From assembly GCF_000168975.1 (NCBI RefSeq), contig NZ_AAUW01000001.1:310001-374000 (forward strand): a DNA stretch of 64,000 bases. The letters are read 5' to 3'. Made by a program: the position numbers and the translations under genes. The notes below the pieces were generated by a model that worked only from the letters and a program-made list of their open reading frames with translations, was not told the origin of the DNA and ran no database searches. This DNA is from Roseibium aggregatum IAM 12614 (GTDB taxonomy: Bacteria; Pseudomonadota; Alphaproteobacteria; Rhizobiales; Stappiaceae). Below, in pieces: positions 1-64,000 of the stretch (positions are counted from its first letter, which is position 1; every line of letters starts with the position of its first letter).

Positions 1-383
1 GCCCTTGCAGTAGGTGCCGGTGTAGTTCTTCTTGACGATCAGATCCTTGTCGAAGATCGACTGCTCCATTCCGGCAACGGCCGTCTTGTGGCCTTCGCGG
101 CTGGTACGCACGAAATAGTCGTAAGCCACATCCAGCCGGTCGAAGACGGCCCGGAATTCCGCGCAGCGCATGTCGAGGTAGTCCTCAACGGACATGCCTT
201 CTTTTTCCGCAGCTTCCTGGTTCTTCTGCCCATGCTCGTCCACGCCGGTGGACAGCATCATGTCATACCCCAGCGCCTGCCGGTTGCGTTTCAGGATATC
301 GGCCATCACGGACGTGAAGGCGTGACCGATATGCGGAGAACCGTTGACGTAGTAGATCGGGGTGGTGATGTAGCTTTTCATCC
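1..383 (-). CDS. metG: Methionyl-tRNA synthetase, N-terminal part (truncated by window edge)
   Basis: Class I aminoacyl-tRNA synthetase that charges tRNA-Met in the cytoplasm. The minus strand from the ATG at 383 reads MKSYITTPIYYVNGSPHIGH, with the class I HIGH signature at about residues 17-20 and the IYYVNG opening usual for bacterial MetRS. About 127 residues are present. The gene runs off the left edge, so the KMSKS loop and anticodon domain are outside the window. The only neighbour visible is the convergently spaced yeiH-side terminator upstream of its start. Identity is secure from the opening motif. Confidence 0.93.
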
Positions 384-492
384 AAACGCTTTCGAAATGT
401 TTGGGCGGAAACAAGTCCGGTCCGGCTTGTCCCGGCGTATTTGCCGTTCCGCCAAAAGAGGTGCGAGCTATATTCCATACTCGCCCGCACAA

Positions 493-526
493 GAAAAGCC
501 CCGGCCCTTGAAAAGAACCGGGGTTT
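493..526 (-). terminator. Rho-independent terminator downstream of yeiH
   Basis: CCCCGG (499-504) pairs with CCGGGG (518-523). On the minus strand the stem is followed by CTTTTC, which fits termination of the yeiH transcript before metG. A short T stretch on the other side could make it bidirectional. Confidence 0.6.
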
Positions 527-565
527 CACGTGCTGATATGGGGTGCCGGAAGGCCGATGAGAAGA

Positions 566-1561
566 TCAGCCGATCAACCAGATCCCGCCGATGACGAAGA
601 GCGCCAGAAACGCCGTTTGTGTGACAAGCATCCAGATGGCCGGACCACCGACTTCCAGAAGTTTCGGGATCGAGGTTTTCATGCCCACAGCCGCAATTGC
701 CGCCAGCAGCGCCCAGCGGGAAACATGACCGGCGGCTTCCTTGGCAACTTCCGGAATGAAGCCGAATGAATTGAGTGCTGCAAGCACAAGAAAGGCCACG
801 ACAAACGCCGGCATGATCGGCGGACGGGCGCTGCCCGGTTCCGAACTCTTGCGCAGGATGAGTGCGGCCACCAGCACGATAGGGGCCAGCATGGTGACGC
901 GGATCAGCTTCACCAGCGTCGACAGGTCTCCGGTTTCTTCGGAGATCGAAAAACCAGCACCCACGACCTGGGCCACGTCATGGATTGTGCCACCGAGAAA
1001 GACGCCGGTCGCGTCCATTGATAGGCCGAGGGAGGAGGTGAGGATCGGATAGAAAATCATCGCCAGCGTGGACAGGACAGTCACGGTAATCACCGTGAAG
1101 GCAAGATCGCGTTCGGCATGCTCGCGCTTGGGCAGGATCGAGCCGATGGCCATGGCTGCCGAAGCGCCGCAAATGGCGACGGCTCCGCCGGTCAGGAATG
1201 AAAACAACCTGTCCCGGCCGAACAACCCGCCGATCAGCAGCGAAAAACCGATGGTGGCCAGAACGCCGAGGATAACAAGCAGCAGAAACGGCAGGCCCAA
1301 CTGCTGCACCATTTCCACGCTGATGCGCACACCGAGCAGGGCAACACCGATACGCAGCAACGTGCGGGCTGCAAAGGCGATGCCTTCGCCCGTGCGCTGT
1401 TCCTCCGACAGGAAGTTCAGCGGCATGCCAAGCAGGATGGCCATCAGCATGGCCGGCGCACCGTAATGCTCATTGAGGAACTGCGCGGCGATGGCGACAA
1501 GCCCGGCGATCGCAATACCCGGGAACAGGCGGCTTGCCTGGTCTTTCAATGGACTAACCAT
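566..1561 (-). CDS. yeiH: YeiH-family (UPF0324) putative sulfate/anion exporter
   Basis: Polytopic inner-membrane protein of 331 residues, the usual length of the YeiH/UPF0324 family (conserved hypothetical 698 domain). Visible family features are the AILLGMPLNF segment near residue 45, the LLRIGVALLGVRIS helix near 70-83, the GGAVAICGASAAMAIG helix and the GGTIHDVAQVVGAG segment. About ten hydrophobic helices fill the chain. Family members are annotated as sulfate or sulfite exporters, largely by genetic context. The start lies 26 nt after the stop of the MauG-like gene, so the two are probably cotranscribed. A role in disposing of sulfite from the nearby sulfosugar cluster is possible but unproven. 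Confidence 0.85.
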   Translation of the reverse strand: MVSPLKDQASRLFPGIAIAGLVAIAAQFLNEHYGAPAMLMAILLGMPLNFLSEEQRTGEGIAFAARTLLRIGVALLGVRISVEMVQQLGLPFLLLVILGVLATIGFSLLIGGLFGRDRLFSFLTGGAVAICGASAAMAIGSILPKREHAERDLAFTVITVTVLSTLAMIFYPILTSSLGLSMDATGVFLGGTIHDVAQVVGAGFSISEETGDLSTLVKLIRVTMLAPIVLVAALILRKSSEPGSARPPIMPAFVVAFLVLAALNSFGFIPEVAKEAAGHVSRWALLAAIAAVGMKTSIPKLLEVGGPAIWMLVTQTAFLALFVIGGIWLIG

Positions 1562-1587
1562 AAAAAGCTCTAAATCCTTGTTGATGT

Positions 1588-2904
1588 TTACCGGTCGACC
1601 GGAAGGCCGCTCGGGACAGTGGCAGGAATGCCGAAGGGCGGAGACGTGACAGACTGCGAGCCGGTCAGGCTTTTCAGGAAAGCCACCAGATCGGCAATCT
1701 CCGCATTCGAAAGGGAGAGAGGTTCAATATCCCTGAAACGGGCCTGGCGCGCCATCTCACGAGCGTCATTCCAGACCACGAAATCGATGGCTTCCAGCCA
1801 CGGTGCCTGAGGAAGGGCTGCGGTTTCCGGCTTCCAGGCCTTCAGCATCCCGTCGGGGTCGAGGTGATGCCGGATGATCCCTTCCAGTGTGGGATAAGCG
1901 CCATTGTGCCCGTAAGGGGCCGTCAGCTCGACGTTCCGCAGCATCGGGGTCCGGAACCCGTAGGCATCTTCAAGGCGGTCGGTCTCGCCCATCACCCCGA
2001 CATCGCGGACCATCGGATCAAAGCTGCGCGTGCGGCCCGGGCCGAAGGGCGGAAGGCCCAGGGCGTGGAACTTCTGATCGCTGAGCAGTTTGCCCGAGTG
2101 ACACGAGGAGCATCCGGCTTTGCCGTAGAAAAGTTCAAGACCGCGCTTCTGGGCCGGACCGAGAGCGGTTTCATCTCCGCCGAGATACGCGTCGAATGGG
2201 CTGTCGAAGCTCTGCCATTCGACCGCCTGAAAAGCCGCCAGCGCGTTGGCGATTTCAACGATCGTGACCTCTTCGGGGGCGTCGATATGGTCGAACGCCT
2301 CAACAAACAGGCGGCCATATTCGGGAATGATGCGGACCCGTTTGGCCAGGATCGGCCAGGCATTGTCGATGCGGTCGTAAATGGCTCCCGCGACTTCGTT
2401 TTCCTTCGGGTTGCCAGCCATCTCGAATTGGGCCGTTACCGGAAAGACGGCCTGGGCTGCGAGCAGGGAATTGAAACCCGTGGGCAGCCATTCTTCGGCC
2501 GGCGAATTGAAGCCGTTCTCGAAGGTGTCGGCAATCGACAGACGGCCGTCGTGAAACAAGACGTGAAGCTCTTTTGCCCCCAAATTCCAGAGACCTGGAG
2601 CGTTTCGCGGAATCCGTTTCTTAATGCGGCTGTCGCCGGTTCCGGCACTCCGCTGCAGCCCCAGTCCTTCGCCACCTTCGCCGATGCCCAGCGACAACCG
2701 GTCACCTGTGCCAAGGCTCGGATGGTGGCATGTGGCGCAGGCAATATTCCTGTTGCCTGAGAGGATCTTGTCGTAAAAAAGCAACTGGCCGAGCGCTGCC
2801 TGCTTGCTGTCGAAGGCGATGAAGTCGTCCTGTTTCAGAGGCGGTGGCAGTTCGGCGGAAACAGCCGGTGCCGACAGGCCGAACATCAGAGGGAGCAATC
2901 GCAA
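1588..2904 (-). CDS. Di-haem cytochrome c peroxidase / MauG-like protein
   Basis: Predicted periplasmic enzyme with two c-type haem sites: CATCH near residues 56-60 and CSSCH about 200 residues later. Family features include LFYDKILSGN before the first haem and RTPMLRNVELTAPYGHNG after the second. This is the CCP_MauG family, which reduces peroxide or oxidises protein substrates. The frame is open up to 3345, but that extension runs antisense through the Sel1 gene. I chose the TTG at 2904 because it gives a compact signal peptide (RLLPLMFGLSAPAVSA, then ELPPP). The ATG at 2886 would leave too short a signal and no positive charge. The start is only 3 nt from the divergent Sel1 start. It precedes yeiH in the same direction. 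Confidence 0.85.
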   Translation of the reverse strand: MRLLPLMFGLSAPAVSAELPPPLKQDDFIAFDSKQAALGQLLFYDKILSGNRNIACATCHHPSLGTGDRLSLGIGEGGEGLGLQRSAGTGDSRIKKRIPRNAPGLWNLGAKELHVLFHDGRLSIADTFENGFNSPAEEWLPTGFNSLLAAQAVFPVTAQFEMAGNPKENEVAGAIYDRIDNAWPILAKRVRIIPEYGRLFVEAFDHIDAPEEVTIVEIANALAAFQAVEWQSFDSPFDAYLGGDETALGPAQKRGLELFYGKAGCSSCHSGKLLSDQKFHALGLPPFGPGRTRSFDPMVRDVGVMGETDRLEDAYGFRTPMLRNVELTAPYGHNGAYPTLEGIIRHHLDPDGMLKAWKPETAALPQAPWLEAIDFVVWNDAREMARQARFRDIEPLSLSNAEIADLVAFLKSLTGSQSVTSPPFGIPATVPSGLPVDR

Positions 2905-2907
2905 GAT

Positions 2908-3390
2908 ATGAAGACCACGCTGACCGCCGCTCTTCTCGCCTTTGGGCTTTGCACGGCTTCTGCTCAGGCCGAAATCGAAGCCGCGCGCGACCTGATGGAG
3001 GCCAATCGATACGAAGAAGCGATGAAGGAACTCTGGCCCGCCGCCCGCTCTGGCAACGCGGATGCGGAAGAACTGATCGGTGTGATGTACGCCATGGGGC
3101 TGGGTGTCGAGCGCGACGACCAGCGGGCGTTCGAGTGGTATCTCAGAAGCGCGATGAAGGGCCATCCCGGAGCCCAGTCCGGCGTCGGCTGGTACTATGA
3201 GGTCGGCCGGGGCATGCCCGCGCCGGATCTCGTACGGGCTTACATGTGGTACACGCTCTCTGCCATCGGGGGAGACCCCGACGCCGCTATCTCTCTGGAA
3301 GAGGTGGTCAAGAAGATGACCAAAGACGAGATTGAGAAGGCGCATATCCTGGTCGGCGATTACAAGGTCTGGATGTATCCGTTCAATTGA
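2908..3390 (+). CDS. Secreted Sel1-repeat protein
   Basis: A 160-residue protein with a clear signal peptide (MKTTLTAALLAFGLCTASAQA) followed by Sel1-like TPR units: NADAEELIGVMYAMGLGVERD, GAQSGVGWYYEVGRGMPAPD and AYMWYTLSAIGGDPDA. Sel1 repeats form helical scaffolds for protein-protein contacts, so a periplasmic adaptor role is likely, but the partner is unknown. A GGGAG sequence lies at 2891-2895, rather far (12 nt) from the ATG. The gene diverges from the MauG-like gene with essentially no intergenic space, so its promoter must lie within that gene's 5' end. Confidence 0.8.
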   Translation: MKTTLTAALLAFGLCTASAQAEIEAARDLMEANRYEEAMKELWPAARSGNADAEELIGVMYAMGLGVERDDQRAFEWYLRSAMKGHPGAQSGVGWYYEVGRGMPAPDLVRAYMWYTLSAIGGDPDAAISLEEVVKKMTKDEIEKAHILVGDYKVWMYPFN

Positions 3391-3444
3391 AGGTCTGTTC
3401 TAGCCGGGACGCCAGGAGATGCCGTCGCGGCGCAGCGGCAGAAT

Positions 3445-3476
3445 GTGTCACGCCCCGCTTGAGCAGGGCGTGACAC
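3445..3476. terminator. Hairpin between convergent genes
   Basis: Perfect 11-bp inverted repeat, GTGTCACGCCC (3445-3455) and GGGCGTGACAC (3466-3476), between the convergent Sel1 and dctP genes. It lacks a strong T run on either side, so it is probably a bidirectional, weakly intrinsic terminator. Confidence 0.6.
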
Positions 3477-3485
3477 GGTGTTTCG

Positions 3486-4544
3486 TCAATTCAGATCGGC
3501 AGAGCGATCGGCGTTGATATCGGCTTCGGCCGCAGCCACGGCTTCTTCCAGAGCGCCGAAGATCTCGCCGCCACGTCCGACATTACCCTTGAACCAGTCA
3601 TAGACCGGCGCGGCAGCTTCCTTGAAGGCTGCCTTTTCTTCAGGGGTCGGAACGTAGAGATCGCCGCCGCCGGCCACGAAGTCCTCATAGGCCTTGATCG
3701 ACTTGCGCTTCGGCGAGGCGAAGGTTGCCTGCTGAAGGGCATAGAAACCATCTACCACGACACGGCGAAGGTCTTCAGGCATCGACATGAACTTCTCGTT
3801 GTTCATCCACCACAGGGCGCCCATGTAGGCGTGCCCGTCCAGGGTGACATACTGAAGACCGGCATCGGGGAACTTCATGCCCATGATGTCGGTGATGCCG
3901 TTCTTGGAACCTTCGACAACGCCGGTCTGCAGCGAGGTGAACAGTTCCGGCCACGGGATCGGCGTCGGAGCAGCACCAAGCGCCTTGACCAGTTCCTGCG
4001 GCAGGTCGGCCACCACGGTGCGAATCTTCAGGCCCTTCAGGTCTTCCGGCTTGGCGACGCGGTGCTTGGTGTTGGCGAAGTTGCGCCAGCCGCCGGTGTT
4101 GCCAATGGTCATCAGGCGGATGGTGTCGCCGGAATCTTCCAGCGCCATGGTGCGCATGGTGCGGGTGAATTCGCCGGACAGGACATGCTCGGCAATCCGG
4201 TCGTCGCTCATCATGTAGGGCAGGTCGAGAACCTGCACATACGGGAAGATGCCCGCTGCACCGCCGGAGGTGGAGATGTAGATGTCGATGGCACCGTCGG
4301 AAATGCCCTGAAGGCATTCGGCGCCGTTGGAGCAAAGCTGCGTGCCGATGAACAGTTCGACCTCGATGGCACCGTTGGAGGCGGCTTCAACGAAGTTCTT
4401 GAAAACGACGAGGCCGTCGTAGTCTTCGTCGTTTTCGTTCGAATTGGCGGTTGCGCGCAGCGTGTAGTCCGCGGCAAGCGCGCTCAGCGACGATCCGGCT
4501 AGCATCGCCGCGACGGTGAGCGTTTTCAGTGCAGTTTTGAGCAT
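3486..4544 (-). CDS. dctP: TRAP transporter solute-binding protein (DctP family)
   Basis: Periplasmic solute receptor of a tripartite ATP-independent transporter, 352 residues. The ATG at 4544 is preceded by GGGAGGA at good spacing and yields the signal peptide MLKTALKTLTVAAMLAGSSLSALAA. An in-frame start upstream at 4583 has no such support. Family features are AIEVELFIGTQLCSNGAECL, GLKIRTVVADLPQELVKALGA (the Arg in KIRT normally contacts the ligand carboxylate or other acid) and PWPELFTSLQTGVVEG. It lies 28 nt downstream of dctM. Its position beside a flavin monooxygenase, flavin reductase and aldo-keto reductase suggests an acidic, perhaps sulfonated, ligand; the substrate is inferred only. 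Confidence 0.92.
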   Translation of the reverse strand: MLKTALKTLTVAAMLAGSSLSALAADYTLRATANSNENDEDYDGLVVFKNFVEAASNGAIEVELFIGTQLCSNGAECLQGISDGAIDIYISTSGGAAGIFPYVQVLDLPYMMSDDRIAEHVLSGEFTRTMRTMALEDSGDTIRLMTIGNTGGWRNFANTKHRVAKPEDLKGLKIRTVVADLPQELVKALGAAPTPIPWPELFTSLQTGVVEGSKNGITDIMGMKFPDAGLQYVTLDGHAYMGALWWMNNEKFMSMPEDLRRVVVDGFYALQQATFASPKRKSIKAYEDFVAGGGDLYVPTPEEKAAFKEAAAPVYDWFKGNVGRGGEIFGALEEAVAAAEADINADRSADLN

Positions 4545-4572
4545 TAGGTTCCTCCCTTTGAAAAGCTCAGGA

Positions 4573-6066
4573 TCAGTTGGCAAATCCGGTCAGACGCGGG
4601 ATCGTCATCGAAAGTGCCGGAATGTAGGTGATCAGGAAGATCACCGCGATTTCCACCGCCAGAAACGGCAGGATGGCCTTGGCAATGGTTTCAACCCGTT
4701 CTCTTGAAACCGAAGCCGCAACGAAGAGCACCAGACCCATTGGCGGTGTCGCCAGACCGATGGTCAGGTTGACGCTCATGATGATGGCGAAATGGATCGG
4801 ATCGACGCCCAGGTTGGCGAAGATCGGTCCGAGGATCGGCCCGAGAATGATGATCGCCGGGCCTGCGTCCAGGAACATGCCGACCACGAACAGCAGCAGG
4901 TTGATCAGGAACAGCAGGATCAGCGGGTTTTCCGACAGGGTCAGGACGAACTCCGCCATGATTTCGGGCGCATGGCTGAGGCTGACGACGGTCTTGAAGG
5001 CCATCGCGGCACCGACCAGCAGCAGCACCACTGCAGAGGTTATGCCGGCCCTGTTCAGGACACCCGGGATCTCGGACACCTTGATGGAGTGCAGAACGAA
5101 GAAACCGATAACGAGCGCATAGGCAACCGCGACCGCTGCCGCTTCCGTCGGCGTGAAGACACCCAGCAGAATACCGCCGAGAATGATGATCGGCGTTTGC
5201 AACGGAGCGACGGCCTTCTTGCACACGACCCGGAAATCCGGCGAGACGGCACTTCTGAGGCTCCAGAGAAGCATGTGGGAGACCACCAGGAAGACCGCGA
5301 ACAGGATGAAGGAAGTCGTGGTGGAAAGAGGCGCGAACCCGGTCAGGCCTATCAAGAGATCCGCGAGTACCGTGAACAGGGCGGCCAGGTTTGCCCGCAG
5401 TACGATGAAGGAGAACCAGTATTCCACCGGTGCCAGGGTTTGGCCGGGGCTGACGATCCTCTGCGCTTTTGGCAGATCGTATTTGTTGGCCATGAACTTG
5501 ACCATGAGCATCAGGCCGATACCGACCATGACGCCGGGGACGATACCTGCCAGGAACAGCGCGGCAACACTCTCTCCCATCACGTAGGCATAGATGATCA
5601 TGATGCCCGACGGCGGAATGATCGGGCCGATGACGGAACTTGCCGCGGTGATTGCAGCAGCAAAACGCCTTGTGTAGCCCTGCTTCTCCATGGCCGGGAT
5701 CAGCATCGACCCGAGGGCGGAGGTGTCGGCAACGGCAGACCCGGAGAGACCGGCAAACAGCATCGACGACAGGATGTTCACATGGGCAAGGCCGCCGCGC
5801 AGATGTCCCATCAATGCCTGGCTGAATTCAACCAGCCGCATGGTGATGCCGCCCTTGTTCATCAGCTCGCCTGCGAGCATGAAGAACGGAATCGCCATCA
5901 GAGGAAAACTGTCCATGCCGTTGTAGACGTTGCGGTAAAGCAGCGTGATGTCTTTTTCCTGCCCGTTCAGCCAAAGCAGCAGGCCAGGGGCCGCCAGAAG
6001 GCCGAAGAAGACCGGCAGTCCGATCAGCAGGAAAACGAGGAAGACGGGAAGGAACCAGATCAGCAT
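4573..6066 (-). CDS. dctM: TRAP transporter large permease (DctM)
   Basis: Large membrane subunit, 497 residues with about 12 or more hydrophobic segments. Family signatures include the opening MLIWFLPVFLVFLLIGLPVFF, SMLFAGLSGSAVADTSALGS, SSVIGPIIPPSGIMIIYAY and GLATPPMGLVLFV. It forms the ion-coupled substrate channel together with DctQ. The start overlaps the dctQ stop by one base (TGATG), indicating translational coupling. Confidence 0.94.
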   Translation of the reverse strand: MLIWFLPVFLVFLLIGLPVFFGLLAAPGLLLWLNGQEKDITLLYRNVYNGMDSFPLMAIPFFMLAGELMNKGGITMRLVEFSQALMGHLRGGLAHVNILSSMLFAGLSGSAVADTSALGSMLIPAMEKQGYTRRFAAAITAASSVIGPIIPPSGIMIIYAYVMGESVAALFLAGIVPGVMVGIGLMLMVKFMANKYDLPKAQRIVSPGQTLAPVEYWFSFIVLRANLAALFTVLADLLIGLTGFAPLSTTTSFILFAVFLVVSHMLLWSLRSAVSPDFRVVCKKAVAPLQTPIIILGGILLGVFTPTEAAAVAVAYALVIGFFVLHSIKVSEIPGVLNRAGITSAVVLLLVGAAMAFKTVVSLSHAPEIMAEFVLTLSENPLILLFLINLLLFVVGMFLDAGPAIIILGPILGPIFANLGVDPIHFAIIMSVNLTIGLATPPMGLVLFVAASVSRERVETIAKAILPFLAVEIAVIFLITYIPALSMTIPRLTGFAN

Positions 6067-6656
6067 CAGTCAGCTCCTGCCATGTCGGGGTCGGGAATGA
6101 CCGGCATGCGGTCGACACCACCAAAACTGGCGATGATATTGCGCAGGATCAGTTCGATGTTGACGAGCGTCAGCAGGAAGACCCCGACGAGGATGGACGC
6201 CATCATCCAGCTTCGCGGCACACGGATCCATTCGCTGAAGGAGAGATTGGCCGGTACGTAGAGGGAGGCGGTCGCGAAACGGCCACCGAAGCCTGTGACC
6301 TCGGAAAATCCGATCTTCAGGGCAACGACGAGCACCAGGAGCGAAATCAGCAGAAGGAGCAGCGAAATGACGCTGCCCACGATGCGAGGCAGGGAATGGG
6401 TGAACATGTCGATGGCAACGAAACCGCCTCTTCGGAACGCGGTTGGCGCCATCAGTCCGGTCATCCAGAGCATACAGAAACGGGCTGCTTCGTCCGGCCA
6501 GGGCAGGGCATTATTGAAGACATAGCGGAACACGACCTGAACCAGGATCGCGATCACCATCAGAGCCACGGCAACGATGCCGATGCCCCGGCCAATTCGC
6601 AACAGCAGCGAATTGACGAAGTCGAGCGGTGCAAGAACCGCCAGCAAAATGCCCAT
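6066..6656 (-). CDS. dctQ: TRAP transporter small permease (DctQ)
   Basis: Small four-helix membrane subunit, 196 residues. The ATG at 6656 is preceded by GGGAGGAG. The reading frame is open about 65 residues further upstream, but that stretch is hydrophilic and unlike the family. The LVQVVFRYVFNNALPWPDEAARF segment near residues 40-60 is the hallmark of DctQ proteins (R-Y and W-x-E-E/D-x-A-R). It is first of the three TRAP genes and lies 160 nt after the flavin reductase gene. Confidence 0.93.
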   Translation of the reverse strand: MGILLAVLAPLDFVNSLLLRIGRGIGIVAVALMVIAILVQVVFRYVFNNALPWPDEAARFCMLWMTGLMAPTAFRRGGFVAIDMFTHSLPRIVGSVISLLLLLISLLVLVVALKIGFSEVTGFGGRFATASLYVPANLSFSEWIRVPRSWMMASILVGVFLLTLVNIELILRNIIASFGGVDRMPVIPDPDMAGAD

Positions 6657-6757
6657 CCGGGCTCCTCCCTGGACCAACTGGTTACCATGTGCGCGAACAT
6701 GAGAACCGGAAAGCTGATCTTGTTTAAAGTAGCGAAGCGGTCTTCTGCGATCTCCTG

Positions 6758-6793
6758 AAACAGAAGGCCCGTCACGTTCCTCCACGACGGGCC
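6758..6793 (-). terminator. Intercistronic hairpin between flavin reductase and dctQ
   Basis: GGCCCGTC (6766-6773) pairs with GACGGGCC (6786-6793). On the minus strand the stem is followed by TTCTGTTT. This could terminate or attenuate the enzyme operon before the transporter genes, or protect the upstream mRNA and set different expression of enzymes and importer. Confidence 0.5.
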
Positions 6794-6816
6794 GGTTGCC
6801 GCCCCGTTTCCCGCCC

Positions 6817-7335
6817 TTACCTTGGAGCGATTTGTCCGAGTTTGCCTGCATAAAATGTCAGGGCTTCTCCCGAGCGCATCTCGGCCTGCAGAACCTGGCC
6901 GAGAACGATCAGATGATCGCCGCCCTCATAGGCGGTGAACCGCTTGCACTCGAAACGGGCGAGGCAGTTCTCGATCAGGGGCACACCGTTGCCGTCGATC
7001 GTGTAGGTGAGCTGATCGAAGGCATGGGCGTTGCGCACGAAACCGTTGCAGACTTCGGCCTGTTCGTGGCTCAAGACGTGAATGGCGTAATGCTCGGCCG
7101 TTTCGAAGTAGCGGAACCTGCGCGATCCCTTGTCCGGCATCCACAGGACCAGCGGCGGTTCCAGGGAGACGGACGAAAAACTGTTTGCGGTAATGCCGAC
7201 AGGGCCGTCGGCCGATCCGGTTGTCACCACGGTGACACCGGTGGCAAACCGGCCGAATGCATCGCGTAACAGGCGAGTGTTGTCGGCGTCCGGTTCGAAG
7301 GTCACGGTATGATTGGCATTCTGCATGGTCATCAT
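6817..7335 (-). CDS. smoA: Flavin reductase (HpaC/SmoA-like), supplier of FMNH2
   Basis: NAD(P)H:flavin oxidoreductase domain protein of 172 residues. Family features are LRDAFGRFATGVTVVTT, PVGITANSFSSVSLEPPLV and the GGDHLIVLGQV end. Such proteins are the reductase half of two-component flavin monooxygenases. It overlaps the upstream aldo-keto reductase gene by 4 bp (ATGA), and that gene overlaps the monooxygenase by one base. The three are therefore one tightly coupled unit, matching the SmoA-SmoB-SmoC set of sulfoquinovose monooxygenase pathways. The gene symbol is by analogy of fold and context. Confidence 0.75.
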   Translation of the reverse strand: MMTMQNANHTVTFEPDADNTRLLRDAFGRFATGVTVVTTGSADGPVGITANSFSSVSLEPPLVLWMPDKGSRRFRYFETAEHYAIHVLSHEQAEVCNGFVRNAHAFDQLTYTIDGNGVPLIENCLARFECKRFTAYEGGDHLIVLGQVLQAEMRSGEALTFYAGKLGQIAPR

Positions 7336-8222
7336 GGCACCTCTGTTCCAAGCGCCGCCTCGTAAAGGCGGTACCAGGTTTCACGATCCAGGCTGACTTT
7401 CAGCGCATCGGAGATCTTGGCGATGCGCTCCAGATTGTTCGTGCCCATGACCGGTAACAGCTGTGCCGGATGAGCCAGCAGGAACGCAACCGCGACTGCG
7501 GACCGGTCGACACCGGCCTGCGCGGCGATGTCATCCATTACGGCGCCCAGCTTTCCGCTTTCGGAAATCAGCGACCCGCCGCCGAGGGGCGACCACGCCA
7601 TCAGCTTGGTGCCAAGGCGTTGGTGAAAGGCCAGATCGCCATTGGTGAAGGGAGAGATTTCCTTCAGCGAGATCTCGATCTGGTTGGTGACAAGCCGGTT
7701 CGACATGGCCGACTGCAGCAGTTCCCAGTCCCAGGGGCGGAAGTTGGAGACGCCGACGTTGCGCACCTTGCCGCTCTTGACCAGGTCGTCGAGCGCGGTC
7801 CCGGTCTCGTGATGGTCCATCAGCGGATCCGGACGATGGATCAGCAGCAGATCAATGGTCTCGATGCCCATATCTTGGAGAGACATCTCGACCGATTTTT
7901 CGATATGGGCCCGGGAGGTGTCGTAATGTTTCACCTTGGCATCGGTATACCGCCCGGCCGGCGCGACGATGTCGCATTTGGTGACGATTTCCATCTGGCC
8001 GCGCAGGGACGGATTGGCCTTCAGCGCACCTCCCAATACAGCTTCCGCCGTGTATCCACCGTAGATGTCTGCCTGGTCGAACGTGGTTATGCCCTGGTCG
8101 AGACAGGTCTGGATTTTCCGCTCCACATGAGCGGGCGACGTATCGCTGTCGTCGCCGATGCGCCACATGCCATAGATCAGGCGGGAGAATTCAAGAGTGT
8201 CGGAAAGTTTCACGCGATCCAT
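7332..8222 (-). CDS. smoB: Aldo-keto reductase, YdhF/SmoB-like (probable 6-oxo-glucose reductase)
   Basis: A 296-residue AKR-superfamily barrel. The catalytic tetrad is visible as Asp49, Tyr54 (DQADIYGG), Lys82 (VTKC) and His129 (LLLIHRPDP). NADPH-binding features such as GVSNFRPWD and the C-terminal MGTNNLERI are present. The YGMWRIGDD opening and the ATNQIEIS-type segment are of the YdhF subgroup, which includes SmoB, the enzyme that reduces 6-oxo-glucose to glucose after desulfonation of sulfoquinovose. The gene lies between the monooxygenase and flavin reductase genes with overlapping stop/start codons. Family is certain; substrate is inferred from context. Confidence 0.75.
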   Translation of the reverse strand: MDRVKLSDTLEFSRLIYGMWRIGDDSDTSPAHVERKIQTCLDQGITTFDQADIYGGYTAEAVLGGALKANPSLRGQMEIVTKCDIVAPAGRYTDAKVKHYDTSRAHIEKSVEMSLQDMGIETIDLLLIHRPDPLMDHHETGTALDDLVKSGKVRNVGVSNFRPWDWELLQSAMSNRLVTNQIEISLKEISPFTNGDLAFHQRLGTKLMAWSPLGGGSLISESGKLGAVMDDIAAQAGVDRSAVAVAFLLAHPAQLLPVMGTNNLERIAKISDALKVSLDRETWYRLYEAALGTEVP

Positions 8223-9376
8223 TAGCGGCGCACTCCTTTGCCGAGCGGCGTTGCCGGGGTTTCAGCCGGGACACGGCCATAGGCGTGCGGCAGGGAACAG
8301 GTCTTCAGGTTGGACAGAACCCGCGATCCGAAATGCTTGGCTTCTTCCAGATGCGGATAGCCGGAGAAGATGAAGGCGCGGATACCCATCTTCTGATAGG
8401 CCTCGATCTTGGACATCACCTGATCGGTTGAGCCGACCAGCGCTGCCCCGCAGCCGGATCTTGCCCGGCCGACACCTGTCCACAGGTTCGGTTCGATGTA
8501 GCCGAATTCATCGGCAATCTCGCGGTTCTTGGCCTGATGACTGACCCCAAGAGACCTGGCGTCGAGAGCCCGCTCGCGGATGGCCGTTCCCTGGGTGTCA
8601 TCAAGTTTGGAGACGATGTAGTCCGCGTATTCCTGCGCTTCCTTCTCCGTGTCGCGCACGATCATGTGCACACGCAGGCCGTAGTCGAGGGTGCGGTCGT
8701 ATTTTTCGGCAACCGCGTTGACCGCCTTCATGCGGCCTTCCAGCTCCTCAACCTTTTCCGGCCACATCAGATAGACATCGCAGTGCTGGCCACACAGGTC
8801 CAGCGCATCGGGGGAATAGCCGCCGAAATAGAGCAGGGGACCACCGGTCTGATAGGGACGCACCGGATCCGTGGTCAGGCCTTTGAAGTTGTAGATCTGG
8901 CCTTCGTAGTTGATTTCGTCCTGGGTCCAGGCCTGCTTGAGGATTTCCACCACTTCCCGCGAGCGCTGGTAGCGGTAGCTGCTGTCGGCCTGCTCGCCCG
9001 GAAAGTCGGACGAGATGATGTTGACCGTCAACCGGCCTTCCAGCATGTGGTCCAGCGTGGCAATGGTCCGTGCCAGCATGATCGGCTGCATCTCGCCGCA
9101 GCGGACGGCCGCAAGCAGGTTGATCTTGTCTGTGATCGGCGCGCAGCCGGCCACGAAGGACAATGTATCCTGGCCGACCTGATAGGACGATGGGCACAGG
9201 ATGTTGCGGAAGCCCTGCTGCTCGGCAGTCTTTACGATGGAAGAGCAATGCTCCCAGGAGGAGCGCAGGTGGCCTTCGGGTACGCCCAGAAACTGGTAGT
9301 CGTCGGAACACAATGCGGCGAACCAGGATACCTCCGCTGCATCGAGATCCGGTGACGTGACTGGGATTACGGTCAT
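8222..9376 (-). CDS. smoC: LLM-class FMNH2-dependent monooxygenase (SsuD/SmoC-like sulfonate desulfonase)
   Basis: Luciferase-like TIM-barrel monooxygenase of about 384 residues, close to alkanesulfonate monooxygenase SsuD. Visible features are QVGQDTLSFVAGCAPIT, ARTIATLDHMLEGRLTVNIISSD, GPLLYFGGYSPDALDL and the C-terminal GSTDQVMSKIEAYQKMG. The ATG at 9376 has GGGAGG seven bases upstream; an in-frame codon at 9397 lacks one. SsuD/SmoC enzymes use reduced FMN and oxygen to cleave C-S bonds, releasing sulfite. Together with the linked reductase and aldo-keto reductase, the most specific reading is sulfoquinovose monooxygenase. An alkanesulfonate or another sulfosugar as substrate remains possible. 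Confidence 0.75.
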   Translation of the reverse strand: MTVIPVTSPDLDAAEVSWFAALCSDDYQFLGVPEGHLRSSWEHCSSIVKTAEQQGFRNILCPSSYQVGQDTLSFVAGCAPITDKINLLAAVRCGEMQPIMLARTIATLDHMLEGRLTVNIISSDFPGEQADSSYRYQRSREVVEILKQAWTQDEINYEGQIYNFKGLTTDPVRPYQTGGPLLYFGGYSPDALDLCGQHCDVYLMWPEKVEELEGRMKAVNAVAEKYDRTLDYGLRVHMIVRDTEKEAQEYADYIVSKLDDTQGTAIRERALDARSLGVSHQAKNREIADEFGYIEPNLWTGVGRARSGCGAALVGSTDQVMSKIEAYQKMGIRAFIFSGYPHLEEAKHFGSRVLSNLKTCSLPHAYGRVPAETPATPLGKGVRR

Positions 9377-9566
9377 GAAGTGCCTCCCTTGGACCATCTT
9401 TTCGAATAGCGAAACACGAGATCGCCGAATGAGGCGCGGTTGAGGTTTCGCTATTTTCGTTTGTTTTCGAATGGCTTCATTTAGCGTTCGATTTCTTCTT
9501 GCATATCACCCGGTTTGATGTAAATCAATAGTGTATCAATTTTGAAAACGAGACCCTCGAACCACC
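9377..9566. promoter_or_regulatory. Divergent control region of the sulfonate cluster
   Basis: This 190-bp spacer separates smoC (minus) and gntR (plus). An 11-bp perfect inverted repeat, AATAGCGAAAC (9405-9415) and GTTTCGCTATT (9445-9455), lies just upstream of smoC. A second palindrome, TTGAT-GTAA-ATCAA, is at 9515-9528. A candidate minus-strand promoter reads TTGATT, 17 bp, TATGCA (9528 down to 9500). The second palindrome overlaps its -35, and the first repeat lies in the predicted leader. Either could be the GntR operator. Confidence 0.5.
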
Positions 9567-10277
9567 ATGCCAACCGCCTCGCAATCCTCGACCGCGCTGC
9601 CGTTATACGTGCAGATAAGCGAGCTTTTGATCAGGGATATTGCGGCTGGACGGCTGATCGACGGTGAACGCTTGCCGCCGGAACGGGAGATGGCGGAGGA
9701 GCTCGGCATCTCCATCGGCACCCTGCGCAAGGCGCTTGCCGACCTTACGCAAAAAGGCTTACTCGAGCGGATCCAGGGGTCGGGAAACTACATACGCCAG
9801 GGCGGCACGCATGAAAGCGTCTACGCCATGTTCCGCCTGGAGCTTCTCACGGGCGGTGGTTTGCCGAGGGCAGACATTCTTGACGTGCAGCGCATGGTCA
9901 AGCCTGACGACCTGCCGCTCTTCGGTACCAGCGCGGAAGGCACCCGCATCCGGCGTTTGAGGTTTCTCAACGATGTGATGATCGCGGTGGAGGAAATCTG
10001 GCTGGACGGGGACGCCGGCTTCGTCCGCCGCGAACTCCTGTCCGATTCTCTCTACCGCTTTTACCAGAAACACCTGGGGTTCTGGATCGTGCGTGCGGAA
10101 GACCGGGTCACCATCGGCGCGCTGCCGGACTGGACACCCGAGATCTTTCAGAAGACGGCGGGAACACTCACAGGGTTTATTGAACGGTTCAGTTGGGCGG
10201 ATCGGCCCAAGCCGGTCGAATATTCGCGAACCTGGTTCGATACGGACCGGGCGCATTACGTGCAGCGTTTGAAATAG
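9567..10277 (+). CDS. GntR/HutC-family transcriptional regulator with UTRA domain
   Basis: A 236-residue regulator. The N-terminal winged helix is typical of GntR: PLYVQISELLIRDIAAGRL, LPPEREMAEELGISIGTLRKAL and LERIQGSGNYI, residues about 12-75. The remainder looks like a UTRA effector domain, with RIRRLRFLNDVMIAVEEIWLD and the final EYSRTWFDTDRAHYV. HutC-type proteins bind a small-molecule effector, often a sugar phosphate or organic acid, and usually repress an adjacent operon. It diverges from smoC and precedes the Gfo/Idh/MocA gene by 35 nt, so it probably controls both arms. Confidence 0.88.
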   Translation: MPTASQSSTALPLYVQISELLIRDIAAGRLIDGERLPPEREMAEELGISIGTLRKALADLTQKGLLERIQGSGNYIRQGGTHESVYAMFRLELLTGGGLPRADILDVQRMVKPDDLPLFGTSAEGTRIRRLRFLNDVMIAVEEIWLDGDAGFVRRELLSDSLYRFYQKHLGFWIVRAEDRVTIGALPDWTPEIFQKTAGTLTGFIERFSWADRPKPVEYSRTWFDTDRAHYVQRLK

Positions 10278-10312
10278 GTGGACAGGGAATGCCACCGAGC
10301 ATGGAGGACTGA

Positions 10313-11437
10313 ATGCCTGCAAGGGTAAGATATGGCGTCATTGGCTGCGGAATGATGGGGCAGGAGCACCTGCGCAACATTGCGCTGCTGCCGGACACCG
10401 AAGTTGCAGTGATCTTCGAGCCGGACGCCGGAATGGCGGAAGAGGCGGCAAGATTTGCGCCGGGAGCGCGGTTTGCCGGTTCCATTTCGGAGTTGCTGGA
10501 CGTTGAAGAGCTCGACTGCATCCTGATTGCCAGCCCGAACCACTGCCACGTGCCGCAGATGGAAGAAATCCGCCGCAAGCGACCGCTGCCGATTCTCGTG
10601 GAAAAGCCGCTCTTCACCGATCCGAAGGACGTTGCCGAGCTGGAGGCTTTCAAGGCGTCCTATCCTGCGCCTGTGTGGGTGGCGATGGAATATCGCTACA
10701 TGCCACCGATCGCAGCGCTGATTGAACAGGCGGAAACAGCCACCGGCGGCATCAAGATGCTGACCATTCGCGAGCACCGCTTTCCCTTCCTCGACAAGGT
10801 AGGTGCCTGGAACCGGTTCAACCGGTATTCGGGTGGGACATTCGTAGAGAAATGCTGCCATTTCTTCGACCTCATGCGGCTGATCATGAAATGCGAACCC
10901 GTCCGCGTGATGGCCTCCGCCGGCCAGGATGCGAACCACAAGGACGAGATCTACAACGGCGAGCAGCCGGATATCCTCGATAATGGCTATGTGATTGTCG
11001 ACTTTGAAAACGGTGCCCGGGCCATGCTCGAACTCTGCATGTTCGCCGAAGGCGCCCGATATCAGGAAGAGGTTTCGGCCGTCGGACCGGAAGGCAAGAT
11101 CGAAGCCTTCGTGCCGGGCCCCGGCCGCTTCTGGCCCGAACACCTCGGCGAGCCGCCAGTGCCCCAGCTTGTCGTGTCGCCGCGGCATCCCAAGGGGCCG
11201 CGGCAGATCGACATTCCGGTCGATCCGCTGCTCCTCCACGCAGGCGACCATAACGGCTCAACCTTCTACCAGCACGAAGGTTTCGTTGCAGTGGTGCGCG
11301 GTGAAAAGCCGGCACCTGAAGTGACGCTGGAAGATGGATGGCGGGCCGTCGAAATGGGGCTGGCGGCGCAGCAGTCCGCCCGCACAGGGCAGGCCGTCAC
11401 GCTGCGGGCTCAGACGCTTTCTTCCGTCGCCTGCTAA
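10313..11437 (+). CDS. Gfo/Idh/MocA-family NAD-dependent protein (candidate GH188-type sulfoquinovosidase)
   Basis: A 374-residue protein with an N-terminal Rossmann fold (YGVIGCGMMGQEHLRN), the ASPNHCH segment and the VEKPLF motif typical of Gfo/Idh/MocA oxidoreductases. The C-terminal half carries GGTFVEKCCHFFDLMR and a conserved-looking HAGDHNGST. A GGAGG site sits nine bases before the ATG. Members of this fold include sugar dehydrogenases and NAD-dependent glycosidases; GH188 sulfoquinovosidases belong to it. No GH31 sulfoquinovosidase is seen here, so this gene could release sulfoquinovose from its glyceryl glycoside. That role is inference; a plain sugar dehydrogenase is the alternative. 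Confidence 0.7.
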   Translation: MPARVRYGVIGCGMMGQEHLRNIALLPDTEVAVIFEPDAGMAEEAARFAPGARFAGSISELLDVEELDCILIASPNHCHVPQMEEIRRKRPLPILVEKPLFTDPKDVAELEAFKASYPAPVWVAMEYRYMPPIAALIEQAETATGGIKMLTIREHRFPFLDKVGAWNRFNRYSGGTFVEKCCHFFDLMRLIMKCEPVRVMASAGQDANHKDEIYNGEQPDILDNGYVIVDFENGARAMLELCMFAEGARYQEEVSAVGPEGKIEAFVPGPGRFWPEHLGEPPVPQLVVSPRHPKGPRQIDIPVDPLLLHAGDHNGSTFYQHEGFVAVVRGEKPAPEVTLEDGWRAVEMGLAAQQSARTGQAVTLRAQTLSSVAC

Positions 11438-11462
11438 AAACCTGGTTTTCCTCTGGAGGCCT

Positions 11463-11493
11463 GGCCGGTGCGATGTGTCGTGCCGGCCTTTTT
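11463..11493 (+). terminator. Rho-independent terminator after the Gfo/Idh/MocA gene
   Basis: GGCCGG (11463-11468) pairs with CCGGCC (11483-11488) and is followed immediately by TTTTT (11489-11493). Confidence 0.8.
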
Positions 11494-11520
11494 GATTTGT
11501 GCCGGGCATGAGGCCATGGC

Positions 11521-11955
11521 CTACCAGCGTTCCTTCGGCAACAGGGACTGAACGTTGTTGGAACTGAAGCCGTCCCGTCCGCGGCGCAGGTTGATGGCCC
11601 GGATCGGTACCTTGTATTCTCGCCCCGTGTCCGTCGTTTTGGACTGCTGCTTGCGGTAGGCGAAATTGTCCGGCACGTTCCTGTGGTTCTGCACCAGGAC
11701 GCAAAACACGTCGTAGCGGCCGTTGACGTCGATGTCCCGGCGCGCTCCCTGAGCGACGATCACCTGCATATGGCGGGTGAACGCCTTGTCGAAAAGCAGA
11801 AAGTTGCAGTAGGGCTCGCTGCCGTTGGGTGTCCGCGTGCTTTCGCAATAAAAGATCTCTGCCCAGGCCTTCTGCGGAGCGGCAGGCGGGAAAGCGCCGA
11901 TCGAGATGATCCCTGCAAGAACGGCTGGCAGAGCGTAGCGCTTTAACATTCCCAT
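11521..11955 (-). CDS. Hypothetical secreted protein, 144 aa
   Basis: I do not recognise the family. The N-terminus (MGMLKRYALPAVLAGIISIGAF) is a signal peptide or membrane anchor with cleavage plausible after QKAWA near residue 32. The mature part has three cysteines (FYCES, PYCNF, VFCVL), enough for one disulfide, and is otherwise polar. AGGAG precedes the ATG at 11955 by only three bases, so the ATG at 11949 may be the true start. The gene is convergent with the Gfo/Idh/MocA gene and divergent from the large SH3-domain protein. Confidence 0.6.
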   Translation of the reverse strand: MGMLKRYALPAVLAGIISIGAFPPAAPQKAWAEIFYCESTRTPNGSEPYCNFLLFDKAFTRHMQVIVAQGARRDIDVNGRYDVFCVLVQNHRNVPDNFAYRKQQSKTTDTGREYKVPIRAINLRRGRDGFSSNNVQSLLPKERW

Positions 11956-12164
11956 AAACTCCTGGTCGAAATGCAGTTTCTTTCAACGTGATCTTGCGGA
12001 TAGAATATCACTCCACGTAAGATTTAATGGTGACGACCCTCACAGGGAATAGGCGTTGCCACGATTTTTAGTTTGCTTCGGGGCCGAGCAGGTTCCGGAG
12101 CGCGCGGGCAGAAACATGCACCGACATCGGCAGAGCTGGCCGAACCAGCCCCTGGGAGGTCCAA

Positions 12165-14879
12165 ATGCGTAAGTCACTTTCCGTTCTTCTGTCTTCAACG
12201 CTGATTTTGCAAACAGTTTTCATCAATGGCGTGCTTGCCGCGCCAGCCCTGACGACCGCCAACGTCAATTTCAGGCAAGGACCGGGAACGAACTTCGGTT
12301 CACTGGGAACCGTGCCCTCCGGTACGCAGGTTGAAATGGAAAACTGCGACGACAGCGGCGCGTGGTGCTCGATCAGCTACAACGGCCAGAACGGCTTCGT
12401 CAGCGGTCAGTATCTGCAGCTCAGCGAACCGGAACAGACGACAGGCTGGCCCCGGTCCTTCCAGACCGATGCCGGAGCGACACTGGTGCTCTACCAGCCG
12501 CAGTTTACCGAGTGGGACAACTTCAAGACGCTGAAGGCGCTCGTGGCTGCGGAATACATCAAGGACAAGGATACCAAGCCGGTGTTCGGTGTGATCGGCG
12601 TCAGCGGCGTGACCGTGGCCGACCCCGACAAGAGCGAAGTGGACATCAACCAGATCCAGGTGACGGAGCTGGATTTTTCAGCTCTGGACCGGCAGTCCCT
12701 TACGGATCTGTCCCTCCAGGTCGGCAAGATTCTGCCGACCGGAACTATCACCGTGAAGGAAGACCGGATTACCGCCGGTCTTGCCGAATACAAGCGCATG
12801 GACGATGTCCAGGGCCTGAATTCGGAAGCACCGCCGATTTTCATCTCCACCGAGCCGTCCATTCTCGTCCAGACCGAGGGCGCTCCCATTTTTGCGCCGG
12901 TCAAGGGCGACCAGGGGCTCAGCTTCGTGGTCAACAGCAACTGGGACATTCTGAAAATCGACGAGAGCGGCGAGCTTTATCTTCGCGACGAAAAGTCCTG
13001 GATGAAAACCACGGATGTGTCGGCCGGTTGGCAAGCGGTCGACAAGTTGCCGGATCTGATCGGCTCTCTGCCCGATGATGACAACTGGAAGGAAACCAGG
13101 GAAGCGATCCCAGGGGAGCCCTTTGCCGACAACGCGCCGCCGAAGGTGATCTATTCCGACAAACCGGCCGAGATGATCGTCTTTGACGGTGAGCCTGCGC
13201 TGGAGCCGGTGGAAGGCACCGATCTGGAATGGGCCTCCAACACCGACAGCGATGTCTTCTTCCTGAAATCCACGTCCACCTGGTACATTCTCGTGTCAGG
13301 ACGCTGGTTCAAGTCTGACTCGCTTCAAGGGCCATGGACCTTTACGACGCCAGACATGCCGTCCGATTTCCAGAACCTGCCGGAAGACGCGCCTTACTAT
13401 TCCGTCCGCTCATCCATTCCGGGCACTTCGGAGGCCTCTCAGGCCCGGTTGAAGGCCAGCATTCCGACCACCGCCCGCGTCGAGGTCGGTTCCGTCAGCG
13501 CGGATGTTTCCTACGCGGGGGACCCGGAATTTGAAAAGATCGACGGCACGTCGATGTCCTACGCGGTCAATACCAGCGACCAGGTGATCCAAGTCGGCGC
13601 GAAATACTACGTGCTGCAGGACGGTGTCTGGTTCGTCGGCGACAGCCCACAGGGACCCTTTGCCGTCGCAACGGCCGTACCGGACGAGATCTACACCATT
13701 CCGCCGTCTTCCCCGGTCTACAACACCACCTATGTGCGCATCTATGACAGCGAGCCGGGAGCGGTCTGGTACGGTTATACGATGGGCTATCTGGCCGGGT
13801 TCCTGTCCTGGGGCGTCTTCGTTTATGGCACCGGATATTATTACCGGCCCTGGTACCGCCCGGGTCTGCGTCCGATCTATTTTCCGCGCCCGGTGACCTA
13901 TGGCATCGGCGCCTTCTATAACCCGGTCCGGGGCACCTTCGGACGCTATGGTTACGCCTATGGCCCGCTGCGCGGCATTGCCGGAGGCGGCATCTACAAT
14001 CCTCGTACCGGCGGTTACATCCGCGGTGCCGCTATCAGCGGGCCGCGCGGCAGTGCCGGCTTCATCAGCGCCTACAATCCGCGCACCGGCAACCGGGTCG
14101 TGGTTGGCGGAGCAAGGGGCATTTACGGTTCCTGGGGCGGCAAGGTGGTGAGCGGGCCGGAATGGTCGCGCACGCGTGATCTTCAGGCGGGCGCCGTTCA
14201 GCGCTGGAAAAAGGACGGCAATCTCGGCCAGGTGGCAAACCTTGACCGCCGGGGCGATGTTTTTGCCGGCCGGGATGGAAGCGTTTATCGCCGCGATGGC
14301 GAAAAATGGCAGAAGTTCGAAGGCGGCCGCTGGGGAGAGGTAGCTGCTCCCTCCCGCGACGCAATCCAGGACCGTGTCGGGGATATTGGTGCCGGACTGG
14401 CAGGTGGCGCAATCGGCGCGGGCGCAGGAGCCGCCCTTGCCAACAGGCCGTTGGGCGACAAGGTTCAGAACCGTCCCAACATTCAGCGCCCGACCAACCT
14501 GCCTGCAGGCCAGCGTCCGAATGTTGAACGCCCCAACGTCCAACGCCCGAACGTGCAAAGGCCAAATGCGCAACGACCGGCGGAACGTCCCAATGTACAG
14601 AAGCCGAATGTGCAGCGTCCAAACGTGCAGCGGCCCAGTGTCCAGCGGCCGAACGTCCAGAAGCCGAATGTGCAACGCCCGGCGACCCGCCCTGCCACAC
14701 GTCCGGCGGCGCGTCCCCAGGCACCGGCGCATCTGAGCCGTGACCAGCGGGCCAGAACGGCCGGCAACCGGCAGGTCAATCGTCAGCGCAATGTCCAGCA
14801 ATCACGCCCGCAGGCGCGGGTACAGCGTCCCAGCGGCGGCGGTAGTGTGCGCAGGGGAGGCGGCGGGCGCCGCCGTTGA
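12165..14879 (+). CDS. Large secreted SH3b protein with Gly/Tyr-rich region and RPNVQ-repeat tail
   Basis: A 904-residue exported protein. It has a signal peptide (residues about 1-25) and an SH3b domain at about 28-85 (NVNFRQGPGTNFGSLG). Next come three related units with a W/Y-x-L-x-G-x-W-F-x-S-x-Q-G-P-W/F pattern, seen best as WYILVSGRWF and YYVLQDGVWF. A hydrophobic/Tyr-rich stretch (YGYTMGYLAGFLSWG, YYYRPWYRPG) follows, then a Gly-rich region and an Arg/Pro/Asn/Gln-rich tail of RPNVQ-type repeats, ending in a Gly/Arg run. The middle resembles proteins loosely annotated as carbohydrate-binding family V/XII in proteobacteria. An envelope or cell-wall-associated role is likely; activity is unknown. 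GGGAGG precedes the ATG. Confidence 0.7.
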   Translation: MRKSLSVLLSSTLILQTVFINGVLAAPALTTANVNFRQGPGTNFGSLGTVPSGTQVEMENCDDSGAWCSISYNGQNGFVSGQYLQLSEPEQTTGWPRSFQTDAGATLVLYQPQFTEWDNFKTLKALVAAEYIKDKDTKPVFGVIGVSGVTVADPDKSEVDINQIQVTELDFSALDRQSLTDLSLQVGKILPTGTITVKEDRITAGLAEYKRMDDVQGLNSEAPPIFISTEPSILVQTEGAPIFAPVKGDQGLSFVVNSNWDILKIDESGELYLRDEKSWMKTTDVSAGWQAVDKLPDLIGSLPDDDNWKETREAIPGEPFADNAPPKVIYSDKPAEMIVFDGEPALEPVEGTDLEWASNTDSDVFFLKSTSTWYILVSGRWFKSDSLQGPWTFTTPDMPSDFQNLPEDAPYYSVRSSIPGTSEASQARLKASIPTTARVEVGSVSADVSYAGDPEFEKIDGTSMSYAVNTSDQVIQVGAKYYVLQDGVWFVGDSPQGPFAVATAVPDEIYTIPPSSPVYNTTYVRIYDSEPGAVWYGYTMGYLAGFLSWGVFVYGTGYYYRPWYRPGLRPIYFPRPVTYGIGAFYNPVRGTFGRYGYAYGPLRGIAGGGIYNPRTGGYIRGAAISGPRGSAGFISAYNPRTGNRVVVGGARGIYGSWGGKVVSGPEWSRTRDLQAGAVQRWKKDGNLGQVANLDRRGDVFAGRDGSVYRRDGEKWQKFEGGRWGEVAAPSRDAIQDRVGDIGAGLAGGAIGAGAGAALANRPLGDKVQNRPNIQRPTNLPAGQRPNVERPNVQRPNVQRPNAQRPAERPNVQKPNVQRPNVQRPSVQRPNVQKPNVQRPATRPATRPAARPQAPAHLSRDQRARTAGNRQVNRQRNVQQSRPQARVQRPSGGGSVRRGGGGRRR
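14514..14680 (+). repeat. Tandem RPNVQ/KPNVQ pentapeptide-coding repeat
   Basis: Within the C-terminal part of the large SH3b protein, 15-bp units encode RPNVE, RPNVQ, RPNVQ, RPNAQ, RPAE, RPNVQ, KPNVQ, RPNVQ, RPSVQ, RPNVQ, KPNVQ. Third positions vary between units, so the amino-acid pattern is kept while the DNA drifts. The tail is basic and proline-rich, suggesting an extended, possibly polyanion-binding segment. Confidence 0.85.
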
Positions 14880-14885
14880 TGCTGG

Positions 14886-15347
14886 CTAAATCGGAAGATC
14901 GCGGGCATCCGCGATCGATTCCATGGTCATGTACGACGTGACCGTATCCAGGTCGACCTTCTCGATCAGGCGCTGATACACCCGGTCGAAGGCATTCATG
15001 TCTTCGGCCACCACTTTCAGCATGTAGTCGTAGTCGCCGGCAATCCGGTAGAAATCGATCACATTCGCAATGGCCACGACTTCACCCCGGAACCTTTCCA
15101 GCCACTCCTTGGAATGGTGCCGGGTCCGGATCATCACGAAGACGGTGAGGTTCAGCCCAAGCCGGGCCGGATCCAGACGGACCGTGTGCCCTTCGATCAA
15201 ACCGCTGTCATAGAGCGTTTTCAACCGACGCCAGCACGCGTTCTGGGAAAGACCAACCTTGTCTGCAAGGTCTCTTTGCGACAGACGGGCGTCCCGTTGA
15301 AGGGCACGTAACAGCGCACGGTCAATATGATCGAATTTTTTCTCCAT
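14886..15347 (-). CDS. Lrp/AsnC-family transcriptional regulator
   Basis: A 153-residue regulator with an N-terminal HTH (IDRALLRALQRDARLSQRDLADKVGLSQNACWRRLKTL) and a C-terminal ligand-binding RAM/AsnC domain (EVVAIANVIDFYRIAGDYDYMLKV). It diverges from the class V aminotransferase gene with about 100 bp between starts. Family members sense amino acids or related metabolites and commonly control the divergent neighbour, so regulation of the aminotransferase/amidotransferase pair is likely. Confidence 0.92.
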   Translation of the reverse strand: MEKKFDHIDRALLRALQRDARLSQRDLADKVGLSQNACWRRLKTLYDSGLIEGHTVRLDPARLGLNLTVFVMIRTRHHSKEWLERFRGEVVAIANVIDFYRIAGDYDYMLKVVAEDMNAFDRVYQRLIEKVDLDTVTSYMTMESIADARDLPI

Positions 15348-15451
15348 CTTCGATCAAATGACACAAAATATGAAACAAGACAATTGAATAAGGTGAAGAA
15401 ATCCCATTGGTAGTGGTCGTATGATCCGGAAAAGTCGTTTCGGAGCACATG

Positions 15452-16918
15452 ATGACCCACAAAACTGGTACGGCACTCGATCATTTCGTCGATGATCTGA
15501 AAGCCCCGGATCTGATCTCCCGCCTGCGGGCGGGATTGATCGGCGAGGGGACATCCATTTCCGGCCCGTTCGGTGAACGGGAGCTCATCTATGCCGACTA
15601 CGTTGCCTCCGGACGGGCCCTGCGCCAGATCGAGGAATTCGTTCTGGAAGAAATCCTGCCGGTCTACGCGAACAGCCACACGGAAGCGTCCTACTGCGGC
15701 AGTGCCATGACGCGGATGCGCGAGGCGGCACGGTCTGAAATCGCACGCATCTGCGGGGCTGATGAGGGGTATGCGACGGTCTTCTGCGGCTCTGGCGCAA
15801 CCGCGGGGCTCAACAGGCTGGTACATCTTCTTGGCGTTTCCGCTGCTGCTGAGCGCGGTGAGGAGCCGCTCGTCGTCATCGGACCCTATGAGCATCACTC
15901 CGACATTCTTCCCTGGCGGGAAAGCGGAGCCGAGGTCGTTGAGGTAGACGAAGCGGCGACGGGAGGTCCCGATCTTGCCGAATTGGAAGAGGTGCTGCGC
16001 GCCGCGGGCCCCGGCCGATTGATCGTCGGTGCGTTCTCGATGATGTCCAACGTCACCGGCATCGTCACCGACGACGAAGCGGTCACGCGTCTCTTGAAGC
16101 GCTACGGCGCTCTCAGCGTCTGGGACTGCGCCGGCTCGGGTCCTTATCTGCCGATCGACATGAAAGCCGGGACGGATGTCCAGAAGGACGCCGTCGTCGT
16201 CTCGCCGCACAAGTTCATCGGCGGGCCTGCTGCCTCCGGTGTCATGATCGTGCGCAAGGCGGCGGTCAGCAAGGCGACCCCGGTCTTTCCGGGGGGCGGT
16301 ACCGTTCGTTTCGTCTCGCCCTGGGCTCATGACTACTCCGGCAACCTTTCCGCCCGTGAGGAAGCTGGAACGCCGAACGTCATTGGCGACATCCGTGCGG
16401 CCCTGGTCTTTCTGGTCAAGGAAGCCATCGGGCAAAGGTTGATGGACGAGCGGAATGCCGCCTGGCGGGCCAGGGCGCTGGCCGTCTGGCGCGACAATCC
16501 GGCAATTGAAATTCTCGGCAATGACAACGCCCGTCACGTGCTGCCGGTGTTCTCGTTCCGGGTGCGGGATCTGGAACGCGGCGGTTATGTCCACCAGCAG
16601 CTTGTCACCCGTATGCTCTCGGACCTTTATGGCATCCAGGCCCGCGGCGGTTGCGCCTGCGCGGGGCCTTACGCCCACCGGCTGCTTGATATCGGCCCGG
16701 AACAGTCCGAAGCGCTGCGTTCCGGCATTCTTTCCGGTGAAGAACTGAAGAAACCCGGCTGGACACGGCTCAATTTTTCGGTGCTCATGACAGTAGACAA
16801 GGCGGACAGGATCATTGCCGCTGTCGAAGATCTGGCGCTGCATCCCTATCCGGCCGCGGACTATTACGCGTGCGACCAAGCCACGGCCCGGTTCAAGGCG
16901 ATGCAAGACGCCGCTTGA
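15452..16918 (+). CDS. Class V aminotransferase-fold PLP enzyme (cysteine desulfurase/EgtE-like)
   Basis: PLP-dependent enzyme of 488 residues, longer than the usual 380-420. The PLP lysine is Lys254 in SPHKFIGGP, with Asp225 in WDCAGSGPY and the VYANSHTEAS segment at residues 71-80. FCGSGATAGLNRL is the substrate/PLP-phosphate loop. GCACAGPY near residue 410 resembles the desulfurase Cys loop. Two ATGs occur in tandem at 15449 and 15452; GGAG at 15442-15445 fits the second better. It is followed 16 nt later by a class II amidotransferase gene. The reaction is unknown; desulfurase, C-S lyase or aminotransferase are all possible. Confidence 0.78.
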   Translation: MTHKTGTALDHFVDDLKAPDLISRLRAGLIGEGTSISGPFGERELIYADYVASGRALRQIEEFVLEEILPVYANSHTEASYCGSAMTRMREAARSEIARICGADEGYATVFCGSGATAGLNRLVHLLGVSAAAERGEEPLVVIGPYEHHSDILPWRESGAEVVEVDEAATGGPDLAELEEVLRAAGPGRLIVGAFSMMSNVTGIVTDDEAVTRLLKRYGALSVWDCAGSGPYLPIDMKAGTDVQKDAVVVSPHKFIGGPAASGVMIVRKAAVSKATPVFPGGGTVRFVSPWAHDYSGNLSAREEAGTPNVIGDIRAALVFLVKEAIGQRLMDERNAAWRARALAVWRDNPAIEILGNDNARHVLPVFSFRVRDLERGGYVHQQLVTRMLSDLYGIQARGGCACAGPYAHRLLDIGPEQSEALRSGILSGEELKKPGWTRLNFSVLMTVDKADRIIAAVEDLALHPYPAADYYACDQATARFKAMQDAA

Positions 16919-16934
16919 AGGACACCAAGTCGAC

Positions 16935-17723
16935 ATGTGCCGCTGGGCTGCCTGGAGCGGAGCTCCGAAGTATCTGGAAGAAGTCATCTGCGATCCGGCG
17001 CATTCGCTGATCGACCAGAGCCGTAACGCACTTTCCTGCAAGACATCCGTCAATGCCGACGGGTTCGGCGTCGCCTGGTATGGCGACCGGGAAACGCCCT
17101 GCGTCTACAAGGACGTACGGCCGGCCTGGTCGGATCCGAATCTGTTGCAGATTGCCAAGCACATACGCTCGCGCCACTTCCTGGCGCATGTGCGCGCGTC
17201 TACCGGAACAGCGACCACGCGGGACAACTGCCACCCGTTCACGTTTCAACGCTGGACCTTCATGCACAACGGTCAGGTTGGCGGCTACGACAAGGTGCGC
17301 CGCCGCCTCGACAATATGATCCCGGACGATCTCTACCGCGACCGCATCGGCGGCACCGACAGCGAAAGCCTGTTTCTGGTCGCGCTCGCCTATGGCCTCA
17401 ATCAGCACCCGCGCGCGGCCATGGCCAGAGCGGTGTTCGAGGCTGAAGCTCTTTCGAAATACGCCGGCACGACGCCGCACATGCGTTTTGCCGCTGGCTG
17501 GTCGGATGGCGAAACGCTCTTTGCCGCCCGCTATGCGTCGGACAATCTGGCACCGACGCTCTATTACCGCGTCTATGACGACGGCGTGATGGTGGTGTCA
17601 GAGCCGCTGGACGAAGCACGCGGCTGCTGGATGGAGGTCCCGCAGGGCCAGATGATCGAGGTGAGGGACGGCCAGGTGAAACAGGTCGCCTTCCTGAGCG
17701 AAGAGCAACTCGTCGATGCCTGA
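16935..17723 (+). CDS. Class II glutamine amidotransferase (YafJ/EgtC-like)
   Basis: N-terminal-nucleophile amidohydrolase of 262 residues. The start MCRWAAWSG places Cys2 as nucleophile once Met is removed, which fixes the ATG at 16935 rather than upstream codons. Other GATase II features are NADGFGVAWYG, FLAHVRASTGT, NCHPFTF, FMHNGQVGGYD and GGTDSESLFL. Such domains hydrolyse glutamine or gamma-glutamyl amides. Pairing with a class V PLP enzyme recalls EgtC/EgtE of ergothioneine synthesis, but EgtB and EgtD are not in this window. The genes are only 16 nt apart and surely cotranscribed. Confidence 0.85.
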   Translation: MCRWAAWSGAPKYLEEVICDPAHSLIDQSRNALSCKTSVNADGFGVAWYGDRETPCVYKDVRPAWSDPNLLQIAKHIRSRHFLAHVRASTGTATTRDNCHPFTFQRWTFMHNGQVGGYDKVRRRLDNMIPDDLYRDRIGGTDSESLFLVALAYGLNQHPRAAMARAVFEAEALSKYAGTTPHMRFAAGWSDGETLFAARYASDNLAPTLYYRVYDDGVMVVSEPLDEARGCWMEVPQGQMIEVRDGQVKQVAFLSEEQLVDA

Positions 17724-17724
17724 T

Positions 17725-17749
17725 CTGACCGGATCGAAGGTCCGGTCAG
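17725..17749. terminator. Hairpin between convergent genes
   Basis: CTGACCGGA (17725-17733) pairs perfectly with TCCGGTCAG (17741-17749) just after the amidotransferase stop and opposite the STAS gene end. No T run follows, so termination strength is uncertain. Confidence 0.5.
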
Positions 17750-17791
17750 GCGGAGCTGCGATATTGGACGGGGGCTCTTTGCCGAAAGGCT

Positions 17792-18163
17792 TCAGGCCGG
17801 ACTTTCGACCCAGTGCCAGGCAATGTCGATTTCGTCCCGGTCGAAGTGTTTTTCCTGAATGCCGAGCATCTTTGCGAACGTTGCGTCAATCGCAATAAGG
17901 GCGGCCAGCAACTTGCTGTCCGTCACGATGGCGATTTTGTTGAGATGCTGCATGTTGGCCAGCACCCATCTGATGTCCTCCTTGGCAGCCTCGAAGGATA
18001 CGCCGACATGATCGCCCAGAACGACCAGCACGCTGATCTTGCCCTGTTCCTCGATCAGTTCTTCGGCCTTGGCGATCAGGCTCTTTTCCTGATCGACATC
18101 GACTTTTCCGGAAATTTCGACCCCGAGAACGGCACCCTGGCTGCGGGGCAGGATTGTGTACAT
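17792..18163 (-). CDS. SpoIIAA-like/STAS-SEC14 domain protein
   Basis: A 123-residue single-domain cytoplasmic protein with alternating beta/alpha pattern: AVLGVEISGKVDVDQEKSLI, ISVLVVLGDHVGVSF, IAIVTDSKLLAALIAID and a C-terminal WHWVESP. This matches the SpoIIAA-like family often annotated as STAS/SEC14 domain. The ATG at 18163 has GGAGGAA at good spacing. Function is unknown; family members bind lipids or nucleotides. It lies downstream of the HD-domain gene but is separated by about 140 nt. Confidence 0.75.
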   Translation of the reverse strand: MYTILPRSQGAVLGVEISGKVDVDQEKSLIAKAEELIEEQGKISVLVVLGDHVGVSFEAAKEDIRWVLANMQHLNKIAIVTDSKLLAALIAIDATFAKMLGIQEKHFDRDEIDIAWHWVESPA

Positions 18164-18300
18164 GCTGCTTCCTCCGGCAGTGTGTGACTGGCACATCGGC
18201 AAGCGTAAACCCAATCGCGGCAAATAAGAACCTGCCTGACCGTGCCGGAAGATTGTTCGGTAAGTAACGAGGGTGTCCAAGCCGGAAATGAGGAGGGCGT

Positions 18301-18921
18301 TCAGGCGCTTTCCCGGCCCGCGTCCTCCATCAAGGCCCTTGTCAAACCATCGACCTTGTCCCGGATCTGGCGCGTAAGGGGGCTGCAATCGGTGCGATCA
18401 ACGCCGTAACCCAGGTTGAAAGCGTAAAACGAGGCCTCCTGCCGCGGCATCAGAACGTGCTGAAGCATGGTTTCCAGCTTGTCGAACGCCTTGGCAATTC
18501 GCGCCTCCGCCGTTACTGCCGCAGCATATTCATCCCAAAGGGAAAGCAGCTCTTCAGCGATGTCTGCCGGCAGTGGTTCGCACAGGGTCAGAAAGTCCCG
18601 CCGTTCCCGTTCCTGACGGTTGTCGCCGGGCGTCTGGAGAGGAGCAGGAACATCTCCCGAAATGGCTTCGCCGAGATCATGCACCAGAGCCAGTTTCAGG
18701 AGTTTGAGCAAGTCGATGTCTTTCAGCTCCGGTTCGAAAAGAACAACCATCAAGGCGAGCCGCCAGCTGTGTTCGGCTGTGCTTTCGGGCCGACCGTTGG
18801 CGGTCGTCCCCGAGCGAAGCGTGTCTTTAAGCTGCTCGGCAGATTGCAGAAACTCCAGCAGACCGGTCAGTCTGGCCGATGAGATTTCCGGAAGAACGAG
18901 GGAAGGGGCAGTGTTCGTCAT
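18301..18921 (-). CDS. HD-domain phosphohydrolase (YfbR/HDDC2-like)
   Basis: A 206-residue protein with the HD motif in LALVHDLGEAISGD (about residues 78-91), an upstream STAEHSWRLALM histidine and a downstream AKAFDKLETMLQH aspartate. These are the metal-binding residues of HD-family nucleotidases such as YfbR and HDDC2, which dephosphorylate dNMPs. Length and motif order fit that family. The physiological substrate is inferred. Confidence 0.82.
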   Translation of the reverse strand: MTNTAPSLVLPEISSARLTGLLEFLQSAEQLKDTLRSGTTANGRPESTAEHSWRLALMVVLFEPELKDIDLLKLLKLALVHDLGEAISGDVPAPLQTPGDNRQERERRDFLTLCEPLPADIAEELLSLWDEYAAAVTAEARIAKAFDKLETMLQHVLMPRQEASFYAFNLGYGVDRTDCSPLTRQIRDKVDGLTRALMEDAGRESA

Positions 18922-18994
18922 GGTGCCAGATTAGGACGGGTCACCGGGGCGGGCGATGTTCCGCATAATTTATGCGCCAGCAATACACGCCGGC

Positions 18995-19564
18995 TCACGC
19001 GCCTGGCAGCTCCTCCCGGACAAGGCGGGCAAACCGCCCGTCCGACAGCGGCAGGCGCGAAATCCGGATGGTGCTTTCCGGAATGGTCATTTCCGGAAAG
19101 TCGACATGTTCCGTCCTGTAGACAATGTCCGGGGCATCCGGCTCGAACCAGCCATAGTCAGCCAGCCGGTGCTCGGTTGCCCTTATGCCTTCGGACGCAA
19201 AGCGCCACAGGGGACGGTTGAGAAACTCGCTCACCGGGGCGCGCCATTCACAGGCGCGCGGGGCGGACATGGCCAGCAGCCTGTGTGTCAGGTCGCAGAC
19301 CAGATGCACGGGAACAGCGGATCGGGACACGAGATCGAGTAGGGCATTGTCGGCAGCACTCTGCGGACGGGCACGGAGCAAGCGGGTGATTTTCGCCCGG
19401 TCGTTGTTGTCTGGCCGGGCCTTGCCGCTCTCCCAGCGCGAAATCCGCGTCTGCGAAACGCCGAGCTCAAGCGCCAGGGCTTCCTGTTTAACCCGGTTCA
19501 GCACGCGCCAGCGCCGGAGTGACGGGCCAAGACTGCTTTCAAGAACGGCGGTTTCTGTTCGCAT
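18995..19564 (-). CDS. XRE-family HTH regulator
   Basis: About 189 residues. The N-terminal HTH reads RRWRVLNRVKQEALALELGVSQTRISRWESGKARPD, a clear XRE/Cro-C1 domain at about residues 10-55. The C-terminal 110 residues (VPVHLVCDLTHRLLAMS, WRFASEGIRATEHRL, DIVYRTEHVDFPEM) are unassigned and may sense a ligand. I placed the start at the ATG at 19564; an ATG at 19591 is also in frame and neither has a strong ribosome-binding site. No obvious target beyond its neighbours is visible. Confidence 0.78.
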   Translation of the reverse strand: MRTETAVLESSLGPSLRRWRVLNRVKQEALALELGVSQTRISRWESGKARPDNNDRAKITRLLRARPQSAADNALLDLVSRSAVPVHLVCDLTHRLLAMSAPRACEWRAPVSEFLNRPLWRFASEGIRATEHRLADYGWFEPDAPDIVYRTEHVDFPEMTIPESTIRISRLPLSDGRFARLVREELPGA

Positions 19565-19651
19565 GCGACGAGTGTAACGTGTCCTTGGCATTTTGGGCAG
19601 CAGGAAACGGCGGCACGGCCACTTGCGGCCGCGCCTCTTTAAAAGTCAGGC

Positions 19652-20278
19652 TTAGCGGTATTTCTCGATGAATTCGTCGATGGACAACTTGCGAAAGTCC
19701 GGAAGCCGTTGCTTCAGCTCGTCATGGTTCCAGTCCCACCAGGAAATATCGATCAGGGCCTGTTCCTGTTGTTTTGTGAAACGCCGTTTGATTTCTTTGG
19801 CGGCCACTCCACCCACAACGGTATAGGGCGCAACATCCTTGGAAACGACGGCCCCGGCAGCGACAATCGCCCCCGTGCCGATGGAAACGCCGGCAAGCAC
19901 CGTCGCATTGTGGCCGATCCAAACGTCGTGGCCGATGGTCACCCAATCGTCCTTGCGCCACTGGAAGAAGTCCGTGTCGTCGTCGCCAAGGTCATAGGCA
20001 GCCGCGCGATAGGTGAAATGGTGCTGGGAGGCGCGCCAGGTTGCGTGGTTGCCCGGGTTAATGCGCACGCGCCGGGCGATGGAGCAGAACTTGCCGATGG
20101 TCGACCAGACGACATCGCCTTCCTGCACGATATAGGAATAGTCCCCCATGTTGCTTTCGCGCATTTCCGTGCGTGCACCGACCTCGGTCCAGATACCAAG
20201 ATCACAGTTCAACACCCTGGCATCCGGATGAATGTTCGGGGCTTCGCTCAAGGCGGGCTTCTGGGTCGGCGCGGACAT
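19652..20278 (-). CDS. Phosphonate-associated hexapeptide acetyltransferase (Phn LbH family)
   Basis: Left-handed beta-helix acyltransferase, 208 residues. Hexapeptide turns are clear in IHPDARVLNCDLGIWTEVG, TIGKFCSIARRVRINPG, VTIGHDVWIGHNATVLAGVSIGTGAIVAAGAVVSKDV and YTVVGGVAAKEIKRRF. The length, NPGNHATWRASQHHF segment and C-terminal WWDW match the phosphonate-metabolism transferase family. It diverges from phnCDEE and carries its own upstream Pho box. The family may acetylate an intermediate or substrate of phosphonate catabolism; the exact acceptor is unknown. Confidence 0.85.
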   Translation of the reverse strand: MSAPTQKPALSEAPNIHPDARVLNCDLGIWTEVGARTEMRESNMGDYSYIVQEGDVVWSTIGKFCSIARRVRINPGNHATWRASQHHFTYRAAAYDLGDDDTDFFQWRKDDWVTIGHDVWIGHNATVLAGVSIGTGAIVAAGAVVSKDVAPYTVVGGVAAKEIKRRFTKQQEQALIDISWWDWNHDELKQRLPDFRKLSIDEFIEKYR

Positions 20279-20343
20279 TTGGTCTCCATCGATAGTGGTA
20301 GGGACAGCAGAGCCGCCTTTTAGCCGTGCCAGTGTCGTCCGTC

Positions 20344-20372
20344 ATGACGCTTTGATGACGTTGAGGTGACTT
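20344..20372 (-). promoter_or_regulatory. Pho box (PhoB operator), triple half-site, facing the acetyltransferase gene
   Basis: On the plus strand ATGACGC (20344), ATGACGT (20355) and GTGACTT (20366) repeat every 11 bp with 4-bp spacers. Read on the minus strand these are AAGTCAC, ACGTCAT and GCGTCAT, close to the 7-4-7 PhoB consensus CTGTCAT-N4-CTGTCAT. The array lies about 66 bp upstream of the acetyltransferase start. Confidence 0.75.
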
Positions 20373-20561
20373 CCTTGTCTTTTTTCACACGCGTCTCCCC
20401 AAGCGAAAATGACCGCGGGCAGGTGGATGCTGTCATTTTGAGCACGGATTTCTGAGCTGATTTTAGCCAGGCAAATGGAATGACGATTGCTCCCGGAAAG
20501 TGCTGAGAGACTTGCGGAATCCCTGGCTCGGACAGTCGATTAGTCTATGGCCAGGGCGGGG

Positions 20562-20623
20562 ATGTCATTGATTTGTCATAAAATTTTAGGCTTCCCGTCA
20601 AAGGAGTGTCATTTTTCTGTAAT
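20562..20623 (+). promoter_or_regulatory. Double Pho box upstream of phnC
   Basis: Two 7-4-7 boxes: ATGTCAT-TGAT-TTGTCAT (20562-20579) and GTGTCAT-TTTT-CTGTAAT (20606-20623). Their start positions differ by 44 bp, exactly four 11-bp repeats, and a degraded half-site CCGTCAA at 20595 falls on the same 11-bp register. All half-sites would lie on one DNA face. phnC starts 54 bp downstream. Confidence 0.85.
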
Positions 20624-20677
20624 CGTCCGGTGGCTCTTGTCGCGCAGCACAAAGAACACAACGGACAGGGCTGACGC

Positions 20678-21511
20678 GTGATTCAATTTCAGGAAGTCAC
20701 CAAGACCTTCGGGTCTCGGACCGCGGTCAACAAAGTAACTTTTAATATCGAAAAACCGCAGATGGTCGGGATCATCGGCCGGTCCGGTGCCGGCAAGTCC
20801 ACGCTGCTGCGCATGATCAACCGGCTGACGCCTGCAAGCTCCGGGCAGATCCTGTTCGAGGGCCGGGACATTCTCGGTCTGAAGGGCGGTATGATGCGCC
20901 GCTGGCAGCGCGATTGCGCCATGGTGTTCCAGCAGTTCAACCTGGTTCCGCGTCTGGATGTGGTGACCAACGTTATGCTGGGCCGTCTCAACGGTCACGG
21001 CACCTTGAAAAGCCTCTTCAACATCTTCAGCCAGGAAGACGTCAATTCCGCGCTCGCTGCGCTCGACAGGCTGGGCATTGCCCAGGAAGCCACCAAACGG
21101 GCCGAGGAACTGTCCGGCGGTCAGCAGCAGCGCGTTGCCATTGCCCGCGCCCTGATGCAGGACCCGCACATGATCCTTGCGGACGAGCCGATTGCCTCGC
21201 TTGATCCGATGAATGCCAAGATCGTCATGGATGCGCTGCGCGAAATTCATGAGCGCGACAACAAGATCGTCATCTGCAATCTGCACACGCTCGACACCGC
21301 ACGGACCTATTGCGACCGGGTGATTGGCATGCGCGACGGTTTCCTCGTGTTCGACGGGGCTCCGGAAGCGCTGACCACGGCTGTCGCACGCGAAATCTAC
21401 GGTGCCGATGAAAGCTTTAACGAGGCGGCGACGTCCACCGCCATCGATGCCGGCCAGTCCGGTTCCAGAGAATCCGCCGGTGCGATGACCCCGGCGGCAG
21501 CAGCGGTCTGA
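20678..21511 (+). CDS. phnC: Phosphonate ABC transporter ATPase PhnC
   Basis: A 277-residue ATPase with Walker [10 protein letters not shown] (about residues 32-40), Q-loop [13 protein letters not shown], signature LSGGQQQR and Walker [13 protein letters not shown]. The VFQQFNLV and NVMLGRL segments match PhnC. It starts with GTG at 20678, the first codon that gives the [11 protein letters not shown] beginning. It drives import of phosphonates with PhnD and two PhnE permeases encoded downstream. A short Ala/Ser-rich C-terminal extension (from about residue 250) is unusual but probably harmless. Confidence 0.95.
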
Positions 21512-21569
21512 CCCGCCTGCGCACCCGCTTAACGTCATCAATATTGAGAACTCTCGGGGAGTGTCCCAA

Positions 21570-22484
21570 ATGAAACTCGTTGCTAAAGTTGCTGCGCTTG
21601 CTGCCGTCAGCATGATCGCCCTGAACGCTTCTGTTGCCGGTGCAGCGGAAATCACGGAATTCCGTATCGGCCTGCTCGGCGGCGAAAACGCTTCCGACCG
21701 TCTGCGTGCCAACGAATGCCTGCGCGAAAAGACCGAGGAACTGCTCGGCGTTCCCACAAAGCTGTTCGCTCCGGCTGACTATAACGGCGTTATCGAAGGC
21801 CTGCTGGGCGGTAACCTCGACATGGCGTGGCTCGGCGCTTCCGGCTATGCAAAAGTCTTCCTGACCGACCCGGAAGCCGTTGAGCCGGTTCTGGTCAAGG
21901 TCAACAACGATGGCAGCTACGGCTACTATTCCATCGGCTTTGCCCGCGTCGACAGCGAGATCAATTCCCTTGAAGACATGAAGGGCAAGACCTTCGGCTT
22001 CGGTGATCCGAACTCCACGTCCGGCTACCTGATCCCGTCCATCGAAATCCCGAAACTCGGTTACTCCATGAAGCCGGGCGAGTATTTCTCCGACGTCGTC
22101 TTCACCGGCGGTCACGAGCAGACCATCGTTGCCGTGTTCAACGGCGACATCGCTGCCGGTGTGACCTGGGCTGACGGTCTCGGCGAATGGGAAGACGGCT
22201 ACAACTCCGGTGCGCTGCGCAAGGCAACCGACGCCGGTCTGGTCGACATGACAGAGATCAAGGAAATCTGGCGTTCGCCGGTGATCCCGGAAGGCCCGGT
22301 TGTTCTGTCCAAGGAGCTGCCGGACGACGTCAAGGCGAAGATGACCGAACTGATGGCCAACCTCGTCAAGGAAGACCAGGAATGCGCCTATGGTGTCATG
22401 GCCGGTGAAGCACGCGGCTTCGAGCCGATCACCCATGAAGCTTACGAGTCGATCGTCGCTGCCCGCAAGGCAAAGAGCGAATAA
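21570..22484 (+). CDS. phnD: Phosphonate-binding protein PhnD
   Basis: Periplasmic receptor of 304 residues with signal peptide MKLVAKVAALAAVSMIALNASVAGA. Family features include TEFRIGLLGGENASDRLRANE, DYNGVIEGLLGGNLDMAWLGASGYAK, GFGDPNSTSGYLIP and a ligand-pocket SPVIPEGPVVL. The ATG at 21570 follows GGGGAG at good spacing; an in-frame GTG at 21561 overlaps that site and is less likely. The protein binds alkyl- or aminoalkylphosphonates in this family; the exact ligand is not visible. A strong hairpin follows the gene. Confidence 0.94.
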   Translation: MKLVAKVAALAAVSMIALNASVAGAAEITEFRIGLLGGENASDRLRANECLREKTEELLGVPTKLFAPADYNGVIEGLLGGNLDMAWLGASGYAKVFLTDPEAVEPVLVKVNNDGSYGYYSIGFARVDSEINSLEDMKGKTFGFGDPNSTSGYLIPSIEIPKLGYSMKPGEYFSDVVFTGGHEQTIVAVFNGDIAAGVTWADGLGEWEDGYNSGALRKATDAGLVDMTEIKEIWRSPVIPEGPVVLSKELPDDVKAKMTELMANLVKEDQECAYGVMAGEARGFEPITHEAYESIVAARKAKSE

Positions 22485-22503
22485 TCGCCGACTTCGAACT
22501 CTG

Positions 22504-22526
22504 CGCGGGCCGGTTTCCGGCCCGCG
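22504..22526 (+). terminator. Strong intercistronic hairpin after phnD
   Basis: CGCGGGCCGG (22504-22513), loop TTT, CCGGCCCGCG (22517-22526): a perfect 10-bp stem. There is no T run. Such hairpins after binding-protein genes usually protect the 3' end of the upstream mRNA and give the binding protein in excess over permeases. Confidence 0.7.
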
Positions 22527-22647
22527 TTCTGTCCTGAGGACCGGTAACGGGCCTCAACACCGCCCGAAGGGCCTGGGCTCGGCAGGGTTTAGCCTGCACC
22601 GCCACCCCGCTCCGGTTGAAGCGAGCATCAAGTAAAGGTTCCAAACA

Positions 22648-23496
22648 ATGGCTGTTGCCGCACTCGAGCAGGAAATCCTGTCCATGCGCAAACGCCGCCA
22701 GCTCTATTCTTTGATAGGGCTGTTGCTGGTCGTCGCGGTTCTGGTCTCCGGATATTCGAAATCCAATGCGATGAATTCCGGCGGATTCATTCAGGGCCTG
22801 TCCAAGTTCTTCGACTATCCGGGCGAAATCGTCGTTGAAGCCTTTGACGCCGGCCCGGCCTTTTTCTCGCTGATACTGCAGTTCGTTCCGGCCATGCTGG
22901 AAACCTTGAACATTGCCGCGGTTGCGACCCTTCTCGGCGGCGCGATGGCAGTGGTGCTGGCCATGGCCTCAACGCGCAATGTCGATAGCTGGGGACCGCT
23001 GATCCCGGTCGTGCGCCGCATCATGGACATCACGCGCGCCTTTCCCGAGCTGATCATTGCCCTGTTCCTAATCTTCGTGCTCGGCTCCAGTCCGGTGCCG
23101 GCCATGATCGCGGTTGCCTTTCACACTGCCGGTGCGCTTGGCAAACTCTTTTCCGAAGTGAACGACAACATCGACCGAAAGCCCATCGAGGGCCTGTCGG
23201 CCTGCGGGGCCAGTTGGCTGCAGCGCATCCGCTTTGCGGTGCTGCCCCAGGTCGCCCCGAACTATCTCAGCTATTTCCTGCTGCGACTGGAGATCAACGT
23301 GCGGGCTTCGGCCATTCTCGGCTTCGTCGGCGCCGGGGGTATCGGCCAGGAGCTGCGCCGCACCATCGGCTGGGGCAAGGGCGCGGGCGACGAAACCGCC
23401 GCGATCTTTGTCCTTCTGTTCATAACCATCATGGCCATCGACCAGCTTTCGTCCTATCTGCGCGGCAAGCTGGTCGGCACCGGCCGGGCGCATTGA
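22648..23496 (+). CDS. phnE: Phosphonate ABC transporter permease PhnE (first copy)
   Basis: A 282-residue inner-membrane permease. Membrane segments include LIGLLLVVAVLVSGYS near the N-terminus, LNIAAVATLLGGAMAVVLAMAST and IFVLLFITIMAIDQLSSYL. The binding-protein-dependent transport signature is GKLFSEVNDNIDRKPIEGLSACGASWLQRIRFAVLPQ. It ends 11 nt before the second phnE. The two probably form a heterodimer. Confidence 0.94.
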   Translation: MAVAALEQEILSMRKRRQLYSLIGLLLVVAVLVSGYSKSNAMNSGGFIQGLSKFFDYPGEIVVEAFDAGPAFFSLILQFVPAMLETLNIAAVATLLGGAMAVVLAMASTRNVDSWGPLIPVVRRIMDITRAFPELIIALFLIFVLGSSPVPAMIAVAFHTAGALGKLFSEVNDNIDRKPIEGLSACGASWLQRIRFAVLPQVAPNYLSYFLLRLEINVRASAILGFVGAGGIGQELRRTIGWGKGAGDETAAIFVLLFITIMAIDQLSSYLRGKLVGTGRAH

Positions 23497-23507
23497 GGGG
23501 ATTTCTC

Positions 23508-24842
23508 ATGACCGTCGATACGCTCGAAACTCCCGTCACCCAGGCTTTGGTCTGGAGCAAGGTCCGCCAGCGGGCGCTGATCACCGTGGCCGTACCCCTC
23601 GCGATCCTCACCTACCTCGTCTACACGTGGTTTGCTTTCGGCGTGCCGGACCTGCTGTCCCGTGCCCAGCCGGAGCGGGCCTTGATCCTGGCAACCGATT
23701 CCGTTGCCTACAAGGTGCACGTCACCAAAGATTTCCGGCGTAACGAGTTCGAAGTCGCAATCGAAGGCGAGCGCACCGCCACTTACGACAATGCGAAAGT
23801 GCCCGAGTGGGTTCAGCTCAACGGCGAAAACGGCGTGGTCGACCTCGGCGACGGTTACCGGGTCGAGATCGACGGCAGGACGGCTCTATTCACCATCCCC
23901 GGCTATGGGGTGGTGGAGGGCACCGCGACTGCCAAGGGCGTCGAAACGGTTCTGCCGGAAGGGCCGGCTCCCGACTGGATCAAGGTCGACCCGCGCAAGC
24001 TTGACGTTCGCCCGACGCTTGACCGGCGCCTGCAGATCACCAAGACGAAGATCGAGGTCCACAACTACTTCGGCGGCTGGGAAAACTTCTGGTTTCCGTT
24101 CCGCTCGCCGCTTTACGGCATGTCCTTCAGTCAGCTTTATGCGCTTGCGCTGAGTTCCGATCGCATGGACCCGGACACGTCGAACCTCTGGTTCATCGTC
24201 GACGAGTTTCTGGAAAACCCCGACTGGCAGCACGGCAAGGTGTTCACTGCCTTGTTCGAGACCATCATGATGGCCGTGCTCGGCACGCTTACAGCCGCGT
24301 TCTTCGGTCTGCCGCTGGCGTTTCTGGCCGCGCGCAACTTTACGCCGTCGAAACTGCTTCGGTTCGGAACCCGCCGCATCTTCGATTTCCTGCGTGGCAT
24401 CGACATGCTGATCTGGTCGCTGATCTTCATTCGCGCGTTCGGCCTTGGACCGCTCACCGGGGCGCTGGCAATCGCCTTCACCGATACCGGCTCGCTCGGC
24501 AAGCTGTTTTCCGAAGCGCTGGAGAACATCGACAACAAGCAGGTTGAGGGCGTGAGGGCGACCGGCGCCAACCAGATCCAGCGGTATCGCTACGGGGTCA
24601 TCCCGCAGATCCTGCCGGTTTTCGTCTCCCAGGTGCTTTACTACCTGGAATCCAACACCCGGTCAGCCACGGTTATCGGCGCACTCGGGGCAGGGGGCAT
24701 CGGTCTCCTGCTGGTCGAAACCATGAAGACCTCGCGTGATTGGGAAAACACCAGCTACATCATCATCCTGACCATTGTCGTGGTGATCCTGATGGACCAG
24801 ACGTCCGGCTGGCTGCGCCGGAAGCTGATCGAAGGCAAATAG
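23508..24842 (+). CDS. phnE: Phosphonate ABC transporter permease PhnE (second copy, with long periplasmic insert)
   Basis: A 444-residue permease. The first membrane helix (VAVPLAILTYLVYTWFAFG, about 28-46) is followed by roughly 180 mainly polar residues (about 50-235) before the conserved permease core. The core shows TIMMAVLGTLTAAFFGLPLAFLAARN, GKLFSEALENIDNKQVEGVRATGANQIQRYRYGVIPQ and GALGAGGIGLLL. The insert should lie in the periplasm. The ATG at 23508 has GAGGGG upstream; the frame is open to 23214 but that part overlaps phnE1. The core clearly matches PhnE. Confidence 0.92.
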   Translation: MTVDTLETPVTQALVWSKVRQRALITVAVPLAILTYLVYTWFAFGVPDLLSRAQPERALILATDSVAYKVHVTKDFRRNEFEVAIEGERTATYDNAKVPEWVQLNGENGVVDLGDGYRVEIDGRTALFTIPGYGVVEGTATAKGVETVLPEGPAPDWIKVDPRKLDVRPTLDRRLQITKTKIEVHNYFGGWENFWFPFRSPLYGMSFSQLYALALSSDRMDPDTSNLWFIVDEFLENPDWQHGKVFTALFETIMMAVLGTLTAAFFGLPLAFLAARNFTPSKLLRFGTRRIFDFLRGIDMLIWSLIFIRAFGLGPLTGALAIAFTDTGSLGKLFSEALENIDNKQVEGVRATGANQIQRYRYGVIPQILPVFVSQVLYYLESNTRSATVIGALGAGGIGLLLVETMKTSRDWENTSYIIILTIVVVILMDQTSGWLRRKLIEGK

Positions 24843-24863
24843 AGCCTTCGAACCTGAAAAAGA

Positions 24864-24898
24864 GACGACCCGGCCCGGCGAGGGGCCGGGTTCGTCTT
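24864..24898 (+). terminator. Terminator of the phnCDEE operon
   Basis: CCCGGCCC (24869-24876) pairs with GGGCCGGG (24883-24890), extended by GACGA (24864-24868) with TCGTC (24892-24896) and followed by TT. The long GC-rich stem marks the operon end. Confidence 0.75.
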
Positions 24899-24986
24899 GA
24901 TAACTCCCGCTCCCCCCTTTTTGCCGCATTTATGTCGCGCTAGCGTGGCAGCGTTCGGAAACTGCTTCGAAGCTGCGGAGGGGCCT

Positions 24987-26186
24987 GTGCATCAGGGCAT
25001 GCGAAATCACATTGTGAATGTTGCGTTTGGAACCGGTCTGTCGATGATGGCCATGACGGGATCGGCTTTTGCCATCGAAAGCTGCGTGGCCTCCCTGAAA
25101 AAGCAGGCGGTTGCCGCCGGTGTCCGTCCGGACATAGCCGAAAGCATGTTGTCGGGCGTAACCTTCGACGAGAAAGTCATCCGCTTTTCGACGTCCCAAC
25201 CCGAACACAAGACCGAAATCTGGGACTACATGGCTTTTCTGGTCGATACGCAGCGCATCCAGGATGGCAAGGCCAACCTGAAAAAGCACAGCAGCACGCT
25301 TTCCTCCATCGAAAAGAGATACGGGGTCGATCGGCACGTGGTCCTGGCCGTCTGGGGCATCGAGAGCGACTACGGCAATTTCCGTGGCGATTTCTACACC
25401 CCGCACGCGCTTGCAAATCTGGTCTGCGCCGGCAAGCGTCGCCAGAAGTATTTCCAGGGCGAACTGATCAAGACCATGCAGATCGCCTCGCGCGGCGATG
25501 TTCCGGCCAAGGATTTTGTCGGTTCCTGGGCAGGAGCCTTTGGTCAGACCCAGTTCATGCCGAGCACCTACAACAGCCTTGCCGTCGACTTTGATGGCGA
25601 TGGACGCAAGGATCTGGTGAACTCTGTTCCCGATGCGCTGGCGTCAACGGCGAACTTCCTGAAAAACGCCGGCTGGAGCAACAGCCGGCCCTGGGGGTAC
25701 GAAGTCAAGGCACCGAAGAGCTACAGCGGCCCGTCGGGCCTGAAGAACTACTCCTCCCTGTCAACCTGGGCCAAACGGGGCTTCACCAAAATCGACGGTG
25801 GCGGTCTTTCCGGCAATCTGGATGCAGCCCTGATCCAGCCGGCAGGGGCGGGCGGTCCGTCCTTCCTGGTGACGCGCAACTTCCGGGCGCTTCGCTCCTA
25901 TAATGCGTCGACCTCCTACGGTCTGGCGATTGCCCTGTTGTCGGAGCTCGTGTCCGGGGGGGACCCGTTCAAGACCCCCTGGCCGACGGATAACCCGGGC
26001 CTTTCCCGTGCGCAGCGCGTGGAGTTGCAGAAGCTCCTCAATCGCAATGGCTTCAATGTCGGTGAACCGGATGGAAAGGTCGGCCCGGCCACACGTGAAG
26101 GCATCCGCAAGGCCGAGGCGCGCCATGGCCTGCCGGTGACGGGCCGTCCGTCGTGGAACGTCTATACGGCGCTTGGCGGAAAATAG
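24987..26186 (+). CDS. Lytic murein transglycosylase (MltB/SLT_2 type) with peptidoglycan-binding domain
   Basis: Exported cell-wall lyase of about 399 residues. After a signal peptide ending MAMTGSAFA come the SLT_2 catalytic features: VLAVWGIESDYGNFRGDF, with the catalytic Glu in GIESDYG, and GAFGQTQFMPSTYNSLAVDFDGDGRKDL. The C-terminal 60 residues (LSRAQRVELQKLLNRNGFNVGEPDGKVGPATREGI) form a PG_binding_1 domain. The GTG at 24987 has GGAGGGG at 24977-24983; the ATG at 24999 is an alternative. It cleaves glycan strands to 1,6-anhydro ends. It stands as a single transcription unit, convergent with the GGDEF gene. Confidence 0.92.
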   Translation: MHQGMRNHIVNVAFGTGLSMMAMTGSAFAIESCVASLKKQAVAAGVRPDIAESMLSGVTFDEKVIRFSTSQPEHKTEIWDYMAFLVDTQRIQDGKANLKKHSSTLSSIEKRYGVDRHVVLAVWGIESDYGNFRGDFYTPHALANLVCAGKRRQKYFQGELIKTMQIASRGDVPAKDFVGSWAGAFGQTQFMPSTYNSLAVDFDGDGRKDLVNSVPDALASTANFLKNAGWSNSRPWGYEVKAPKSYSGPSGLKNYSSLSTWAKRGFTKIDGGGLSGNLDAALIQPAGAGGPSFLVTRNFRALRSYNASTSYGLAIALLSELVSGGDPFKTPWPTDNPGLSRAQRVELQKLLNRNGFNVGEPDGKVGPATREGIRKAEARHGLPVTGRPSWNVYTALGGK

Positions 26187-26236
26187 CGGCAAGGGGTTCT
26201 TGCCCGCTCTTGCCGGTAACAGGTTTGGTTTTCGGG

Positions 26237-27889
26237 TCAGGAAGCGTTGGCACCCTGTGGCAACGAAACATCCAGGCTGGAATGGAGGCAACTCCTGTTC
26301 CGGCCAGTTTTCTTTGCCTGATACATGGCTTCATCCGCGTTCCTGAGCAGCTCATATTCCAGGTCAGGTCCGTTGGGCTGAACCGCGACCCCGACGCTCG
26401 CACCGACTGTCCTGTCCTCGGAACCCTCGATTGAAATCGGCAGGTTGATCTCGCGGACGATCTCCTCGGCCAGGGTTGAAAGGCTGTCGGCACCAATGCG
26501 CCGCGTCGACAGGATAAGAAACTCGTCCCCGCCCATCCGGACAATCGTCTCGTCCTCGTGCAGCAGATCCGACAGCCGGGTGGCGATCGCCTTGATGACC
26601 TGATCTCCGACTGAATGGCCGTAATGATCGTTGACGCTCTTGAACCGGTCCAGATCGATCAGAATGGCGGCGATTTTCACGCCCGGAGCCATGCCGGTTC
26701 TGGTCGTTTCGAAGAATTTCGACATCATCCGGCGGTTGCCGATACCTGTCAGGGCATCATGCAGGGCATTGAACTCGATCCGGGCGTTGAGTTCCCGCAA
26801 GCTGGTATTGGCTTCCTGCAGTTCCGCATTCAGGGTTTCGGTTCTGGTGCGCAGTTCCCGCTCGTAATCGGCCTTGCTGTGCGCCAGCCGAAATTCCATG
26901 CGGTTGCGAAAGTCGTTGCTCTGACGTTCCGTTTCCTCAGTAAACATCTTTTTCTGAAGGGTCACATAGGCCTTCAGATAGTCCAGTGCGCTGCGATGCT
27001 CTTCCAGAGCTTCATGGGTCTGGGAAAGCTTCAGGTAGAAGCTCCGCATCCAGTGGTTATAGTCGGCGCCCACCGCATTCAGAAGACCGTTTTCCAGTTC
27101 TGCCCGCGCTTCATCAAAGCGTTTTTCTTCAAAAAGGCTCAAACCCAGCACGTAATAGAGGTGGCAGGCGACCCGTTGGTCCTGGCTGAACTGAGATGCC
27201 GCAAGGCCCTTGGCGGCGCATCTGCGCGCTTCTTCCAGCGCACCTGCTTCCACCAGCGCGGCCCCCAGAACCTCGTAGGCGTAAGGCAGATTTACGGCGT
27301 TGCGATGCTCGAGCGCATCTGCCAGGCAGGCCTTCGCCGCGTCAACGGCGGCTTCAACGGTGCCGCAGCGCAATTCGGTTCGCGACAGGGTTTGCAGGAT
27401 GTGAGAGCGTTCATAGACAAGGCCCAGCCGATCGGCGATGGACATGGCTTCCTGCAGCTTGGACTGTGCCTTTTCATAGTCGTGATAATAGGCGCACATG
27501 TTGGCGAGCACGGTCAGCGGTTCGATGCCGGCAGGGCCATGAGCCCCGGCGCCCAGGATTTCAAGGCTTTCCCCCAGAATTGCGTCGGCCTTGCTCAGTT
27601 CACCGAGGCTGTAGACGCAGACCGATTTGATCACCAGAAGTTCGGACCAGCCTTCCGGATCCTGCTTCGGATCCATCATCGAAAAGGCCTCGTCGGCAAG
27701 CTTTGCCGCCGCATCGAAATGACCGGACCAGCGCTCCAGCCAGGCAAGATTGAACTGAAGCGGACGGTTGCCGGGATCCGGTGTCGGGTCCTGTTGCAGG
27801 GCGTCATACAAAAGGCGCTTGCAGAACGCCGGATTACGCCATCGAAGGGCCCAGCTTCGCTCTTGCAGTTCCTTCAGGTGCGCCTCCAT
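26237..27889 (-). CDS. TPR-containing diguanylate cyclase (GGDEF domain)
   Basis: A 550-residue protein. Residues about 1-330 are helical TPR-like repeats (LQFNLAWLERWSGHFDAAAKLADEAF, ADAILGESLEILG, CHLYYVLGLSLFEEKRFDEARAELENG). A coiled coil follows (about 335-385), then a GGDEF domain with LTGIGNRRMM, AAILIDLDRFKSVNDHYGHSVGDQVI and intact MGGDEF. The active-site motif implies c-di-GMP synthesis. The usual RxxD inhibitory site five residues before GGDEF reads HEDE here, so product inhibition may be lost. The start is the ATG at 27889. No membrane segment is seen; the TPR part probably senses a protein partner. Confidence 0.9.
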   Translation of the reverse strand: MEAHLKELQERSWALRWRNPAFCKRLLYDALQQDPTPDPGNRPLQFNLAWLERWSGHFDAAAKLADEAFSMMDPKQDPEGWSELLVIKSVCVYSLGELSKADAILGESLEILGAGAHGPAGIEPLTVLANMCAYYHDYEKAQSKLQEAMSIADRLGLVYERSHILQTLSRTELRCGTVEAAVDAAKACLADALEHRNAVNLPYAYEVLGAALVEAGALEEARRCAAKGLAASQFSQDQRVACHLYYVLGLSLFEEKRFDEARAELENGLLNAVGADYNHWMRSFYLKLSQTHEALEEHRSALDYLKAYVTLQKKMFTEETERQSNDFRNRMEFRLAHSKADYERELRTRTETLNAELQEANTSLRELNARIEFNALHDALTGIGNRRMMSKFFETTRTGMAPGVKIAAILIDLDRFKSVNDHYGHSVGDQVIKAIATRLSDLLHEDETIVRMGGDEFLILSTRRIGADSLSTLAEEIVREINLPISIEGSEDRTVGASVGVAVQPNGPDLEYELLRNADEAMYQAKKTGRNRSCLHSSLDVSLPQGANAS

Positions 27890-28033
27890 CAACGGTAGCT
27901 TTTAAAAAACACCAAGTCTGATCATAGGCATATTTCCGTAAACGCGGCGGAAATTCATTTGGATAAGCCATAGATTTGTTGCGTTGCGAAAAACAACAGC
28001 GCAATATATTGGTGAAATTCTGGAGGTTTAGGC

Positions 28034-28675
28034 ATGTCCGGGCGGATATTGACTGTTGCACAGCAAAAAGGCGGGTCAGGGAAAACCACCCTTGCGGCTC
28101 ACCTTGCCGTTGCGCTTGCCAAACACTCCGGTGAACCGGTGGCGATCCTCGACGTGGATCCGCAAGGGTCCCTGGGAACCTGGTTCGAGGCAAGGGAAGA
28201 CAGCCTGGGCGAAGACAATACCGGCCTTGAGTTCCGGACAGCTTCCGGGTGGGGTGCAAGGCGCGAGGCCCGCTCGCTCGCCAAGTCTCATGGCTATGTG
28301 ATTATCGATACACCGCCCAAGACCGACAGCGATGCCAAGCCGGCCATCGATGCGGCGGACTTCGTGATTGTTCCGATCCAGCCGACACCGGTCGATCTGT
28401 GGGCAACGTCGCAGACCATCGAGATGGCCGCGCGGGAAGACACGCCCGCACTGCTGGTGCTGAACCGCGTGCCGCCCCGCGCTTCCCTGACAGGCGAAAT
28501 GGCCGAGGCCATAGCAGCCTCCGGCTATGACGCGCTCAATGCGCGCCTCGGCAACCGGACCGTTTTTGCTTCCGCTATGGGCAAGGGATGCGCCGTGACC
28601 GAGGATGCACCGTCCAGCAAGGCAGCCCAGGAAATTGCGTTGCTGATAGAGGAGCTGGTCGGCAGGATCGGCTAA
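28034..28675 (+). CDS. Orphan ParA-family ATPase
   Basis: A 213-residue P-loop ATPase with deviant Walker A QQKGGSGKTTLAAHLA (about 10-25), Walker A' LDVDPQGSLGTWF and Walker B YVIIDTPPKTDSD. The length and motifs match the short, chromosome-type ParA/MinD superfamily without an N-terminal DNA-binding region. GGAGG precedes the ATG. No parB or parS-like site is evident beside it, so a role in plasmid or chromosome partition is not supported; positioning of another cargo is possible. It diverges from the GGDEF gene. Confidence 0.85.
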   Translation: MSGRILTVAQQKGGSGKTTLAAHLAVALAKHSGEPVAILDVDPQGSLGTWFEAREDSLGEDNTGLEFRTASGWGARREARSLAKSHGYVIIDTPPKTDSDAKPAIDAADFVIVPIQPTPVDLWATSQTIEMAAREDTPALLVLNRVPPRASLTGEMAEAIAASGYDALNARLGNRTVFASAMGKGCAVTEDAPSSKAAQEIALLIEELVGRIG

Positions 28676-28986
28676 GGTCTCAAGGCGCGGAAACGCATCA
28701 AATATAGCTTGTTTTGAGGCATTGATAACACCGCTGAAGACCAATCCGGTCAAATCCGAATGACATGAAAATGGCGTCGCTGCATTTCGTCAGCCTGCTT
28801 GACCGGGCATAAAGCCTGCACCGGGAAACGCTCCCGACTCGGTCCGTCATTTCTCTTGCCATTTCGTTTTCATTTACGGAGCGACGCCCTAGCGTCAGCA
28901 GAGTTCACTCTAAAATCTTTTTTGCCTTGTCCTTGTCACGATCCGGTGCCTTGATAGGGGAAATTATAGGCCCCGGAGGATTGGCC
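28676..28986. other. 311-bp intergenic region upstream of the alpha-2-macroglobulin gene
   Basis: No coding potential is recognised. It contains a 9-bp perfect inverted repeat, GGCGTCGCT (28773-28781) and AGCGACGCC (28880-28888), enclosing 98 bases with smaller internal pairings such as GGGA/TCCC. The 3' end carries GGAGGA (28975-28980), the ribosome-binding site for the A2M gene. Confidence 0.5.
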
Positions 28987-31900
28987 ATGTTCGTTTTTTC
29001 GATTGTTTCCCAAAGGCTTTCCATGAATTTCAAGCATCGCTTCAAGACGGCCGCGAAGACCACGCTGCTTGCTGTGGCAACCGCAGGCATGGCCGGTATC
29101 ATGGCCACATCCGCAGGTGCGCAGGACCGGCGAATAGTCACCATCGATGATGCCGATTTTTTCGGCGGTGACTATCGCACCGTGAAAGATGTCGATCTGG
29201 ATGGCTGCAAGTCCGTCTGCCTGGGCGACTCGCAATGCCGCGCCTTCACCTTCAACACCTCCGCAGGCTGGTGTTTTCTGAAAACCGACCACGGCGAATT
29301 GCAGAGCTTTGCCGGTGCTGTCGCCGGCCGCGTCGTCGAGGTAAAAGCACCGCGCGCCGACCAGAGCGCAGACCGCAAGGCCGAGCTGGTTTTTGTTCCC
29401 AAGTCTCAGTTGGAAAGCGCACAGACCTATTCCCTGAGCATTGCAAATTCGGTGCGCCCCAATGGCCAGACGGCAGACCAGTTGCGTCGGAGCGGTCAGG
29501 ACGCCCTCGGCGCGCGAAACGGTGCGCTTGCCGAAGCTGACTTCCTCCAACTGATCAAGCTGGAACCGGGTGAGTTCGATGCCTGGACCCAGCTCGCCAC
29601 GGCGTTGATGCTGCAGGATCCTGATAGCTGGGAGGAAAGGGAAACCAAACGCAAGAACGCGGTTTCCGCCTCGATCAATGCCTATCTGCGCTCGGTGAGT
29701 GCACCTGAACGTGCCTTGGCGCTGGAAATACTGGGCCGCTCGCTGATCCGCAGCAGCGAATACAAGACTGCGATCAAGGCCTTGCGGGCATCGCTGGTGG
29801 CTGAGGAAAACTCCAGTGTCCGCCGCCAGTATGCGGATCTTGTGGCCGAACATGGCTTCCGGATCGTCGATCACGAAGTGGATTCTGACAGTGCGTCCCC
29901 GCGCATCTGTCTGGTCTTTTCTCAAAAACTGCCGCTCGGCCAGGACATGAGCCCTTATGTCAGCGTAAGCGGCGAGGGCACCTTTGCAATCGAGTCGGAA
30001 GGCAACCAGATCTGTGCCGACGGGCTCAAGCATGGTGGCCGCTACCAGATCACAGCGCGCAGCGGCCTGCCGGCCGCCGATGGCGAGAAACTGGAAAAGA
30101 CCGCCGACCTGACAGTCTATGTCAAGGATCGCTCGCCGTCTGTCAGCTTTCTGAGCCGCTCCTACGTTCTTCCCGCCGGTGGCGACCCCACCATTCCGAT
30201 AGTTTCCGTAAACACCTCGGAAGTCGAAACCTCGATCTACCGGATCGGCAACCGCTCCATCGCAGATATCCTGCGTGACAACCGCTTCCTGCGGCAGCTC
30301 GACAGTTGGCGGGCAGACCAGATCGAGGACGAATTGGGCGAGAAGGTCTGGTCGGGGATCGTCGAGACCGGCAACGACCTCAACCAGGACATCACCACCG
30401 CCATACCGATTTCCGAAACCGGCATCGAGCTGAAGCCGGGTGTCTATGCCATGACCGCGCGCTCCAAGCTGGATCAGCAGAACCGCTGGGGCACCCTCGC
30501 GACCCAATGGTTCCTGGTGTCCGATCTTGGTCTGACGGCCCTGTCGGGCGACAACGGCATTTCGGCCAACATTCGCTCTCTGACGAGCGCCGAAGCCCTG
30601 GAAGGCGTGACCGTGCGCCTTTTGGCCGTCAACAACGACATTGTGGGGGAAACCGTCAGCAACGCAGAAGGCTTTGCGGATTTTGCCGTTGGCCTCACAC
30701 GTGGCCGGGGCGGTCAGGCACCCGGTATTCTGGTCGCGGAAACGTCCGAGGGCGACTATTCCTTCCTCGACCTGCGCAAGCCTGCGTTCGATCTTTCCGA
30801 CCGCGGTGTCGAAGGCCGCGCAGCACCGGGGCCGCTCGACGTTTTTGCCTGGACGGATCGCGGTATCTACAAGGCCGGCGAAACCGTGCACGCACAGGCA
30901 CTGCTGCGCAACGCAAGTGCAACCGCGCAGGAAGACTTCCCGCTCACCTTCATCTTCAACCGCCCCGACGGGGTCGAGCACGCCCGCTTTACCGTGAACG
31001 ACGGCGGGCTCGGCAGCCATCTTCAGGATGTGACGCTGACTGCGTCCGCGCAACAGGGCATCTGGTCCTGGCAGGTCTTTGCCGATCCGAAGGGAAGGGC
31101 GCTCACCGAACAGACCTTCCTGGTGGAAGACTATCAGCCCGAGCGTGTCGATTTTGACCTGAAGACCGATGCGAAGGCCTTTAACCGCACCGGACCGACA
31201 GCGGTTTCCCTGGATGCCAAATATCTCTACGGTTCGCCGGCGAGCGGCCAGGCGCTGGAAGGCGATGTCATCGTAAGGCCCATCCGTACGCTTGAAGCCC
31301 ATCCTGGCTATCAGTTCGGCATTGCCGATGCGGATGCCTATTCACAGCGCGGGTCTCTGTCGTCCGGCCTGAAGACCGACGACGACGGCAAGCTCACCTT
31401 TGACGTCTTCATGCCCGACCTTCCCGAAACGACCATGCTTTATACCGGCGAGCTGATTGCACGCCTTGTGGAAGCAGGTGGCCGTTACGTGGAACGGGAT
31501 CTGGATCTGCCCGTTGCCATCGACGGACCGCGCATTGGCGTGAAGCCGGCCTTCGACGACGGTGGTGTCGACGAAGGCGGCCCGGCAGACTTCTCAGTGA
31601 TCGTCATCGATGAGGACGGCAAGGAGATGGATGCGGCCGATATCGGCTGGACCCTGTCCAAGGTCGACCGGCGGTATCAGTGGTACCGTTATGACGGCAA
31701 CTGGTCCTACGAACCGATCACCACGACCCGCCGCGTCGCCACCGGCACCTTGCAGGTGAGCGCCGGGCAGCCGGCACAGCTTTCCCTTCCGGTGGAATGG
31801 GGCGAGTACCGTCTCGATGTCGAAGGCAACGGAACGCTGCAGACATCGACACGCGTCACCTTCAACGCCGGCTGGTATTCCGCCGATGCGTCGTCCGATA

Positions 31901-34533
31901 CACCTGATTATCTGGACGTTGGTCTCGACAAGACCAGCTACCGGCCGGGTGACACGGCCAAGCTGCGCCTGAAGCCGCAGATGGCCGGGATTGCCGTGGT
32001 CAATGTCGTTTCCGGCGGGCTGCTGGCCAGCAAGACCGTTGAAGTGGCTACCGAGGAAACCGAGGTCGAGATACCGGTCAGTGACGACTGGGGGGCAGGG
32101 GCCTATATCACGGCAAGCCTCTACCGTCCCATGGACCTGGACCAGAAGCGGATGCCGTCACGCGCCGTGGGCCTGTCCTGGCTGCAGGTCGATCCGGGTG
32201 ACCGGGCGCTTGACGTGGAATTGTCGGCACCGAGCAGGATCCTGCCCGAGACGACACTGGACGTGCCGGTGAAACTTGCGAACCTGAAAGCGGGAGAGCA
32301 GGCCTATCTGACGGTTGCTGCCGTCGATGTCGGTATCCTGAACCTCACCGGGTTCAAGACACCCGATCCCGAGAAATGGTACTTCGGCCAGCGGCGCCTT
32401 GGCACTGATTTTCGTGATCTCTATGGCCAGTTGATCGACCGAATGGCCGGTACCCGCGGGCGGGTCCGATCCGGAGGAGATGCCGCAGGCATGCGGCTCG
32501 ATGCACCCCCACCAGACGAAGAACCGCTTGCCCTTTTCTCCGGACTGGTGACCGTTGGTGACAACGGCGAAGCGACGGTCTCCTTCGATATCCCGGCCTT
32601 CAATGGCGCTGTCAAACTGATGGCGGTTGCCTGGACAAAGGACGGTGTCGGTTCTGCCGATCAGGAAGTGGAAGTGCGTTCACCGGTCGTGATGACGGCA
32701 AGTGCACCAGCCTTCCTGGCACCTGGCGACCAATCGCGCATCGCGCTGGAGATCGACAACGTCGACGGCCCGTCGGGCGCTTATACTCTCGACGTCTCCG
32801 TGGCGGATGGACTTCGCCTGGAAGGCGGCAGCGCGGATCAGTCGCGCACGCTTGATCTGGAAAACGGCAAGAAGGAAATGGTTCTTCTGGCTGTTTCGGC
32901 AGAAGACATGCTGACCAGGGCAGAAGTCGTGGCGTCTCTCACCGGGCCCCAGGGCGAAGTCTTCGTCAAGCGTTTCAGCCTCGAGGTTGAAGATACCCAG
33001 CCCGAAGTCGTCCGTCAGTCCAGCTTCTCGCTGGCGTCGGGCGACAGTCTCTCGGTGGATGCGGATACGTTCGATGGCCTGCGTGCGGACACGGTCGATA
33101 TCACCCTGTCTGCGGGCGGCGCGGCAAGTATCGATGTCGCTGGCCTTCTGGCGGCACTTGACCGTTATCCCTATGGCTGCACCGAGCAGACGACCAGCCG
33201 TGCCCTGCCGCTGCTTTATCTCAGCGAAGTTGCGGAGGCTGCCGGCCTGGGTGGTGACAGCGCCATTCGGGAACGGGTGGTCAAGGCGATTGCCAGGATC
33301 CTGTCGAACCAGTCCTCTTCCGGTGATTTTGGTCTCTGGAACAGCTATGGCGGCGGTGACACCTGGCTGAACGCCTATGTCACCGACTTCCTGACGCGCG
33401 CTCGCGAGAAAGGCTATCTGGTTCCCGACCTCGCGTTCACCTCGGCGCTGGACAATCTGGAAAACAGATTGGCCTATTCGTCCGACTTCCAGGATGGCGG
33501 CGAGGACATCGCCTATGCGCTTTATGTGCTGGCCCGCAACGGCCGCGCCTCGATGGGCGACCTTCGCTACTACCTGGATGCCAAGCTGCAGAACTTCGCA
33601 ACACCGCTCGCCAAGGCACAGGTTGCCGCGGGGCTTGCCCTTTATGGCGAGCGTGAGCGGGCGGCCACCGGTTTCCGCGCGGCACTTGCCGCCTTGCCGA
33701 AGGAAGCTCCGCAGTATTACCGCGACGACTATGGCTCAGTCCTGCGCGACAGCGCCGGCGTGACGGACTATGTCGTTTCGGCATCCATGGACGACAGTCT
33801 GAAGACAGACGCCATCGACTTCCTGAAAACGGCCCAGGCCAACAAGCCATACCGGTCGACACAGGACATGGCCTGGCTGCTTCTGGCTGCCAATGCGCTC
33901 AACGAATCCGCGCAGGACGCGAAGATCTCCGTTCGTGGTGAAGTGACACCGGGGCGTCTGGCCTGGTCGCTTGCCGGCAGCGAAGTCACGGGGTTCCCGG
34001 CGGAGGTGAAGAACAACGGTGACACCGCAACGGAGCTTCTCGTTTCCGTCGCCGGTCAGCCGCTGGTACCTGAACCTGCCGGTGGTAAGGACTATGCTGT
34101 CGAGCGGACGGTCTACGACCTGGACGGCAACCCGATCGACCCAACCGCTGTTCCGGTCAATACCCGGCTTGCCGTTGTCGTGACCGTGCGGGCCCTGACG
34201 GATCATCCGGGCCGGCTTATGGTGGTCGACCGCTTGCCTGCCGGTCTCGCGATCGACAATCCACGGCTTGTGCGGTCCGGTGATCTCGGCGGCCTTTCGT
34301 TCCTTGATACGATCGATCAGCCCGAGCATTCGGCCTTTTACAAGGACCGTTTCGAAGTGGCTGTCGACCAGACCCGTTGGAGCAGCAAGGAACTGACCTT
34401 CGCCTATCTTGCAAGGGCGGCAACGCCGGGGGACTATACGCATCCGCCGGCGTCGGTCGAGGACATGTATCGTCCGGACCGGCGCGCCATCACGGCAACC
34501 GGCAGGTTGGTTGTTCTCGGGCCGACGCGGTAA
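28987..34533 (+). CDS. Alpha-2-macroglobulin family protein with PAN/Apple domain and thioester
   Basis: Very large exported protein, about 1,848 residues. The ATG at 28987 follows GGAGGA; an ATG at 29023 gives a tighter signal peptide (KHRFKTAAKTTLLAVATAGM... ending SAGA) but a weaker site. After the signal comes a Cys-rich PAN/Apple-like module (DLDGCKSVCLGDSQCRAF...WCFLKT), then macroglobulin beta domains. The thioester motif CTEQ is at 33178-33189, followed by the helical thioester domain. Bacterial A2Ms trap proteases that breach the outer membrane. It is followed 10 nt later by pbpC, the classic YfhM-PBP1C pair, which couples protease trapping to peptidoglycan repair. Confidence 0.93.
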   Translation: MFVFSIVSQRLSMNFKHRFKTAAKTTLLAVATAGMAGIMATSAGAQDRRIVTIDDADFFGGDYRTVKDVDLDGCKSVCLGDSQCRAFTFNTSAGWCFLKTDHGELQSFAGAVAGRVVEVKAPRADQSADRKAELVFVPKSQLESAQTYSLSIANSVRPNGQTADQLRRSGQDALGARNGALAEADFLQLIKLEPGEFDAWTQLATALMLQDPDSWEERETKRKNAVSASINAYLRSVSAPERALALEILGRSLIRSSEYKTAIKALRASLVAEENSSVRRQYADLVAEHGFRIVDHEVDSDSASPRICLVFSQKLPLGQDMSPYVSVSGEGTFAIESEGNQICADGLKHGGRYQITARSGLPAADGEKLEKTADLTVYVKDRSPSVSFLSRSYVLPAGGDPTIPIVSVNTSEVETSIYRIGNRSIADILRDNRFLRQLDSWRADQIEDELGEKVWSGIVETGNDLNQDITTAIPISETGIELKPGVYAMTARSKLDQQNRWGTLATQWFLVSDLGLTALSGDNGISANIRSLTSAEALEGVTVRLLAVNNDIVGETVSNAEGFADFAVGLTRGRGGQAPGILVAETSEGDYSFLDLRKPAFDLSDRGVEGRAAPGPLDVFAWTDRGIYKAGETVHAQALLRNASATAQEDFPLTFIFNRPDGVEHARFTVNDGGLGSHLQDVTLTASAQQGIWSWQVFADPKGRALTEQTFLVEDYQPERVDFDLKTDAKAFNRTGPTAVSLDAKYLYGSPASGQALEGDVIVRPIRTLEAHPGYQFGIADADAYSQRGSLSSGLKTDDDGKLTFDVFMPDLPETTMLYTGELIARLVEAGGRYVERDLDLPVAIDGPRIGVKPAFDDGGVDEGGPADFSVIVIDEDGKEMDAADIGWTLSKVDRRYQWYRYDGNWSYEPITTTRRVATGTLQVSAGQPAQLSLPVEWGEYRLDVEGNGTLQTSTRVTFNAGWYSADASSDTPDYLDVGLDKTSYRPGDTAKLRLKPQMAGIAVVNVVSGGLLASKTVEVATEETEVEIPVSDDWGAGAYITASLYRPMDLDQKRMPSRAVGLSWLQVDPGDRALDVELSAPSRILPETTLDVPVKLANLKAGEQAYLTVAAVDVGILNLTGFKTPDPEKWYFGQRRLGTDFRDLYGQLIDRMAGTRGRVRSGGDAAGMRLDAPPPDEEPLALFSGLVTVGDNGEATVSFDIPAFNGAVKLMAVAWTKDGVGSADQEVEVRSPVVMTASAPAFLAPGDQSRIALEIDNVDGPSGAYTLDVSVADGLRLEGGSADQSRTLDLENGKKEMVLLAVSAEDMLTRAEVVASLTGPQGEVFVKRFSLEVEDTQPEVVRQSSFSLASGDSLSVDADTFDGLRADTVDITLSAGGAASIDVAGLLAALDRYPYGCTEQTTSRALPLLYLSEVAEAAGLGGDSAIRERVVKAIARILSNQSSSGDFGLWNSYGGGDTWLNAYVTDFLTRAREKGYLVPDLAFTSALDNLENRLAYSSDFQDGGEDIAYALYVLARNGRASMGDLRYYLDAKLQNFATPLAKAQVAAGLALYGERERAATGFRAALAALPKEAPQYYRDDYGSVLRDSAGVTDYVVSASMDDSLKTDAIDFLKTAQANKPYRSTQDMAWLLLAANALNESAQDAKISVRGEVTPGRLAWSLAGSEVTGFPAEVKNNGDTATELLVSVAGQPLVPEPAGGKDYAVERTVYDLDGNPIDPTAVPVNTRLAVVVTVRALTDHPGRLMVVDRLPAGLAIDNPRLVRSGDLGGLSFLDTIDQPEHSAFYKDRFEVAVDQTRWSSKELTFAYLARAATPGDYTHPPASVEDMYRPDRRAITATGRLVVLGPTR

Positions 34534-34542
34534 GGCCGGACG

Positions 34543-36672
34543 ATGAAGACACTGGCGCGGCGGGACTGGCAAATGACCCGGCGGTGGCTGGCTGCCGCCG
34601 GTCTTGGCGCTGCCGCGCTGTCGCTTTGCCTGTTTGCAAAGGTGGGGCACGACTACGCGTCGCTGCCGGTTCCGCCACGTGTTGCAGATCTGTCGTTGTC
34701 GGTCGTCGTTCTCGACCGGAACGACCGCCTTTTGCGCGCCTTCACCAGCCACGACGACAAGTGGCGCTTGCCGGTGGAATTGGCCGAAATCGATCCGCTT
34801 TATTTCCGGATGCTGCTGGCCTTCGAGGACAAGCGGTTTTTCGAACATGGCGGGTTCGATCCGCGGGCGTTGATTCGCTCCGCCCTGCAAAGTCTCAGGA
34901 ACGGCCGTATCGTCTCAGGCGGGTCGACGCTCACCATGCAGGTTGCACGTCTGCTGGAAGAGCAGCCGACAAAGTCGCTTCAGCGCAAATATGAGCAATT
35001 GCTTCGAGCCATTCAGCTTGAGGCGGCATTCTCGAAAGAAGACATCCTGCGCCTCTATGCGTTGCGGGCTCCCTTCGGAGGCAATCTGGAAGGTGTGCGC
35101 GCGGCAAGCCTGACCTGGTTCGGCAAGGAGCCGGGCCGTCTCACACCTGCGGAAACCGCGTTGCTGGTGGCGTTGCCGCAAAGTCCGGAGGCCCGGCGGC
35201 CAGATCGTTTTCCCGAACGCGCGCGCGAAGCCCGAAACCGGGTGCTGCGCCGGGCAGCGGCCGCCGGTGTTCTAAGCAGGGAAGAGGCGGCTTCGGCTGC
35301 GGCCGAGCCGGTCAGGTCCGTCCGCTACGCAATGCCGTTCCTGGCACCGCATGAAAGCCGGCAGGCACGTGCCGATTCGCCTCAATCGCCCGTCCACCGG
35401 TTGACCATCGACCTTGAGCTTCAGCGCGCGCTCGAAGCGTTGGCCAGGCGCAAGAGCGAGACGATGCCTGCGCCCGTCTCTCTGGCAATCCTGGTGGCGG
35501 ATCACCAGAGCGGGGACATTCTGGCAAGCGTCGGCGCGCCCGACCTGCTCGATACCCGCCGCCAGGGGCATGTCGACATGACCCGCGCCACACGTTCGCC
35601 GGGTTCAACGCTGAAACCGTTCATCTACGGCCTTGCCTTTGAAGAAGGTATCGGTCTGCCGGAAAGCTTCATTGAAGATCGGGCAACCAACATCGGCGGA
35701 TACCAGCCGACGAATTTCGACCAGTCCTACCAGGGGACGGTCACCTTGCGCGAAGCGCTGCAGTTGTCGCTGAATACACCGGCCGTGAAACTGTTGGAAG
35801 CAGTGGGGCCCGCGCGGCTGATTGCGCGCCTGAAACGGGCCGGTGCCAATCCCGTCATGGAAAAAGGCATCGCACCGGGTCTTGCCATCAGCCTTGGCGG
35901 TCTCGGACTGTCCCTGCGGGATCTGACCCAGGCCTACGCGGCAATGGCGCGCGGGGGCGAGCCGGTCGCTCTGTCGGTCTGCCGCGCGGATTGCGGAGGG
36001 GACAGGCCGCCGGTGTCCTCAGCCCGTGTCCTGTCTGAAAAAGCCTCCTGGCTGGTTGGCGACATTCTGTCTGGATTGCCGCAACCGCAAAGCGCCGAAA
36101 CGCACCATGTCGCCTACAAGACCGGCACGGCCTACGGCTACCGGGATGCCTGGGCGGTCGGTTATGACGGACGGTATGTGGTGGCGATCTGGTCGGGACG
36201 CCCGGACGGCACGCCTGTTCCCGGGGCGACGGGTGCTTCTGTCGCGGTTCCGGTTCTCTTCGAGACATTTCAGATCCTGGGGCCGGACAGGGTTCCGCTC
36301 CCCGACGGTCCGGCGGAAGCCATGGGTTTTGCCGGGCGGCAGGTTCCCGAACCGCTTCGCTTTGTTCGCTTGCCGCAAAACCGCGGCACCATGCGCACAG
36401 GCGACACCTTGCAGATTTCCTATCCACCGGACGGTGCGGAACTTGATCTGGGATTCGCACAAGACAGCACATCGAACCAGGCGTCGCAGCCTCTTGTGGT
36501 CAAGTTCAAGGGTGGCGCCGGGCCGTATTCCTTCCTGGTCAACGGCCACCCCCTTCACACCGGCCAGCGGGAGCGGCAACTGATCTGGCAGCCGGACACA
36601 CCCGGTTTTGCGGATGTGACCGTGCTCGATGCCAATGGAAACAGTGCCGGAATAACCGTACTTCTGCGTTAG
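34543..36672 (+). CDS. pbpC: Penicillin-binding protein 1C
   Basis: Bifunctional class A PBP, 709 residues. An N-terminal membrane anchor (about 14-32) precedes a glycosyltransferase GT51 domain (LAFEDKRFFEHGGFDPRAL, GGSTLTMQVARLL) and a transpeptidase domain with SPGSTLKPF (SxxK), SLN and KTGT motifs. The C-terminal 90 residues form the biPBP_C domain of PBP1C. It polymerises and cross-links peptidoglycan in the periplasm. It lies 10 nt after the A2M gene, so the two are coexpressed. Confidence 0.95.
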   Translation: MKTLARRDWQMTRRWLAAAGLGAAALSLCLFAKVGHDYASLPVPPRVADLSLSVVVLDRNDRLLRAFTSHDDKWRLPVELAEIDPLYFRMLLAFEDKRFFEHGGFDPRALIRSALQSLRNGRIVSGGSTLTMQVARLLEEQPTKSLQRKYEQLLRAIQLEAAFSKEDILRLYALRAPFGGNLEGVRAASLTWFGKEPGRLTPAETALLVALPQSPEARRPDRFPERAREARNRVLRRAAAAGVLSREEAASAAAEPVRSVRYAMPFLAPHESRQARADSPQSPVHRLTIDLELQRALEALARRKSETMPAPVSLAILVADHQSGDILASVGAPDLLDTRRQGHVDMTRATRSPGSTLKPFIYGLAFEEGIGLPESFIEDRATNIGGYQPTNFDQSYQGTVTLREALQLSLNTPAVKLLEAVGPARLIARLKRAGANPVMEKGIAPGLAISLGGLGLSLRDLTQAYAAMARGGEPVALSVCRADCGGDRPPVSSARVLSEKASWLVGDILSGLPQPQSAETHHVAYKTGTAYGYRDAWAVGYDGRYVVAIWSGRPDGTPVPGATGASVAVPVLFETFQILGPDRVPLPDGPAEAMGFAGRQVPEPLRFVRLPQNRGTMRTGDTLQISYPPDGAELDLGFAQDSTSNQASQPLVVKFKGGAGPYSFLVNGHPLHTGQRERQLIWQPDTPGFADVTVLDANGNSAGITVLLR

Positions 36673-37445
36673 GGGACATTGATCATGCCCCAAGGATCAC
36701 TCGGTTTACTGGAGTGGTGAAATGATCTCCGCCGAAGGGAATGAGGTAGGCGAGGCGGCTTTACTGCTTCAGCCGACGAATCTCTATCAAACGCGTTGTT
36801 TCATCCAGTCACCGCGAATCTTTCTGATTCAGAATGAGCTGCAAAGCATGTGGAAGACGAGATTCGATTTACGTATTCGGGTTTCAAAGGTTTTTCTACA
36901 CTCGTCTGAGTGGTGCCTAGCCTTCCCAAAGGGAAGCGTGTGAATTTCTTTGTTATTTCTCGACTATTTCGTTAAAAGAGAATAAATAAAGAAAAAATGA
37001 AAAACATCACTGATGTATACAATTCAAAACTTGAAGTATGTGGTGATTTTTGTTTTGAATTTATCTCAGATTTCGGTTGTCTTATTTTTTTCTTTGTTGT
37101 GTTACGCCGAAAAGGGCGTGAGGTCTGCCTCACGTATCCGTGAGTTTTGCAGAGTTTTCCTGGGGTGATTGCTTTTGTATTCCCTTGGGTAATGAAAAAC
37201 GGGTTGCAAAACAGCATGTTGCAGAAAAAACACACAGATACCTGACTATGCTTCCCCAAGGCAGTTTGGGCTTGCTGTGCCACGTCGAGTTTGGTTCTTA
37301 GCTTCTGCGACGGCGAGTAATCGCCAGTAAAAACGGTTCTGACTTTTCTGCTGAATTGTTTTTGTACGAAATCGCGGGGATGGAGCCCGCCGGTCCTTGA
37401 GGGTCAGGTTCGGTTCCAATGAAAATTGACTTTTGGAGGTCAGAT
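36673..37445. other. 773-bp AT-rich leader region upstream of the first porin
   Basis: From about 36940 to 37110 the sequence is strikingly AT-rich against the GC-rich surroundings. It contains a 10-bp perfect inverted repeat, AATTCAAAAC (37021-37030) and GTTTTGAATT (37052-37061), and a 7-bp hairpin with TCTG loop, CGTGAGG/CCTCACG (37117-37134). I see no convincing gene; a 73-codon ORF at 36722-36943 has a GGAG but no recognisable product. The region probably holds the strong porin promoter and its regulatory sites or a long structured leader. Confidence 0.5.
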
Positions 37446-38606
37446 ATGAAACTCAAGAGCTTGATGCTCGGCGCTGCAGCTGCTGCTGCTGCCACCACCG
37501 CACAGGCAGCCGATCTTCCGGTTGCTCCGGAGCCGGTTGATTACGTTCGCGTCTGTGACGCTTACGGCGCACGCTTCTACTACATCCCGGGCACCGAAAC
37601 CTGCCTCCGCGTTGGCGGCCGTGTTCGTACCCAGGTAACCGTCAACAACACGCTGGACAACGGCGCATGGGGCAACCGTGATTCTGACGGCTACTCCTGG
37701 CTGTCTCGCGGCTACCTGTACCTGGACGCTCGCACCGCAACCGAATTCGGTACCCTGCGTGCATACGTCTCCATGTACTCCACCGTTACGAACGCTGCTG
37801 GTTCCGCAACGCTCGACAACGCTTACATCCAGTGGGGCGGCCTGACGGCTGGTCTTCTGACCTCGAACTTCGACATCTTCACCGGTCAGACGTTCATGGG
37901 TGTTGTTAGCCGTAACTGGTCCGACCAGACGGTCAACCAGATCGCTTACACCGCAGCTTTCGGCAACGGCTTCTCCGCTACGATCGCTCTGGAAGATCGT
38001 TCGCATCGTGAAGTTGGCACCTACGGCGGCACGCGTGCACCGGACCTGGTCGCTGCTCTCGGCGTTTCCCAGGGCTGGGGTTCTGCACAGCTGTCCGGTG
38101 CTCTGCACCAGGTTTACCCGGATCGTGCAAACGCACACCAGACCGGCGCAACCAACAACGGTGCTGACGATTCCCTGGGTTGGGCAATCGGCGGTGGCGT
38201 AGCCATCAACCTGCCGATGCTGAACTCCGGTTCCAACATCTTCTTCCAGGGCTTCTACGCAGACGGCGCTCTGTCCTACATCGGCGCAGGCAGCACCGTT
38301 GGCGGCGTAGCAGTCTCCGATTACGGCCCGACCAGCGGCACCTCCACCGGCTACTCCCTGTCGGCTGGTGCTTACATCCAGGCAACTTCCACGATCGGTC
38401 TGGCACTTGACGGTTCCTACATGGACATCGATCAGCCGAACGGCGCAACCGATCTGTCCCGTTGGGCAATCGACGGTTCCGTACAGTGGGAGCCGGTCTC
38501 TGGCTTCGTAATGGGTGCTGACGTTGGTTATGCCAACACCGACCCGGACAACGCATCTGACGTTGACGAACTCCTCTTCGGTGTTCGTATGCAGCGCACC
38601 TTCTAA
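37446..38606 (+). CDS. Outer-membrane porin, copy 1 (Porin_2 family)
   Basis: A 386-residue porin of the alphaproteobacterial Porin_2 type. It has signal peptide MKLKSLMLGAAAAAAATTAQA, then ADLPVAPEPVDYVRVCDAYGARF with the conserved Cys pair (VCDAYG, ETCLRVGG), alternating beta strands, and a C-terminal aromatic (MQRTF) required for BAM insertion. GGAGG lies seven bases before the ATG. Codon choice is strongly biased, consistent with high expression. It is about 97% identical to the downstream copy. Confidence 0.95.
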   Translation: MKLKSLMLGAAAAAAATTAQAADLPVAPEPVDYVRVCDAYGARFYYIPGTETCLRVGGRVRTQVTVNNTLDNGAWGNRDSDGYSWLSRGYLYLDARTATEFGTLRAYVSMYSTVTNAAGSATLDNAYIQWGGLTAGLLTSNFDIFTGQTFMGVVSRNWSDQTVNQIAYTAAFGNGFSATIALEDRSHREVGTYGGTRAPDLVAALGVSQGWGSAQLSGALHQVYPDRANAHQTGATNNGADDSLGWAIGGGVAINLPMLNSGSNIFFQGFYADGALSYIGAGSTVGGVAVSDYGPTSGTSTGYSLSAGAYIQATSTIGLALDGSYMDIDQPNGATDLSRWAIDGSVQWEPVSGFVMGADVGYANTDPDNASDVDELLFGVRMQRTF

Positions 38607-39044
38607 TCATCTGATTAGATTTCTGGCTGTGATCCTCTGAACTCCAGTCAGTCTCGCGGCCCGGCAGGCTTCAATCTGCCGGGCCGTCCCCATTTTGATT
38701 CCCCGAGAATCTGCATGGGAAGAGGCTCCTGGCCTCCCGGTCAAAGGCCGGTCAGATCGGCGTTTTTGCCGAGAATCCTAACAGTTCCTAAATTTCCCAT
38801 CTGTTTTTGTGACATTCGCGCAACACCGGTTTTTGAAAACAGCCGCTGCGGTAGGTCAGAACCGTATTCTGTGTTGAACCGGGAAATTGGATGCGTATGG
38901 TCATCCTTGCGAGCGGCTTCGAGCCGCACTGATTTGTCTGCCTCGGACGTCCAACCTCCGGTCGGTGACAAACTCAGAAACAATTCGCGGGGACAATGGC
39001 GCTTTTCTTTGGTGCCAATTGAAATGACTGATTGGAGGTCAGAT
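38607..39044. other. 438-bp inter-porin region
   Basis: It starts with the hairpin terminator of porin 1. The last about 90 bp, including TTCGCGGGGA, CCAATTGAAA and GGAGGTCAGATATG, resemble the same part of the porin 1 leader; upstream of that the sequences differ. No gene is recognised. The two copies therefore likely have different promoters but a shared ribosome-binding region. Confidence 0.55.
38658..38685 (+). terminator. Terminator-like hairpin after porin 1
   Basis: GGCCCGGCAG (38658-38667) pairs with CTGCCGGGCC (38676-38685), a perfect 10-bp stem with an 8-nt loop; the nearest T run (TTTT) begins about 10 bases downstream. Confidence 0.65.
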
Positions 39045-40205
39045 ATGAAACTCAAGAGCTTGATGCTCGGCGCTGCAGCAGCTGCTGCTGCCACCACCGC
39101 ACAGGCAGCCGATCTTCCGGTTGCTCCGGAGCCGGTTGATTACGTTCGCGTCTGTGACGCTTACGGCGCACGCTTCTACTACATCCCGGGCACCGAAACC
39201 TGCCTCCGCGTTGGCGGCCGTGTTCGTACCCAGGTGATCGTCAACAACACGCTGGACAACGGCGCATGGGGCAACCGTGATTCTGACGGCTACTCCTGGC
39301 TGTCTCGCGGCTACCTGTACCTGGACGCTCGCACCGCAACCGAATTCGGTACCCTGCGTGCATACGTCTCCATGTACTCCACCGTTACGAACGCTGTCGG
39401 CTCTGCAACGCTCGACAACGCTTACATCCAGTGGGGCGGCCTGACAGCTGGTCTTCTGACCTCGAACTTCGACATCTTCACCGGTCAGGCGTTCATGGGT
39501 GTTGTTAGCCGTAACTGGTCCGACCAGACGGTCAACCAGATCGCTTACACCGCAGCTTTCGGCAACGGCTTCTCCGCTACGATCGCTCTGGAAGATCGTT
39601 CGCATCGTGAGGTTGGCACCTACGGCGGCACGCGTGCACCGGACCTGGTCGCTGCTCTCGGCGTTTCCCAGGGCTGGGGTTCTGCACAGCTGTCCGGTGC
39701 TCTGCACCAGGTTTACCCGGATCGTGCAAACGCACACCAGACCGGCGCAACCAACAACGGTGCTGACGATTCCTTCGGCTGGGCAATCGGCGGTGGCGTA
39801 GCCATCAACCTGCCGATGGCTTCTCCGGGCTCCAACATCTTCTTCCAGGGCTTCTACGCAGACGGCGCTCTGTCCTACATCGGCGCAAGCAGCACCGTTG
39901 GCGGCGTAGCAGTCTCCGATTACGGCCCGACCAGCGGCACCTCCACCGGCTACTCCCTGTCGGCTGGTGCTTACATCCAGGCAACTTCCACGATCGGTCT
40001 GGCACTTGACGGTTCCTACATGGACATCGATCAGCCGACTGGCGCAACCGACCTGACCCGTTGGGCAATCGACGGTTCCGTACAGTGGGAGCCGGTCTCT
40101 GGCTTCGTAATGGGTGCTGACGTTGGTTACGCCAACACCGACCCGAGCAACGCGTCTGACGTTGACGAACTCCTCTTCGGTGTTCGTATGCAGCGCACCT
40201 TCTAA
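39045..40205 (+). CDS. Outer-membrane porin, copy 2 (Porin_2 family)
   Basis: Same length (386 residues), signal peptide and C-terminus as copy 1. By direct reading there are 11 amino-acid differences: T/I and A/V in the N-terminal third, T/A near GQ-FMG, L/F at DDS-GW, a three-residue change (LNS to ASP) after NLPM, G/S, N/T, S/T and D/S. The LNS/ASP cluster may be in a surface loop. The ATG at 39045 is preceded by GGAGG. The frame is open far upstream but that extension is not homologous to copy 1. Confidence 0.95.
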   Translation: MKLKSLMLGAAAAAAATTAQAADLPVAPEPVDYVRVCDAYGARFYYIPGTETCLRVGGRVRTQVIVNNTLDNGAWGNRDSDGYSWLSRGYLYLDARTATEFGTLRAYVSMYSTVTNAVGSATLDNAYIQWGGLTAGLLTSNFDIFTGQAFMGVVSRNWSDQTVNQIAYTAAFGNGFSATIALEDRSHREVGTYGGTRAPDLVAALGVSQGWGSAQLSGALHQVYPDRANAHQTGATNNGADDSFGWAIGGGVAINLPMASPGSNIFFQGFYADGALSYIGASSTVGGVAVSDYGPTSGTSTGYSLSAGAYIQATSTIGLALDGSYMDIDQPTGATDLTRWAIDGSVQWEPVSGFVMGADVGYANTDPSNASDVDELLFGVRMQRTF

Positions 40206-40230
40206 TCAACCCTCACTCGAGGTTTGATGG

Positions 40231-40260
40231 AAAACCCGGCGGAAACGCCGGGTTTTCTTT
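40231..40260 (+). terminator. Strong rho-independent terminator after porin 2
   Basis: AAAACCCGGCG (40231-40241), loop GAAA, CGCCGGGTTTT (40246-40256), then CTTTTG. The GNRA-type tetraloop and T-rich end make it a textbook terminator. Confidence 0.92.
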
Positions 40261-40312
40261 TGTCTTGTCGAGGCTTAAAAGTCTGCAAAGAGCTGCGCAT
40301 ATTGTGTTGCCC

Positions 40313-40336
40313 AAGCTCAGAAGCTCAGAAGCTCAG
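40313..40336. repeat. Triple tandem 8-bp repeat AAGCTCAG
   Basis: Three perfect head-to-tail copies of AAGCTCAG lie in the spacer between porin 2 and the hydrolase gene. Too short and too few for a CRISPR; likely a small microsatellite. Confidence 0.9.
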
Positions 40337-40366
40337 ACGCGCACACACCGGGCCGTCTGATCAGGG

Positions 40367-41296
40367 TCAGACGGTTTTCAGAAATTCCGAGATCGTTTTA
40401 TGCGTCTCGCCATCCCACAGAACCGGGGCATGTCCCTGGCCGGGAACGGTTTTCAACGCCGCGTTGGGGTGAGACTCCATCATGCGGCGGCAGGTGTCCG
40501 GGCTCAGCAGATCGGAATGTTCTCCGCGAAGAACCAGAACCGGCCTGTCGGACAGCTTTTCATAGAGTGGCCAAAGATCAGGCGTCGGCGTGGAATCATC
40601 CAGGCTTGCCAATTGATGGGCGAGGGCGGGATCATAGTCCATCACCACATGGCCATCGCGTTCCGATGCTAGCTGGTGGGCCAGTCTGAGCCAGTCGGCC
40701 TTGACGAAACCTGGAAACTGATAACCGAGCGTATGTTCGAGCTTGGCCGCGATCTCCTCATGGGAGTCGTTTTTCATGTGATGGCCAAGTGTCGCCGCAA
40801 TCCGGTGGATCGCGCGCATCTCGATATGCGGACCGATATCATTTAAGATCACGGCGGCCATTCGGGACGCCGGATAGCGCAAGCCCATGGCAAGGGCATG
40901 CAAGCCGCCACGTGACGTTCCAAGTACGGCAAATCGGTCCAGGTTCAACTTTGCTATGGCAGCGTCGATGTCCTTGTCTTCAACGGTCAGCGCGTAATTT
41001 CGCCAGTCAGGATCCCAGTCGCTCTTGCCGCGCCCCCTGTAATCGAGAGCGATGACCCTGTGGCCGCAGCATTGAAGAAAATGGGCAATCTCATTGAAAT
41101 CTCGCGTGTTTCGCGAAAGCCCTGGCAGGCAAAGAACTGGAACGGGAGGCGTTGCGCTTTTGGGCGCAGCCTTTGCCGCCGGCCACTCGCGCCCGGAAAG
41201 GGTCAGGCCGTCGGGACTTTGCCAGGTAAACTCGACCACCGGGGGAGCTGGGGCAGTGTCGGCGTTGACAAGCGCTTCTTGTGGCGCAGAAGCCAT
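40367..41296 (-). CDS. Alpha/beta hydrolase
   Basis: A 309-residue alpha/beta-hydrolase fold protein. Features in order: LCLPGLSRNTRDFNEIAHFL (oxyanion region), VIALDYRGRGKSDWDPD, nucleophile elbow GTSRGG (Ser in VLGTSRGGLHAL), LRGEHSDLLSP (acid) and PGQGHAPVLWD (His). The GTSRGG elbow and RGRGKS resemble esterases or lactone/epoxide-type hydrolases; the substrate is not predictable. It is monocistronic and convergent with porin 2. Confidence 0.88.
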   Translation of the reverse strand: MASAPQEALVNADTAPAPPVVEFTWQSPDGLTLSGREWPAAKAAPKSATPPVPVLCLPGLSRNTRDFNEIAHFLQCCGHRVIALDYRGRGKSDWDPDWRNYALTVEDKDIDAAIAKLNLDRFAVLGTSRGGLHALAMGLRYPASRMAAVILNDIGPHIEMRAIHRIAATLGHHMKNDSHEEIAAKLEHTLGYQFPGFVKADWLRLAHQLASERDGHVVMDYDPALAHQLASLDDSTPTPDLWPLYEKLSDRPVLVLRGEHSDLLSPDTCRRMMESHPNAALKTVPGQGHAPVLWDGETHKTISEFLKTV

Positions 41297-41574
41297 GGGT
41301 GTCTCCCGTTACGTTTCCATCCAAAAGTTGTTTTTTCAAAGATAGAGTGGAATGCGCAGGGCTGCCAATAGGAAGACTTCTTATCCGGGTTTGAAAAGAA
41401 GGGGGCAGGTGTCGCTCGAAGAACGCAGTTGAGGCAAGAAAAGTCGAAAAGCAGCAGTTCTATGGCGTTGGAACCATTGCTCCTTGTTCAGCAGATGAGT
41501 ATGTTGCGCCTCCATCTGAAACAGATACCCTTCCGCCCGTCGGAACCGCGACAATCATCCAAGAGGAAACCGAG

Positions 41575-42453
41575 ATGTTTAAAGGTTCAATTCCAGCGCT
41601 GATTACCCCGTTCAAGGACGGAGCGCTTGATGAGAAACGGTTTCAGGAGTTTGTCGACTGGCAGATCGCCGAAGGCTCATCCGGTCTCGTGCCCGTGGGA
41701 ACAACCGGCGAAAGCCCGACGCTGACGCACGACGAACACAAGCGGGTGGTGGAGCTGTGCGTGGAAGCGGCTGCCGGCCGCGTTCCCGTCATGGCGGGCG
41801 CAGGCTCCAACAACACGATCGAGGCAATCGACTTCGCTCAGCACGCCGAAAAGGCTGGCGCTGACGCCTTGCTGGTCGTGACGCCCTACTACAACAAGCC
41901 GAACCAGGCCGGGATGAAGGCACACTTCAAGGCCGTCAACGATGCGGTCGGTATTCCGATCTTCATCTACAACATTCCGGGCCGGTCGATTGTCGACATG
42001 CTGCCGGAAACGATGGCCGAGCTGTTTGAAACCTGCGAGAACATCAAGGGCGTCAAGGATGCGACTGCCGACATGGCCAAGGCGAGCCGTCAGCGCCATC
42101 TGTGTGGTCCGGATTTCGTTCAGCTTTCCGGTGAAGACATCTCCGCGCTTGCCTTCAACGCACATGGCGGTGTCGGCTGCATCTCCGTGACCGCCAATGT
42201 GGCGCCTCGCCTTTGTGCCGAGTTCCAGGCTGCCACGCTTGCCGGTGACTACAAGAAGGCACTTGAGTATCAGGATCGTCTGGCACCGCTTCACCGGGCC
42301 ATGTTCCTGGAGCCGAGCCCGGGCGGCGCAAAATACGCGCTTTCCCTGCTTGGCAAGGTGGATGAAGAGCTTCGGCTGCCGCTGCTGCCGGTGACCGAGG
42401 CCGCACAGGCCGAAATTCGCGCTGCGATGGCGCATGCCGGACTGATCAACTGA
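41575..42453 (+). CDS. dapA: 4-hydroxy-tetrahydrodipicolinate synthase
   Basis: Condenses pyruvate with aspartate semialdehyde in lysine/diaminopimelate synthesis. The 292-residue barrel has the Schiff-base Lys161 (GVKDATADM), Tyr132 (FIYNIPGRS) and Thr44 (VGTTGES), all at the positions seen in E. coli DapA. GAGGAAA precedes the ATG. It lies upstream of smpB, a conserved order in related alphaproteobacteria. Confidence 0.97.
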
Positions 42454-42489
42454 TCGGAATAGGAATGGCGCTTGCCGCCGGGAACTGAC

Positions 42490-42523
42490 GTTCGTCTCGA
42501 TTGTTTGCCTGTTCGAGACGAAC
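42490..42523 (+). terminator. Hairpin between dapA and smpB
   Basis: GTTCGTCTCGA (42490-42500) and TCGAGACGAAC (42513-42523) form a perfect 11-bp stem with a 12-nt loop; no T run follows. It may be a weak terminator or RNA-stability element. Confidence 0.6.
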
Positions 42524-42557
42524 TCAAATCCATGGCACAGACGCCGGAAGGATAAAA

Positions 42558-43037
42558 ATGGCTCCGAGAAAAGGGGGCGATCCGGGGCGGACCATCATTT
42601 CCGACAACCGGAAAGCCAGGTTCAATTACGAGATTGAAGATACGCTGGAAGCAGGCATCGAGCTGAAAGGCACCGAGGTCAAGTCTCTGCGCAATGGCAA
42701 GGCGAACATCGCCGAATCTTACGCTGCCGAGCATCAGGGCGAGATCTGGATCTACAACGTCTATATTCCGGAATACCTGCAGGCCAACCGGTTCAACCAC
42801 GAGCCGCGCCGTCCGCGCAAGTTGCTGTTGCACAAGCGCGAAATCGGCAAGCTCGCAGGTGCCGTCCAGAAGGAAGGCAAGACGATTGTTCCGCTCAAGC
42901 TCTATTTCAACGAGCAGGGCCGGGCAAAGCTCGAACTGGCACTGGCCCGCGGGAAAAAGCTGCACGACAAGCGCGAGACCGAAAAGAAGCGCGATTGGCA
43001 GCGGGAAAAGTCCCGTTTGATGAAGAACTTCAGCTAA
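42558..43037 (+). CDS. smpB: SsrA-binding protein SmpB
   Basis: tmRNA-binding protein of 159 residues required for trans-translation. Family features are [64 protein letters not shown] and the lysine/arginine-rich tail (GKKLHDKRE...). The ATG at 42558 follows GGAAGGA; the frame is open upstream to 42501 without a site. The tmRNA gene ssrA is not in the window. Confidence 0.96.
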
Positions 43038-43224
43038 CTGCCGCTATCCACAGCAACACCGCACGACAATTCCATGACTGTGCGTAACCTGTTGAAGACT
43101 TGCGCATAACGTGTGGATGGGCTGTGCAGTTCCTGTGGGTAGTGAAACCGCCTGTCCCGCACTTTTCCCGTGGATTGCCTGTGACCGTTTGCAGCGAAAC
43201 TGTCTCGCCTGGCCGGTTCAAGAC

Positions 43225-43683
43225 CTAAGCCGTCAAACCTTCCAGAATGTCCCGTTTCCAGTCGGGAATGGGGCAGGGCCTGCGTGTTTCGCGGTTCACG
43301 TGGACATGCACAAAGCGGCCGTGTGCCGCTGTTGTCTCGGCTTCGCCGGCAAACAATCCGACCCGGAAAACCACTGATGTTGAGCCGAGTTTCTCCACTT
43401 TGAGCCCTGCGGAAACGACAGAGGGAAAGGTGAGTTCGGCAAAGTAATGGCAGCCGGTTTCCACCACCAGAAAGATCTCGGGGCTGCTGAGTGGGTCGAG
43501 CAATTTCTTTTCAACGTACCAGCTGTTAACGGCCGTGTCGAAAAAGCTCAAATACTGCACATTGTTGACGTGCCCATAAATGTCCACATCCATCCACCTT
43601 GTGGGGATATGTAGAAAAGCTTTGAAGTCGGACCGTTTTAAAGGTTGCGGTCTGGCTGCTTGTGGAGGAGCTGTGAAATTCAT
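43225..43683 (-). CDS. Acyl-CoA thioesterase (hot-dog fold, 4HBT family)
   Basis: A 152-residue single-domain thioesterase. The segment RWMDVDIYGHVNNVQYLSFFDTAVN is the hallmark of the YbgC/4-hydroxybenzoyl-CoA thioesterase group, with Asp and the YGHVNN loop. The substrate is not known. The ATG overlaps the stop of the iron-dependent alcohol dehydrogenase gene by four bases (ATGA), so the two enzymes are made from one mRNA and may act on the same acyl or aldehyde intermediates. Confidence 0.88.
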   Translation of the reverse strand: MNFTAPPQAARPQPLKRSDFKAFLHIPTRWMDVDIYGHVNNVQYLSFFDTAVNSWYVEKKLLDPLSSPEIFLVVETGCHYFAELTFPSVVSAGLKVEKLGSTSVVFRVGLFAGEAETTAAHGRFVHVHVNRETRRPCPIPDWKRDILEGLTA

Positions 43684-44843
43684 AGGGCCGCCTTGTAGAT
43701 GTCAAACGCGTCCATTTCGCCAAGTTCCCGCGGATTGTTGACCAGAAGGCGGGTCTGTTTCATGGCGTCGCTTGCCATTTTGGGCAGGTCCGCCTCGCTG
43801 ATGCCGACATCACGCAAGCGTGTCTGAAGTCCCAGTTTTGCGGCGAGGTCCGCCAGGTGTTCTGCGAACAGGTCAGAGCGCGCCCTGGCATCGCTGACCT
43901 CGGCAAGTGCCGGGAAGACAATTGGGGCAATCTCGGCATAAGTTTCTGAGGCAACTGTATTATTGAACTTCAGAACATGCGGCAGCACCAGCGCGTTGGA
44001 CAACCCGTGCGGCACGTGAAATGTGCCGCCGATGGGGTAGGCGAGCGCATGAACCGCAGCCACCGGCGAATTGGCGAACGCCATGCCGGCAAGCATGGAT
44101 CCCAGCAGCATGGCACCGCGCGCGTCCTTGTCGGCAGGTGTGAACACCGCCTTTTCGATATTGGCGCCCAGCAGCTTCAAGGCTTCAACGGCAAGGGTCC
44201 TCGAAACGGGATTGTTGTTCGCGGATTTCGAGGCGTAGCCTTCAATGGCATGGACCATCGCGTCAATGCCGGTCGCCGCTGTTACCGGCCCCGGCAGGCC
44301 AAGGGTCAGCAGAGGGTCGAGGATCGCAAGATCGGGCAGCAGGAAAGGGGAAACGACGCCACGCTTTTCTTCCTCTCCGACCGTGATGATCGAAATCGGA
44401 GTGACCTCCGATCCGGTTCCTGCGGTTGTCGGAACAAGGATCAGTGGCAAACGCGGGCCCTTGGCATTTCCGATACCCCAGGCATCGTCCAGTTCCTCGT
44501 TGCTTCCCAGAAGAAGCGCGACCAGCTTGGCGACATCCAGCGACGAGCCGCCACCGAACCCGATGACGGATGTTGCCCCGTGAGCGCGGGCCGCATCCAC
44601 GGCTGCATCGACGAGTGATCGCGGCGGATCGGCGACGACGTCGCTGAACCTGGCCAATTCATGTCCGGCATCAGCCAGCGCAACCTCGCTGGACGCCTGC
44701 AGCCCAAGGGAAACAATGCCCGGATCGGTAACGAGAAAGGGGCGGGGCCCCAGAAAAGAAGCTGCGTGGCTTGCCAGGTTCGCGGCCGCTCCATTCTCGA
44801 AGACGATGCGCTGACTGGTGTTGAACGTGAACGCCCCTATCAT
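43680..44843 (-). CDS. Iron-containing alcohol dehydrogenase
   Basis: Group III Fe-ADH, 387 residues. NAD-binding features (VTDPGIVSLGL, GFGGGSSLDVAKLVALL, PTTAGTGSEVTP) are followed by metal ligands in AMVHAIEGYASKSANNNP and TFHVPHGLSNALVLPHVLKFN. The ATG at 44843 has GGGAGGA; the frame is open far upstream, but that part is arginine/serine-rich and not part of the family. Family members oxidise primary or butanol-type alcohols or reduce aldehydes. It is transcribed with the thioesterase gene. Confidence 0.93.
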   Translation of the reverse strand: MIGAFTFNTSQRIVFENGAAANLASHAASFLGPRPFLVTDPGIVSLGLQASSEVALADAGHELARFSDVVADPPRSLVDAAVDAARAHGATSVIGFGGGSSLDVAKLVALLLGSNEELDDAWGIGNAKGPRLPLILVPTTAGTGSEVTPISIITVGEEEKRGVVSPFLLPDLAILDPLLTLGLPGPVTAATGIDAMVHAIEGYASKSANNNPVSRTLAVEALKLLGANIEKAVFTPADKDARGAMLLGSMLAGMAFANSPVAAVHALAYPIGGTFHVPHGLSNALVLPHVLKFNNTVASETYAEIAPIVFPALAEVSDARARSDLFAEHLADLAAKLGLQTRLRDVGISEADLPKMASDAMKQTRLLVNNPRELGEMDAFDIYKAAL

Positions 44844-45033
44844 ATGTCCTCCCGGGTTCTGTTTGCCCAAGAGTGCCCGGAAAAGACATGCGCAGTCGAG
44901 TGGAGATTGATCAGACTTTTGATGAAGGCGGGGAGGGCAGAACAGTCCATGGCTCTGCCCCTTGAGGGCTTCGCAGGGTGGGCAAACCGCTGAAAGGTCT
45001 CCCTTGGCGGCAGGAGGCCGCTGCGCCGGCCGC

Positions 45034-45441
45034 TCAGGCGTGCATCTTCGCGCCTTTTGAAACCTTGTCCGCGACCTTCTTGTCCGCATGAAAGGCAATG
45101 CCGACAACGTTCGCGTCGTCCGGACCAAAGCGTGCAAACACCTCCCGGTTTGCGCTGTCGTGGCCCGTCGTGAACATTTCCTCGATGTAGAGGCTTGCCG
45201 GAACCGAACGGTCCAGCGTGCGCTGGTGTATCTTGCCGAGTGTTTGCGCATCGGCGCTCAGGACGATGATCGGCTGAACACTCATCGGGTGATAGACATT
45301 GGCTGCCGCGTCGCTATAGGGTTCGCCGATTATGCCGGGCTTTGCCGCGGCAACGCCGGTCGACAGGAATGCCGTCACATTCAGCTTCTGCCAGACAGCG
45401 AGATCTTCTCGGACAACAACGACGAATTTGGTTTCGAACAT
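45034..45441 (-). CDS. DUF2000 family protein
   Basis: A 135-residue protein matching the DUF2000 pattern: FETKFVVVVREDLAVWQKLNVTAFLSTG, GEPYSDAAANVYHPM, QPIIVLSADAQTL and VGIAFHADKKVADKV. Function is unknown; the fold suggests a small alpha/beta protein. The ATG at 45441 is shared on the opposite strand with the start codon assigned to the AraC regulator (CATG at 45439-45442). An upstream in-frame GTG at 45456 is less likely. Confidence 0.82.
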   Translation of the reverse strand: MFETKFVVVVREDLAVWQKLNVTAFLSTGVAAAKPGIIGEPYSDAAANVYHPMSVQPIIVLSADAQTLGKIHQRTLDRSVPASLYIEEMFTTGHDSANREVFARFGPDDANVVGIAFHADKKVADKVSKGAKMHA

Positions 45442-46348
45442 GACTTTCAACTCCACGCGGGGATTTCATCCAGAAAGGGAAGAGCAGGATCTAGCTGAGC
45501 TGAAGCCGGGTGGTCTTGAACGTTTGTGCGCTGGTGAAGCGGACAGGATCCACGTTGCACCACCGGAACAGGGGATCGAGCGCATTGAGGCCCGGTTTCA
45601 CGGCAACGGCTTTGCGCCGCACCGGCACGACACTTACGCCATCGGTTTGACCATCATCGGTGTTCAGACCTTCAGCTATCGCGGTGAGAAACGGGCTTCG
45701 CTGCCGGGACAGGTGATCGTCATTCATCCGGACGAACTGCATGATGGCGGTGCGGGAACCGAGCGCGGGCTCCGCTATCGCATGATCTACATTCCGCCGG
45801 AGTTGATCAGTGAAACGCTGGCTGTCTCAGGCAACCCGCGCCTGCCGTTTATCAGCTCACCGGTCCTCTCGGATGCTGGCTTCAGGAAAGATCTGGCGGA
45901 TGCCCTGTCCGACATCGATTGCGAGATGGGCGACTTCCGGCGAGACTGTCTGGTGACGGATCTGGCCGCTTGCCTGGCCCGTCACGCCGATGCTCGCAAG
46001 GCAGGTGCCGCTTCGTTGAACTGGCCGTCCCTGAAGGCTTGCGCTGATTACTTGAGAGAAGGCTGCGCCGAGCAGATCAGCATGGAAGAACTGGAGGATC
46101 TGGCGCAGATGGACAGGTTTTCCCTGTCGAGGCAGTTTCGCGATGTCTTTGGAACGAGCCCGCACCGGTATCTCGTCATGCGGCGTCTGGAGAGGGCCAA
46201 GACGGAGTTGCATCAGGGAGCGTCCCTTGCCGATGCGGCCTTTGCCAGTGGCTTTTCCGATCAAAGTCATCTGACCCGTCACTTCAAGCGCACATTCGGG
46301 ATGACGCCCGGTCACTGGCGGCGGCTTTGCGCCGCCAGCATGGCTTAG
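45440..46348 (+). CDS. AraC-family transcriptional regulator
   Basis: A 302-residue regulator. The N-terminal cupin-like domain (GNGFAPHRHDTYAIGLTIIGVQTFSYRG, VIVIHPDELHDG) is followed by a tandem HTH (ISMEELEDLAQMDRFSLSRQFRDVFGTSPHRYLVMRRLERAKTEL and SLADAAFASGFSDQSHLTRHFKRTFGMTPGHWRR). PHRHDTY and HPDELHDG are typical of AraC-binding-domain regulators of the exporter/DUF2000 kind. No clear ribosome-binding site precedes the ATG at 45440, so the exact start is uncertain. It probably regulates the divergent DUF2000 gene. Confidence 0.88.
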   Translation: MTFNSTRGFHPEREEQDLAELKPGGLERLCAGEADRIHVAPPEQGIERIEARFHGNGFAPHRHDTYAIGLTIIGVQTFSYRGEKRASLPGQVIVIHPDELHDGGAGTERGLRYRMIYIPPELISETLAVSGNPRLPFISSPVLSDAGFRKDLADALSDIDCEMGDFRRDCLVTDLAACLARHADARKAGAASLNWPSLKACADYLREGCAEQISMEELEDLAQMDRFSLSRQFRDVFGTSPHRYLVMRRLERAKTELHQGASLADAAFASGFSDQSHLTRHFKRTFGMTPGHWRRLCAASMA

Positions 46349-46378
46349 CTCGGTCACGAAAAGGACCGCGTTATCGCC

Positions 46379-48631
<2,253 letters not shown>

Positions 48632-48872
48632 GAATATCTGCTAACCTGTTCGGCGCGCGGGTTCAATTCGCTTGCACACGGAAAGGGCCGGGACTGGCCG
48701 ATTTTCAACGGAAATCGGTAGGGTTGGGGAAGGCGTGGCCGGCGATGGCTGGCGAAGAAATCTATTGCAGCTGTTCCCGGTTGTCTTTTGCAGGCAAACC
48801 CGAAATCATCAATGCAATGGTGAGCAGGCGCTTGAAGCCCGGCAAGACCTTTTTCGTTCGGAGAATGAACCA

Positions 48873-49520
48873 GTGATAAAATTGACCTTTGCGGCAAGCG
48901 GTCTTGCTTCCGCACTCCTGCTCTTTTCTTCATGGGCCGCCTTCGCGCAATCCGAACCATGGAACACGCCCTACGATCCCTACTTCGACCGGGCGGAATT
49001 GGCACCCGAGTACAAGGTTTTGCCCGATGGAACCGAGATCCGGAAAGTGATGCTTCCGGGCGATGTTCTGCTGGAGATGGAACGCAAGGACGGCAAAATA
49101 AAGATCGCCACCTTTGATCAAAGCGGCCATGGCGCGGTGCTCTGCGCCAAGGGGATCTATCAATTGGTGCGGGCAGCGCTCGATACCTGTCAGGACGTTG
49201 AAAACGAACGCGTATCGCGTCTTGTGGACGAAGCGCTTGACCGGATGGATCATTTCATTCTCGCCAATTCGATCGAGCCCGTTACGATGAGCCAACTGCA
49301 GGAGCGCGATCAGACGAGGCTCAGGAAACTCCGCAACGATCTGATCGGACCGGATGCATCTGGACAGTTGAAAAGCTGCAAGGCGGACGTTCCCGAGCAC
49401 GTGCAATTCCCTGCGCGTCTGGTGTCTGAGTTTGACAAAACCTCGGACGAGGAGTTCACGGCGAGGGTCGATGACCTGCTGTCAGTTCCGCGCCTACCGG
49501 CAATGAATCCGTGTCTTTAG
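48873..49520 (+). CDS. Hypothetical secreted protein, 215 aa
   Basis: Unrecognised family. The GTG at 48873 follows GGAGAA and yields signal peptide MIKLTFAASGLASALLLFSSWAAFAQ. The mature part is polar with helical segments (GIYQLVRAALDTCQDVENERVSRLVDEALDRM, SQLQERDQTRLRKLRNDL) and four cysteines spaced as AVLCAK, DTCQ, KSCK and NPCL, consistent with two disulfides in the periplasm. Its end overlaps the reading frame of a broken EAL fragment. Confidence 0.65.
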   Translation: MIKLTFAASGLASALLLFSSWAAFAQSEPWNTPYDPYFDRAELAPEYKVLPDGTEIRKVMLPGDVLLEMERKDGKIKIATFDQSGHGAVLCAKGIYQLVRAALDTCQDVENERVSRLVDEALDRMDHFILANSIEPVTMSQLQERDQTRLRKLRNDLIGPDASGQLKSCKADVPEHVQFPARLVSEFDKTSDEEFTARVDDLLSVPRLPAMNPCL

Positions 49521-49980
49521 GACAAGAAGCCTCCACAAGAACCGCGGACTTGCCGATGACGACGCGAGCCGGGCGATCCTGGCTTTGACGGAAACCGGCA
49601 TCCGCCTGTCCCTCGATGATTTCGGCACCGGGTATTCAAGCCTCACTCATGTCCACAAGCTGCCGCTCGATTGCATCAAGGTCGATCGCAGTTTCGTCCA
49701 CGGTATTCGGCCGAATACAGCAGGATATGGCATCGTCAAATCCCTGTTGGCCCTCAGCCGGGACATGGGCATTGCCTGCGTTGTGGAAGGTGTTGAAACC
49801 GAGGAAGAACTGTCGATCCTCAAAAGCCTCGGCACAAGCGAAGTGCAGGGCTACCTGTTTTCCAGGCCGCTTTCAGAAGCGGATCTTGGACGTCTGTTCG
49901 CCAAGGGCATGACCCTGTCGAGCAGCACCGTCACGCCGGACATTTCTCCCGCTGCTCAGAAAACCGCACAGGCAGGATGA
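49507..49980 (+). pseudogene. Remnant EAL-domain (c-di-GMP phosphodiesterase) fragment
   Basis: The C-terminal half of an EAL domain in one open frame: LSLDDFGTGYSSL, CIKVDRSFVHGI, VVEGVETEEELSILKSLG and VQGYLFSRPLSEADL. The EAL signature itself and the upstream ELTE metal-ligand strand are missing; the frame reaches only a stop at 49504. A TTG at 49585 could start about 131 residues, but such a fragment lacks half of the metal site. It is best read as a decayed phosphodiesterase. Confidence 0.8.
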
Positions 49981-50103
49981 AGACACGCCGCGGGAAAACC
50001 TTCGGTTGCGAGAAAGAGTTGTGAGAATCAGCTTCACCCTTTAGCGGATCGTCAGGTTTTTTCGATCACGCAGGCAACCGCGTGAGGTCTTTCAAGGTGG
50101 TGC

Positions 50104-50778
50104 ATGACTTCCAGACGCAAATCTTTTCGTTGGCTTATCGTCGTTTTGGTGGCGCTGGCTCTTGCTGCTGTAGTGGTGTCCTGGAACGATTTTTACCTGC
50201 TGCGCCTGAAAACCTATTCCATTCCTTCAAGCAACATGCGTCCGACCCTGGAGGTCGGTGAAGTTGTTCTTGCGACAAAAATCTTCCCCTCAATGGGCGA
50301 GCACTATGAGCCAGTCCGCGGAGACGTAATCGTTTTCACCATCGCCGCCAAAAGAGCGAACGATTTTCTGAAAAGGGTCATCGGCTTGCCTGGCGAGCGC
50401 ATACGGCTTCAGGACGGCGTGGTGCTGATCAATGATGTGCCTGTTCCACGTCAGGCCCTTGCAGACTATCGCTACGAGGATCCAGACGGCTCAGAGAACT
50501 CTGCTCCGCGATTCAGGGAAACTTTGCCGAACGGCAGAAGTTACGAAGTTCTGGATCTCGATCCGCAAGGAGAAATGGACACGACAAGAGAATATGTCGT
50601 GCCCGACGGTCATCTGTTTGTAATGGGCGACAATCGGGACAATTCGGTCGACAGCCGTTACACGGATTACATCGGATATGTACCGCTGAGTGGGGTCTCC
50701 GCTGTCGTTGAGACGATCCTTCTTCGCAAGGGCGAGAGCAGTTCGCTTTGGCAGCCGGTGCAGCCGGAAGCAAATTAG
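50104..50778 (+). CDS. Second signal peptidase I-like protein with altered nucleophile motif
   Basis: S26-family protein, 224 residues. There is one N-terminal membrane helix (LIVVLVALALAAVVVSW). The nucleophile region reads PSSNMRPTL (residues 41-49) where canonical enzymes have PSGSMxPTL; the position of the catalytic Ser is Asn44. The general-base Lys90 (DFLKRVIGLPGE) and the GDNRDNSVDSR box are intact. Either Ser43 acts one position earlier or the protein is inactive. The canonical lepB lies 3 kb away in the recO-rpoZ operon. It is convergent with recO. Confidence 0.85.
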   Translation: MTSRRKSFRWLIVVLVALALAAVVVSWNDFYLLRLKTYSIPSSNMRPTLEVGEVVLATKIFPSMGEHYEPVRGDVIVFTIAAKRANDFLKRVIGLPGERIRLQDGVVLINDVPVPRQALADYRYEDPDGSENSAPRFRETLPNGRSYEVLDLDPQGEMDTTREYVVPDGHLFVMGDNRDNSVDSRYTDYIGYVPLSGVSAVVETILLRKGESSSLWQPVQPEAN

Positions 50779-50794
50779 GCGTGTTTCTGGAGTT

Positions 50795-51550
50795 TCAGAA
50801 ATTCCAGGGAAATTCGGTTCGGTAACGCTTTTCAAGGGCGGTGAGCACCTGGTTTCGTGTGCCGCCGTCCCTGGTGCCATGTTCCTGCAGGTATCTGTTC
50901 AGAAAAAAGCTTGTCAGGTCGAAGCCTTGGGTGACATCGGCCCAGGTCAGCTCACTGCCGGCCTGCCGTTGCCCGTCAAGAAGAAAGCCGGGCAGGGGAA
51001 GTAGGCGGTCATGATAGGGCAGGCCGGCTTCCCGGCAGACCGCACGGGCGGATTTTGGTGAGACGTAGGCAAGGTCTTCGTTGCTGCCTGTGGCGGCGCA
51101 GGACGAAAGATCGAGACCGATGCCGAGGTCGCGCAAGACCTCAAGCTCGAAGCGGATCAGAAGCGCGGCTGCCGCGTCCGAAGCCTCCAGATGGTCCAGA
51201 ACCACGGTCAGCGCATTGAACAATCTCGGGTAGGTATGTCTTTCGGGCAGGAGACGGAGCAGAAAGGCCAGATGCTGAAGCGCCGCCAGACCGAGACTGC
51301 TGGTCATGAGGTCACCCGCCCGCAAGGTTTCCGGCTCTATGTGAAACTGGCCGAGATGGTCGGAAAGACGCGCCTTCCAGGTGAGGGTTAGCTCGTTGCC
51401 AGGCTGCAGGACAGGCCGGTGCCGCCGGGAACGGCCACCACGCACAAGGCCGAGGTGGCGGCCATGATCCAGCGTCATGGCCTCCAGAATGACATCGTTT
51501 TCGCCGTGTTTGCGGGTGGTCAGCACCACGCCGCGTCCGCTCCATTCCAA
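50795..51550 (-). CDS. recO: DNA repair protein RecO
   Basis: RecF-pathway mediator that loads RecA on SSB-coated DNA, 251 residues. The OB-fold N-terminus (WSGRGVVLTTRKHGENDVILEAMT, RHLGLVRGGRSRRHRPVLQPGN) is typical. Unlike many RecO proteins no zinc-binding cysteine cluster is evident. Last gene of the rpoZ-to-recO series, 59 nt after era. Confidence 0.93.
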   Translation of the reverse strand: MEWSGRGVVLTTRKHGENDVILEAMTLDHGRHLGLVRGGRSRRHRPVLQPGNELTLTWKARLSDHLGQFHIEPETLRAGDLMTSSLGLAALQHLAFLLRLLPERHTYPRLFNALTVVLDHLEASDAAAALLIRFELEVLRDLGIGLDLSSCAATGSNEDLAYVSPKSARAVCREAGLPYHDRLLPLPGFLLDGQRQAGSELTWADVTQGFDLTSFFLNRYLQEHGTRDGGTRNQVLTALEKRYRTEFPWNF

Positions 51551-51609
51551 GGGCCGTTTCCCGTTTCACATCTGGCCGGGAGTTTGGCGGATTCGGGGAT
51601 CCGCGCAAA

Positions 51610-52617
51610 TTATTTCGGAAATTCGAGCCCCATTTCCCGGTAACGCTCCGGATCGTCCGCCCAGTTCTCCCGGACCTTCACGAACAGGAACAGATGGACG
51701 GGAGCTTCGATGATTTCCGAAAGCTCTTCGCGGGCTGCCTGCGAAATTGCCTTGATTGTCTGGCCCCGTTTGCCGAGCACGATGGATTTCTGGCTGTCCC
51801 GTTCCACGTAGATGGTCTGCTCGATCCGTGCCGATCCATCCTTGCGGGCCTGCCATTGTTCCGTCTCCACGGTGGAGATGTAGGGCAGTTCCTCATGCAG
51901 GCGCTCGAACAGCTTTTCGCGGGTGATTTCAGCCGCAAGAATGCGCAAGGGCAGGTCCGACGGCTGGTCTTCCGGAAAGAGCCAGGGGCCGTCAGGAACC
52001 TTGGACGCGAAATAGTCCAGAATGGTCTGGGTTCCGTCGCCAGTCAGAGCGGACACCATGAAGGTCTCTTCAAACCGGACGAATTCGTTGATCTTCTGCG
52101 CAAGCTGAAGGAGCTTTTCGCGCTTGGCGACATCGGTCTTGTTGAGGATCAGAACCTTGGGTGCCTGCTGGCTGGAAAGCCGTTTGAGGATGTTTTCCAC
52201 TTCCTCGGTCAGGCCTTTGCGGGCATCGACCAGAAGCGCGATCAGATCGGCATCGCGGGCACCACCCCAGGCAGTGTCGACCATGGCGCGATCAAGCCGG
52301 CGCTTGGGTTTGAAGATGCCCGGCGTGTCAATGAACACCAGCTGAGCCGCCCCATGCATGGCAACGCCGCGCACGATCGTACGTGTGGTCTGCACCTTGT
52401 GTGTGACGATGGATACCTTGGTGCCGACAAGCTGATTGATCAGCGTCGATTTGCCGGCGTTGGGCGCGCCTATCAGGGCAATGAAACCTGCCTTGGTGTC
52501 GGCCGGCATCTCCGGCAACGGCGCGGGAAGCGGCATGTCGAAACGGCCGGTCGGGGCCTGAAAGCCGTTGTCATCGTCCTCGTCCATCGGACCGCCGTTG
52601 GTGGTGTCGTCGCTCAA
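51610..52617 (-). CDS. era: GTPase Era
   Basis: 16S rRNA-binding GTPase, 335 residues: P-loop GAPNAGKST (50-58), switch II DTPGIFKPKRRLD, NKTD and SALTGDG, then the KH domain (IVLGKRGQTIKAISQAAREEL). It has an acidic, Pro-rich N-terminal extension of about 40 residues (MSDDTTNGGPMDEDDD...) absent from E. coli Era. It starts 6 nt after rnc stops, indicating tight coupling of 16S maturation genes. Confidence 0.96.
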   Translation of the reverse strand: MSDDTTNGGPMDEDDDNGFQAPTGRFDMPLPAPLPEMPADTKAGFIALIGAPNAGKSTLINQLVGTKVSIVTHKVQTTRTIVRGVAMHGAAQLVFIDTPGIFKPKRRLDRAMVDTAWGGARDADLIALLVDARKGLTEEVENILKRLSSQQAPKVLILNKTDVAKREKLLQLAQKINEFVRFEETFMVSALTGDGTQTILDYFASKVPDGPWLFPEDQPSDLPLRILAAEITREKLFERLHEELPYISTVETEQWQARKDGSARIEQTIYVERDSQKSIVLGKRGQTIKAISQAAREELSEIIEAPVHLFLFVKVRENWADDPERYREMGLEFPK

Positions 52618-52623
52618 CCTGTT

Positions 52624-53334
52624 CTATTCCTTCCACACGCCTTCCCGGCGCAGCACGGCCTCTGCCGCATTCTGTTCTGCAATTCGTTTGGAGCCACCCT
52701 TGCCTTCGCCCGGAGGCAACCCCTGAACGGTGACCGACACGGTAAAATTCGGAGCGTGGTCCGGTCCGTCCCGGCTGGTGACATCGTATCGCGGCGTCGG
52801 CAGGCTCTTGGACTGTGCCCACTCCTGCAACGTTGTCTTGGCATCGCGCAGCGGACCCGACCAGGATAGCATACGCGGCTCCCAAAGGCGCGTGATGAAA
52901 CTTTCGGCCGCTTCGAAGCCGCCATCCAGGTAGATCGCTGCGATAACGGATTCGCAGATGTCGGCGAGAAGGGCGGTTTTCTTGCGGCCACCTGTCTGCG
53001 CTTCTGCAAGGCCGATGCGCATTGCATCGCCGACACCCAGTTCCTGCGCGATTTCCGCACACGTCTCGCGCTTGACCATATGGTTGAAGCGACGGGCCAG
53101 TTCACCTTCGTCTGCCCGGGGAAAATGCTTGTGCAGCATGGAGGCAATCACGAGGCCGAGAACACGGTCACCAAGAAACTCGAGACGCTGATAACTTCCC
53201 GCAACCGTTTCGGACGGGGGCAGGGCGCTGGCATGGGTCAGCGCGACCCGCAACAGCTCCAGGTCACGGAACTCGTATTGCAGCGCGTTTTTCAGGGCCG
53301 AAATCGGCCCTGGTTGATGAAGTTGTCTTTTCAT
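52624..53334 (-). CDS. rnc: Ribonuclease III
   Basis: Double-strand-specific RNase, 236 residues. The RNase III domain signature QRLEFLGDRVLG holds Glu52 and Asp56; Asp125 and Glu128 lie in LLADICESVIAAIYLDGG. The C-terminal dsRBD covers TTLQEWAQSKSLPTPRYDV to GGSKRIAEQNAAEAVL. It processes rRNA precursors. Between lepB and era in the housekeeping operon. Confidence 0.96.
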   Translation of the reverse strand: MKRQLHQPGPISALKNALQYEFRDLELLRVALTHASALPPSETVAGSYQRLEFLGDRVLGLVIASMLHKHFPRADEGELARRFNHMVKRETCAEIAQELGVGDAMRIGLAEAQTGGRKKTALLADICESVIAAIYLDGGFEAAESFITRLWEPRMLSWSGPLRDAKTTLQEWAQSKSLPTPRYDVTSRDGPDHAPNFTVSVTVQGLPPGEGKGGSKRIAEQNAAEAVLRREGVWKE

Positions 53335-53370
53335 GCTGCCTGCTTCGGCGACGTACCGCCAAAGCCCCGG

Positions 53371-54123
53371 TTAGAGTGTCCGGCCAATCCGTTCCCAACG
53401 AACGCTCCACGGCCACGACCAGATATGCCAGGCTGGCGTTCCTTCCTTGACGGAGAAGAACAGGATTTCGGCACGGCCCATGAAGTTTTCGAACGGAACG
53501 TAGCCGACCCTGTCCAGATAGCGGCTGTCGACAGAGTTGTCGCGGTTGTCGCCCATCATGAAGAAATGGCCTTCAGGCACCTTGTACTCGCGGGTGTTGT
53601 CCTTCTCTCCGCGTGTCGTCAGGTCCAGGGTTTCGTAGGAAACGCCGTTCGGCAGGGTTTCCCGATAGCGCGGCACCCGGCGCACGAGACCAGAGGGCGA
53701 TTGTTCGATGTAGTCGTCGATCCGCTCGCGTTTGACCGGTTCGCCGTTGATCTGCACCACGCCCTCGATGACCTGGATGGTATCGCCCGGCAGGCCGATC
53801 ACGCGCTTGATGTAGTCCACGGACGTATCGGTCGGCAGCTTGAAAACGGCGACATCTCCCCGCTCTGGCTCGGCGGACCAGATACGGCCGCTGAAGGGGC
53901 CCAGGCCGAAGGGGAAGGAAAAGCGTGAGTATCCGTAGCTGTATTTGGAGACGAACAGATAGTCGCCAACTAGCAAGGTGTCCTTCATCGAGCCGGACGG
54001 AATGTTGAACGGCTGGAACAGGAATGTTCGCACGATCAGGGCAAGCAACAACGCCTGGACAATAACCTTGATGGTTTCGGCAAGGCCGCTGTCCTTATCC
54101 TTCTTGTTTTCCGTCACGCTCAT
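53371..54123 (-). CDS. lepB: Signal peptidase I
   Basis: Canonical S26 leader peptidase, 250 residues, with one N-terminal helix (IVQALLLALIVRTFLFQPF). Catalytic Ser45 lies in PSGSMKDTL and Lys106 in DYIKRVIGLPGD, followed by GDNRDNSVDSR. It removes signal peptides on the periplasmic face. It sits upstream of rnc and downstream of acpS, the conserved alphaproteobacterial order, so it is the main signal peptidase here. Confidence 0.96.
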   Translation of the reverse strand: MSVTENKKDKDSGLAETIKVIVQALLLALIVRTFLFQPFNIPSGSMKDTLLVGDYLFVSKYSYGYSRFSFPFGLGPFSGRIWSAEPERGDVAVFKLPTDTSVDYIKRVIGLPGDTIQVIEGVVQINGEPVKRERIDDYIEQSPSGLVRRVPRYRETLPNGVSYETLDLTTRGEKDNTREYKVPEGHFFMMGDNRDNSVDSRYLDRVGYVPFENFMGRAEILFFSVKEGTPAWHIWSWPWSVRWERIGRTL

Positions 54124-54238
54124 CTTGTCCCTTGATCAAATTTGTCCGGCGTTCTGTTCGGCACCGCCGTTCACAGCCGGACTCTTATCCGCTAGCGCCT
54201 GCCGACGCAATGAGAGGAAGGCCCATAAGACAGGGCTT

Positions 54239-54670
54239 TCAGGGGGAATCCGCCTTTTGTGGCTCGGGCCAGTCGGCCGGCCAGGCTGAAATAACGACAA
54301 AGGCCTGCGCCAGTGGGTAGTCGTCCGTAATTGTGAGATCGATGGTGGTCCTGAAACCGGAGGGCACCATCGCCTGCAATCGCTCCGCGGCGCCGCCGGT
54401 CAGGGCGATGGTCGGCTTCCCGGACGGCAGGTTTACGACGCCCATCTCGCGCCAGGCGACACCCATGCGAATACCGCTGCCAAGTGCCTTCGAGCAGGCT
54501 TCCTTGGCCGCGAAACGTTTTGCATAGGAAGCAGCGCGTTCGGCGCGTCTGTCCGATTTGGTTCGCTCAATTTCGGTAAAGACCCGGTTGGTGAAGCGCT
54601 CTCCGAACCTCTCGAGAGTTTTCTCGATCCGGCGGATGTCAATCAGATCGCTGCCTATTCCAAGGATCAT
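54239..54670 (-). CDS. acpS: Holo-acyl-carrier-protein synthase
   Basis: Transfers phosphopantetheine from CoA to ACP. The 143-residue protein shows [16 protein letters not shown] with metal-binding Asp8 and [12 protein letters not shown] with Glu57, plus the C-terminal [14 protein letters not shown] strand. Within the rpoZ-to-recO operon, 115 nt before lepB. Confidence 0.95.
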
Positions 54671-54741
54671 GCCCTGCTTTCCAGGTTGCGGCGGGATGGA
54701 GACCGTGTTCGCACACTAGTTGGACCGGCCGGCCGTGAAAA

Positions 54742-55356
54742 TCAAGCGCTGCCGTCTTCTTCCACGGTGTTGCCCGGGGCGGGAAACAACCGGCCATGTT
54801 TGCCAGCGCCCTTGCCGGCGAGTTTGTTCCTGCGCCGTCGCTGATAGACCTCGACACTCTTGTAAACGATCACGTAGGACACCGTTCCGACGATAAGACC
54901 GAGTGGAACAGCACCGATGAACATCGGCTTGAGCATTGGCCACAGTGCGTCGAGCGACTTTGCGAAAAGGCCATTTTGAAACTGCTGGTGGACCTGGTGG
55001 GGGTCGGCCTTCGGCGCCCGCCCGTAGAGTATCCATTGCCCCAGTTTGAAGGTGAAAGCCCAGATGAACGGGAACGTCAAAGGATTGCCGACGGATGTTC
55101 CCAGCGCGGCAGCGATCAGGTTGCCGCGTACCAGGTAGGCGATCCCGAATGCCGTCAGGAAGTGGAAGCCGACCAGGGGTGTGCAGGAGGCAAAGGCTCC
55201 CGCGGCGAAGCCCAGGGCAATTGCGTGGGGGGTCGCGGTCAGGCGCAGGACACGCTTGCCGAAATAACGGGTTGAGCGTGCCCAACTGTTCCGGGGCCAA
55301 ACGGCGACACGCAGCCGCTCGATCCTTGTTGGCCTATTTCTCCGGCGAAACAGCAT
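54742..55356 (-). CDS. DUF2062 membrane protein
   Basis: A 204-residue protein with hydrophobic helices at about 45-70, 75-100 and 145-170. The segment TATPHAIALGFAAGAFASCTPLVGFHFLTAFGIAYLVRGN and GNPLTFPFIWAF are typical of DUF2062. Function is unknown. It is placed between pyrE and acpS, as in many alphaproteobacteria. Confidence 0.9.
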   Translation of the reverse strand: MLFRRRNRPTRIERLRVAVWPRNSWARSTRYFGKRVLRLTATPHAIALGFAAGAFASCTPLVGFHFLTAFGIAYLVRGNLIAAALGTSVGNPLTFPFIWAFTFKLGQWILYGRAPKADPHQVHQQFQNGLFAKSLDALWPMLKPMFIGAVPLGLIVGTVSYVIVYKSVEVYQRRRRNKLAGKGAGKHGRLFPAPGNTVEEDGSA

Positions 55357-55385
55357 GGTCTAAGGTACGATCCCGTGTTTTTCGT

Positions 55386-55967
55386 TCAGCTCAATCCGCG
55401 GCTGCCCGGCTTGACTGCAGGCAGGGCGGCCAGTTCCGGCGGCAGGTTATCCGGTTCATAGGCCGGAACCTTGTATTCTGCCAGCGCAATTACCGGTACG
55501 GAGGCGTCAGCCTCGCCACCGGAGCGGTCGATCAGGCAGGCTACACCCAGGACTTCAGCACCAAGAGCTTTCAACGAGGTTACCGTTTCGCGGCTGGAAA
55601 GGCCGGTTGTAACGATATCCTCTACAACAATGACCCGGGCACCTTGCGGCATTTCGAAGCGCCGCAGGCGAAATTCACCATCTTCCCGCTCCACCCACAT
55701 GGCAGGAACGTTGAGGTGGCGGGCGGTTTCGTAACCTGGAATGAGGCCCCCGAGCGCCGGGGAGACGATGTAATCGATCCTGCCAAGACCGGAGGCGCGG
55801 ATCTTTTCGGCAAGCGCCTTGCAGAGCTTTTCCGTCTTGTCCGGATACATGAACACGCGTGCCTTCTGCAGGAAGACCGGGCTGCGCAGACCGGAGGTCA
55901 GAATGAAGTGGCCTTCCAGAAAGGCTCCGGCCTCACGGAACACGGCCAGAACTTCATCGCGTGTCAT
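55386..55967 (-). CDS. pyrE: Orotate phosphoribosyltransferase
   Basis: Pyrimidine synthesis enzyme, 193 residues, converting orotate and PRPP to OMP. The PRPP motif is [30 protein letters not shown] and [20 protein letters not shown] match the family. It lies in the housekeeping operon between rsh and the DUF2062 gene. Confidence 0.95.
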
Positions 55968-56079
55968 TATCAGATCCCCTCAAAATTCTTCGGCGGCTGA
56001 GCGCCTGCCCATTTTCAATCGGTATTGTTGTCCACTCGAAAGCGGCTTGGTCCTTTTTGTGGCGGCCACCTCTGGCAGC

Positions 56080-58326
56080 CTAACCATTCACACGGCTGAC
56101 GCTGGAAACATTCGGCTTGCTTCGAAGCTGATTTATGATCCTGTTCAGGTGTTTCAGATCCCAGACTTCCAGATCGATGATCATCTGGTGGAAGTCCGAG
56201 GCGCGCTGCATCATCTTGACGTTGTCGATATTGCCGCTGTTTTCGCCGATCACCTGCGCGATGGTTGCCAGGGAACCGGGCTCGTTTGCAGCCGAAATGT
56301 CCAGGCGCGCAGGGAACCGTTCCGGATTGTTGACGTCGATGTCCCAGCGAACGTCGACCCAGCGCTCCGTCTGGTCGTCGAATTCCTTCAGGGACGGCGA
56401 TTGTATCGGATAGATGGTCAGTCCCTCGGACGGGGTCAAGATGCCGACGATACGGTCGCCGGGAACGGCCCCGCCATCTGGCGCGAAAGTGACCGGAATG
56501 TCGCCGGACAGGCCGCGGATCGGCAGGGCAGGACCTTCTTCGGCTTCGCCATTGGCGTTGGCGGCCGCCTTGTCTGCATCCAGTTCCCCTGGCGGAATGC
56601 GGAACTTCAGGCCATGGCCCTGCTTCAGGCCGAACCAGCCTTCTTCCAGCGGTGGGCCGGAAATGGCCACGCGCTCGTCCTGATAATCCGGATGGGCCGA
56701 TTTCAGAACCAGTTGTGCCGAAAGATCACCGCGCCCGACCGCAGCCAGCAAATCTGCGACGCTGGCCTGGTGCAGAAGATCGAGAATGGCTTCCAGAAGA
56801 TCTTCCGAATAGGCCTTGTCCGCTCTGGCGAAAGCACGCTTCAGAATGTGTTCGCCAAGGGCTCCATACTGCTTGCGCACGGATTCCCTGGTGGCGCGGC
56901 GGATCGCGGCACGAGCCTTGCCTGTGACGGCAATCGCTTCCCAGGCCGGCGGCGGCGTTTGCGCGGGCGAACGGATGATTTCGACTTCATCGCCGTTATG
57001 CAGCTCGGTCACCAGCGGCATGATCTTGCCGTTGATCTTGCAGCCGACGCAGGTGTTGCCGATGCCGGTATGAACCGCATAGGCAAAATCGATCGGCGTC
57101 GCGCCGCGGGGCAGGGCGATCAAGCGGCCTTTGGGGGTGAAGCAGAAGACCTGGTCGTGGAAGAGTTCCAGCTTGGTATTTTCCAGAAATTCTTCCGGCG
57201 TGTCCCCCTGGGCCAGCAACTCGGTGGTCCTGCGCAGCCATTCAAAGGCTCGGCAGTCTTCCGTGTGGCGTGCAATGTTGCGCCCGCCGAATTCGCCGTC
57301 CTTGTAGAGCGCATGCGCGGCGATACCGTATTCCGCGACCCGGTCCATGGCGATGGTGCGGATCTGCAGCTCCACGCGTTGGCGCGATGGCCCGACGATG
57401 GTGGTATGGATCGACTTGTAGTCGTTCTGCTTGGGCGTGGAGATATAGTCCTTGAACCGGCCGGGAACGGTGGGCCAGGTCGTATGAATCACACCCAGAA
57501 CGCGATAGCAGGCCTCCACGGTGCCGACTGTGACGCGGAACCCGTAGATGTCGGAAAGCTGCTCGAAGCCGATGGCCTTGCGCTGCATCTTGCGGAAGAT
57601 CGAGTAGGGACGTTTTTCACGGCCCTTCACCACGGCGGCCATGCCCCGCTCGCTGAGACGCTCCGTCAGCGTTGTCTCGATGTCCAGGATCAGGTCGCGG
57701 TTGCGCTCGCGCAGATCGACCAGACGGTCGGTGATGGTTTCATAGGCTTCGGGGTTGAGCGTGTGGAAGGCGATGTCTTCCAGCTCCTCGCGCATGTCGT
57801 GCATGCCCATGCGCCCGGCGAGCGGCGCATAGATTTCCATCGTTTCTTCGGCAATCCGCCCGCGCTTGTGCTCCGGCATATGGTGGAGCGTACGCATGTT
57901 GTGCAAACGGTCCGCCAGTTTGACCAGAAGCACACGGACGTCATCGGCAATGGCAAGCAGAAGTTTGCGGAAGTTTTCGGCCTGCTTGGCTTTCTGCGAG
58001 ACCAGGTCCAGTCGCTTGATCTTGGTCAGACCCTCGACCAGCTTGCCGATTTCCTCACCGAACAGGGAGTCGATCTCGGCACGGGTCGCATCGGTGTCCT
58101 CGATCGTGTCATGCAGCAGGGCGACGGCAATTGTTGCGTCGTCCAGGCGCAGGTCCGTGAGGATCGCGGCAACTTCGAGCGGATGAGAAAAGTAGGGGTC
58201 GCCGGACGCACGGGTTTGGGAGCCGTGTTTCTGCATGGCATAGACGTAGGCCTTGTTGAGCAAGGCCTCGTCGGCGTCCGGATTGTAGCGCGTAACCCGT
58301 TCAACGAGTTCGTATTGACGCATCAT
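56080..58326 (-). CDS. rsh: Bifunctional (p)ppGpp synthetase/hydrolase Rsh
   Basis: Stringent-response enzyme, 748 residues. Order of domains: HD hydrolase (QTRASGDPYFSHPLEVA, ALLHDTIEDTDAT), synthetase (GREKRPYSIFRKMQRK, YGFRVTVGTVEACYRVLG), TGS (FCFTPKGRLIALPRGATPIDFAYAVHTG) and a C-terminal ACT domain (ANEPGSLATIAQVIGENSGNI). HD residues are intact, so both activities are expected. I chose the ATG at 58326 giving MMRQYELVERV, the usual alphaproteobacterial beginning; an in-frame start at 58347 is less likely. It is 108 nt downstream of rpoZ. Confidence 0.95.
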   Translation of the reverse strand: MMRQYELVERVTRYNPDADEALLNKAYVYAMQKHGSQTRASGDPYFSHPLEVAAILTDLRLDDATIAVALLHDTIEDTDATRAEIDSLFGEEIGKLVEGLTKIKRLDLVSQKAKQAENFRKLLLAIADDVRVLLVKLADRLHNMRTLHHMPEHKRGRIAEETMEIYAPLAGRMGMHDMREELEDIAFHTLNPEAYETITDRLVDLRERNRDLILDIETTLTERLSERGMAAVVKGREKRPYSIFRKMQRKAIGFEQLSDIYGFRVTVGTVEACYRVLGVIHTTWPTVPGRFKDYISTPKQNDYKSIHTTIVGPSRQRVELQIRTIAMDRVAEYGIAAHALYKDGEFGGRNIARHTEDCRAFEWLRRTTELLAQGDTPEEFLENTKLELFHDQVFCFTPKGRLIALPRGATPIDFAYAVHTGIGNTCVGCKINGKIMPLVTELHNGDEVEIIRSPAQTPPPAWEAIAVTGKARAAIRRATRESVRKQYGALGEHILKRAFARADKAYSEDLLEAILDLLHQASVADLLAAVGRGDLSAQLVLKSAHPDYQDERVAISGPPLEEGWFGLKQGHGLKFRIPPGELDADKAAANANGEAEEGPALPIRGLSGDIPVTFAPDGGAVPGDRIVGILTPSEGLTIYPIQSPSLKEFDDQTERWVDVRWDIDVNNPERFPARLDISAANEPGSLATIAQVIGENSGNIDNVKMMQRASDFHQMIIDLEVWDLKHLNRIINQLRSKPNVSSVSRVNG

Positions 58327-58434
58327 GGCCGCAACCGACCCTGGCAAACGGCTGAGACATCAGCGGGACAGACAAAAGCCGTCGGAAGCGCCGGGGTATT
58401 CCCGCCGCGCTTCAGACGAACTTGTGAACTCAAA

Positions 58435-58836
58435 TCAGACGTCGTCGGTCCGCTCCGGCGGTACGAGGCCTTCCAGGCCACGCAGCAGGTCTTCTTCGGA
58501 CATGCGGTCGAACTCGACAGCGCTGTCGTCAACATTGTTGACCTGCGTCATCTGATGCTGGTTGGAGGACGGAACCATCGGCACGGCATCGGCCTCCGGC
58601 TCATCCACTTCCACATATTTCTGCAGAGAGTGGATCAGGTCCTCTTTCATGTCTTCCGGGCTGACGGTCTGCTCGGCAATCTCGCGCAGCGCAACAACGG
58701 GGTTCTTGTCGTTGTCACGATCAATGGTCAGCGGCGAGCCGCTTGAGATCATACGAGCGCGATGCGCAGCAAGCAGCACCAGCTCAAACCGGTTTTCGAC
58801 CTTGTCGATGCAGTCCTCGACGGTCACGCGCGCCAT
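58435..58836 (-). CDS. rpoZ: RNA polymerase omega subunit
   Basis: A 133-residue omega subunit. [33 protein letters not shown] matches the RpoZ N-terminus. The acidic C-terminal extension ([23 protein letters not shown]) is typical of alphaproteobacterial omega. GGAGA precedes the ATG. It heads the operon rpoZ-rsh-pyrE-DUF2062-acpS-lepB-rnc-era-recO. Confidence 0.96.
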
Positions 58837-59237
58837 TCGACGTCTCCATAGGCTTAAGGAACTTGAAGAACCAGCGTATAGTGTTCACGTTTCCAAAAAG
58901 CAACCCCTTGTCAGATTTGAGAGGCGCAACCCAGTTCCCGGAACGCACAGACAAAAAATCCGATGTTTTTTTGCCTGATTTCGCGCGCCCTATTCGCTTT
59001 TGCATTGCGGCGCTCCAATATAATGGTGTAGGCCACTAGTAACGGTCGTTTTCAGAATCAGAAGGCCGTTGACAAAACAAAATGATAAGCTGTGTGACGC
59101 CACGGAATACGCGGTAAACTTACAGCAAAATATATGTCGCCTTATAGCGTGCGCCTGGAATTCGGTCGCGGGAAACCAGTTCCTCCTACGCAACATTGCA
59201 AGAGCGGCGTGTATGACTCGGAAAGGTTTCAAATAAG
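58837..59237. other. 401-bp divergent spacer between rpoZ and the NYN gene
   Basis: It contains a candidate minus-strand promoter for rpoZ (58875-58903) and a perfect TATAAT hexamer at 59019-59024, which could be a plus-strand -10 about 200 bp before the NYN gene though no good -35 precedes it. From 59040 to 59160 the region is relatively AT-rich. No tRNA or coding gene is recognised. Confidence 0.5.
58875..58903 (-). promoter_or_regulatory. Sigma70-type promoter of the rpoZ operon
   Basis: On the minus strand TTGCTT (58903-58898), 17-bp spacer, TATACG (58880-58875). Transcription would start near 58868, about 30 nt before the rpoZ ATG. Confidence 0.5.
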
Positions 59238-59831
59238 ATGTTTGACGCTCGAGAAAAAGTTGCTTTGTTCATTGATGGAGCGAACTTGTACTCAACGGCC
59301 AAGGCAATTGGCTTTGATATCGACTACAAACGTTTGCTGAAAGAGTTCCAGGGACAGGCGTATCTGCTGCGTGCGTATTATTACACTGCGTTGATCGAAG
59401 ATCAGGAATACTCCTCCATACGTCCGCTGATCGACTGGCTCGACTACAACGGTTACAAGGTCATTACCAAGCCTGTGAAGGAATTCGTCGATAGCGCCGG
59501 CCGCCGCAAGGTGAAGGGCAACATGGACATCGAGCTTGCCGTGGATGCCATGGAACTGGTTGAATCCGTCGACCATGTGGTCCTGTTCTCCGGTGACGGC
59601 GACTTCCGCTCCCTCGTTGAGGCCCTGCAACGCAAGGGCCGCAAGGTGAGTGTGGTTTCAACGCTGAAGACCCAGCCGCCGATGATCGCCGACGACTTGC
59701 GTCGTCAGGCTGACCATTTCATCGATCTGGCGAGCCTTGCAAACAAGATCGGCCGGGATCCGTCCGAACGTCCTGCCCGCCCGCAAACGCCTGCGCATGT
59801 CGATGAAGACGACGAGGACGACGACTACTGA
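59238..59831 (+). CDS. NYN-domain (LabA/DUF88) RNase-like protein
   Basis: A 197-residue PIN/NYN fold protein. Acidic catalytic residues are in ALFIDGANLYSTAKAIG, KGNMDIELAVDAMELV and VVLFSGDGDFRSLVEAL. NYN proteins are predicted ribonucleases. A polar, acidic tail (HVDEDDEDDDY) ends the protein. It is followed 14 nt later by a uracil-DNA glycosylase gene and lies divergent from rpoZ, a neighbourhood common in Hyphomicrobiales. Confidence 0.9.
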   Translation: MFDAREKVALFIDGANLYSTAKAIGFDIDYKRLLKEFQGQAYLLRAYYYTALIEDQEYSSIRPLIDWLDYNGYKVITKPVKEFVDSAGRRKVKGNMDIELAVDAMELVESVDHVVLFSGDGDFRSLVEALQRKGRKVSVVSTLKTQPPMIADDLRRQADHFIDLASLANKIGRDPSERPARPQTPAHVDEDDEDDDY

Positions 59832-59845
59832 GGCCGAACCGGGCA

Positions 59846-60505
59846 ATGTCCGAGCGTATTTCAGATAGCTGGCCGGTTGACCCTCCGCCGGACTGCCCGG
59901 CCTGTCCGCGCCTCGTCGCCCTGCGCGAGGAGCTGAAGGTTACCTATCCAGACTGGCACAATGCACCAGTGCCATCATTCGGTGATGCGTCTCCGCGCCT
60001 TCTGATCATCGGTCTGGCGCCGGGAATGAAGGGGGCCAATTGCACGGGCCGGCCTTTCACGGGCGACTACGCCGGGGATCTTCTGTACCAGACCATGATC
60101 GAGTTCGGTTTTGCCGAAGGAACGTATCTGGCCCGACCGGACGACGGGTTGCGGCTGAAAGATGCGATGATCACCAATGCGGTGCGCTGCCTGCCGCCAC
60201 AGAACAAGCCGACCGGCGCCGAAATCAAGACGTGCCGCCCCTATCTCCTGTCGACGCTTGACGCCAATCCATCGATCAAGGCTGTGCTTGCGCTCGGCCG
60301 CATTGCGCATGAAACCTTCCTGACGGCGCTCGATCAGCGCAGGGCATCCTTCGCCTTTGCACATGGCGCACAGCACGAGCTGCCCGGAACGGGACTGACG
60401 CTTTTCGACAGCTATCACTGCTCGCGCTACAACACCAACACCGGCCGCCTAACCGAAGAAATGTTCCACTCGGTCTTCAGGCAGATCCGCGCGTTCATTC
60501 CCTGA
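59846..60505 (+). CDS. Uracil-DNA glycosylase (family 5/UDGb type)
   Basis: A 219-residue DNA repair enzyme. Cys-rich CPACPRL near residue 18 plus AVRCLPPQ and KTCRPYL provide four ligands for an iron-sulfur cluster, as in family 4/5 UDGs. Motif A is IIGLAPGMKGAN and motif C-like DSYHCSRYNTNTGRL, characteristic of UDGb. It removes uracil and some deaminated or oxidised bases. It is cotranscribed with the NYN gene. Confidence 0.9.
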   Translation: MSERISDSWPVDPPPDCPACPRLVALREELKVTYPDWHNAPVPSFGDASPRLLIIGLAPGMKGANCTGRPFTGDYAGDLLYQTMIEFGFAEGTYLARPDDGLRLKDAMITNAVRCLPPQNKPTGAEIKTCRPYLLSTLDANPSIKAVLALGRIAHETFLTALDQRRASFAFAHGAQHELPGTGLTLFDSYHCSRYNTNTGRLTEEMFHSVFRQIRAFIP

Positions 60506-60784
60506 ACGGGCTAATGCCTTCGGTGAAGTATGCGCCGATCGGTTTTGCTGGAAAATAAGATCCTGGGAAAGCCGCAGGCAGTGGCCACACTTTCTGCCTC
60601 ATATTGAACAAGCACGAAGTGCTGTCGCCAGGGATGAACCACTTACTTCTGCGTATGCCGCCCATCCTTCGATACAACGCTGACGCGCTTACTCAGGATG
60701 AGGGGTGAGGTGAGAAAGGTAGTTCTGCAGCCGTAAAGCTCTGAGCCATGCATCGGGCACCCGGCCGAACCATGCCGCCCGCCG

Positions 60785-61567
60785 TCATTCTTCCGAATGC
60801 GGTGCCTTTTGATAGGCTTCCGCGTCGACAACCAGCCAGCCATTGGGGCCGAGATGTTCCTGCGGCTTGAAGCGGGCCTTGTAGGCCATCTTCTGAGAGC
60901 CGTTGACCCAGTATCCCAGGTAAACGTAAGGCAGGTTCATCTTACGGGCGCGCTCGATGTGATCGAGGATCATATAGGTGCCGAGAGGCGTCTTGGCGTA
61001 TTCGGGATCGTAGAAGGAATAGACCATCGACAATCCGTCCGAAAGCTGATCGGAAAGGGCGACGCCCAGCAACGGGCCTTCGCCCGCTCCGGTGATGAAG
61101 CTGTTCGGGCCGCGTTGCCGGTATTCCAGAACCAGCGTTTCGACATGGGTGTCTTCAACCATCATGGCATAGTCGAGAACACTCATTTCCGTCATGCCAC
61201 CATTCTCGTGCCGGGCCTGCAGATAGTCACGGAAGAGATCGTATTGTTCGGCTGACGGGCTGGGTGGAAGGCGGGCGCCGACGATGTCGGATCCGGATTT
61301 CCAGACGCGCTTGAAGGATTTGCTCCACTTGAAATCGTCAACGCGCACGCGAACCGAGATACAGGCCTGGCACCGTTCGCAGGCCGGGCGGTAGGCGATG
61401 TTCTGGCTGCGCCGGAAACCGCCCTGCGTGAGCACCTCGTTGAGCGCGGGAGCGCCATGGCCGACAAGATGGGTAAAGACCTTGCGCTCTTGTTTTCCCT
61501 CAAGATAGGGGCAGGGTGCGGGTGCAGTAAGATAGAACTGCGGATGATCTGTGGGGTGCCGTGTCAC
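60785..61567 (-). CDS. bpt: Aspartate/glutamate leucyltransferase (Bpt)
   Basis: N-end rule transferase, 260 residues, adding Leu to N-terminal Asp/Glu. The N-terminal ATE domain shows [18 protein letters not shown] and [23 protein letters not shown], and the C-terminal domain [21 protein letters not shown] and [25 protein letters not shown] start at 61567, with GCGGGAC at good spacing. The upstream spacer to the UDG gene (60506-60784) shows nothing recognisable. Confidence 0.94.
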
Positions 61568-61612
61568 CGTTTTGTCCCGCGAAACCTTTTGATTTGTTCT
61601 CTATTCCGGGTC

Positions 61613-63445
61613 CTATAGTCCGTAATACCATGGCGCGACCAGTGAGAAGGTCAACCATAAAATAAGCGCAAGCGGGGTACCAGCCCGCACAAAGTCGTTG
61701 AACTTGTAGTGACCCGGACCCATGACGATCAGGTTGGTCTGATAGCCGATAGGGGTCGCGAAGGACGAGTTGGCCGCGATGATCAGGCAGACGACAAAGG
61801 CTTCCGGGCTCGCGCCGATCTGGTTTGCCAGATTGATCGCAATCGGAGTGAACAGAACGGCGGCCGCGTTGTTCGACAGGAAGTTCGTCAGGATCATCAC
61901 GATAAAGAACAGCGCTGACAGCATCACGGTTGGCGATGCTCCGGCCAGCAGGTGAACAAGCCCGGTGGCAATGGCATTTGCCCCGCCGGTTCCCTCCAGC
62001 GCAACGGCGGCGGCCAGCGAGGCCCCCACCAGCATGAAGATGCGGCTGTCGATGGCGCGCATGGCCTGCCGGATGTTGAGACAGCCCGAAACGATCATGG
62101 CGAACGTACCGGCGACGGCCGTGGTGACAATGGGGACGAGACCGCTGGCAGCCAGCGCAACCACAAAGGCAAAGATCACGAGCGCCCGTGGCGCGTAACG
62201 CTTGCGCGGCACCTCGGCCATCGACCAGTCCAGCAGCAGAACGTCGCGATTGCCGCGCAGGCGCGCGATCGCCTCCTCGCTGCCGGCCACAAGAAGCACG
62301 TCGCCGGCTTCCAGGCGGATGTCGTTCATGGCCATGCGCGGCATGCGGCTGCGACGCTGGATGCCCATCACCAGGCAGCCTGTGTCCGTGTAGAAGCCCG
62401 ACTGGGGCAGGGTGCGGCCCATCAGGCGGGAGGCAGGAGCCACCACCGTTTCCGCAAGGCTGATCGTGCCGGCAGGGGCCGGTGTCTCGCGGCCTGAGCC
62501 GTTGGTATCGGAATCGGCCTCCATCAGCGGCTGCCTGCGGGCCAGCGCATTGGCAAGGGCGGCGCGCGTTGCAGCCACGATCACCGTGTCGCCGGGCGAC
62601 AGCACAACGTTTTCAAACGGGGGCAGAATGGGCTTCTGGCCACGCTGAACCAGCCGTACAGTCATGTCCTTCAGTTTCGGGAACATGCCGGACACGGATT
62701 CAACACCTACCAGCGGGTGACCGTAGGTGATTTCGATCTGGGCGATGAACTGCTTTCCGGAAGAGCTCTGGAACTCTTCCGCCATGGTTTTGCGCACCGG
62801 AAGCAGTTTGGGCATGATGAACAGCACGTAGATCGAGCCGACGCCGGCCATGATCAGCCCGATGGGTGTGAAGCTGAAGAAGGTCAGCCGCAGATCTGAG
62901 CTCTGCGCCGCGAAATTCGCCACCAGCAGATTGGTCGATGAACCGATCAGCGTCGTCATGCCGCCAAGAATTGCCAGGAAGGACAGCGGCATCAGAACAC
63001 GGGCCGGGGACTGGCCTACCGTTGCAGCAACGGCTGTCAGGATCGGCAGGAACATCACGACGACGGGGGTATTGTTCAAGAACGCGCTGAGCGCGGCGAC
63101 GGTCAACAGAACCGGGATCGCGGCTCGCAGCGAGCGCCCCCGCGTCATCTTCACGATGGCCTTGGCCGGTGCTTCCAGGGCGTCGGTCTGGAACAGGCCC
63201 TGGCCGATGATCAGCAGACAAATAACCGTAATCAGCGCGGGGTTGGAAAAGCCGGACAGGAAGTCGCCGGTGCTGATGAGAGAACCGTCCGGCCTCTCAA
63301 CCGGAAACAGCGAAAAGATGACAATGAAGGCGGAAACGGACCCAAGGGCGATTGTTTCGATCGCATAACGCTCAAGGGCGTACAGGACGACAGTGGACGC
63401 GATCACCACGAAGGTCAGCGCCATCGCAATATCAACTGAGTGCAT
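61613..63445 (-). CDS. SLC13-type anion transporter with TrkA-C/RCK domains
   Basis: A 610-residue inner-membrane protein. The N-terminal half of the permease (about 1-215) includes FLNNTPVVVMFLPIL and LGGMTTLIGSSTNLLV. Two cytoplasmic RCK_C domains follow (about 225-405: IAQIEITYGHPLVGVESV..., VVAPASRLMGRTLPQSGFYTDTG), then the second permease half (about 415-610: ILTNFLSNNAAAVLFTPIAI, SFATPIGYQTNLIVMGPG). This is the SLC13/SAC1 type that moves sulfate or dicarboxylates with Na+. The start is at 63445; an internal ATG at residue 8 is also possible. Confidence 0.92.
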   Translation of the reverse strand: MHSVDIAMALTFVVIASTVVLYALERYAIETIALGSVSAFIVIFSLFPVERPDGSLISTGDFLSGFSNPALITVICLLIIGQGLFQTDALEAPAKAIVKMTRGRSLRAAIPVLLTVAALSAFLNNTPVVVMFLPILTAVAATVGQSPARVLMPLSFLAILGGMTTLIGSSTNLLVANFAAQSSDLRLTFFSFTPIGLIMAGVGSIYVLFIMPKLLPVRKTMAEEFQSSSGKQFIAQIEITYGHPLVGVESVSGMFPKLKDMTVRLVQRGQKPILPPFENVVLSPGDTVIVAATRAALANALARRQPLMEADSDTNGSGRETPAPAGTISLAETVVAPASRLMGRTLPQSGFYTDTGCLVMGIQRRSRMPRMAMNDIRLEAGDVLLVAGSEEAIARLRGNRDVLLLDWSMAEVPRKRYAPRALVIFAFVVALAASGLVPIVTTAVAGTFAMIVSGCLNIRQAMRAIDSRIFMLVGASLAAAVALEGTGGANAIATGLVHLLAGASPTVMLSALFFIVMILTNFLSNNAAAVLFTPIAINLANQIGASPEAFVVCLIIAANSSFATPIGYQTNLIVMGPGHYKFNDFVRAGTPLALILWLTFSLVAPWYYGL

Positions 63446-63620
63446 TCACCTGCCCAAAGCCATCTTGGCCAATTTCACGAAGCAACACTCTAAAGCAGGC
63501 GGTCCCGGCAATGGAAGAGCCTTAAGATAATATTGCCGTTGATATATTCCCCTTACCAAATGACACTTCTAAAGTTCGTCTGCCGATAATGCGATTTGGC
63601 CGGAAGAACGGGAACCCTTG

Positions 63621-64000
63621 ATGACAAGCCGCGTTGAAAAAGTCATGAGTTCAGAAAATCCAAGTTCGCCGCCGTCTGCCAGACATCTTCCCTTGCTGGT
63701 CTTGTTTCTGGCCATCGTTCTGGGGGCTGGCATCACGATCGGCATCCTGAACACGCCGGGGGCCTGGTACGAAGCTCTCAGAAAGCCGCCGTTCAATCCG
63801 CCAAACTGGGTTTTCGCGCCAGTCTGGACAATACTTTACGTGATGATTGCGATTGCGGGCTGGCGGACGTACCTGCGTGGGGGCAACAGCCGCATCATGC
63901 AGATCTGGTACGGGCAGATGATCCTCAACTGGGTCTGGTCGCCGCTCTTTTTCACGCTCCACTACATGTGGACGGCCTTGGGCGTCATCACTGTGATGCT
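63621..64000 (+). CDS. tspO: TspO/MBR-family protein, N-terminal part (truncated by window edge)
   Basis: Membrane tryptophan-rich sensory protein; 126 residues are visible. After a short N-terminal region there are helices LLVLFLAIVLGAGITIGI and WVFAPVWTILYVMIAIAGW. The KPPFNPPNWVFAPVWTILY segment is the TspO signature, and WYGQMILNWVWSPLFF the third helix. The family binds porphyrins. An internal ATG at 63645 could be the start. It diverges from the SLC13 gene. Confidence 0.9.
   Translation, partial: MTSRVEKVMSSENPSSPPSARHLPLLVLFLAIVLGAGITIGILNTPGAWYEALRKPPFNPPNWVFAPVWTILYVMIAIAGWRTYLRGGNSRIMQIWYGQMILNWVWSPLFFTLHYMWTALGVITVM

Follow-up and report, generated by a model that had tools for sequence, protein, structure and literature searches.

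Within the window analysed here (the whole stretch of 64,000 nucleotides of Roseibium aggregatum IAM 12614), positions 3486-11437 carry three coupled enzyme genes and a dctQMP transporter set on the minus strand, and the coordinates and Pfam families bore out this part of the first-pass annotation. The enzyme genes encode SmoC, an FMNH2-dependent sulfoquinovose (SQ) monooxygenase (8222-9376; PF00296, Bac_luciferase; PDB 7olf/7oh2), SmoB, an NAD(P)H-dependent 6-dehydroglucose reductase of the AKR type (7332-8222; PF00248, Aldo_ket_red; PDB 7bby/7bbz), and a SmoA-type flavin reductase (6817-7335; PF01613, Flavin_Reduct). The smoC ORF extends to 9397, and the ATG at 9376 agrees with the starts of the solved orthologues. 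All the P, Q and M subunits of a DctP-type TRAP transporter are present on the same strand, namely the small permease DctQ of 196 aa (6066-6656, in an ORF that extends to 6851; PF04290), the large permease DctM (4573-6066; PF06808 and TIGR00786, both above cut-off), and the substrate-binding protein DctP, the proposed receptor for SQ and/or its glycoside sulfoquinovosyl glycerol (SQGro) (3486-4544; PF03480), whose signal peptide begins at the 4544 end chosen as the start inside an ORF from 4583. The Pfam matches were above cut-off for the families of all six proteins. The overlapping stops and starts described earlier were all found (TAATG at SmoC/SmoB, ATGA at SmoB/SmoA, and TGATG at DctQ/DctM), and intergenic gaps of 160 bp and 28 bp lie at SmoA/DctQ and DctM/DctP, respectively.

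Two plus-strand genes are also part of the cluster. A GntR/UTRA regulator gene (9567-10277; PF00392, PF07702) is divergent from smoC and was found in 80/80 SmoC loci, and the gene for SqgA, a GH188 NAD-dependent sulfoquinovosidase (10313-11437; PDB 8zn9, 8qc2, 8qc3), was found in 77 of these 80. The latter had gone unrecognised in the first-pass annotation. Between smoC and gntR lies an operator-like motif (9513-9546, minus strand; consensus AAAATTGATACACtATTGATcTACATCAA), which was conserved across the 75 extractable intergenic regions; its commonest 8-mer occurred in 69 of the 75, against a maximum of 6 in 50 base shuffles.

On the 3' side of the TRAP genes, we found a gene for a di-haem cytochrome c peroxidase/MauG-like protein (1588-3345, minus strand; PF03150), the real start of which is probably near 2880, and, beside DctP, a gene for a Sel1-repeat protein (2908-3390, plus strand; PF08238; signal peptide by eye). 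Each was present in 47 of the 56 TRAP loci vs none of the 17 non-TRAP loci (49/70 and 51/70, respectively, in a larger set). A YeiH-family putative sulfate/sulfite exporter (566-1561, minus strand; PF03601, with TIGR00698 at 133.7 bits under its cut-off of 232.6) follows the importer in several relatives, yet the gene occurs in only 18 of 73 loci; this protein is a possible sulfite outlet.

The TRAP transporter and its genomic neighbours

No ABC binding protein or permeases adjoin smoCBA in the cluster, where DctQMP fills the importer slot as had been proposed; the L029-type ABC binding protein of relatives, used as the query in place of SmoF, gave only partial matches (26% and 31%) in the Roseibium genome. 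In 58 of the 80 fetched related loci, DctP lies 3.3-3.7 kb beyond SmoC, and the arrangement of the cluster is therefore not due to chance. In 7 of the 80 loci, an ABC binding protein, from an ABC system or its remnant, was found instead of the TRAP, with partner ABC genes in the same slot in six of these seven (Pfam was run on one, L029). Neither the TRAP nor the L029-type ABC set was near SmoC in 9 of the 73 loci with enough room, and no importer was found for these nine. Locus L076 carried a different set, comprising two ABC permeases and an alpha-amylase. Ruegeria sp. TM1040 also possesses the Roseibium-type cluster. In a family-level sample, the TRAP occurred in 40 of 45 SmoC genomes (DctP was missing in four), and 10 of 20 SmoC genomes in an order-wide sample (SmoC at least 76%) were without this DctP. 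The TRAP importer is thus the common form among the loci examined and the cluster is not rare, and the TRAP is not obligatory for SmoC genomes. The TRAP route had been put forward as a new variant; the genomics strongly supports the TRAP link, but the route is common in the loci examined and not peculiar to the Roseibium genome.

Three wide DctP searches covered 397, 385, and 398 genomes, partly overlapping, and DctP of at least 69% identity was found in 35 genomes, the Roseibium genome counted in. It stood beside SmoC in 21, beside a hybrid sulfo-EMP set in nine, and beside a TauD/GH188/SmoB-like (sulfo-SDO-like) set in one; three had no SQ gene nearby, and one contig was too short. The close DctP adjoins an SQ gene set in 31 of the 34 readable genomes, across three pathway types, of which the sulfo-EMP and SDO-like ones were identified solely by protein family and gene neighbourhood. 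The hybrid sulfo-EMP clusters are so called because they carry an SqvD-type isomerase, a PfkB kinase, and a DeoC/LacD aldolase; the name sulfo-EMP2 was rejected for them, since that pathway uses PF00365 and PF01116 enzymes. The importer relatives also adjoin GH31-type and GH188 glycosidases. One genome holds two dctQMP copies, which differ at a single base over 2,938 bp (99.97% identity); SMO genes accompany one copy and sulfo-EMP genes the other. In the plasmid records examined, members of this DctP clade are annotated only as DctP, and three of the records use C4-dicarboxylate terms for the small permease. Among 11 loci with distant DctP (37-53%; L121-L128, L167, L168, and L179), a subset of the distant matches of the wide searches, hybrid sulfo-EMP was clear in two (L121, L123), isomerase and GH31 matches were weaker in L125 and L127, and no clear SQ set was seen in the remaining seven. 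With a clear SQ set in only 2 of the 11, the SQ link is therefore weaker outside the close clade.

At the residue level, Arg167, Arg188, Trp211, and Asn228 of DctP align at equal spacing with Arg156, Arg177, Trp200, and Asn217 of the isethionate receptor. Both Arg residues and the Asn were invariant across a 31-row DctP alignment, even when its single unrelated row (L058, 24% identity) was counted, and Trp211 was among the positions conserved at 90% or more. The clamp is indicative of an anion ligand only, because the same clamp also binds carboxylates. The DctP model from this alignment (pLDDT 53.7) was too poor for judging the pocket, and the PDB matches were 4p47 (129 bits), 4p9k (108), and the isethionate receptor IseP (106).

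One rival view keeps the sulfo-SMO enzymes and has the TRAP carry a different anion (C2/C3 sulfonate or carboxylate), with SQ entering by another route and the co-location amounting to a loose nutritional grouping. Isethionate, a C2 compound, is the ligand of the sole sulfonate TRAP receptor with a solved structure (available text of PMC11668362), half of the order-sample SmoC genomes lack this TRAP, and in three genomes it lies away from SQ genes. However, those three genomes hold SQ-pathway genes elsewhere, the same slot is occupied by an ABC system in relatives, and dctQMP alone is common, in near-identical form, to the two SQ clusters of the two-copy genome. Moreover, SQ or its glycoside is the only substrate shared by the SMO, sulfo-EMP, and SDO-type clusters. 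We consider import of another anion improbable. The TRAP probably carries SQ or SQGro, for which the association with three pathways is the best evidence, and the TRAP link is strongly supported by the genomics.

Desulfonation enzymes and sulfoquinovosidase

The best two PDB matches of SmoC, 7olf and 7oh2, scored 694-696 bits and aligned over 383 residues with a single gap residue. The title of 7oh2 refers to the oxidative desulfurization of sulfoquinovose, and that of 7olf has the same wording as far as ‘of sul’; a predicted SmoC model (pLDDT 58.1) served solely for reading these titles via Foldseek. The sequence search had already put both entries first. These scores identify SmoC as orthologous to the solved SQ monooxygenases. 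SmoB, the gene of which adjoins that of SmoC with an overlapping junction, matched 7bby/7bbz best (431 bits vs 212 for YdhF), which we take to be SmoB structures. With both proteins scoring highest against solved SQ enzymes, the sulfo-SMO assignment made from the first reading held. SmoA reached 196 bits with NCBIfam FerA, under the FerA cut-off of 260; a flavin reductase of the expected family (PF01613), assigned by family and not by comparison with Agrobacterium SmoA, is present in 77 of the 80 SmoC loci.

Could the monooxygenase be an ordinary SsuD/MsuD-type alkanesulfonate/methanesulfonate desulfonase for sulfur scavenging? It belongs to the same superfamily and matches the SsuD profile TIGR03565 at 241.8 bits, and ‘methanesulfonate sulfonatase’ is the molecule name of one of its two best-scoring PDB chains. 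Nevertheless, that match is far under the cut-off of 518.2, which places SmoC outside SsuD, and SsuD and MsuD score 180-188 bits (E. coli SsuD 180) vs 694-696 for the SQ monooxygenases; the partners in the cluster are SmoB and GH188, and the importer is a TRAP and not the Ssu ABC system. Plain alkanesulfonate metabolism was rejected on the basis of the TIGR03565 and PDB scores, and a scavenging desulfonase is a very unlikely reading.

SqgA matched 8zn9 at 553 bits, 8qc2 at 373, and 8qc3 at 368, with the next-best family at 56 bits. All eight SQ-contact and catalytic residues compared (Lys107, Tyr136, Arg166, Leu170, Lys172, Glu189, His193, and His321 in ArSqgA numbering) are conserved in the alignment, inspected by eye at an offset of 13; the ninth published residue, Glu163, has no mapping at this offset, and an adjacent Glu is conserved. 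A GH31 query against the whole genome gave a sole match that was 29% identical, and the predicted sulfoquinovosidase of the cluster is GH188, not GH31. No signal peptide was seen in the SqgA sequence, which suggests that SQGro probably enters the cell as the intact glycoside. A different 6-sulfosugar or glycoside, such as sulfofucose, is scarcely credible as the substrate of these enzymes: sulfofucose catabolism is described for a Paracoccus (available text of PMC12421959) and the SQ specificity of the importer is putative, but the SQ-contact residues of GH188 are conserved, SmoC and SmoB are nearest to SQ enzymes, and the importer relatives lie beside GH31-type and GH188 glycosidases.

Proposed SQ route and known systems

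The cluster is very probably a sulfo-SMO catabolic operon with the TRAP transporter as its importer. The analysis established the gene content, the orthology of SmoC, SmoB, and SqgA, the conservation of the cluster, and the association of the importer with three kinds of SQ cluster; we infer the ligand, the direction of transport, the regulation, and the sulfite fate as follows. DctP would capture SQGro and/or free SQ, its putative ligands, in the periplasm, with the sulfonate held by the twin-arginine/asparagine clamp, and DctQM would drive import by an ion gradient. Cytoplasmic GH188 SqgA with NAD+ would free SQ from the glycoside, SmoA would provide FMNH2, SmoC would break the C-S bond to yield sulfite and 6-dehydroglucose, and SmoB would convert the latter to glucose. 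Sulfite would probably exit via a YeiH-type exporter, and the GntR/UTRA protein may control the divergent promoters through the conserved operator.

SQ is a sulfonated sugar of plants and algae, and its production amounts to ~10 billion tons per year according to the available text of PMC10755693. In the titles, abstract openings, and passages searched, we found no description of the SQ import step in marine degraders and no paper describing a TRAP transporter for SQ; the priority of the TRAP-SQ link is uncertain because the search coverage excludes a key Roseobacter SQ paper, the study of Liu et al. 2023. On balance, we lean towards DctPQM as the first TRAP family to be recognised for sulfosugars, in the form of a portable cassette for SQ and/or SQGro that was swapped among sulfo-SMO, -EMP, and -SDO clusters and is a main SQ entry in marine Alphaproteobacteria, often accompanied by a periplasmic di-haem peroxidase and the Sel1 protein. 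If true, the sulfonate TRAP substrates would widen from small compounds, C3 sulfonates among them, to hexose glycosides, and the DctP clade would be a sequence marker for SQ users, whatever pathway follows.

The Agrobacterium sulfo-SMO operon reportedly combines smoABC with the ATP-driven ABC importer SmoEFGH and the GH31 enzyme SmoI. The Roseibium cluster is like it in the SmoC and SmoB orthologues, a flavin reductase, and the C-S cleavage to sulfite and glucose, which is predicted for Roseibium, and unlike it in having a TRAP and not an ABC importer and a GH188 and not a GH31 sulfoquinovosidase. Sulfo-SMO with GH188 in Roseobacters has already been published (Kaur et al. 2023, PMC10755693); from the available text, those clusters have the same SMO enzymes and GH188 in marine Alphaproteobacteria, and the Roseibium cluster is one of these. 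The words transporter, TRAP, and tripartite are absent from the main text of that paper, as distinct from its figures and supplement. The gene sets of hybrid sulfo-EMP and sulfo-SDO (SqoD/SquF), as given in the accessible part of PMC12890257, adjoin close relatives of the Roseibium TRAP and encode other SQ-degrading enzymes, whereas Roseibium has SmoCBA. Isethionate is a small sulfonate TRAP substrate, and its receptor IseP, which the available portion of PMC11668362 assigns to a sulfate-reducing bacterium, binds this C2 sulfonate, unlike the proposed ligand of DctP; its sulfonate-holding Arg, Arg, and Asn, plus the Trp, nevertheless recur at the same spacing in DctP.

Gene layout and enzymes of the cluster

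The genome carrying the window is 6.56 Mb in size, and its closest named relatives by SmoC, the sulfoquinovose (SQ) monooxygenase, are Roseibium/Labrenzia. On the minus strand, smoC, smoB (aldo-keto reductase), smoA (flavin reductase), dctQ, dctM and dctP follow each other in this order from 9376 down to 3486, with a GntR/UTRA regulator (9567-10277, plus strand) divergent from smoC. The first-pass annotation had correctly recognized the enzyme and TRAP genes and the overlapping junctions in the minus-strand row, all of which are present in the sequence, and had overlooked the sulfoquinovosidase gene sqgA, of the Gfo/Idh/MocA fold (10313-11437, plus strand). All eight genes pass their Pfam cut-offs. 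Further along, we observed a 904-aa protein (12165-14879, plus strand) whose N-terminus holds a bacterial SH3 domain and whose C-terminus is repetitive and rich in proline, and an Lrp/AsnC regulator gene divergent from a class-V aminotransferase gene (14886-16918).

SmoC scored 695.7 bits against PDB 7olf and 694.2 bits against 7oh2 (383 residues, one gap residue), versus 188 bits for MsuD and 180 bits for SsuD in the same comparison, and fell below the alkanesulfonate monooxygenase cut-off (241.8 vs 518.2), which agrees with the earlier assignment to the sulfo-SMO type. The title of 7oh2 names oxidative desulfurization of sulfoquinovose, and that of 7olf reads alike as far as displayed (“of sul”). 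SmoB scored 431 bits against 7bby/7bbz (YdhF, 212 bits), entries that are labelled aryl-alcohol dehydrogenase in the PDB file and which we take to be SmoB structures. SmoA is a Flavin_Reduct protein for which FerA was the best NCBIfam model, yet every equivalog cut-off was missed. The assignment of the cluster to the sulfo-SMO pathway is nearly certain. SqgA matched 8zn9 (553 bits), 8qc2 (373) and 8qc3 (368), with the next family at 56 bits; 8QC2 is a GH188 sulfoquinovosidase structure according to the consulted part of PMC11465081. By-eye alignment with the residues in the consulted part of Kaur et al. (PMC10755693) showed that Lys107, Tyr136, Arg166, Leu170, Lys172, Glu189, His193 and His321 (ArSqgA numbering) are kept; the ninth, Glu163, had no match at the common offset, and an adjoining Glu is conserved. 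Since the NAD-binding fold of SqgA begins right at the N-terminus and no signal peptide was seen by eye, the SQ glycoside is probably imported intact. A GH31 query from a sulfo-EMP cluster (L115) found a sole match, 29% identical, in the window's genome.

The 75 smoC-gntR intergenic regions that were extractable share a conserved 34-base stretch (9513-9546 in the window), a candidate operator. Its most frequent 8-mer was present in 69/75, and in no more than 6 for any of 50 base-shuffled controls; kinship of the sequences inflates this contrast. A sulfo-SDO-like cluster has two similar stretches (matching at 27/34 and 24/34 bases) upstream of its TauD gene, and none above background was found in the sulfo-EMP loci tested.

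Importers and accompanying genes beside SmoC

The best 80 SmoC loci in a scan of genome contigs (83-95% identical) all come from Roseibium, from genera of the Roseobacter type or from MAGs labelled Rhodobacteraceae, and are accompanied by GntR (80/80), SmoB (79/80), SmoA (77/80) and SqgA (77/80). DctP (at least 60% identity) was found in 58/80 (56/73 where 6 kb of downstream sequence was available), always with its start 3.3-3.7 kb beyond SmoC. The same 73 loci include seven with an ABC binding protein in place of DctP and nine with neither. ABC genes occupy the dctQMP slot in L026, L028, L029, L042, L062 and L069, with all four genes open in five and three genes in L069, while L058 appears to retain an ABC remnant only. 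By Pfam, the set at L029, to which the other ABC loci were matched, encodes a MalK-type ATPase and two permeases together with a binding protein of the SBP_bac_1 family; this protein gave weak PDB matches alone, none named SmoF, so that the set may be a third kind of SQ importer. A quick SmoC tree required at least five TRAP/ABC changes, one of them forced by well-supported branches.

A family survey of 87 genomes (SmoC at E <= 1e-150, DctP at E <= 1e-120) found SmoC in 45, DctP in 44 and both in 41, not more than 6.5 kb apart in 40 of the 41 (Fisher p 1e-16, kinship of genomes ignored). Three genomes had DctP only: two (G058, G082) carry hybrid sulfo-EMP clusters at DctP, and in the third (G061) the contig starts inside the TRAP genes. 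The link is looser in an order-wide sample, where 10 of the 20 genomes with SmoC (at least 76%) lacked this DctP; of three such loci read, L130 and L131 have an ABC system near and L132 does not. DctP also occurs in 11 plasmid records. Nine regions were read, eight of these with DctP at least 68% identical, and seven of the eight hold the complete eight-gene set (Ruegeria sp. TM1040, Ruegeria sp. AD91A, Paracoccus seriniphilus, Roseivivax sp. THAF40, Salipiger sp. CCB-MM3, Roseicitreum antarcticum and Rhizobium sp. SL42). The Qingshengfaniella alkalisoli plasmid has SmoC (79%) followed directly by dctQMP, with SmoB, SmoA and SqgA not found nearby, and the Pacificitalea plasmid region (DctP 52%) showed no clear SQ set. 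Public annotation of the nine regions is generic (LLM oxidoreductase, DctP); in 3/9 the small permease carries a C4-dicarboxylate term.

Downstream of the cluster, a YeiH-type exporter (566-1561), plausibly the sulfite outlet, lies directly after the importer in several relatives and was near in just 18 of the 73 loci. A di-haem cytochrome c peroxidase (CCP_MauG; 1588-3345, minus strand) and a Sel1 protein (2908-3390, plus strand), both apparently periplasmic, occurred in 47/56 TRAP SMO loci vs 0/17 non-TRAP loci among the best 80, and hence go with the TRAP rather than with the enzymes. Counts in a wider set were 49/70 (CCP) and 51/70 (Sel1) for SMO loci, 4/12 and 9/12 for sulfo-EMP loci, and 4/4 each for loci without SQ genes nearby; neither was found at the SDO-like locus.

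Pathways beside the TRAP importer

Searches with DctP in 397, 385 and 398 partially overlapping genomes from the order, class and phylum yielded DctP (at least 69%) in 35 different genomes, the window's included. SmoC adjoins it in 21 (six judged from coordinates alone), a hybrid sulfo-EMP set in nine and a sulfo-SDO-like set in one; three have no SQ genes within reach, and one contig was too short to judge. The sulfo-EMP sets, containing an SqvD-type (Fucose_iso_C) isomerase, a PfkB kinase and a DeoC/LacD aldolase, were assigned by Pfam on L113 and L115 and partly on L121 and L123, with the remaining loci matched to these; the putative pathway is named from families and neighbours (GH188 or GH31 glycosidase, mutarotase, aldehyde dehydrogenase). 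The SDO-like set (L166), in a genome outside the class, has a TauD-family dioxygenase, GH188 (58%), GntR, a SmoB-like aldo-keto reductase and dctQMP. Genomes whose TRAP lacks local SQ genes carry such genes elsewhere, namely GH188 beside isomerase and aldolase (G115, G285) or SmoC (85%) and a GH188-like gene (48%) (G770).

Of the 104 rows in a quick DctP tree, 95 fell into one supported group (SMO 81, EMP 9, SDO 1, away 3, unlabelled 1), with at least three changes among the three pathway labels counted over the whole tree. In G053, of the same genus as the window, a single 6.17-Mb contig carries two copies of dctQMP (loci L185 and L189), one within the SMO operon and one next to genes of the sulfo-EMP and sulfolactate-lyase types. 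With one mismatch in 2,938 bp, the copies share 99.97% identity from ~20 bp inside dctQ to just beyond dctP, this being the sole match between both fetched regions (limit E 1e-10). We read this as an SQ import cassette that was recently copied, or converted, from one SQ cluster to the other. To our knowledge, the only substrates common to the SMO, sulfo-EMP and SDO pathways are SQ and SQ glycosides. From this genomic context, the TRAP is strongly predicted to be an importer of SQ and/or sulfoquinovosyl glycerol.

Ligand site and comparison with known systems

Arg/Arg/Asn clamps bind carboxylates elsewhere, and the clamp of DctP therefore shows an anion site, with no indication of SQ specificity. 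A 31-row alignment has no variation at Arg167, Arg188 or Asn228 and at least 90% conservation at Trp211; the predicted DctP model was of too poor quality for further pocket reading. DctP and the isethionate receptor IseP have this Arg, Arg, Asn and Trp in common at the same spacing (Arg156, Arg177, Asn217 and Trp200 in IseP), and IseP holds the sulfonate by two Arg and the Asn according to the consulted part of PMC11668362.

Sulfo-SMO with GH188 in Roseobacters has already been published, as seen in the consulted parts of PMC10755693, PMC13372026 and PMC12890257, the main texts of which do not contain the word TRAP. In the literature searched, no paper was found to connect TRAP transporters with SQ in its title, its abstract or the passages opened; Liu et al. 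2023, which deals with SQ use by Roseobacter and lies outside this search, may show the TRAP genes. In essence, the enzyme pathway is already known, and the part that may be new, with priority subject to Liu et al. 2023, is the predicted import of SQ by a TRAP transporter.
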